Made by a program: the position numbers and the translations under genes | Part shown: positions 1 through 23,773 of the stretch, one piece after another | Layout: the number at the start of each line of letters is the position of its first letter | Position numbering within the stretch: the first letter of the stretch is position 1 | DNA from: a virus | Strand: one strand, 5' to 3' | DNA length: 23,773 nt | IMG/VR virus record: IMGVR_UViG_3300026455_000060 | Coordinates: 1 to 23,773 of that record | Notes under the pieces: model-generated | What the model saw: the letters and a program-made list of their open reading frames with translations, nothing else | Told to the model about the DNA's origin: nothing | Database searches by the model: none

Positions 1-34
1 GCAAGTCCTCAATATCAACTTGGCGATAACCCCT

Positions 35-514
35 ATGCCGAAGAAAGCCCGAACCCCCGCCCCTACCCCGCCACCGGCCCCGGCTGCCGCCGTTACCGCC
101 CCCGTGGCCCCGGTAGCCGCCCCCCCGGCCCCTTCCCCCGTTGAAAAAAAGGGACCGGCAAACAAGCACGCACCGACCCCCCAAACCCGGAACCTCGTGG
201 AACTGGCGATGCTCAACGACATGACACACGAGCAGACGGCGCAGCTGGTGGGGATCGACGCCAAGACACTCCGGGTCCACTACGCCGACGAACTGGAGCA
301 AGGGAAGCTCCGGATGTTGTCCCGCGTCTCCGCGAACCTGTATCGGATCGCGTCGCAGCAGCAGGACATCAAGGCGGCGCTCACGGCGTCGATATTCCTG
401 CTCAAGTCGAAGGGCGGTTACAACGACCGCGCTGCCGAGGCGACCGCGGTGATGGAGTCCGCGGGACCGGTCCGCTTCACCCTGCGATTGGGCGACCGCC
501 CGATGGTTAACTGA
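35..514 (+). CDS. Terminase small subunit-like protein
   Basis: Probable small terminase, which recognises phage DNA and hands it to the large terminase at the start of packaging. The first ~45 residues are a low-complexity Pro/Ala tail. A helix-turn-helix-like stretch follows at about residues 62-91 (from DMTHEQTAQLVGIDAKTLRV), of the kind small terminases use to bind DNA. The last ~40 residues are less structured. The ATG at 35 is preferred; a TTG at 20 in the same frame would add five residues, and neither has a clear ribosome-binding site. The frame might continue upstream of the window. The stop overlaps the large terminase start by one base (TGATG), which supports the role. The assignment rests on the HTH and the position, because small terminases have little sequence conservation. 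Confidence 0.7.
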   Translation: MPKKARTPAPTPPPAPAAAVTAPVAPVAAPPAPSPVEKKGPANKHAPTPQTRNLVELAMLNDMTHEQTAQLVGIDAKTLRVHYADELEQGKLRMLSRVSANLYRIASQQQDIKAALTASIFLLKSKGGYNDRAAEATAVMESAGPVRFTLRLGDRPMVN

Positions 515-1788
515 TGGGCGCGGCGCGGAAGCTAGAACCCATTCAAGGCGAGTACATCCGTCCGTGGCTGTACGACGCACAAGAGCGGGCGATCTTCTGC
601 GCGGCGCGATACGGCGTGGTCGAGGCCAGCACCAAGGCGGGCAAGACCGTCGGCTGCATGGCGTGGCTGGTCGAGCAGGCGGTCCTCAACGGCGGCATGA
701 ACCGCAACTTCTGGTGGGTGGCCCCGGTATATCCGCAGGCCAAGATCGCCTTTCGGCGCATCAAGGCGGGATTGCCCGTCGGTAGTTATCTTGCAAACGA
801 GTCCGAACTCACCATCCGTTTGCTCGCGCCTATGTCCACGATCTGGTTCAAGACCGCAGAAAAGCCAGACAACCTCTACGGTGAAGACGTCTACGCCGCC
901 GTCATTGACGAGGCGTCGCGCTGCCGGGAGGACTCGTGGATTGCCGTCCGCTCCACCCTGACCGCGACCAAGGGTCCGGTCCGGATCATCGGAAACGTAA
1001 AGGGCCGCACGAACTGGCACTACCGGATCGCACGGCGGGCCGAGTCCGGCGACGCGGGCTACCACTACGCCAAGCTGACGGCCTACGACGCCGTGGCTGG
1101 CGGGGTGCTGGACGCCGCAGAGGTCGAGGACGCCAAGCGCATCCTCCCCGAGGCGGTGTTCAAGGAGCTATACCTCGCCGAACCGTCGGACGACCAAGGG
1201 AACCCATTCGGGATTCACCACATCGCGGGCTGCGTCGGAACGATCTCCGAGGACCGGCCCGTCGCGGTGGGCATCGACCTCGCCAAGTCGCATGACTGGA
1301 CCGTGGTCGTTGGGCTAGATCGCCGCGGCGCGGTCTGCGGGTTTGAGCGTTGGCAGGGAACGTGGGAAACGACCGAGGGACGTATCTTGTCCCTTATCGG
1401 AAACGTGCCGACACTGGTAGACTCCACGGGTGTAGGCGACCCCATTGTCGAGCGCCTGCAGTCCAAGCGACACAACGTCAGCGGCTTCAAATTCACCTCG
1501 CAGTCGAAGCAGCAGCTGATGGAGGGGCTAGTCCTCGCCATCCAGCAACGTCAGCTTCGCATCCCCGACGGGATTCTCCGGTCGGAACTGGAAAGCTTTG
1601 AGTACAGGTACACCCGTACCGGCGCGACCTACAACGCACCGGAAGGGCTACACGACGACTGCGTCGTGGCGTTGGCACTTGCGTGGCAACAGTACCGCGC
1701 TGCTGCGCCCGATTTGGCGTATGCGCGTCCAGACGGCCTGTCACGGATCAGTCCGTGGGTCAGCGCCGATGAGCGAGGAGAATACTGA
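514..1788 (+). CDS. terL: Terminase large subunit (packaging ATPase/nuclease)
   Basis: Motor that pumps DNA into the prohead and cuts the concatemer. The N-terminal ATPase has a Walker A-like ASTKAGKT at residues 38-45 and a Walker B VIDEAS at 130-135 with catalytic E133. The C-terminal RNase H-like nuclease shows the acidic residues expected of the family: D255 in GIDLAKSHDW, D303 in LVDSTGVGDP, and D381/D382 in LHDDCVVALALAW, the last being a typical terminase ending. The length (424 aa) fits the compact Terminase_6/GTA-like branch. The start overlaps the previous stop by one base and lacks a strong Shine-Dalgarno, so translational coupling is likely. Its own stop overlaps the portal start by one base. 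The identification is firm; the subfamily is inferred. Confidence 0.95.
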   Translation: MGAARKLEPIQGEYIRPWLYDAQERAIFCAARYGVVEASTKAGKTVGCMAWLVEQAVLNGGMNRNFWWVAPVYPQAKIAFRRIKAGLPVGSYLANESELTIRLLAPMSTIWFKTAEKPDNLYGEDVYAAVIDEASRCREDSWIAVRSTLTATKGPVRIIGNVKGRTNWHYRIARRAESGDAGYHYAKLTAYDAVAGGVLDAAEVEDAKRILPEAVFKELYLAEPSDDQGNPFGIHHIAGCVGTISEDRPVAVGIDLAKSHDWTVVVGLDRRGAVCGFERWQGTWETTEGRILSLIGNVPTLVDSTGVGDPIVERLQSKRHNVSGFKFTSQSKQQLMEGLVLAIQQRQLRIPDGILRSELESFEYRYTRTGATYNAPEGLHDDCVVALALAWQQYRAAAPDLAYARPDGLSRISPWVSADERGEY

Positions 1789-3188
1789 TGGCAGAAGAAA
1801 ACCGAGAACCGCTGAAGTACGACCCGAGTGTCATCGGCACGTCGGGTCTGCGTGCGTACGGCGGGTATGTCCAAGAGGAGGCCGAGCGCGACCTGCGCGG
1901 TCTCAACGGCTCGCGCATCTACCGCGAGATGGCTGACAACGATCCGATTGTCGGCGCGGTGCTGTTCGCAATCACGATGCTGATAAGACAGGTCGAGTGG
2001 CGCGTGCAGGCAACCGACGACTCGCCGGAGGCCGAAGGCGCGAAGCAGTTCGTCGAGGAGGTCATGCACGACATGAGCGTGTCGTGGAACTCCGTCATCA
2101 CCGAGGTCTGCTCGATGTTCACCTACGGCTATGCGCCGATGGAGATCATCTGGAAGCGTCGCCTCGGCTCGGACTCGACGGACCCGACCGGACGTAGCGT
2201 CTACAACGACCGCAAGATTGGTATCCGGTCGCTGTCGCTCCGTGCCCAGAACACGATCCCCAAGTGGGAGATGGACAAGGACGACGGCAGCATCGTCGGT
2301 CTCTGGCAGCAGCCGTACGACCGCGGCATGGTCTGCATCCCTATCGAAAAGCTGCTGCTGTTCCGCACCTCCGAGGAGCGCAACAACCCGGAGGGCCGCA
2401 GCGTGCTACGCAACGCGTACCGCCCGTGGTTCTTCAAAAAGCGCATCGAAGAGGTCGAGGCGATTGGCTTGGAGCGCGATCTCGCAGGTCTGCCGATTGC
2501 CTACATCCCGTCCAACTACCTGATGCAGGGCGCGGACAAGCTCGACCGGCAGGTCGCCGAGGAATACAAGCGGCTGATCCGCAGCATCAAGCGCGACACG
2601 CACGAAGGCTTGGTCCTTCCGTCGACGCGTGATAGCAGCGGGAACCTGATGTTCGAAATCAAACTGCTGTCGACGGGCGGCTCCCGCCAGTTCGACACCA
2701 GCAAAGTCATCGAACGCTACAACAAGGCGATTGCGACCAGCGTCCTCGCTGATTTCATTTTCCTTGGGCAGGGATCGACAGGCAGTTTCGCGCTGTCGTC
2801 GAACAAGACAGAAATCTTCGCCACCGCAGTCGGCGCGTACACCAAAGGCATCGCCGAGGTGTTCAACCGTCACCTGCTGCCGCGGCTCTGGAAGCTCAAC
2901 GGGATGGACCACGAGGTCATGCCGTCGCTGGTCCCGGGCGATCTGGAAAAGCCGGACCTGACTGCGCTGGGCGAGTTTGTCAGCAAGCTCACTGCGTCGG
3001 GCGCAACGCTGTTCCCCGACCGCGAACTAGAGAACCACCTGCGGCAGGCGGCTGGCTTGCCGCTCGCCCCAGAGGAATCTATGGGCGACGACTTCGTGCC
3101 AGATATGGAAGCGACGCCGACCGACGAGCAGGCGACGCCTGTCGTGCCGGAGGCGCTGCCTACCGACGGGGAGAACAGCAATGGCTGA
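1788..3188 (+). CDS. Portal protein (DUF935 / Mu gp29-like)
   Basis: Dodecameric ring at one capsid vertex through which DNA enters and leaves. The N-terminal half matches the DUF935 pattern, with IYREMADNDPIVGAVLFAIT followed by a VEWRV segment. Later come stem/wing-type helices and a Ser-rich GSFALSSNKTEIFATAVGAY region near residues 325-345. The C-terminal ~40 residues are acidic and Pro-rich, probably disordered. The length of 466 aa is normal for the family. AGGAG lies seven bases before the ATG. The gene follows terL with a one-base overlap and runs eight bases into the next gene. No protease, scaffold or MuF gene follows immediately, which is unusual; MuF is at 16998. Confidence 0.88.
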   Translation: MAEENREPLKYDPSVIGTSGLRAYGGYVQEEAERDLRGLNGSRIYREMADNDPIVGAVLFAITMLIRQVEWRVQATDDSPEAEGAKQFVEEVMHDMSVSWNSVITEVCSMFTYGYAPMEIIWKRRLGSDSTDPTGRSVYNDRKIGIRSLSLRAQNTIPKWEMDKDDGSIVGLWQQPYDRGMVCIPIEKLLLFRTSEERNNPEGRSVLRNAYRPWFFKKRIEEVEAIGLERDLAGLPIAYIPSNYLMQGADKLDRQVAEEYKRLIRSIKRDTHEGLVLPSTRDSSGNLMFEIKLLSTGGSRQFDTSKVIERYNKAIATSVLADFIFLGQGSTGSFALSSNKTEIFATAVGAYTKGIAEVFNRHLLPRLWKLNGMDHEVMPSLVPGDLEKPDLTALGEFVSKLTASGATLFPDRELENHLRQAAGLPLAPEESMGDDFVPDMEATPTDEQATPVVPEALPTDGENSNG

Positions 3189-3513
3189 AGAAATCAAACT
3201 CGTGCGTGGCGATAACCGCCCGTACATCAAACTCACGCTCACCAAGTCAGACGGGACAGCTCTCGACGTAAGCGACGCAGACACCACCGTGTCCATCCAC
3301 TTCCGCAGCGTGACAGCGGAGGCGGTGCTAACCACCATCCCTGTCACCAAACTGAACGGAGGTGCGAGCGGCGAAGTGATGTTCAACTTTCCGGGGGCCA
3401 CGCTGAACGTCGACCCGGGGTATTACGAAGGCGAAGTAGAAATCAACTTCGACGGCGAAAAGCAGACGCTCTACGACCGGCTGAAGTTCCTTGTCCGTGA
3501 ACAAATTGCTTAA
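3181..3513 (+). CDS. BppU N-terminal-like virion protein
   Basis: A 110-residue protein predicted to be almost all beta strand. It opens KLVRGDNRPYIKLTLTKSDG, has central DADTTVSIHFRSV, and ends with a GYYEGEVEINFDG segment followed by LYDRLKFLVRE. This pattern resembles the N-terminal domain of phage baseplate upper protein BppU, an Ig-like domain that anchors host-binding parts to the virion. Here it stands alone rather than fused to a receptor-binding region. GGGGAG sits seven bases before the ATG, and the start lies inside the last codons of the portal gene. It is probably an adaptor or decoration protein. The family call is by motif reading only. Confidence 0.6.
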   Translation: MAEEIKLVRGDNRPYIKLTLTKSDGTALDVSDADTTVSIHFRSVTAEAVLTTIPVTKLNGGASGEVMFNFPGATLNVDPGYYEGEVEINFDGEKQTLYDRLKFLVREQIA

Positions 3514-3525
3514 GGAGAAACAACC

Positions 3526-3963
3526 ATGGCTGCAATGACCGACTATCTTGAGAACAAGCTGATCGACCAGCTGTTCCGCGGGCAGGCGTACACCTTCCCG
3601 GCTGGCCTCCACGTTGGGCTGCTCACCGCGGCTCCGTCCGACACGGGCGGTGGCACCGAGGTGTCTGGCAACGCCTATGCGCGTCAAGACCTCGCCCCGT
3701 CGCTTACCAACTGGGCGGGCACGCAGGCCGCTGCTTCGACGACTGCGTCGTCCGGAACGAGCGGCACCACGAGCAACAACGTGGCGATCACGTTTCCGAC
3801 TCCGACGGCCTCGTGGGGTACGGTGACGCACTTCGGCGTGTGGGACGCGTCGACGAGCGGCAACCTGCTGGTCTACGGTGCGCTCAACATCGCCAAGACG
3901 ATCAACCAAGGCGACACCGTCACCTTCCCGATCTCGTCGCTGTCGTTCCAGATCGACAACTAA
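3526..3963 (+). CDS. Small virion/tail-tip protein, conserved phage type
   Basis: A 145-residue protein beginning with a short helix (YLENKLIDQLFRGQ), then a beta-rich body with LHVGLLTAAPSDTGGGTEV, the GNAYARQ motif and a Ser/Thr/Gly-rich middle. It ends VTFPISSLSFQIDN. Proteins with this layout are common beside tail-fibre genes in environmental phages and are usually called structural or tail-fibre-associated; I know no proven function. A strong AAGGAG precedes the ATG. It lies 12 bases after the BppU-like gene and 21 bases before the Ala-rich repeat gene, inside the host-contact cluster. The short, glycine-rich sheet could form a trimeric knob. Confidence 0.6.
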   Translation: MAAMTDYLENKLIDQLFRGQAYTFPAGLHVGLLTAAPSDTGGGTEVSGNAYARQDLAPSLTNWAGTQAAASTTASSGTSGTTSNNVAITFPTPTASWGTVTHFGVWDASTSGNLLVYGALNIAKTINQGDTVTFPISSLSFQIDN

Positions 3964-3984
3964 TCGGGCGCGGGGGCCGCGGGC

Positions 3985-6351
3985 GTGGCGGTATTTAATA
4001 CCCCGGTCCTCAACCAAGCCGTACTCAACGGCTCGGCTGGGGAGGTTCATGCGCTCGCGGCCTCCGTCTCGGGGGTCGCGGGTGCTTCCGCGTCCCTATC
4101 GAAAACTGCTCGGCTAGCCAGCACCGCCACCGGCGTTGCATCAGCGTCTGCTGGGCTGGCAGTCAGCAAGCCGCTCGGCGCATCCTTCGCTGCGCTGGCG
4201 ACATCTACCGCGATCACCAGCGTCGCGTACCGCATCGCCTCGACGGCGACCGCCGTCGCAAGTACGACGGCTGGGCTGACGCGTGCGGCAAACCTTGGTG
4301 CGACCGGCTTTGGCCTTGCCACCGCCACCAACACCTCCGTTGCCCTGTCTGTGCCACTCGGTGGCACGGGCGCAGCGCTCGCTGGCGTTACCGTCCCGCT
4401 TTCGGTCACCAAGGGGCTGGCTGCGGCGGTTAGCAGCGCAGCGACGGCGGCTGGCAACACGAGCCAGACCGCTCCGCTCATGGCGGGCGTCGCCGCGATC
4501 AGTACGGCTGGCAACGCTACGCTCGACAAGACGGCCCCGCTCGCAGGCAGCCTCTCGGCGTCGGCGACAAGCAGCACCTCGACCGACGTCTCCAAGCCGC
4601 TCGCGGACTCCGCGATTGCCACCGCAACAGCAACGGGCAACATCACCGTTGCGTTCGTCGCAGATGCGAACGCTGCGGCAACGGCAACCGCCTCGGTTAG
4701 CGCCACCCTCGACAAGCCACTCGGTGCGTCGGTATCCGGCGACTGCTTGGCCTCGACCGGCAGCGCGATCACGAAGCCGCTCGGGTGCGGTGCGACGGCG
4801 GTTGCCAGCGTCAATGTCGACCTTGCTCATGCCCTGTACGCCAGCGGCGTAGCCATCTCCTCGGCAAGCGCCTCGGCGGGTATCACCAAGCCCGCAGAAG
4901 GCGCAACGCAGGCCGAGGCTGCGGCTACGGCTACCCTTGCCCTTACCAAGCCCGTGGATGCGGCTGTTGGGGCTACAGCGGCGGCTACAGCGGCCCCGGT
5001 GGTCGCCTATATCGTCGAGGGCGCGGCGGTGGCGGCGGTGGCGGCTACGGCTGGCCTTGCCAAGACCGCCGTGCTGGGCGGTGCATCGGCGGCGGCGGCG
5101 TCGGGCGATGGCTCGCTCCAGTTCCTGATCCCGATTGAGGGCGCTGCGGTCGCGCAGGCAACGGCGACGGCTGACCTCGCCAAGTCCGCGAATCTCACCG
5201 TCACCGGCGTCGGCGCTGTTGCCAACGCTGGGCAGGCCGACCTCGCCGTTACCAAGCTCATCGGGGTGGCGTCGCAGGCGCGTAGCGCTGCAACGGCCTT
5301 CACCTCCGTCGCCTACGTCGTCGCAGGCACGAACAACGCAGACAGCAGCGGCGCAGCTGGGCTAGCGGTTACCAAGAACATCGGCACGGCGGCGGCAGCT
5401 ACCGCGACCGCCATAGTATCGCCAGCCGTTAGTAAGCCGCTCGGTGGCGCGTCATACGCAACGCAGACCGCTACAGGCGTCACCTCGGTCGCCTACATCG
5501 TCGGGAGCAACTCGACGGCGCAGGCGGCGTCGCAGGCAGGACTTGGCGTCACCAAGAACATCGGCACCACGGTCGCCGCTACCTCGTCCTCGACTGGCGC
5601 TCCGCTGGTCGACTTCGTGTTGGCGACCACGGCAAGCGCGTCGTCGAACGGCTACGGCCTGCTGTTCCTCAACGTCCCGCTCGGCGCGTTCGGCGTCGGT
5701 CGGGCCGAGTCGACCGCCGGTGCCGATGTCACCAAGATCATCGGCGCGTCGGGCATCGCGTCGGTTAGCACCTCTGCTGCTGCACTCGGCCTGACGGTCA
5801 ACATGACTGCCAGCGCCACCGCCGGGGTCACCCCGGGCGCGTCGGCAGAGATGGCGCTGACCAAGAACATGGGCGCGGTATCGCAGGCCGACCCGGATGC
5901 ATTGGGCGGCGTGGATGTGGTCAAGCCGCTCGACGGCCTTGGCGCAGCGAACGCCGACACCTACGCCGAAACGTCGGTGGCCTACGTCGTCGACGGCATC
6001 GCCTACGCGCAGGCCGACGGCAACGGCGGTATCACGCTCACGATACCGCTTGGTGCAGACACCGCGGTCTACAACTACGGCTTCGCATCGGTCGACACGA
6101 CGCTCGCGCTCACGGTCAACCTTGAGGCGGCTGCTGTCGCGCAGATGACCGTCGCCAATGCGCGTCTCAAGAGGATAATTTTCGGAGAATTCAGCGCGAC
6201 GGCCTCGGTTATGGACGCCGCTGCCCTGTCCGCGGTTGCCGATGTCGGCTATACCGTCTACGTGCAGGGCGTCGTGTACGCAGCCACGGTTGATGGCATC
6301 ACGGTGCAAGCAGAGATCATGGACGCTTACGAACTGAAGAGGGCTGCGTAA
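3985..6351 (+). CDS. Ala-rich repeat protein, probable fibrous virion component
   Basis: A 788-residue protein made almost entirely of degenerate repeats of about 20 residues. Repeat signatures include LxVTKPLGAxxxAxATATA, SVAYIVxG and VTKNIGT. Composition is dominated by Ala, Thr, Ser, Val and Gly, with almost no Cys, Trp or His. Small and hydrophobic residues tend to alternate, suggesting a beta-solenoid or trimeric beta stalk. The first ~20 residues (MAVFNTPVLNQAVLNGSAGE) are not repetitive and may be an attachment segment; the last ~70 are also less regular. The start is GTG with no clear ribosome-binding site, so read-on from the gene 21 bases upstream is likely. The stop overlaps the tail fibre start by one base. 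I cannot assign a family. A structural role is inferred from position and repeats. Confidence 0.65.
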   Translation: MAVFNTPVLNQAVLNGSAGEVHALAASVSGVAGASASLSKTARLASTATGVASASAGLAVSKPLGASFAALATSTAITSVAYRIASTATAVASTTAGLTRAANLGATGFGLATATNTSVALSVPLGGTGAALAGVTVPLSVTKGLAAAVSSAATAAGNTSQTAPLMAGVAAISTAGNATLDKTAPLAGSLSASATSSTSTDVSKPLADSAIATATATGNITVAFVADANAAATATASVSATLDKPLGASVSGDCLASTGSAITKPLGCGATAVASVNVDLAHALYASGVAISSASASAGITKPAEGATQAEAAATATLALTKPVDAAVGATAAATAAPVVAYIVEGAAVAAVAATAGLAKTAVLGGASAAAASGDGSLQFLIPIEGAAVAQATATADLAKSANLTVTGVGAVANAGQADLAVTKLIGVASQARSAATAFTSVAYVVAGTNNADSSGAAGLAVTKNIGTAAAATATAIVSPAVSKPLGGASYATQTATGVTSVAYIVGSNSTAQAASQAGLGVTKNIGTTVAATSSSTGAPLVDFVLATTASASSNGYGLLFLNVPLGAFGVGRAESTAGADVTKIIGASGIASVSTSAAALGLTVNMTASATAGVTPGASAEMALTKNMGAVSQADPDALGGVDVVKPLDGLGAANADTYAETSVAYVVDGIAYAQADGNGGITLTIPLGADTAVYNYGFASVDTTLALTVNLEAAAVAQMTVANARLKRIIFGEFSATASVMDAAALSAVADVGYTVYVQGVVYAATVDGITVQAEIMDAYELKRAA

Positions 6352-9300
6352 TGGCAATCCTGTATAAAAACAACGCGGTGTCGGCGCTGGCGAGTAGCAT
6401 CACCAACGTCGCCACGTCGATGTCCGTCACCGCCGGTCAGGGAGCGCTGTTCCCGACGATCTCCGGCTCGGACTACTTCTACGTCACGATCATCTCGTTC
6501 AGCAATCCAAGCTCCTACGAGATCGTGAAGGTCACGGCGCGGTCGACAGACACGTTCACCATCGTTCGCGCACAGGACGGCACAACCGCCGCGGCGTGGT
6601 CTGCGAATGATCGCGTCGAGCTTCGCATTACCAACGCATTACTTTCGGACGCGCTCGGCGAGCGTGCGCTAGTCGGCGGCACCAACGCGACTGGAACGTG
6701 GCCTATCGGCGTCACGGGAAACGCTGGCACAGCAACGACGCTCGCAACGGGCCGCACGATTGCCTTAACGGGAGACGTTACAGGCACCAGCGGCACGTTC
6801 AATGGTTCTGCGAACCTGTCGTTCGCCACGACGCTCGCCAACAGCGGAGTCACGGCTGGCACCTACACGAAGGTGACTGTCGACGCGAAAGGTCGCGTCA
6901 CGACTGGCGCGTCACTTGCGTCCGGCGATCTGCCGACGTACACCGGCACCCTCACCTCGTCGCAAGTCACGACCGCTCTCGGCTACACGCCGTTGTCCAA
7001 CGCCACGAGCTACCTGCCGCTCACCGGCGGCACGCTGTCCGGTGCTTTATACGGCAACGTCTTGTATGACAACAGCTATCGCGCCATGTCCGCTGTTGCG
7101 ATGGATATGCCGCGCAACATCGGAGCGTCCACCAATCTCAGCACAGACCTTGAGGCGGGTGGCGCGTACAGCAGCTACGGCTCTGCCAACACAAGCTGGG
7201 ACGCTCCATTTTCATACGGCGGTGTAATCGGGCTGGCGTTCGGTAGCGGGATTCGCGCCCAACTTGGGTTCGATATTCGGCACAACAACTCGGACTACGG
7301 AAACCTCTGGATTCGCACCAAGAACAATCTTGGGTATTCCACTTGGAGAACCGTATTGCACTCCGGCAACTACGGCAGCTACTCGCCGTCGTTGACGGGA
7401 AGCGGTGCCAGCGGAACGTGGGGCATCAGCGTTTCCGGTAACGCCGCAACGACGTCACAGCGCAATTTCAGCGGCGACATTTCTGCTACCGGTCAGGGGC
7501 GCTTCACCGGTTGGTACAACGGCAACGCGGCGACGGGACAGGCGGCAGAGATCGGAATGTCTGCTGGTCAGGGCTACATCTTCGTTTACAACCGCGATAC
7601 GTCGACTTACGGCACGCTGAATGTCGCGGCAAGCAGCGCAAACCTTCAGTTTTCGGGCAGCACGATCAACGCCACCTCGGGCGCGTTGCAGCAGGGCGGC
7701 AACCAAGTTCTCCACGCCGGTAACTACACGAGCTACTCGCCTTCCCTGACTGGCTCCGGTGCAAGTGGTACGTGGGGCATCTCCATCACGGGTAACGCCG
7801 CTACCGCGACGTCCGCTACCGACAGCACAAAACTGCCGTTAAGCGGCGGTCAACTCACGGGGCAGGTCGAGTTCCGTTCCGCGAACCAGCTGACGTTCAG
7901 CGATGGCGCGAACACGATGCGCGGGTTCATCAAGAGCCTCGCCAACACCGGCACCGGGGCTGCCGGACTTGTCATTGCGACGTCTGGCGGCGAGTCCATC
8001 GTCTTTAAGGACGGCAACGCCGACTCCGGTGACATCAACTTTGTCATTCGTGGCGATGGGGTACTCCTCCAAGGCGGCTCCAATACGCTGCTTCATGCTG
8101 GTAACTACAGCAGCTATGCACTCCCCATAAGTGGCGGGACGTTGACGGGCAACCTTTCGTTTTCCGCATCCAACCCGTCGATTACCTCCGGCGGCAGCTA
8201 CATCACGATCCCGAATGGCGCGTACTTCAGCGGCGGGACGGTGTACGTCAGCAATCAGATGCAGATTCGTGGGGGACTTGCGAACGACGTCGCATCGGAA
8301 CTCGTCTTTAACGGCGGCACCTCTGGCATAACCAGAGCGACCGGTGTTCTGCGTGTTGAAGGAAGCGCTATTCGCCAAGGAAATAACCTTGCTCGCCCAA
8401 TCGTCAACTGGAGTGCAGGCGGCGCATCAAGCGGCATGGTGATCTTCAAGTTGCCGGGAGGCTCTGGCAACTACGGCATGGTTCACATGGTGTTTGACAT
8501 CTACGAGTACGACTCGCCGAGAGTGGCGACCGTAATCGTCGGCGGTCATAACTGGAGTGGCAATTGGTACAACACCGCGTGCAATGTCCTTGGCTACACC
8601 GACAAGCAAATCCGTCTTGGATTTAAGGACGGTCAGTACTGCGTAGTATTTGGTACGTCCGGATCATCGTGGTCGTACGGCACCATTGTGCTTCGCAAAA
8701 TCCACAATGGTGGGTTCTATGACAACGTCATGGACTTGGGCGGCTCATACACCGCCGCGCAGACGACCACCGAGTCCTTTAGCGCAGTCACCGGAGACCT
8801 GCGGGCAACAAGGTCACCGGCATCTCACGAAGTGTGGGGCATCCTTTACGGATACAACAGCGTTCGCTCCAACATCTTCTACGATACGGACAACACCGGT
8901 TACTACTGCGACCCAGCCTCGTCATCCCGTCTCAGCACCATTTATTGCGGCGACGTTTACAACGACCTCGGCGGCTGGTTTCGCAACTACGGCGCGACAG
9001 GTATTTACAACCAGTCGTACGGAAATCACTTTTACTCGGATTCCGGTAACTACTGGAACGTCTCATTGGGCGGTAATTCAAACGGTGGCATCCGGTTCCG
9101 CGATAACCACGCGGGGACGATTCGCGGCTATGTGTACGCCGATACCGGCAACAACATAGGCTTTCTGAACTCAAGCGGAAGCTGGCGTGCGCGAGTCGTT
9201 GGCGATGACTACTTCCTCGTCGAAGGGTCCTCTGTTCGTGCGCCGATCTTCTACGACAGCAACGACACTGGTTACTACGCAGACCCGAATAGCACCAGTG

Positions 9301-10436
9301 TCCTTAACTACCTGCTGACCCGCCGAGTTAAGTTTATTGGCGAGGGTGGCGACTCCGGTTTAGGCACCGAAGCGTATGCAATCTACCAAGAGGGCGGGTC
9401 GTGGAGTCATCCATACCCTGACCTTCGTATCGCGTTTCACACCGGCATCAAGCTCGGTGCCAACGCGAGCTACCAAGGCATCCGGTTCTACACCGACTAC
9501 GACATGTCCTCGCAGGTCATGTCCGTCAACAACAGCAGCGATGCTCTTGGTGCTGCAAACGTATATGTGAACAACTCTCTGCAGGCTGGAAGCAGCCTGC
9601 GGGCACCAATCTTTTACGACAGCAACGACACGGGATATTACACGGACCCTGCAAGTACCTCACGCATGAACGTGGTTGATTCCAATCGCGTGACGTATCT
9701 GTCGAAGGGCTATGACGCCGTTTATGTTGGCGGTTCCGGGTTGTATCAAATTGGCTATCCAGACACGAACTGGTGGCACATCACGACCTCCGGAACGATG
9801 TCGTTGCTGCTGTCCTGTGGATGGGACTGGGACCGGCAGGTTGGGTTCCACTACACCCCAGCAGCGTCTGGTTCGAACGGCGGCACACTCCGTATCGGGC
9901 AGATGAGTAAGAACTCGTCCGGCTACAACCACACGTACACCTATATGCACATGAACGGTGCAGATAGGTTTTACTGGGACTGGAACGGCGTGTTCCAAGC
10001 ATACGGGGATTGCCGCGCTCCGGTGTTCTACGACTATAACAACACTTCGTATTACGCCGACTTGTCCTCGACCGGAGACTCTATTCGTGCAGCAGGCAAC
10101 ATCACGGCCTACTACTCGGACGAGCGCCTCAAAACACACCTCGGGACAATTCCGAACGCTGTCGACAAGGTCAAGCAGCTGGAGGGCTTCTACTACGAGG
10201 CCAACGCGACGGCACAACGACTCGGATACGAGCCGCGACGCGAAGTTGGCGTTTCGGCGCAGGCGGTGCAGCGCGTACTGCCGGAGATCGTCAAGCCCGC
10301 ACCGGTAAGCGCGGAGTACCTCACCATCGACTATGAGCGGCTTGTTCCTCTGCTCATTGAGGCCATCAAGGAACAACAAACCCAGATCGACGCCGCCGTG
10401 GCTGAGATCAAATCTCTGAAGGAGAAGATGCAATGA
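6351..10436 (+). CDS. Tail fibre protein with C-terminal S74 intramolecular chaperone
   Basis: Long receptor-binding fibre (1361 aa). Residues 1-105 form a virion-attachment type domain, including SYEIVKVTARSTDTFTIVRA then DGTTAAAW, seen at the start of many tail fibres. Shaft repeats follow, with TGNAGTAT, LPLTGGTLSGALYG and HAGNYxSYSPSLTGSGASGT. Four copies of a FYDSNDTGYYADPNSTS-type repeat lie at about residues 842, 966, 1087 and 1225. The C-terminus is a peptidase S74 chaperone: SDERLK begins at S1256, with the Ser/Lys pair expected for self-cleavage (S1256, K1261), and a final coiled coil (EAIKEQQTQIDAAVAEIKSL). In this family the chaperone trimerises the fibre and cuts itself off. A globular, Trp/Tyr-rich part at about residues 690-830 may bind the receptor. 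ATG overlaps the previous stop; the 3' end overlaps the next gene by four bases. Confidence 0.9.
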   Translation: MAILYKNNAVSALASSITNVATSMSVTAGQGALFPTISGSDYFYVTIISFSNPSSYEIVKVTARSTDTFTIVRAQDGTTAAAWSANDRVELRITNALLSDALGERALVGGTNATGTWPIGVTGNAGTATTLATGRTIALTGDVTGTSGTFNGSANLSFATTLANSGVTAGTYTKVTVDAKGRVTTGASLASGDLPTYTGTLTSSQVTTALGYTPLSNATSYLPLTGGTLSGALYGNVLYDNSYRAMSAVAMDMPRNIGASTNLSTDLEAGGAYSSYGSANTSWDAPFSYGGVIGLAFGSGIRAQLGFDIRHNNSDYGNLWIRTKNNLGYSTWRTVLHSGNYGSYSPSLTGSGASGTWGISVSGNAATTSQRNFSGDISATGQGRFTGWYNGNAATGQAAEIGMSAGQGYIFVYNRDTSTYGTLNVAASSANLQFSGSTINATSGALQQGGNQVLHAGNYTSYSPSLTGSGASGTWGISITGNAATATSATDSTKLPLSGGQLTGQVEFRSANQLTFSDGANTMRGFIKSLANTGTGAAGLVIATSGGESIVFKDGNADSGDINFVIRGDGVLLQGGSNTLLHAGNYSSYALPISGGTLTGNLSFSASNPSITSGGSYITIPNGAYFSGGTVYVSNQMQIRGGLANDVASELVFNGGTSGITRATGVLRVEGSAIRQGNNLARPIVNWSAGGASSGMVIFKLPGGSGNYGMVHMVFDIYEYDSPRVATVIVGGHNWSGNWYNTACNVLGYTDKQIRLGFKDGQYCVVFGTSGSSWSYGTIVLRKIHNGGFYDNVMDLGGSYTAAQTTTESFSAVTGDLRATRSPASHEVWGILYGYNSVRSNIFYDTDNTGYYCDPASSSRLSTIYCGDVYNDLGGWFRNYGATGIYNQSYGNHFYSDSGNYWNVSLGGNSNGGIRFRDNHAGTIRGYVYADTGNNIGFLNSSGSWRARVVGDDYFLVEGSSVRAPIFYDSNDTGYYADPNSTSVLNYLLTRRVKFIGEGGDSGLGTEAYAIYQEGGSWSHPYPDLRIAFHTGIKLGANASYQGIRFYTDYDMSSQVMSVNNSSDALGAANVYVNNSLQAGSSLRAPIFYDSNDTGYYTDPASTSRMNVVDSNRVTYLSKGYDAVYVGGSGLYQIGYPDTNWWHITTSGTMSLLLSCGWDWDRQVGFHYTPAASGSNGGTLRIGQMSKNSSGYNHTYTYMHMNGADRFYWDWNGVFQAYGDCRAPVFYDYNNTSYYADLSSTGDSIRAAGNITAYYSDERLKTHLGTIPNAVDKVKQLEGFYYEANATAQRLGYEPRREVGVSAQAVQRVLPEIVKPAPVSAEYLTIDYERLVPLLIEAIKEQQTQIDAAVAEIKSLKEKMQ
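8874..10085 (+). repeat. Four FYDxNDTGYY repeats within the tail fibre
   Basis: Four in-frame copies start near 8874, 9246, 9609 and 10023. They encode FYDTDNTGYYCDPASSS, FYDSNDTGYYADPNSTS, FYDSNDTGYYTDPASTS and FYDYNNTSYYADLSSTG. Copies 2 and 3 are nearly identical, and each is preceded by a S-x-R-A-P segment. Such repeats occur in fibres of many environmental phages and probably form repeated beta knobs or stalk segments. The spacing between copies (about 360-415 bases) means each repeat heads a module of about 120-140 residues. Confidence 0.8.
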
Positions 10437-10819
10437 CAACAACCTATTCGTGGAAAGTGACGGGCATGAAGGTCCGTGACGAGGTGAACGAGGCGGGCGT
10501 GACCCTCTCAAAAGCAGTCTGCCAGACGTATTGGGAAAAGAAGGGAATCGACGAGAATGGAAACGAAGGATCGTTCATCGGAGCGACCCCGTTCACTGCC
10601 GCAAGCGTTCCTGCGGACCAGTTTGTTCCATTCGATCAGCTGACAGAGGCAGTCGTTCTGGAGTGGATCAAGGCCGTGGTTGTTGGGGACTATGAAGCGC
10701 ACGTTAACGGCAGGATTGCGAAGCAGATTGCTGACAAGGCAATCACTGAAGCGACGATGCCGTGGGCACCCCCACCGCCAGAGCCGGTGGCTCCGCAACC
10801 CCCCGCCCCCGCTGTCTAA
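10433..10819 (+). CDS. Small tail-fibre-associated protein, paralogue A
   Basis: A 128-residue protein with a beta-rich N-terminal half (TYSWKVTGMKVRDEVNEAG), a LTEAVVLEWIKA helix, a second helix (HVNGRIAKQIADKAI) and a Pro-rich tail (MPWAPPPPEPVAPQPPAPAV). The same plan recurs in the next gene. Proteins opening with SWKVTGMKV-like segments are common next to phage tail fibres; I know no proven function. Its ATG overlaps the tail fibre stop by four bases (ATGA), and an AAGGAG lies inside the end of the fibre gene. It may be a fibre assembly factor or a minor virion protein. Confidence 0.6.
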   Translation: MTTTYSWKVTGMKVRDEVNEAGVTLSKAVCQTYWEKKGIDENGNEGSFIGATPFTAASVPADQFVPFDQLTEAVVLEWIKAVVVGDYEAHVNGRIAKQIADKAITEATMPWAPPPPEPVAPQPPAPAV

Positions 10820-10832
10820 CAGGAGAATTGCA

Positions 10833-11201
10833 ATGCCTATTGTGTACTCAACAACGATCAACGGTGTTCGCGTCAAGACCGAGAGCGGTATGACCGACGT
10901 CGTCAAGGAAGTCGATATCAGCCTCACCGGCGTCGACGGAACCTGCGAGTTCACGCTGCCGGTCACCGTCAAGATGCCTGCCGCGGACCCGGAGTCATTC
11001 ACCGCGTTCGGCGATCTGACCGAGGCGCAGATCGTCTCGTGGGTCGAGGCGCAGGATGACGTTCTGCAGCCGCGCAAGGCGCACATCGCCATCGTGCTTG
11101 AGCGCGAGGTCGAGAAGGCTGCCGCGCAGAGCAAGCCGCTGCCGTGGGAACCGGCCCCCGTGCCGCCAGCCCCATCGCCGCTCGCCAACCCCGAAGAGTA
11201 A
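10833..11201 (+). CDS. Small tail-fibre-associated protein, paralogue B
   Basis: A 122-residue protein with the same architecture as the preceding gene: a beta-rich start (PIVYSTTINGVRVKTESG), a LTEAQIVSWVEA helix, a following helix (HIAIVLEREVEKAA) and a tail of PWEPAPVPPAPSPL. The start is the ATG at 10833, preceded by AGGAG seven bases upstream. The frame is open further left but that part overlaps the upstream gene and lacks a ribosome-binding site. Shared features with paralogue A (LTEA-x5-W, PWxP, AP-rich end) suggest an old tandem duplication. The function is unknown. Confidence 0.62.
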   Translation: MPIVYSTTINGVRVKTESGMTDVVKEVDISLTGVDGTCEFTLPVTVKMPAADPESFTAFGDLTEAQIVSWVEAQDDVLQPRKAHIAIVLEREVEKAAAQSKPLPWEPAPVPPAPSPLANPEE

Positions 11202-11215
11202 GCAAGGGCTAAAAA

Positions 11216-11845
11216 ATGCCGCTCGTATCATCCGGCGAGATCAGTATCGGCGGGTCGACCACCGACCGCTCTATTAACAGAGAGCTTGGTCGGTCGGCTA
11301 CGGCTACGTCGAGCCTCGGCGAGACGGCGCTGCGGAACCTTGCGGGCGTCTCAAGCGGCGCGATCAGCCTCTCAAACTTTTATGGCAAATCAAGCCTTGC
11401 CGCGACGCTTAACGACTATCCCGGTGGTTCTTCTGCGATTTCGTTGAACGACTACTACTTCAACAACTACGCTTACTACGCGGAATCGTTCGTCAAGATT
11501 GTCCTGAACAGCAACGGCACCGCACAGTACGCATACGGAAACACCTCGACCGCGCAAACAAACTATGCGTCGTTTACATGGAAGACCGGTGGCGGATCGG
11601 CTGGTGACTACTATGCTCGCGTTACAAACCTTTACGGATCGTTCTGGTCCGCACCAGCTAGCGACGCGCTCCACGCGCTGTCAACAACGCGTGAATGGAT
11701 GGTTCTGGCATACGTGAATGGAAACCCGGCAAGCGGCTATGCATACGCACAAGGAACTCTTCAGATCTGCAAGAGCGATGGAACGGTATTAGCGTCACGG
11801 TCATTTGATATGTACGCCGAAGTGTCAACTGGTAACCCGCTGTAA
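11216..11845 (+). CDS. Tyr/Ser-rich virion protein with SGxISLSNFYGKS motif
   Basis: A 209-residue protein. The N-terminal ~60 residues include SGEISIGGSTTDRSINRELG and SSGAISLSNFYGKS, a pairing seen at the start of many phage structural proteins. The rest is rich in Tyr, Asn, Ser and Gly (DYYFNNYAYYAESF) and looks like a beta-sandwich, consistent with a carbohydrate-binding or receptor-facing virion domain. AAGG lies ten bases before the ATG, and the gene starts 14 bases after paralogue B. It closes the host-contact cluster. The function is inferred from composition and position. Confidence 0.6.
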   Translation: MPLVSSGEISIGGSTTDRSINRELGRSATATSSLGETALRNLAGVSSGAISLSNFYGKSSLAATLNDYPGGSSAISLNDYYFNNYAYYAESFVKIVLNSNGTAQYAYGNTSTAQTNYASFTWKTGGGSAGDYYARVTNLYGSFWSAPASDALHALSTTREWMVLAYVNGNPASGYAYAQGTLQICKSDGTVLASRSFDMYAEVSTGNPL

Positions 11846-11877
11846 CATCTCCCCAACTCCACCACGAGGAAAGCACG

Positions 11878-12069
11878 ATGGACGAAATGCTCAAGATCGA
11901 AGTGAACCCGAACGACGCCAACATCATCCTTGGCGGGCTGCTGGAACTTCCCGGTAAGGTCGCGCTCGACACCTATATGCGGGTGCGGCAGCAGCTGGAG
12001 ATGCAGGTGTCCCAGCGGCAGCAGGAGGCCGCGCAGCCGCCGGTCATTGACCAGTCCAAGGCGAACTAA
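11878..12069 (+). CDS. Small hypothetical protein
   Basis: A 63-residue protein with a well-placed GAGGAAA before its ATG. The middle (NDANIILGGLLELPGKVALD) is followed by a probable amphipathic helix (YMRVRQQLEMQVSQRQQEAA) and a disordered end. It has no Cys or membrane segment. Similar short 'NxxxxxLxGLxxLP' proteins occur next to lysis genes in environmental phages, but I cannot name a function. It is the last gene before the lysis leader at 12070-12225. Confidence 0.6.
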   Translation: MDEMLKIEVNPNDANIILGGLLELPGKVALDTYMRVRQQLEMQVSQRQQEAAQPPVIDQSKAN

Positions 12070-12075
12070 TCGCCC

Positions 12076-12097
12076 CGGTGTCACGCTGCTGACACCG
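12076..12097 (+). terminator. Hairpin after the structural cluster, possible terminator
   Basis: CGGTGTC and GACACCG form a perfect 7-bp stem with an 8-base loop, six bases after the stop of the 63-residue gene. There is no T-run downstream, so intrinsic termination is uncertain; it could also be an RNA-processing or stabilising hairpin. Confidence 0.35.
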
Positions 12098-12117
12098 CCC
12101 TACTTCGCCGACGCTTC

Positions 12118-12142
12118 GCGGGACAGTTTTTTGCTGTCCTGC
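12118..12142. other. Hairpin with poly-T loop
   Basis: GCGGGACAG and CTGTCCTGC pair over nine positions (one G-T wobble) around a TTTTTTG loop. A U-rich loop on a strong stem is not a normal intrinsic terminator, because the T-run is in the loop rather than after the stem. It sits between the structural genes and the lysis promoter-like site. Confidence 0.4.
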
Positions 12143-12165
12143 AGGCGTCTGCGTCGCTTTGTCTC

Positions 12166-12193
12166 TTGTAGCGTCTGATTTGCCGCTTATCAT
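12166..12193 (+). promoter_or_regulatory. Sigma-70-like promoter candidate for lysis genes
   Basis: TTGTAG at 12166-12171 and TATCAT at 12188-12193 are separated by 16 bases. The -10 matches the TATAAT consensus at five of six positions; the -35 matches at only three. Transcription would start near 12200, about 25 bases before the holin ATG. The position after two hairpins and before the lysis cassette makes it plausible. Confidence 0.38.
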
Positions 12194-12225
12194 TGGGATG
12201 TGACCCGCCCCTCGGAGCCGCACCC

Positions 12226-12711
12226 ATGATGACATTGCTGTCAACGCTGACGTCCTTTTTAGCCGGTGGCCTCCCAAAGCTCCTGCAGCTATTTCAGGAC
12301 CGGCAGGACAAGAAGCACGAACTGGCGCTGATGGCGGCGCAGAAAGAGAAGGAACTCGCTCTGCTGGAGCGCGGCTATCTGGCGCAGGCCAAGGTCGAGG
12401 AGATCAAGCTAGAGCAGGTCGCGCTGACGACGGCATCCGAAGAGCGGCAGTCGCTCTACCAGCACGACGCCGAGATCGGCAAAGGCGCGTCGCAGTGGGT
12501 GGTCAACCTGCGAGCCTCGGTGCGTCCGGTCATCACCTACGGAATGTTCTGCCTGCTGCTGTTCGTCGATATCGCGGGCTTCATCTACGCGTGGAACACG
12601 GCTGTCCCGTTCGAAAAGACGCTGGAGTACCTGTGGAACGAGGACACCCAGATCATCTGGGCGTCCGTCATCGCGTTCTGGTTTGGGTCGCAGGCGTTCA
12701 GCAAGAAATGA
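12226..12711 (+). CDS. Holin, GTA-type 3TM family
   Basis: Inner-membrane protein that times lysis by opening holes for the endolysin. The 161-residue product has an N-terminal amphipathic/hydrophobic helix (LLSTLTSFLAGGLPKLLQLF), a long charged coiled coil (about residues 24-85), and a conserved C-terminal part with NLRASVRPVITYGMF, a membrane segment at about 103-122 and a second at about 138-156, ending FWFGSQAFSKK. This arrangement matches the GTA_holin_3TM family. Two adjacent ATGs (12226, 12229) are possible; GGAG lies eight bases before the first. An upstream in-frame TTG at 12193 lacks a ribosome-binding site. The stop overlaps the endolysin start by four bases. Confidence 0.82.
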   Translation: MMTLLSTLTSFLAGGLPKLLQLFQDRQDKKHELALMAAQKEKELALLERGYLAQAKVEEIKLEQVALTTASEERQSLYQHDAEIGKGASQWVVNLRASVRPVITYGMFCLLLFVDIAGFIYAWNTAVPFEKTLEYLWNEDTQIIWASVIAFWFGSQAFSKK

Positions 12712-13214
12712 GGACAAGCGACGCGGGCATTCGGATGCTGAAGCATCACGAGGGGGTGCGGCGCAGGCCGTACCTCTGCCCCGCGTTCCTGCACACCGTC
12801 GGCGTAGGCCACCTGCTCTACCCGGAGCAAGTCGCGCTTCCAGCGGTTCGGACACCGGAGAACGTGGGCAAGCCGCTGCGGAAGGAGTACCCGCTACGCC
12901 CGGAGGACAACCGTGTCTGGACTGATGCTGAAGTGGACGATCTCCTTGCTCAAGACCTTGTGCGTTTTGAGCGAGGCGTGGCCCGTCTTTGCCCTGCTGC
13001 TGTTGATCGTCAAAGCCACTTCGACGCCCTTGTTTCCTTCGCTTTCAACGTGGGTCTCGGCAATCTTCAGCGGTCCTCGGTGAGGATGCGGTACAACCGC
13101 GGCGATGTGGAGGGGGCCGCAGAGGGATTGTTGATGTGGACCAAGGGCGGTGGTCGGGTGCTGCCGGGACTGGTCAAGCGTCGCAACGACGAGCGAAAGC
13201 TGTTGTTGACCTAG
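12708..13214 (+). CDS. Endolysin, GH24 lysozyme
   Basis: Peptidoglycan-cleaving lysozyme (168 aa) released through the holin. The T4/R21-type active-site region is present: HHEG with catalytic E15, PYLC with C24, and TVGVGH with T30. This is the E-8-C-5-T spacing; many relatives have Asp instead of Cys at the second position, and Cys variants of this triad are known. Further family features are DALVSFAFNVGLGNLQRSSV and a C-terminal MWTKGGGRVLPGLVKRRNDE. There is no signal peptide or SAR segment, so it depends on the holin. The ATG at 12708 is used, overlapping the holin stop by four bases; an in-frame extension to 12495 would run antiphase through the holin gene and is rejected. Confidence 0.9.
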   Translation: MRTSDAGIRMLKHHEGVRRRPYLCPAFLHTVGVGHLLYPEQVALPAVRTPENVGKPLRKEYPLRPEDNRVWTDAEVDDLLAQDLVRFERGVARLCPAAVDRQSHFDALVSFAFNVGLGNLQRSSVRMRYNRGDVEGAAEGLLMWTKGGGRVLPGLVKRRNDERKLLLT

Positions 13215-13216
13215 CC

Positions 13217-13501
13217 ATGCGCCGCATCCCGCAAGCCTTCCATCTCATGGGCCACCGGATTACGGTAAAGGTGATTAGTAACGCCGATTGGAAGTACGAC
13301 GATGCCATGGGTATCTGGGAGCCGTCAAAAAACCAGATATCATTGCGACGACAGCCGCGGTCAATGTTGCGACATACGTTTTGGCACGAAGTAACACACG
13401 CAATGCTTGACGTGATCTCACACAAGTTGTCTAGTAATGAGCAGTTTGTTGATTCGATTGGCGGGATGCTCGCACAGGTTAACGACACAGCAGAGTATTA
13501 A
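13217..13501 (+). CDS. Small HExxH metallopeptidase-like protein
   Basis: A 94-residue protein with a zinc-peptidase motif HEVTHAM within TFWHEVTHAMLDVI and a downstream acidic segment (NEQFVDSIGGML) that could supply the third zinc ligand, as in minimal zincins. The N-terminal part is beta-rich (HRITVKVISNADW, ISLRR). Small HExxH proteins of this type are frequent in phages; their substrates are unknown. The start is the ATG two bases after the endolysin stop; there is no clear ribosome-binding site, so reinitiation is likely. A GTG at 13136 would extend into the endolysin. The position within the lysis cassette hints at a role in lysis or virion processing, but this is inference. Confidence 0.7.
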   Translation: MRRIPQAFHLMGHRITVKVISNADWKYDDAMGIWEPSKNQISLRRQPRSMLRHTFWHEVTHAMLDVISHKLSSNEQFVDSIGGMLAQVNDTAEY

Positions 13502-13625
13502 CCCGCTGATATTCCATCCTGTGTGCGGTCTTTGCCGCGCATAACTTCGTTGCTAGCGTTGCAAGCATAACAACCTTTCGATACACAACTTGCACGCGCT
13601 GTCTTGCGCTGGGGTTCACAGGACA

Positions 13626-13823
13626 ATGGAACTTTCTTTTCAACCACTAATCACCACACTTGGTTTGCTGGGTGGCGGTATCGCCGTGTGGGTCCAGCTG
13701 AACACCAGAATCACGCGACTTGAGGTCCAGAACGAGCATACGGACAAGCAGTTCAATCAGATTCTTGAGCGTCTCAAGTCAATCGAGGACAAACTCGACA
13801 ACAAGCAAGACCGCGTGCCGTAA
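13626..13823 (+). CDS. Small membrane-anchored coiled-coil protein
   Basis: A 65-residue protein with an N-terminal membrane segment (about residues 7-25, PLITTLGLLGGGIAVWVQL) followed by a charged coiled coil (TRITRLEVQNEHTDKQFNQI, continuing to KLDNKQDRVP). This plan fits a small lysis accessory such as an antiholin or a reduced inner-membrane spanin, although typical i-spanins are longer and no partner lipoprotein is visible nearby. AGGAC precedes the ATG. A 124-bp non-coding stretch separates it from the HExxH gene. Confidence 0.6.
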   Translation: MELSFQPLITTLGLLGGGIAVWVQLNTRITRLEVQNEHTDKQFNQILERLKSIEDKLDNKQDRVP

Positions 13824-13824
13824 C

Positions 13825-13842
13825 CCTCACACGAACGTGAGG
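13825..13842. other. Short hairpin after the lysis cassette
   Basis: CCTCAC and GTGAGG form a 6-bp stem around ACGAAC, one base after the stop codon of the membrane protein. A C-run rather than a T-run follows. It may be a weak terminator or a translational element for the phosphoesterase gene that starts 14 bases later. Confidence 0.3.
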
Positions 13843-13856
13843 CTCCCCCCTACGGT

Positions 13857-14969
13857 ATGCCAACACCAACACTCCCAGAACACGTCTATCTTCCGATCAT
13901 CGAAATACTAGCCGAACACGACGGGAACGTTGTGCAGGCAGCGCACGCCGCGGAGAAGCGCGGTGGTTTGACGGTCGCCAAGTTCAAGACCCGCGCCTAC
14001 AAGGCACGCGATCTTGGTCTCTGGGGTCGCACCGACGAGGGCGAGTTCTGGTCCAAGGCGACTCCCAAGACCGCCAGCAACCCTCGTGTCCCAGCCGCTA
14101 CGGCCCTCCCGGATGACGACATCCCGGTCGAGGAGCTAATCGACACGATGTGCCGCCGCTACACGCGGCGCGTGGAACACGCCACCGCCAAGAAATGGCG
14201 TCGCTTCAAAGTCCCCGTCACTGGTCCGTACGCGATCATGTTTTGGGGCGATCCCCACATCGACGACAACGGATGCGATTGGGTGACGTTGCGGTCGCAC
14301 GTCGAGCTAGCGCGAAAGACCGAGGCGATGTTCTGCGTCAATGTGGGTGACACGACCAACAACTGGTGCGGACGCCTTGCCCATCTGTGGTCGCAGACCG
14401 ATACGTCAGAAAGCACCGCCAAGAAGCTGGTGAAGTGGTTCCTGAACGACGCGGGCGTGCCGTGGTTCCTATGGGTAACCGGCAACCACGATCTATGGAA
14501 CGGTCCCGTCGGCGTCGACGCGCTGGAGCGCTTCAAGCCGCATCACGTGACAATGGAGGACTGGGGCGCGAAGGTGACGCTAGAGTCCCCGGGCGGCAGC
14601 GAGTTTCGGCTGCACGTCGCGCACGACTTCCCCGGGCACAGCCAATGGAACCCGCTCCACGGGCCGCAGAAAGAGGCGCTGTGGGGCGACTACGCGCACC
14701 TCTACGTGGCGGGCCACAAGCACAACTGGGCGCTGTTTGGGGGCGAACATAGCCATCGTGGCACGCTGTACTGGCTAGCACGGGCCAAGGGCTACAAGAC
14801 CATCGACTCCTACGCGGAGCGGCTGGGATTCGGCTCACAGGGCCACGGGCATAGCATCGTCGCGGTCGTGGACCCATCGGCCCGCGGAACGGGGCACGTG
14901 GCGTGTTTTGCGGAGCCGTTTGAGGCTGCCGACTATCTCGCCTTCAAGCGACGCAAGGCGAGGGGTTAG
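13857..14969 (+). CDS. Calcineurin-like metallophosphoesterase with N-terminal extra domain
   Basis: A 370-residue protein. The metallophosphoesterase core shows the family metal-binding motifs in order: GDPHID (residues 131-136), VGDTTNN (163-169), TGNHD (208-212), HVAHDFPGHS, and GHKHNW (286-291). Such enzymes hydrolyse phosphodiesters in nucleic acids, nucleotides or phosphoproteins; the substrate here is not evident. The first ~65 residues form a separate helical domain (AEHDGNVVQAAHAAEKRGGL) resembling a small DNA-binding HTH, which suggests action on DNA. No good Shine-Dalgarno is visible: a GAGG at 13838 is 15 bases away, and a hairpin and C-run lie between. It is the last plus-strand gene before the convergent minus block, whose final stop is three bases beyond its own. 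Confidence 0.85.
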   Translation: MPTPTLPEHVYLPIIEILAEHDGNVVQAAHAAEKRGGLTVAKFKTRAYKARDLGLWGRTDEGEFWSKATPKTASNPRVPAATALPDDDIPVEELIDTMCRRYTRRVEHATAKKWRRFKVPVTGPYAIMFWGDPHIDDNGCDWVTLRSHVELARKTEAMFCVNVGDTTNNWCGRLAHLWSQTDTSESTAKKLVKWFLNDAGVPWFLWVTGNHDLWNGPVGVDALERFKPHHVTMEDWGAKVTLESPGGSEFRLHVAHDFPGHSQWNPLHGPQKEALWGDYAHLYVAGHKHNWALFGGEHSHRGTLYWLARAKGYKTIDSYAERLGFGSQGHGHSIVAVVDPSARGTGHVACFAEPFEAADYLAFKRRKARG

Positions 14970-14972
14970 GGG

Positions 14973-15101
14973 CTACCAGTAGTCGCCGTCCCGGCAGCGG
15001 CGACCGCGAGAGCAGCGGACGTTGGGCGGCGGGACGCGGTACTGATCGTAGTGGCGCAGTTCGTGCCATGACCGCAGCAGTTGTCTTATCCATTCAACCA
15101 T
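14973..15101 (-). CDS. 42-residue Arg/Trp-rich hypothetical protein
   Basis: A very short gene at the distal end of the minus block. The product starts MVEWIRQLLRSWHELRHYDQ, followed by a PPP turn and a basic Cys-containing end (CSRGRRCRDGDYW). The ribosome-binding site GAGGTG lies four bases before the ATG, and the start follows the previous gene's stop by 11 bases, as expected for operon membership. The N-terminal half is a likely amphipathic helix. The two Cys residues are six apart. The function is unknown. Confidence 0.55.
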   Translation of the reverse strand: MVEWIRQLLRSWHELRHYDQYRVPPPNVRCSRGRRCRDGDYW

Positions 15102-15112
15102 AGGGCACCTCG

Positions 15113-15304
15113 CTAGTAGCGGACGACTTCGATCTCCTCATAGAGCCAGTTCCGCATTCCAGAAATCGGCTCGTTGATACGCACCATCCCGTGCAGGATG
15201 TGTCCCTTGGGATACACCCGCTCAACGACCCGCACCGTCTTTCGCCCGCGGCGTCGAATCAAGCTGCCCACGCGAAACGGCGGCGGTGGCTTTTTTGATC
15301 GCAT
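15113..15304 (-). CDS. Small basic hypothetical protein, possible SH3-like barrel
   Basis: A 63-residue protein with a basic Pro-rich start (MRSKKPPPPF) and a beta-rich body (RVGSLIRRRGRKTVRVVERV, then WLYEEIEVVRY). Size, charge and strand pattern would suit a small SH3-like or Tudor-like fold, but I do not recognise the family. A strong AAGGAG precedes the ATG. The first 83 bases overlap the end of the upstream gene in another frame. The function is unknown. Confidence 0.58.
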   Translation of the reverse strand: MRSKKPPPPFRVGSLIRRRGRKTVRVVERVYPKGHILHGMVRINEPISGMRNWLYEEIEVVRY

Positions 15305-15488
15305 ACTTTCGACGCTCCTTCTGAATCTCGTCGAGGGCTTCTGCCATCGTGTACTTCAGGCTGTTCCGAGTAGCACGGACCAGTAGTCGAGCCAGCATCT
15401 CGTCGTTGATCAGTACCGGCCCGATGCTGCTGCGCTCGTAGGCGAGTTCGACCTCGCGCTCCATCTCCTGCTCTTTGGCTGCGTTCAT
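15222..15488 (-). CDS. Small helical hypothetical protein
   Basis: An 88-residue protein, highly charged and probably helical: AAKEQEMEREVELAYERSSI, then ARLLVRATRNSLKYTMAEAL and DEIQKERRKYAIKKATAA. The last ~25 residues are polar and probably disordered. The ATG overlaps the previous stop by four bases (ATGA), so the first part is translationally coupled. A longer in-frame start is possible 42 bases upstream but would overlap the previous gene further. The 3' end overlaps the next gene by 83 bases, which is long for phage genes; either the tail is dispensable or the overlap is real. The function is unknown. Confidence 0.55.
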   Translation of the reverse strand: MNAAKEQEMEREVELAYERSSIGPVLINDEMLARLLVRATRNSLKYTMAEALDEIQKERRKYAIKKATAAVSRGQLDSTPRAKDGAGR

Positions 15489-15676
15489 AGGTCTCGGTTC
15501 TCCGGGTTGTTGCTGAACCACTCCATCCACGCGGTCAGCACCTTGCTGGCCTCTTCGCGGTCAATCCCAAACGCCTCCTGCAGGTATGGACGAGCGCCGA
15601 ACATATTCGTCTGCCCGGACTCGCGCAGTTCGTTCAGGTACAGGAAGTACTTCAGGTGCGGATGGTCTGGGGTCAC
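15485..15676 (-). CDS. Small hypothetical protein
   Basis: A 63-residue protein starting with GTG, four bases overlapping the preceding stop (GTGA). It reads as two or three helices (HLKYFLYLNELRESGQTNMF, EEASKVLTAWMEWF) joined by GARPYLQEAFGID. The segment SGQTNMFGARPYLQEAFGI is of a kind I associate with short conserved proteins in environmental phages, none with a known role. The Trp- and Phe-rich end suggests a packed helical bundle. The function is unknown. Confidence 0.58.
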   Translation of the reverse strand: MTPDHPHLKYFLYLNELRESGQTNMFGARPYLQEAFGIDREEASKVLTAWMEWFSNNPENRDL

Positions 15677-15882
15677 GGCAGCACCTTCTGCGTAACTGAC
15701 CGGGCGATGTCAGCGAGCATCTGCAGGAACTCTCCCGGCGGTATGCAGGAGGACGATTCGGTCCAGAGGCTCTGGTCCCATGTTTGGCAGTTGAGCAACC
15801 AGTTCAGGAGAACCCAAACCATGGTCGCGGCAAAAACGAAACTGCCGGTCGTTCCGGCAAGAACTCTGATAGCGGTGTTCAT
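15673..15882 (-). CDS. Small membrane protein
   Basis: A 69-residue protein with one strong membrane segment near the N-terminus (about residues 11-31, with FVFAATMVWVLLNWLLN), followed by a Trp/Ser/Cys-containing loop and an amphipathic helix (EFLQMLADIARSVTQKVL). The ribosome-binding site AGGAGGT is near perfect, the strongest in the minus block. The start overlaps the upstream stop by four bases. It might alter the host envelope or act as a lysis accessory; this is speculation. Confidence 0.6.
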   Translation of the reverse strand: MNTAIRVLAGTTGSFVFAATMVWVLLNWLLNCQTWDQSLWTESSSCIPPGEFLQMLADIARSVTQKVLP

Positions 15883-16148
15883 ACGACCTCCTCTGGGTTA
15901 AGCCGCTCCTCGGCGGCGTTACGAACGATCTGGAAGGCGTACCCAATCGCCTCCAGTTCGGTGTGCCACTTTTCTGGCGCGTTGCGAATCGGCTTCATGC
16001 ACAGGTAGTCCTCGGTTTCGCTCACGTACCAAGTGCTGCAATCCGGCGTGTGCCAAACAACCGCGCCGACGTCGGCCTCTTGGCAGAACACGAAGCGGCT
16101 CCGGCCCTCTTGCTCGATGTGAATCAGGTATTTGATGCGGGGTTTCAT
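15879..16148 (-). CDS. Small hypothetical protein, beta-rich with Cys residues
   Basis: An 89-residue protein with a beta-rich first half (IKYLIHIEQEGRSRFVFCQE), a central VVWHTPDCSTWYVSETEDYL containing a Cys, and a C-terminal helix (ELEAIGYAFQIVRNAAEERL). Three Cys residues are present in all, without a clear metal-binding pattern. Four-base overlaps join it to both neighbours. No family was recognised and the function is unknown. Confidence 0.6.
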   Translation of the reverse strand: MKPRIKYLIHIEQEGRSRFVFCQEADVGAVVWHTPDCSTWYVSETEDYLCMKPIRNAPEKWHTELEAIGYAFQIVRNAAEERLNPEEVV

Positions 16149-16375
16149 TCGTAGTCCTTGTAGGTGCCAGACGCCTCGTTCTCGTCAAAGCCTCGGTGGT
16201 AATCGGCAATCGACTCGGCGCTCATCCGCTCCTCTGTGACCTCCTCGCTCATGTAGGTGCCGCCCACGAAGTAGTGCGGTCGGCGGGGGCGGCGGTAGTA
16301 GCTGTCGGCCCTGCCGCGGTCGTAGGGGCCACCGTGACGGCGGTCCGTAACCCATCCCTTCTTGCTGCCCTTCAT
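16145..16375 (-). CDS. Conserved small phage protein, GGPYDRGRADSYY motif
   Basis: A 76-residue protein. The first half is basic and Tyr/Arg-rich (RHGGPYDRGRADSYYRRPRR, then HYFVGGTY), and the second half is an acidic helix (ESIADYHRGFDENEASGTY). The GGPYDRGxADSYY...PHYFVG pattern is one I associate with small conserved proteins of many phages, all without assigned function. The ATG at 16375 overlaps the upstream stop by four bases; the frame stays open further upstream but without support. The charge split (basic front, acidic end) suggests nucleic-acid or protein binding. Confidence 0.62.
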   Translation of the reverse strand: MKGSKKGWVTDRRHGGPYDRGRADSYYRRPRRPHYFVGGTYMSEEVTEERMSAESIADYHRGFDENEASGTYKDYE

Positions 16376-16632
16376 GCGGCCTCCGAGTGCAGTACGGGAA
16401 GGCAGTCGGCGGTGGGGTTGGTGGAGAACATCGCCCCGCCGTTGTTGCCCTCGTCGTCGCAGGAGGGCCACCAGAGCGAGCTATCGTCTAGCTCTAGAAC
16501 CACCGGCTTGCAGTACCAGCCGAACTCCGCGGCCTCCTGATCGGTCATGTAGCGCACCGCGACGATGCGGCGGTTGAGCAGCGCCTTCTGCGCGGCGGCG
16601 GTCCAGTACTGCGTAGGGTTGGCGATTGGCAT
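16372..16632 (-). CDS. Conserved small phage protein, VRYMTDQEA motif
   Basis: An 86-residue protein with YWTAAAQKALLNRRIVAVRY, then MTDQEAAEFGW, VVLELDD, WWPSCDDEGNNGGAMF. This succession (a helix, VRYM, EAxxxGW, WPSxDDEGNxxG) looks like a widespread short phage protein of unknown role. GGGGGAG precedes the ATG, and the stop of the upstream gene is ten bases before the start. The 3' end overlaps the next gene by four bases. Confidence 0.65.
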   Translation of the reverse strand: MPIANPTQYWTAAAQKALLNRRIVAVRYMTDQEAAEFGWYCKPVVLELDDSSLWWPSCDDEGNNGGAMFSTNPTADCLPVLHSEAA

Positions 16633-16642
16633 CGGCTCCCCC

Positions 16643-16843
16643 TTACTCGGCTGGGGCGAGAAGCGCCCGGAAACCAGCCATCACGTTGTGGAAGGCGGCG
16701 CACACATTGGGCGGCTGCTGCGGCAGGGTGCGCTCTAGAGCCTCAAGGCTTTCCGGGCTGATTCTGGCGTACCCAAGCTGCTCTACCGCGGCGGCTACCG
16801 TGTCGAGGGCGTTTTTGATCTTGTCGCCTTGGAAGGTACTCAT
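16643..16843 (-). CDS. Small helical hypothetical protein, first gene of the minus block
   Basis: A 66-residue all-helical protein (FQGDKIKNALDTVAAAVEQL, LEALERTLPQQPPN, VCAAFHNVMAGFRALLAPAE). AAGGAG lies eight bases before the ATG at 16843. A longer frame to 16900 would run through the operator-bearing region and is not preferred. It is the promoter-proximal gene of the minus block, so it is probably made first and may be controlled by the palindromes at 16894-16994. No DNA-binding motif is visible. The function is unknown. Confidence 0.6.
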   Translation of the reverse strand: MSTFQGDKIKNALDTVAAAVEQLGYARISPESLEALERTLPQQPPNVCAAFHNVMAGFRALLAPAE

Positions 16844-16893
16844 CGGCTTTCTCCTTGCTGTTGTGCGTTTGGCGTTTCTGCGATACGTTCCGG

Positions 16894-16911
16894 GTATCAT
16901 CGCCGTGTTGG
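16894..16911. promoter_or_regulatory. Operator-like half palindrome 3
   Basis: GTATCAT-CGCC-GTGTTGG. The left arm matches six of seven bases of the perfect palindrome at 16926-16943; the right arm matches four of seven. The four-base spacer is the same. It lies 51 bases before the start of the minus block's first gene. This is the weakest of the three sites. Confidence 0.35.
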
Positions 16912-16925
16912 CGTTTGCCCTTCCT

Positions 16926-16943
16926 GTATCACCGTGGTGATAC
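16926..16943. promoter_or_regulatory. Perfect operator-like palindrome
   Basis: GTATCACCGTGGTGATAC: 8-base arms around GT, a typical size for a dimeric phage regulator. It sits in the middle of the divergent region, between the minus block and the MuF gene. It overlaps the -10 region of the minus-strand promoter candidate at 16942-16970, suggesting repression. No regulator gene for it is visible in the window. Confidence 0.6.
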
Positions 16944-16970
16944 TTTGCAACCGTAGGGGCTAGGAGTCAA
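16942..16970 (-). promoter_or_regulatory. Weak promoter candidate for the minus block
   Basis: On the minus strand, TTGACT (16970-16965) is followed after 17 bases by CAAAGT (16947-16942). The -35 matches five of six consensus bases; the -10 matches three of six. Transcription would begin near 16935, inside the perfect palindrome. The divergent layout needs some promoter here, but this choice is uncertain. Confidence 0.3.
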
Positions 16971-16976
16971 GCGGTT

Positions 16977-16994
16977 TTCTCACGGGAGTGATAC
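16977..16994. promoter_or_regulatory. Operator-like palindrome 2, overlapping the MuF ribosome-binding site
   Basis: TTCTCAC-GGGA-GTGATAC. The right arm is identical to that of the perfect palindrome; the left arm matches five of seven; spacer length is the same. The GGGAG ribosome-binding site of the MuF gene lies in its centre, three bases before the ATG, so a bound protein could block transcription, and an RNA hairpin could hide the site. Confidence 0.45.
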
Positions 16995-16997
16995 TGT

Positions 16998-18167
16998 ATG
17001 GGTAGTCAGGGGGCCAAGGGGCGGGTTTTGGGGGATGTTCGGGAGGGCGTTAATCGCCCCCTCCCCCCGGATTACCGCCCTGCTCGGACGGTCGTGCTGA
17101 AGGCACGCTCCGGCGGCCTAGCCGAAATCGAAGCCTTGGCCTTCAAGCTAGAGGCAAACCTCGGAAAGGCCATCCTTGACGCCCTGACGGCCCAGCAAGG
17201 GGCCATTGACGTAGACCTGATCGCCGAAGCCCTGCAGGAGGGCAACATCGGCAAGGTGCTGCGGCTGCTCGACCTCCCCGCAGCCCTTGCCCCGCTGGAG
17301 GCGTTAACGCCCGCCATACAGGCCGGGGCGTACGCGGCTGGGGGCGCTACCGCGGCCCAGATCGCCTTGGGCGTAAAGGGCGCGACGTTCGCCTTCAACC
17401 AGCTGAACCCCCGCCTCCTCACGTGGCTGCAGACCTACAGCCTCGGCCTCATTCGCCAGATCAACGATCAGACGAAGGAAGGCATCCGGCAGTACCTGCT
17501 GGACGGCATGACGGCTGGCGCGAACCCCAAGGAGGTCGCCCGTCAGGTCAAGGGGATCATTGGGCTGACCGACCGGCAGGCCAAGGCGGTGCAGAACTAC
17601 CGCAAGCAGCTGGAGACCTTCCACCAGCGGCGGTCGGCGAGCGGCTTCGGGCTGGGCAACAAAGTGAGCCGCGTCAACGGCACGCAGGTGCTGGCGCTGA
17701 ACCCGGACGGCACGCCCAAGGACGGCATCAACGAGCGCCGCCTGCGCGACTTCCGCTTCGACGGGCAGCTACAGCGTGCGATGGACAACGGCACGCCGCT
17801 CACCAAGGCGCAGATCGACAAGATGGTCGCCGCCTATGAGCGCAAGTACCTCGCGTATCGGTCGCGCACGATTGCCCGGACCGAAGCGACGCGCACCAAC
17901 AACATCGGCATCCAAGACGCGTGGCAGCAGGCGCTAGAGAAAGGCGTCGTCAAAGAGGAACTGACCCGCAAGCAATGGGTGGTCGCCCGCGACGAGCGGC
18001 TCTGCGAAATCTGCGGCCCCATCCCAAGCATGAACCCCAAGAAGGGCGTGAAGCACGCGCAGCCGTTCCTGACACCGGACGGCCCCGTCTCGCTCCCGCC
18101 GATTCACCCGAACTGCCGCTGCACCGTCGTGTATCGCCAGTACGAACCGTCGCAGCTGCAGGAGTAG
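16998..18167 (+). CDS. MuF-type head morphogenesis protein
   Basis: Minor head protein of the phage Mu gpF / SPP1 gp7 family (389 aa), which binds the portal and is packaged in small numbers in the capsid. The diagnostic C-terminal domain is present: WVVARDERLCEICG (residues 327-340, with a C-x2-C pair) and PPIHPNCRC (367-375), preceded by the RSRTIARTEATRTNNIG segment that marks this family. The N-terminal ~120 residues are helical and Ala/Gly-rich. GGGAG is nine bases before the ATG. The gene is unusual in lying about 14 kb from the portal and opening a new transcription unit under operator-like control. In other phages MuF domains are often joined to, or sit beside, toxin domains; here the giant multidomain gene lies three genes away. 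Confidence 0.88.
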   Translation: MGSQGAKGRVLGDVREGVNRPLPPDYRPARTVVLKARSGGLAEIEALAFKLEANLGKAILDALTAQQGAIDVDLIAEALQEGNIGKVLRLLDLPAALAPLEALTPAIQAGAYAAGGATAAQIALGVKGATFAFNQLNPRLLTWLQTYSLGLIRQINDQTKEGIRQYLLDGMTAGANPKEVARQVKGIIGLTDRQAKAVQNYRKQLETFHQRRSASGFGLGNKVSRVNGTQVLALNPDGTPKDGINERRLRDFRFDGQLQRAMDNGTPLTKAQIDKMVAAYERKYLAYRSRTIARTEATRTNNIGIQDAWQQALEKGVVKEELTRKQWVVARDERLCEICGPIPSMNPKKGVKHAQPFLTPDGPVSLPPIHPNCRCTVVYRQYEPSQLQE

Positions 18168-18223
18168 CGATGCCGATCCCGTGGCGTAGAGGCACGCGAT
18201 CCGACACCGCAAGGAGACCAGAA

Positions 18224-18598
18224 ATGACAGACATGGCTGAACGCATCAAGAAACTGCACGCCGTACTCGACCGGATCATCAAGAAGGTTCCGGGCGACGG
18301 AGACGGCGATGGTGTTGCCAACGAGGGGCGCAAGCCCAAGGGCGGTGGCGGTTCGCGCAAGACCCACTACAACTCGGCACAAGCGGCAGCGCTGCTCGGG
18401 TCAACCAACCCAGCGACGATCACGAACGTCGCTCGGCTGCAGCAGATGAAAAGCAACCTGAAGGTCAAAGCGGAAAGCTACGACGCGGCGGCGCGAAGCA
18501 CAGGTCGCAGCACCCCGCTCCGCTACAAGGTCGCGCTGAACGACCACGCCACACACATCGACAACCGGATCAAGGAACTGACCGGGGGGAAAGCCTAA
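18224..18598 (+). CDS. Small virion-associated protein with DGDGDG motif
   Basis: A 124-residue protein. It has a helical start (AERIKKLHAVLDRIIKKVPG), a GDGDGDGVANEG acidic loop that looks like a calcium-binding EF-hand/excalibur-type loop, a flexible Gly/Lys segment, and a helical C-terminal half (ARLQQMKSNLKVKAESYDAA). The start is chosen at 18224 because AAGGAG lies seven bases before it; an in-frame ATG at 18170 also has AGGAG but gives an Arg-rich extension. It follows MuF closely. Its 3' end overlaps, tail to tail, a minus-strand gene by four bases. The role is unknown; structural or DNA-associated is plausible. Confidence 0.6.
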   Translation: MTDMAERIKKLHAVLDRIIKKVPGDGDGDGVANEGRKPKGGGGSRKTHYNSAQAAALLGSTNPATITNVARLQQMKSNLKVKAESYDAAARSTGRSTPLRYKVALNDHATHIDNRIKELTGGKA

Positions 18599-18762
18599 AA
18601 ACTCGCCTTAAAGAACGCGGAGGCTAGCTTGCGACACATCTCGGACGCAGTTTTGAGCGCAGAACGCGAACGCAGCGACAACGACTTGTCTGCCATCGCG
18701 TCAAGGCGGTCAGCAAGCGTCACGAGTTCTTTGTAGATGTCGTAGTCGGTCAGCCGCTGCAT
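18595..18762 (-). CDS. 55-residue hypothetical protein, antisense to the head operon
   Basis: A complete small reading frame on the minus strand filling an otherwise empty 179-bp gap. The product is helical: MQRLTDYDIYKELVTLADRL, then DAMADKSLSLRSRSALKTAS and EMCRKLASAFFKASF. AAGGTG lies nine bases before the ATG, a good ribosome-binding site. It ends tail to tail with the DGDGDG gene (four-base overlap) and starts 15 bases from the divergent gene at 18778. Its charge distribution and heptad-like Leu spacing resemble a real protein. It has no partner on the same strand, so it needs its own promoter, which I could not see. The function is unknown. Confidence 0.6.
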   Translation of the reverse strand: MQRLTDYDIYKELVTLADRLDAMADKSLSLRSRSALKTASEMCRKLASAFFKASF

Positions 18763-18777
18763 TGACGGAGTCACCTT

Positions 18778-19329
18778 ATGGACAACACGAGCGTATCAAA
18801 ACTTGCCGAACGCATCTCGCAGTTATCTGCCGGTGCGGAACGTGTTCTGGAGCAGCTAAATAAAGCCGACCAGACGTACTCGCCGCCAGCTGGCGTGCAG
18901 AGCGCCGCGGCGCGTGGCCTGAAGCTGCGCGAGAAGTGGAACCGCGGCGGGCTGTCCAACGCCGAGGCGTCCGCGCAGGGCATCGGCTCCGGCGTGCAGC
19001 GTGCTGTGAATCTCAAGAACGGCGACGCGATCTCGCAGCAGACCGTGAAGCGGATGCACGCGTTCTTCTCGCGGCACGCGAAGAACTACCGCCCCGACGA
19101 GAAGGAGTCTGACGGCGGCCCGACCGCTGGCACGATTGCGTGGCTGCTGTGGGGCGGCAACGCGGGTCGAGACTGGGCGCAGGGGATCGTCAACGGCATC
19201 GAAAAGATGTCGCCGGACGTCGGTGACGTTCATGTGCCGTCGACCGAGATGCAGAAGCCCGGGCGCAAGACCGGATACGAACTGGCGATGTCTCGGAAAA
19301 AGAGCGCCAAGCCGTCGAAGGGAAGCTGA
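18778..19329 (+). CDS. Conserved phage domain protein, RMxxFFxRH...GTIAWLLWGG
   Basis: A 183-residue protein. After a helical lead of about 40 residues, the conserved part starts with AARGLKLREKWNRGG (residues 44-58), continues through TVKRMHAFFSRHAKNY and ends with GTIAWLLWGGNAGRDWAQ (118-135). This RxxxFFxRH plus IAWLLWGGxAGxxW pattern is a short domain found in many phage and prophage proteins, usually beside head or portal genes, often fused to other domains. Its function is not established. A basic tail follows. GGAG lies seven bases before the ATG, and the giant gene starts one base after the stop, indicating co-translation. Confidence 0.7.
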   Translation: MDNTSVSKLAERISQLSAGAERVLEQLNKADQTYSPPAGVQSAAARGLKLREKWNRGGLSNAEASAQGIGSGVQRAVNLKNGDAISQQTVKRMHAFFSRHAKNYRPDEKESDGGPTAGTIAWLLWGGNAGRDWAQGIVNGIEKMSPDVGDVHVPSTEMQKPGRKTGYELAMSRKKSAKPSKGS

Positions 19330-19330
19330 C

Positions 19331-22300
19331 ATGGCTACCCCTGAAGCAACCGAAGCACGCGCTGCACTCGCCGCCCTCCGTGCCGCCATCAAGGAGGCGG
19401 TTGAGGAGTCCCTGCAGAAGGGGTTCTGGAACCGCTGGCCCTCTGGGTCGCCGGGAGGCGTTGGTGGGCAGTTCGCCCCCAAGGGCACGAGCGGCGGCGG
19501 TAGCGGGGCTTCAGGCGGCTTCAAGAACTACCTTGGTGGCCTGTTTGGGGGCGGCTACGGCAGCGGCTCCTACAGCCCGCCCAAGCCCAAGGGACCGCCT
19601 CCGGGGGCCAAGCCGCACCCGAAGGTCAACGACAAGGGCGCGGCGGTCACGATCAACTACCCAAGCAAGCCGTCGCATCGCAGTACGTGGACCGACCCGA
19701 ACAAGACCGCGGTATTCACCCCGGGCGGAGACGCTCCCGACACGCTGAACGGCGTGGCGATGAAAACGTGGAACCCGCCGAAGGATGGCTGGGCCAAGGT
19801 CACGGGGACCAACGAGAAGCTCGACGCCGATCTGCCGTTTGAGGCGAACCCGAAGAAGTCGGTCGGCGCTGGCGTGCTGATCGTCGAGGACGACGGGCGC
19901 GTGTGGCTCACGCGGCCCACCAACAGCTACGGCGGCTACCAGAACACCTACCCCAAGGGGACCGTCGAGGACGGCCTCACGATGCAGCAGAACGCGATCA
20001 AGGAGGCGTACGAGGAGACGGGTCTCAAAATCAAGATCGTTGGCATCCTCGGGGACTACGAGCGTGACACGTCGAAGGCGCGGTTCTACCTTGCTCGCCG
20101 CACGACCGGTACGCCGAAGAACATGGGTTGGGAGTCGCAGGCGATCAATCTGGCGACACTCAAGGACGCCAAGAAACTCCTGAACCGGACGCACGACAAG
20201 CAGATTCTCGACGACCTAGAGGACTTGCTGTCGTTCGGTCCGCTCAAGAAAGCCAAGGGTCCGGTGTCTGGCGCGTGGACGATGCAGCCGCGCTGGCCCT
20301 CGGGGTCCGCACTCGGCGGGCAATGGAAGGCGATGGGCGCTGACGGCGTGACGCTGCCGCCCAAGATCGCCGGTGGCATCGACGGCAAGAACCCCGTCTA
20401 CCAGAAGAAGATCAACGCGATTCACTCGGCGGCGCAGGCGGGCAATCTTGCCTCGCTCGACAACTTCATCGCCCAGCACAAGGACGCTGACAGCAAGTAC
20501 GCGTCGGGGATGAAGGGAACGTCGCACGTTAAGTGGGGCGCGAGCGTCTATCAGTACGCGGTGCAGGTGCGCGGCGACGTCACGCACAAGACCAAGGCCA
20601 CCGCGTCGGCTGACGCCATTCGTGGCCCCAAGGCGCTCTCCAGCTACGGCACACAGGTTGGCGCGAAGCCGGGAGGCTCCAACCCCGGCGCGATGTACCA
20701 AGAGGGAGGCGATAAGTGGCTGGTCAAGGGCAACGCCCAGAAGGTCAGTGGGAACGTCTCGGATAGCGTCAGCGACGCCCGCGCACGCAACGAGGTGCTG
20801 GCGGCAAAGCTCATGCAGGCCGCTGGCGTCGGTGCGCCAGAAATGCGGCTCGTCGACTTGGAGGGCAAGTACGGCGGCGGGCTTGGTGTCGCCAGCAAGA
20901 TGATGGAAGGCGCTGCCTTCAACCCGAAGAACCCCGCGCACGTTGCCGCGGCGCAGGCGACGTACGCCACGCACGCGTGGCTGGCGAACTACGACGTGCT
21001 GGGCATGGGCTACGACAACACGATCATCACACCGGACGGCAAAGCCGCGTGCATTGACCCGGGTGGTGCCCTGCTCTTTCGCGCTCAAGGCTTGCCGAAG
21101 GGCGAAGCGCACGGCGTGAAGGGTGGCCTGCTCGACGCATCCGCACCGGAACTGACGTCCATGCGGCAGACGACGAAGGAGCAGTCGACCGTATTCGGGT
21201 CCATGACGCAGGCACAGCTGCAGGCCAGCGCACAACAACTGGCGACCGTATCGGACGAGACAATCAAGAAGCTCGTCGACACATACGGGCCACCGAACCC
21301 AGCCGAGAAGGCGGCGCTGGCGCTGAACCTGATTGCACGACGCGACGCGGTGCTGAATCAGATCGGCGGGGCTGCCGCGCTAAAAGCCGCGGAAACCGAC
21401 GACCCCGCATCGTCTGGCGTGATCGCCGCTGCGGCGGCTCAAGCCATCACGATGGACCCGTACACCGCCTACAAAGCCACCAGCGACATGGTGCAAGAGG
21501 CAGAGAAGGCAGCCGCAGAGTTGCTGGCTGACGGCGGGCTTACATCGAAAGAGTTCAAGGTGGCGATGCTCGGCGAGATGCCGAAGGCGGCGCTCACCGC
21601 GCACACCGTTCTCATCTCAAAGATTGCCACGCTGACCAACAACGGCGACCAGACGGGGCTGGCAAACCTCGCGCTGGAGCTTCAGAACACCTACCCCGGT
21701 GTCAGCGGCTTCGACGCGCAGATCAAGAACTTCGCCCGCCTCGGCCTCATCGCGTCAACGATGACGAAGATGGAGTCCGCGCAGGCGATGACGCCACCGT
21801 CCGACGTCCCTGCGAAGCCGGTGTTTACGACCGGCACGAAGTACGCCGATCAGTACTACAACAGCATGGTCGACAAGTTCGCGGCGCAGCACGCGGCAGG
21901 CGACTTGGCGGGGCTGCAGTCCTTCCAAGGGGTAGGCGGCAAGCTCTACGCCGACGGCGTGCCGTGGAAGTCTGGCACGGCGAACGGCCTCAAGGCGGCG
22001 GCATACCACGCCGCGCTCGTCAAAGACCTGCAGGCCAAGCAGGGAGCGCAGGTCACGGCGGCAGCCGCACAGGCTGACAAGGCGATCAGCACGCCGGTCC
22101 CGCCGCCGAAGGACACCAAGCCGCTGCCCGCGATGCCCGACTTCGACAAGGCGTTGTTGCCCACCACCAACAGCAACGCGGCGTCCCACAACAGCAAGGT
22201 GCAGCAAATCAAGGCGTACGCGGAAAGCGGCGACGTCAAGGGACTGCTGTCGCTCAACTACGGGACCAACACCTACGGACACAAGCAGGCGCAGCTGGCG

Positions 22301-23467
22301 AACAACGCGCTGAAGTCGCTCGGCTCCACGCACTTTGTGGTGACGGGGCAGAAGAAGGGCCAGCACCCAGCACTCAACGGGGGCGTTACGCCCCAGCGAG
22401 CCGCGGCAGCCGCCAAGACGGTGGGCCAGCAGCCTCCCCCGCCCCACCCCGCTGCAACGACGGCAAAGGCAGGCAAGGTCAATCTCTCCAAGCTCGACAT
22501 GAGCAAGGCGATTGCGCCGACCATGCCGAAGTTCGCGGCCTCGTCGAAGGCGTGGGTCAACGATCAGAACAACAAGCTCGCGCAGCAGGTGCAGCAGATT
22601 TTCCAGAGCGGTGACTACGTCGCGCTCCGGAACATGACCTACGAATCGCTCGACAAGGAGACCGGGAACATCCTCGGCTCCAAGCCGCTGTCGGAACACC
22701 CCGCGAAGGAACTCAAGGCGTTCTACGACGGCTGCTTGTCCGTGATGGACGAAGTGGCGAACCCGCCGGAGCCGCTGAAGCAGTTCTCGGTGGGACACGC
22801 GACGAGCGTCTCGCAGGTCAGCGCGGCGTTCCCGTCGAAGAAGTACGGGACGACGATCAACAAGGTCGCCAACAACGAGAAGATCGGATTCTGGATTGGC
22901 CTCGGCAAGATCGACAACCCCGACGCGCTGATGCCAAAGAAAACGATGGACGTAACGAGCGCCGATGTGAGTAAGGCGTCGTCGGACTACGTCAAGATGT
23001 CGAGCGGCGCGAAGGCGTTCGTGAAGATGGTGCAGTCCGGTGGCGTGATTTCAGCCTACCGAGCTGGCAAGAAGACCTATCAGGGCCACGACCTGAAGCA
23101 GGTCGCCAGCGAGGCGCTGAAGTACGCGCAGGAGAAGCCAGAGGGCACGACGATCTACCGCTGGCAGAACATGACGCAGGACATGATCAACAAGCTGATC
23201 CAGTCCGGCCCCGGCACCGTCATGCAGTGCAGCGGCCCGATGCCCACCTCGTATTCCCCGACGGCAACTTCCAATTTCGGGCAGCACCGCGTTGAGTTCG
23301 TGTATGCCAAGGGAGCCAAGGCCATTGACTCGCATGGCTCCGGTGGCTATGGAAGTGAGAAGGAAATCAGCATTCTCCCTAACACCCGCTTTATTTTGCA
23401 GAGCATCAAGAAGAACGGGAACCGGTATGACATTCGGGTACTCATGCTGCCGCCCGACTGGACGTAG
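19331..23467 (+). CDS. Giant multidomain protein: Nudix, kinase-like, repeats, ADP-ribosyltransferase
   Basis: A 1378-residue protein, probably virion-carried and host-acting. Seen in order: a leader with RWPSGSPGGVGGQFAPKG (35-52) and a Gly/Pro linker; a Nudix domain (about 178-285; box G210-L232 with E225, E228, E229, G231, but Leu at the usual E7 position and Lys for Arg); a second RWPSGSALGGQW (321-332); a kinase-like domain (about 461-620; WLANYDVLGMGYDN with D555, and IDPGGALLFRAQGLPKG with D576), resembling HipA/PI3K-like kinases; a helical region; four divergent repeats; and a C-terminal ADP-ribosyltransferase (about 1180-1378) with R1277 (IYRWQNM), Ser/Thr motif PTSYSPTATSNFG (1305-1317) and ExE at E1343/E1345. 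ATG at 19331 follows the previous stop by one base; the longer frame to 19136 overlaps that gene and is rejected. A secreted toxin is unlikely, as no signal peptide is visible. Confidence 0.85.
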   Translation: MATPEATEARAALAALRAAIKEAVEESLQKGFWNRWPSGSPGGVGGQFAPKGTSGGGSGASGGFKNYLGGLFGGGYGSGSYSPPKPKGPPPGAKPHPKVNDKGAAVTINYPSKPSHRSTWTDPNKTAVFTPGGDAPDTLNGVAMKTWNPPKDGWAKVTGTNEKLDADLPFEANPKKSVGAGVLIVEDDGRVWLTRPTNSYGGYQNTYPKGTVEDGLTMQQNAIKEAYEETGLKIKIVGILGDYERDTSKARFYLARRTTGTPKNMGWESQAINLATLKDAKKLLNRTHDKQILDDLEDLLSFGPLKKAKGPVSGAWTMQPRWPSGSALGGQWKAMGADGVTLPPKIAGGIDGKNPVYQKKINAIHSAAQAGNLASLDNFIAQHKDADSKYASGMKGTSHVKWGASVYQYAVQVRGDVTHKTKATASADAIRGPKALSSYGTQVGAKPGGSNPGAMYQEGGDKWLVKGNAQKVSGNVSDSVSDARARNEVLAAKLMQAAGVGAPEMRLVDLEGKYGGGLGVASKMMEGAAFNPKNPAHVAAAQATYATHAWLANYDVLGMGYDNTIITPDGKAACIDPGGALLFRAQGLPKGEAHGVKGGLLDASAPELTSMRQTTKEQSTVFGSMTQAQLQASAQQLATVSDETIKKLVDTYGPPNPAEKAALALNLIARRDAVLNQIGGAAALKAAETDDPASSGVIAAAAAQAITMDPYTAYKATSDMVQEAEKAAAELLADGGLTSKEFKVAMLGEMPKAALTAHTVLISKIATLTNNGDQTGLANLALELQNTYPGVSGFDAQIKNFARLGLIASTMTKMESAQAMTPPSDVPAKPVFTTGTKYADQYYNSMVDKFAAQHAAGDLAGLQSFQGVGGKLYADGVPWKSGTANGLKAAAYHAALVKDLQAKQGAQVTAAAAQADKAISTPVPPPKDTKPLPAMPDFDKALLPTTNSNAASHNSKVQQIKAYAESGDVKGLLSLNYGTNTYGHKQAQLANNALKSLGSTHFVVTGQKKGQHPALNGGVTPQRAAAAAKTVGQQPPPPHPAATTAKAGKVNLSKLDMSKAIAPTMPKFAASSKAWVNDQNNKLAQQVQQIFQSGDYVALRNMTYESLDKETGNILGSKPLSEHPAKELKAFYDGCLSVMDEVANPPEPLKQFSVGHATSVSQVSAAFPSKKYGTTINKVANNEKIGFWIGLGKIDNPDALMPKKTMDVTSADVSKASSDYVKMSSGAKAFVKMVQSGGVISAYRAGKKTYQGHDLKQVASEALKYAQEKPEGTTIYRWQNMTQDMINKLIQSGPGTVMQCSGPMPTSYSPTATSNFGQHRVEFVYAKGAKAIDSHGSGGYGSEKEISILPNTRFILQSIKKNGNRYDIRVLMLPPDWT
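20390..22756 (+). repeat. Four divergent helical repeats in the giant protein
   Basis: Repeat cores encode QAGNLASLDNF, AAGDLAGLQSF, ESGDVKGLLSL and QSGDYVALRNM. The units start near residues 354, 838, 947 and 1074 (positions 20390, 21842, 22169 and 22550), each 55-75 residues, with a preceding helix rich in N/Q/K and a following Ala/Lys helix. Pro-rich linkers separate units 2-4. The sequences are diverged beyond nucleotide similarity, so this is a protein-level repeat. Similar units were not seen elsewhere in the window. Confidence 0.6.
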
Positions 23468-23491
23468 GAACAGACGCCCCTCAACAAGTGG

Positions 23492-23497
23492 TATAAC
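23492..23497 (+). promoter_or_regulatory. -10-like element close to the next start codon
   Basis: TATAAC matches the -10 consensus at five of six positions and ends six bases before the ATG at 23504. Transcription starting at that ATG would give a leaderless message, which would fit the absence of a Shine-Dalgarno there. No -35 is recognisable, so chance is a real possibility. Confidence 0.3.
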
Positions 23498-23503
23498 ACG
23501 CCT

Positions 23504-23773
23504 ATGGCAAACCGTACGGAAATCGAAGGGACAGAAGAACGCGCCAAGGAGCGCGGCGAAAACCTGTTCGACGGTTTTGAATCAGACGGCGAATACCTAA
23601 ACAGCGCCGCGACCGTTGAGCGCCTGCTGCGGCAGTACCTTTATGCGGTACTCGACGTCCGCAAGGCGTACAACGAGGACAAGCTGGAGGGAACAGCGGC
23701 AACCGAGCGGGTGGTTGCGCTAGCGGGTCAGTACGCTGATATTTTCTTGGGGAAGGACGGAGACTACTCCGCG
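23504..23773 (+). CDS. 5' part of a hypothetical gene, cut by the window edge
   Basis: Ninety codons are open to the end of the window. The product is acidic and helical: RTEIEGTEERAKERGENLFD, then ATVERLLRQYLYAVLDVRKA and ERVVALAGQYADIFLGKDG. No known fold was recognised. In phages with this layout, scaffold, protease or major capsid genes often follow MuF-type genes, but nothing here identifies it. There is no clear ribosome-binding site before the ATG. It starts 36 bases after the giant gene. Confidence 0.6.
   Translation, partial: MANRTEIEGTEERAKERGENLFDGFESDGEYLNSAATVERLLRQYLYAVLDVRKAYNEDKLEGTAATERVVALAGQYADIFLGKDGDYSA

Follow-up and report, generated by a model that had tools for sequence, protein, structure and literature searches.

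A 20-residue repeat protein encoded next to a gp80-like gene as a probable rope of beaded phage fibres

Here, we present an analysis of a 788-aa repeat protein encoded at positions 3985-6351 of a viral DNA (IMG/VR record IMGVR_UViG_3300026455_000060; the whole 23,773-nucleotide stretch is referred to as the window). Altogether, our findings make it probable that this protein serves as the rope in a phage fibre built like a chain of beads, on which copies of the gp80-like protein encoded directly upstream are threaded. The pair formed by a gp80-like gene and a gene with a period of 20 residues recurs in many unrelated phages. Fibre I of Ralstonia phage GP4 is said, in a 2023 JMB abstract, to consist of five gp80 dimers linked by an elongated rope protein; to our knowledge, this cryo-EM structure is the sole solved case of a gp80 rope fibre.

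In the model that we propose, the repeat chain would be extended rather than folded into a compact domain. Each 20-residue unit, with two short strands of which one is made of small and the other of bulky residues, would serve as a docking strand for one gp80-like subunit, and ~36 such subunits (~18 dimers) would be strung on the chain, compared with 10 in GP4. The 110-aa protein encoded ahead of the gp80-like protein would anchor the chain to the virion at one end; the load would be borne by the opposite end or, in other members, by a fused adhesin domain. We infer a ratio of about one repeat per gp80-like subunit because the 11 units counted by eye in BcepIL02 gp56 come close to the 10 gp80 chains in 8JOU, although these two numbers derive from different phages. 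Repeat number may determine how long the fibre is. More tentatively, we speculate that repeat number could be a genetically written bead counter, in which one 20-residue unit specifies one gp80-like subunit and the gain or loss of whole units resets the length of a neck or tail chain fibre. If this is true, a large unannotated repeat family (~10 to >60 units) sets fibre length in phages of many bacterial phyla. Likely ropes can now be recognized by their sequence repeat in many phages, in genes labelled "hypothetical", "minor tail protein" or worse, and whether repeat number determines bead number and fibre length becomes a directly testable question. We found no description of this repeat in the open-licence literature of PubMed Central.

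The repeat chain and its gene cassette

The genes in this part of the window are arranged in the order terminase, Mu-type portal, 110-aa protein, gp80-like protein, repeat chain, and 1361-aa S74 fibre. The genes for the 110-aa protein, the gp80-like protein, and the repeat chain form a compact cassette, in which the repeat chain comes third; the S74 fibre gene follows and lies outside the claimed rope. The relevant features are:

3181..3513, + strand: 110-aa protein, first gene of the cassette; Pfam and PHROG matches weak, none significant
3526..3963, + strand: gp80-like protein of 145 aa, presumed bead; PF23140 "Podophage GP4 fiber I protein gp80", E 8e-48
3985..6351, + strand: presumed rope, 788-aa repeat chain; GTG start; period 20; begins 21 nt after the gp80-like gene
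3985..4041, + strand: N-terminal motif resembling FNxxxLNxxxLNG; Asn10 and Asn15 near-invariant in 26 relatives (alignment A2)
4012..6195, + strand: array of 36 units of ~20 residues by Viterbi parse; consensus A-S-A-T-A-S-A/G-x-L-x-V-T-K-P-L-A-G-A-A-S
6196..6348, + strand: C-terminal tail without clean repeats; the parse degrades past residue 737
6351..10436, + strand: 1361-aa tail fibre with a C-terminal Peptidase_S74 chaperone domain; PF13884, E 2e-10, and tail-fibre PHROGs

An earlier note, made from the letters of the window, had described an Ala-rich protein of ~20-residue repeats without a recognized family, and both points are borne out. Alanine accounts for 205 of the 788 residues (26%). 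In a BLOSUM62 self-comparison, the protein peaks at lags 20 (0.44), 40 (0.39), and 60 (0.33), all above the best of 200 shuffles (−0.01). A 20-column Viterbi parse scores 251, compared with a mean of −267 and a maximum of −237 in 50 shuffles, and delineates 36 units between residues 10 and 737, of which 28 are exactly 20 residues long and the others 18-24. Because the parse profile was partly trained on this protein, independent evidence for the period comes from the autocorrelation. Lag 40 is lower than lag 20, and no higher-order 40-residue (dimer) period is seen. In each unit, which contains a run of small residues and an L-x-V-T-K-P-L segment, small or hydrophobic residues alternate with polar ones, and the 36 units of period 20 form a long chain that could present many equal docking sites. 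Among the motifs said to recur, VTKNIGT is present twice and SVAYIV once; VTKPLGA is absent in its literal form, with VSKPLGA and ITKPLG in its stead. Tandem Repeats Finder detects only short runs of 3-12 bp in the DNA of the gene, and the lack of long-period DNA repeats argues that the units are old and diverged. Starts resembling FNxxxLNxxxLNG are also seen by eye in BcepIL02 gp56 and Itty13, as are C-terminal ends in ...VA or ...AA in several relatives. Neither Pfam, PHROG, nor NCBIfam models at E≤1 nor PDB sequences match the 788-aa protein, and none of the 26 aligned relatives has a convincing family.

In addition to PF23140, the adjacent gene matches PHROG 240 "head protein" (E 2e-32), and profile A1, built from seven gp80-like relatives, matches PDB 8jou_a (E 9e-22), which comprises 10 chains; these matches point to a gp80-family gene beside the putative rope gene. 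In many records, members of this family are labelled "head protein", "major capsid protein", "tail tube B" or "glycosyl hydrolase". Because gp80-like proteins are a fibre component in the GP4 structure, such a label, including that of PHROG 240, seems wrong. Of 253 loci, 52 contain a relative of the 110-aa protein; a gp80-like ORF is also present in 50 of these 52, at a median distance of 4 nt. By analogy with the Ig-fold protein gp36 of phage LSH1, we regard the 110-aa protein as a candidate virion anchor. As markers of the morphotype, baseplate J and tape-measure proteins were searched for and matched in 0/11 and 1/11 (weakly), respectively. Elsewhere in the window, directly 3' of a Mu F-like head gene (16998-18167), a 1443-aa ORF (19136-23467, + strand) carries a NUDIX domain (PF00293, E 5e-12); its final ~150 residues look ADP-ribosyltransferase-like by eye, and its TTG start may be placed too early.

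Co-occurrence with gp80-like genes and array length among relatives

Relatives were collected as 80 loci in viral contigs by portal search and 80 by gp80-like search, with three in common, and as 80 further loci in bacterial genomes by the gp80-like profile. In the gp80-like loci, the lag test was run on 2524 ORFs that lie on the same strand and encode at least 140 aa; 158 exceeded z 6, with a best lag of 20 in 105, 40 in 18, and 60 in 4. Co-occurrence was counted over 137 loci (167 distinct gp80-like sequences minus 30 with <1.5 kb downstream), and a period-20 ORF was found in 91 of them: 47/60 viral loci, 40/65 bacterial loci, and 4 of the first 12 named phages. By the same test, 46 of the 137 have no such ORF. 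Among 69 loci without a gp80-like gene, which are portal-anchored or fragments of differing length and therefore an imperfect match to the gp80-like loci, two have a period-20 ORF; one (L002) is a fragment of the same virus as the window, and in the other (L016) the repeat chain is present and no gp80-like gene was detected. The period-20 ORF starts at most 120 nt from the gp80-like gene in 52 of 100 loci with one downstream, a count that also takes lags 21 and 41 and near-duplicate loci, and at least one gene lies between in the others. Across 90 parsed proteins, 1435 units were delineated, of which 1104 have a length of exactly 20 residues, and counts reach 64 units per protein; the parse profile, trained on 13 sequences, favours a length of 20, which leaves the lag test as the cleaner evidence. 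Some of the chains (L010, L117, L170, and L172) have a long non-repeat N-terminal domain ahead of the repeats.

Direct searches with the chain were blank. tblastn with the 788-aa protein gave no match in phages, probably an effect of low-complexity filtering, which masks Ala-rich sequence, and neither did searches with L128 against phages and with L170 against phages and plasmids. A protein scan of bacterial genomes found no relative, whereas the gp80-like profile did find loci there. PDB matches of repeat profile A4 to an Spt20-like protein and ribosomal eL29 were taken as composition matches.

Several named phages carry the repeat. Directly after the gp80-like gene, lag 20 is found in Ochrobactrum phage POI1126 gp16 (z 9.1) and Sinorhizobium phage PBC5 gp13 (z 3.5), and lag 40 in Mycobacterium phage Faith1 gp24 (z 5.3), in which 13 units of 20 residues can be counted by eye; Venkman gp51, labelled ubiquitin ligase (lag 20, z 17), lies several genes away. 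Tested as single sequences, the Lessievirus proteins do not pass the lag test (BcepMigl z 1.3); in a profile of six sequences that includes Pseudomonas phage Itty13, lag 20 is best. In phiCbK, the gene after the gp80-like gene gives no period-20 signal, and the accessible text of the phiCbK paper names neither gene. For phage JC1, the available part of the report lists gp53 (gp80-like) among the proteins found in virions, and gp54, at the rope position, is absent from its mass-spectrometry list (PMC9144972).

The suggestion that such repeats expand and contract held up. Repeat number varies among related phages, mostly by whole 20-residue units. In a survey of 38 pairs with at least 40 common six-mers, from which near-identical pairs were left out, five of seven within-array indels of at least 10 residues in close pairs are exact multiples of 20: 80 residues in L110/L112, 20 and 60 in L115/L116, 20 in L147/L168, and 40 in L170/L172, which also has four indels of 1-2 residues. 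The two exceptions, of 11 and 62 residues, separate the window from its relative L007. Outside the arrays, a 20-residue indel in L243/L252 is located in a separate Trp-rich tail, and indels of 15 and 2 residues in L098/L105 lie ahead of the repeats. In two distant pairs (34-38% identity), indel lengths are mixed.

Some loci have a different layout. Repeat ORFs lie on each side of the gp80-like gene in L012 (4654-6084 and 6872-9358) and in L010 (6647-7489 and 8326-11037); could these be two ropes with one common bead protein? L012 also has a very strong 27-residue period in an ORF close to the contig end (10422-11414). Near the rope, large proteins in L243 (8244-10994, z 36) and L087 (10223-12448, z 39) have an exact 17-residue period; the former ends with an S74 domain, the latter is labelled FhaB-like, and the two represent a further class of repeats in phage fibres. 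In Psychrobacillus and Sporosarcina phages (L086, 8399-9424; L093, 8403-9323), the protein after the gp80-like protein seemingly has, by eye, about five 20-residue units followed by another domain, and the lag test is negative.

Predicted fold and alternative readings

The earlier note had suggested a long rod next to the tail fibre, to be abandoned if structure prediction gave low confidence throughout or if related phages lacked the gene. An elongated repeat protein adjoining a tail-fibre gene is what we find, and the relatives have the gene; a self-standing rod or trimer fares less well, and the evidence instead favours a chain on which the product of the gp80-like gene immediately upstream is carried in many copies. 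With AlphaFold2, confidence for the full-length chain is indeed low (mean pLDDT 39.7), an outcome tempered by a 160-aa array of eight units modelled with a 104-row repeat alignment, which yields 16 regular strands, two of ~7 residues per unit (pLDDT 68.5, pTM 0.62). The low full-chain confidence is in keeping with a chain that depends on its beads, and it matches a puzzle in the 2026 LSH1 paper.

The eight-unit model raises the alternative that the repeats fold by themselves into a two-sheet parallel beta-solenoid rod for which gp80-like subunits are unneeded. The alternation of small and polar residues is compatible with such a rod, and VIA-align superimposes the fragment model on the SufD beta-helix (Z 13.3, 159 residues, 2.5 Å), although its notes call this level common for repeats. 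However, two of five eight-unit fragment models score only 34 and 29, AlphaFold2 is described in the available text of PMC11795689 as giving unrealistic beta-solenoids for repeat sequences, and Lys (37%) at column 12, in the apparent inward register, and Pro (30%) at column 13, in a strand, are odd for a stacked solenoid. Foldseek finds nothing in the PDB at E<0.001; matches in BFVD are weak, among them the uncharacterized phage protein A0A6J5Q3G6 (prob 0.96, TM 0.69, E 0.25). Because of the over-prediction and the awkward Lys and Pro columns, we do not rely on the solenoid fold, which also leaves the tie to gp80-like genes unexplained, and we consider this alternative unlikely.

Less likely still is the trimeric fibre shaft supposed in the earlier note. 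Trimers are common among phage fibres, the repeat gene adjoins the S74 tail fibre, and the monomer models are poor. In the closest solved relative, however, it is reportedly the bead (10 gp80 chains in 8JOU) and not the rope that is the repeated oligomer, and no solved shaft is matched by sequence. That the protein is a low-complexity linker, with the period a by-product of composition or codon bias, is very improbable: its alanine content and the scores of shadow reading frames on the repeat profile speak for it, but shuffles that keep the composition abolish the period, and L243 and L252, among others, have an exact 20-residue period at an Ala content of 10-11%.

The rope reading remains the one that we favour. 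Counted against it are the absence of 8JOU chains from the matches of the repeat and Lessievirus rope profiles, the 46 gp80-like loci without a period-20 ORF, the low proportion of positives among the first named phages, the unlisted JC1 gp54, the L016 chain without a detected gp80-like gene, the two indels between the window and L007, and the modelled beta-solenoid, which could represent an autonomous fold.

Comparison with known systems

Fibre I of GP4 (PDB 8JOU) shares with the window a homologous gp80-like gene and, reportedly, an elongated partner. It differs in its 10 gp80 copies, compared with ~36 units in the window. Neither the repeat profiles nor the Lessievirus rope profile A5 matched an 8JOU chain by sequence. 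We dismissed a hit of A5 on a Clp protease (E 0.008) as chance. The neck fibre of Anabaena phage A-1(L), formed by gp80-gp82, is likewise a bead-chain fibre on the neck, with five per particle; however, according to the accessible part of its description, gp81 trimers linked head to tail serve as the beads, with no rope (PMC10966104). We take the gp80 name common to A-1(L) and GP4 as a coincidence.

In the Lessievirus (Bcep22-like) phages, BcepIL02 gp56 resembles the repeat chain in its position directly after the gp80-like gene, its period of 20, and its Asn-bearing start, and differs from it by having ~11 units and low Ala.

In Alishewanella phage LSH1, the available text describes gp34-gp36 as a module of virion proteins always found together, with an Ig-like gp36, a gp35 that matches 8JOU_g, and a gp34 whose beta-helical part is predicted badly; the authors leave this unexplained and name a repetitive motif as one option (PMC13243795). 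As in the window, three genes travel together, one of them matching 8JOU_g and one being long and poorly predicted. The same text states that Slicko01 holds gp34-like domains (PMC13243795); from its size and repeats, we infer that the protein meant is the 1850-aa protein of Slicko01, which, like that of the window, has a period of 20 (z 12.6, at residues ~1020-1720). The 121-aa protein of Slicko01 gave no significant match to gp80-like profile A1 by Hhalign. In LSH1 and Slicko01, the repeats share one protein with a fused lyase-like domain, whereas in the window they form a separate 788-aa chain. The rope reading offers an answer to the question left open in the LSH1 paper, namely why one domain of this module always predicts badly.

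Follow-up and report, generated by a model that had tools for sequence, protein, structure and literature searches.

The three palindromes that lie between a leftward block of small genes and a MuF-like gene are best read as operators of a temperate-phage immunity repressor, and as one cluster within a set scattered across the phage genome; on sequence comparison we put the probability of this reading at roughly 0.7. About a dozen matching sites are spread over early, replication and late genes, and most likely help to keep the dormant phage silent. "Window" refers here to the whole stretch of viral DNA analysed, 23,773 nucleotides in length.

Three operator-like sites in the MuF junction

The centres of the three sites fall at 16902.5, 16934.5 and 16985.5, giving spacings of 32 and 51 bp; both the sequence and the match counts bear out the three spaced palindromes of the original prediction (Table 1). 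The intergenic gap which holds them measures 154 bp (16844-16997) if the first leftward gene begins at ATG 16843. Site A is a perfect inverted repeat with 8-bp arms (GTATCACC-GT-GGTGATAC), site B has two mismatches to GTATCAC-N4-GTGATAC, and the consensus of the whole family is (G/A)TATCAC-N4-GTGATA(C/T). The four-base spacers had been called identical, which holds for their length and fails for their sequence. One palindrome had been said to overlap the MuF ribosome-binding site, and site B indeed covers that region, ending 3 bp short of the ATG at 16998. With up to 3 mismatches allowed, the whole window contains 4 matches against 0.47 expected, and a perfect 8-bp inverted repeat arose in 26 of 3000 shuffled 154-bp gaps (about 1%). 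At a cut-off of 10 bits the gap itself holds three sites, where shuffled gaps average 0.004, as scored with a matrix trained partly on these same sites.

Table 1. Coordinates of operator sites, promoter candidates and flanking genes in the window.
Feature	Position	Strand	Remarks
Operator at start of small terminase gene	12-29	none	same family; 17.4 bits; right-hand one of two sites spaced by 52 bp
Operator GTGTCACGCTGCTGACAC, lysis region	12078-12095	none	same family; 15.1 bits; before the 12193/12226 gene
Weaker site TTATCATTGGGATGTGAC, lysis region	12187-12204	none	12.8 bits; at start of the 12193/12226 unit; also in L006
Weaker site GTATTAACCCGCTGATAT	13495-13512	none	13.5 bits; before the 13626 gene
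Remainder of leftward small-gene block	15113-16632	-	seven candidate ORFs; no confident family match
First gene of leftward block	16643-16843	-	66 aa; no family match; AAGGAGA ribosome-binding site upstream of ATG 16843
Candidate rightward (MuF) promoter, TTGTGC-N17-TACGTT	16861-16889	+	operator 1 just downstream; weaker than leftward promoter
Operator 1 (site 1), GTATCATCGCCGTGTTGG	16894-16911	none	one good half-site; 10.2 bits
Alternative leftward promoter, TTGCAA-N16-TACAGG	16923-16950	-	site A inside spacer
Operator 2 (site A), GTATCACCGTGGTGATAC	16926-16943	none	perfect; 25.2 bits; centre on predicted start point of leftward promoter
Predicted leftward sigma70-like promoter, TTGACT-N17-CAAAGT	16942-16970	-	-35 at 16965-16970; -10 at 16942-16947; predicted start near 16935; sites A and B on either side
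Operator 3 (site B), TTCTCACGGGAGTGATAC	16977-16994	none	covers MuF ribosome-binding region; 51 bp from site A
MuF-like head morphogenesis protein	16998-18167	+	first gene of rightward unit; PF04233 5.9e-12; phrog_3517 4.5e-60

Position of the sites relative to predicted promoters

In the terminase and MuF junctions of this phage group, a pair of sites usually 50-52 bp apart (55 in the MuF junction of G007) brackets a leftward promoter of the form TTGnnn-N17-(-10). The combined P for this arrangement was about 1e-12 over 11 junctions, each gap being shuffled and one of two close relatives being counted; related sequences are still present among the 11, and the value is hence not a strict probability. 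In most junctions the -10 element runs up to the border of site A, whose centre coincides with the predicted start point, and site B immediately precedes the start codon on the rightward side; the promoter is displaced by a few bases in G007 and L041. The leftward promoter occupies the same place in L009, L011 and L012 as well as in the terminase junctions of most relatives. The window's own copy has a weak -10 (CAAAGT), and the leftward promoter may take either of two layouts, the alternative having a counterpart in TTGnnn-operator-TATTAT, which we made out by eye at further operators of the phage family (L031 7030, L043 4727, L036 2010). The rightward candidate is the same in L009 and L011 and reads TTGTTT-N17-TATCAA in L012, and no junction scored above 4 for a rightward promoter within the gap between sites A and B. 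For helical phasing of ten operator spacings, Rayleigh p ranged from 0.009 to 0.68 depending upon the assumed period, and we draw no support from it.

With sites over the leftward start, at the putative rightward promoter and on the MuF start, one repressor would be expected to shut both directions. A dimer on site A would cover the start point of the leftward promoter and occlude the small-gene block, a second dimer on site B, 51 bp upstream, would bracket the RNA polymerase site and cover the MuF start region, and a dimer on site 1 would sit at the start of the putative MuF promoter. In a lysogen with the repressor bound, both directions would thereby be silenced together, and upon induction both would be released.

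Conservation of the sites in relatives

Among relatives of the MuF gene taken from viral contigs, site A was identical in L006, L009, L010 and L011, and site B was present in the same four, sometimes nearer the consensus; its versions in L009 and L010 (TTATCACCGGAGTGATAC) and in L012 (TTATCATTCGGGTGATAT) are better matches than that of the window. Operator 1 lies at the same place in L005-L011 and in L012, where MuF identity has fallen to 71% and all three sites recur with altered sequence (TATCAACCCCTTGTCA, TATCACAGTAATGACA and TATCATTCGGGTGATA). The identity of the operator span to L006, L009 and L011 was 100, 87 and 85%, versus 70, 68 and 70% for the first leftward gene, a contrast that holds for the leftward side only since the MuF start is conserved about as well as the operator span. 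Retention down to 71% MuF identity, together with fixed positions relative to the predicted promoters, lends good support to the earlier description of the palindromes as operator-like.

A phage-wide set of sites

The motif recurs, well above chance, at terminase, MuF, protease, lysis, methylase, replication and recombination operons of the window phage and its relatives. Sites of at least 10 bits numbered 12 in the window, 15 in G014 and 14 in G015, versus 0.5, 1.2 and 1.5, respectively, in shuffled sequence. The matrix behind these counts was trained on MuF and terminase sites partly from the scanned genomes, and an untrained count of spaced palindromes was therefore added, in which TATCA-N6-TGATA ranked first in G014 (5 vs 0.012) and G007 (3 vs 0.0018) and was not the top pattern in the window itself. 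A few of the lower-scoring matches lie inside genes (e.g., window 1969 and 6029) and are probably due to chance.

Several of the individual loci could be followed across relatives. At the terminase gene the left member of the pair was found on contigs L031 and L045, and the pair is kept in nine relatives. The lysis-region site at 12078-12095 is unchanged in L009 though its flanks have diverged, and the site at 13495-13512 is matched by diverged sites in the corresponding position of L006, L009 and L011. Sites at 638 and 751 mark the protease start on L017. Operators also precede the exonuclease and replication operons that neighbour the repressor gene. G012, G014 and G015 carry a three-site array in 32-bp steps, its second and third members in G012 and G014 being half-sites read by eye. 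The prohead protease gene is preceded by an operator pair 112-113 bp apart (L017 560-820; G014 12439-12569), with a terminator-like hairpin following the first site of the G014 pair.

The scan covered 103 loci, namely relatives of the terminase on viral and genome contigs together with five loci that came from the regulator searches; strong sites in pairs were almost entirely limited to loci whose terminase identity reached about 70% or above. Matrix matches stood at background in the more distant relatives G016, G022 and G023, and neither these nor G009 contained a clearly comparable alternative operator palindrome. The terminase search of genomes returned mostly metagenome bins and distant matches, and megablast of the window against annotated phages gave no match.

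Candidate regulators on overlapping contigs

The original prediction placed the regulator outside the window, which agrees with our finding of candidates on overlapping contigs instead. G013 overlaps the left end of the window by 5061 bp at 99.8% identity and G012 does likewise over 4.3 kb; both encode a tyrosine integrase, a YqaJ exonuclease and a CI-like protein of 204 aa that has an HTH_3 domain, and the same region, with recT, is found in G011, an 86%-identical relative. Judged by the integrase and the CI-like protein on contigs that match the window at 99.8%, the phage is temperate.

The CI-like protein (L117 12217-12831 in G012) combines an XRE helix-turn-helix with a beta-rich C-terminal domain, and its PHROG matches are phage transcriptional repressors. 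Its structural model is confident for the HTH domain only; the top PDB fold match of this otherwise low-confidence model was a lambda-186 hybrid repressor, and a PDB sequence search returned no match. Pfam gave no S24 match below 0.01, and by eye the C-terminal domain, where the model is of low confidence, looks S24-like with Gly and Arg at the Ser and Lys positions (IDKDGLHP, LVREI). If that reading is right, replacement of the catalytic Ser and Lys would mean a CI-like protein that lacks RecA-driven self-cleavage.

A second candidate, a small conserved HTH protein of about 90-95 aa, is encoded between recT and ssb; one copy lies at L113 8821-9108 on the minus strand. Its gene and that of the CI-like protein lie on the same strand, so the arrangement is not that of a divergent cI/cro pair flanking a shared three-operator region, and the promoter of the CI-like gene itself showed no strong operator. 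Searches of viral contigs with the CI-like and the small HTH proteins returned mainly the same phage group. The search for a phage HTH regulator that had been proposed for these sites yielded these two candidates. We place the CI-like protein first as the likely binder; binding presumably represses, the predicted promoters are presumably used, and the small HTH protein may share the sites, acting on them in the manner of Cro.

Operators in a relative with no CI-like gene detected

The CI-like protein and the integrase are both present in G011, G012, G013 and G015. The 62.7 kb of G014 (L120, L123, L118 and L121) gave no integrase match, and no CI-like gene was found between the operator array and the DUF1064-like gene, which is its usual place. 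The G014 operators score as high as those elsewhere, and the three-site array before the exonuclease gene is present. Hence the CI-like protein is not the sole reason that the sites persist, unless its loss was recent; either the gene has recently been lost or the sites are used by a different protein, for which role the small HTH protein is the obvious candidate. Mycobacteriophage D29, described as having arisen by deletion from a temperate parent, has conserved stoperators (PMC5712189). By analogy, the G014 operators may be relics, and G014 is possibly a virulent derivative that retained them.

A rival proposal is that the small HTH protein, as a Cro-like or lytic-timing regulator, is the main binder in place of the CI-like repressor. 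The protein occurs in every operator-bearing relative for which the region is available (G011-G015), G014 included, and its gene belongs to the exonuclease operon under operator control, which is the place to expect a Cro-like protein. However, G009 and G016 have relatives of the small HTH protein, that of G009 with nearly the same recognition helix, and have no such operators, and the proposal leaves the tie with lysogeny genes unexplained; we consider it unlikely. A broader variant gives the dispersed operators a double role: the CI-like repressor would use them in lysogens, and during lytic growth the small HTH protein would use them to time late and accessory genes, with the sites at the MuF, terminase and protease starts acting as roadblocks as well as promoter operators. 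This variant would explain the whole operator set in a relative that has neither integrase nor CI-like gene, and we regard it as tentative, at odds no better than those of the small protein as main binder.

Other readings of the junction

The palindromes had originally been interpreted as a switch deciding between the small-gene block and the head/effector unit. The convergent promoter candidates and the three unequal operators do resemble local switch regions, but such sites, and the promoter that they bracket, are found again at the terminase junction and at other units, and all of the site positions predict one protein repressing both directions. A choice made locally by these three sites therefore seems improbable to us, and joint shutdown takes its place in the interpretation.

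Some temperate phages exploit host repressors, e.g., host LexA, and the regulator gene is not beside the MuF-junction cluster, as would suit sites of a host protein. Against this, the phage has repressor-like proteins of its own, the sites follow the phage clade, and the half-site sequence and spacing fit XRE-type phage operators, making a host regulator very improbable. Finally, although short inverted repeats arise by chance, as the shuffled gaps illustrate, the recurrence, conservation and fixed promoter geometry of the sites contradict a reading as chance palindromes or structural DNA repeats devoid of regulatory role, which is scarcely credible.

Comparison with known immunity systems

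We return to the immunity-repressor reading, for which several known systems offer comparison. Like the CI/Cro operators of lambda and 186, the sites are palindromic, fall in the 16-18 bp size class, overlap a promoter (here a predicted one) and occur in clusters of three, and the half-site TATCAC resembles that of lambda. In lambda and 186, operators cluster at a small number of early promoters, whereas in the window phage they are found at late structural units as well. Face-to-face promoters are known from P2-like phages, 186 among them (PMC7498355), and the convergent pair proposed at the MuF junction is similar.

Dispersed-operator immunity is already known from three other systems. In phage P1 a single repressor, C1, is served by 22 operators dispersed over the genome (PMC8546580), and the window phage likewise has one motif at many transcription units; the P1 operators, however, are asymmetric 17-mers (ATTGCTCTAATAAATTT) and those of the window phage are palindromic. 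Mycobacteriophage L5 has about 24 stoperators and an operator over its genome, mostly intergenic (PMC5712189, PMC6550527); these are asymmetric, oriented with transcription and mostly not associated with promoters, in contrast to the palindromic sites at promoters and gene starts described here. In Bacillus SPbeta the SPBRE element, found in silico first and proven later, is repeated in phage promoter regions and bound by the master repressor MrpR (PMC10516654), a protein of tyrosine-recombinase fold, whereas the candidate of the window phage is an XRE CI-like protein. Features that distinguish the window phage from these systems are the palindromic XRE-type sites, the promoter-bracketing pairs and the placement at late-gene starts.

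Operators dispersed in this way would let a lysogen silence late and accessory genes directly, in place of a single early cascade. Here the arrangement takes the form of a recurring, roughly 51-bp promoter-bracketing module with palindromic XRE-type sites in an uncultivated metagenomic phage group, and the motif can serve as a simple tag in the sequence by which to predict the immunity groups and transcription units of these phages.

Other genes of the window

Four further genes were noted. A metallophosphoesterase-like gene (13857-14969; phrog_7339, DNA repair exonuclease) lies between the lysis genes and the leftward block. Upstream, 3985-6351 encodes an alanine-rich 788-aa protein with many similar short repeats, and 6351-10436 a tail-fibre-like protein of 1361 aa whose C-terminal end (SDERLKTHLG...) resembles, by sequence, an S74 intramolecular chaperone. 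The long protein encoded at 19136-23467 contains a Nudix domain (PF00293) and a C-terminal ExE-like stretch, EKEISILPNTRF, that is suggestive of an ADP-ribosyltransferase.
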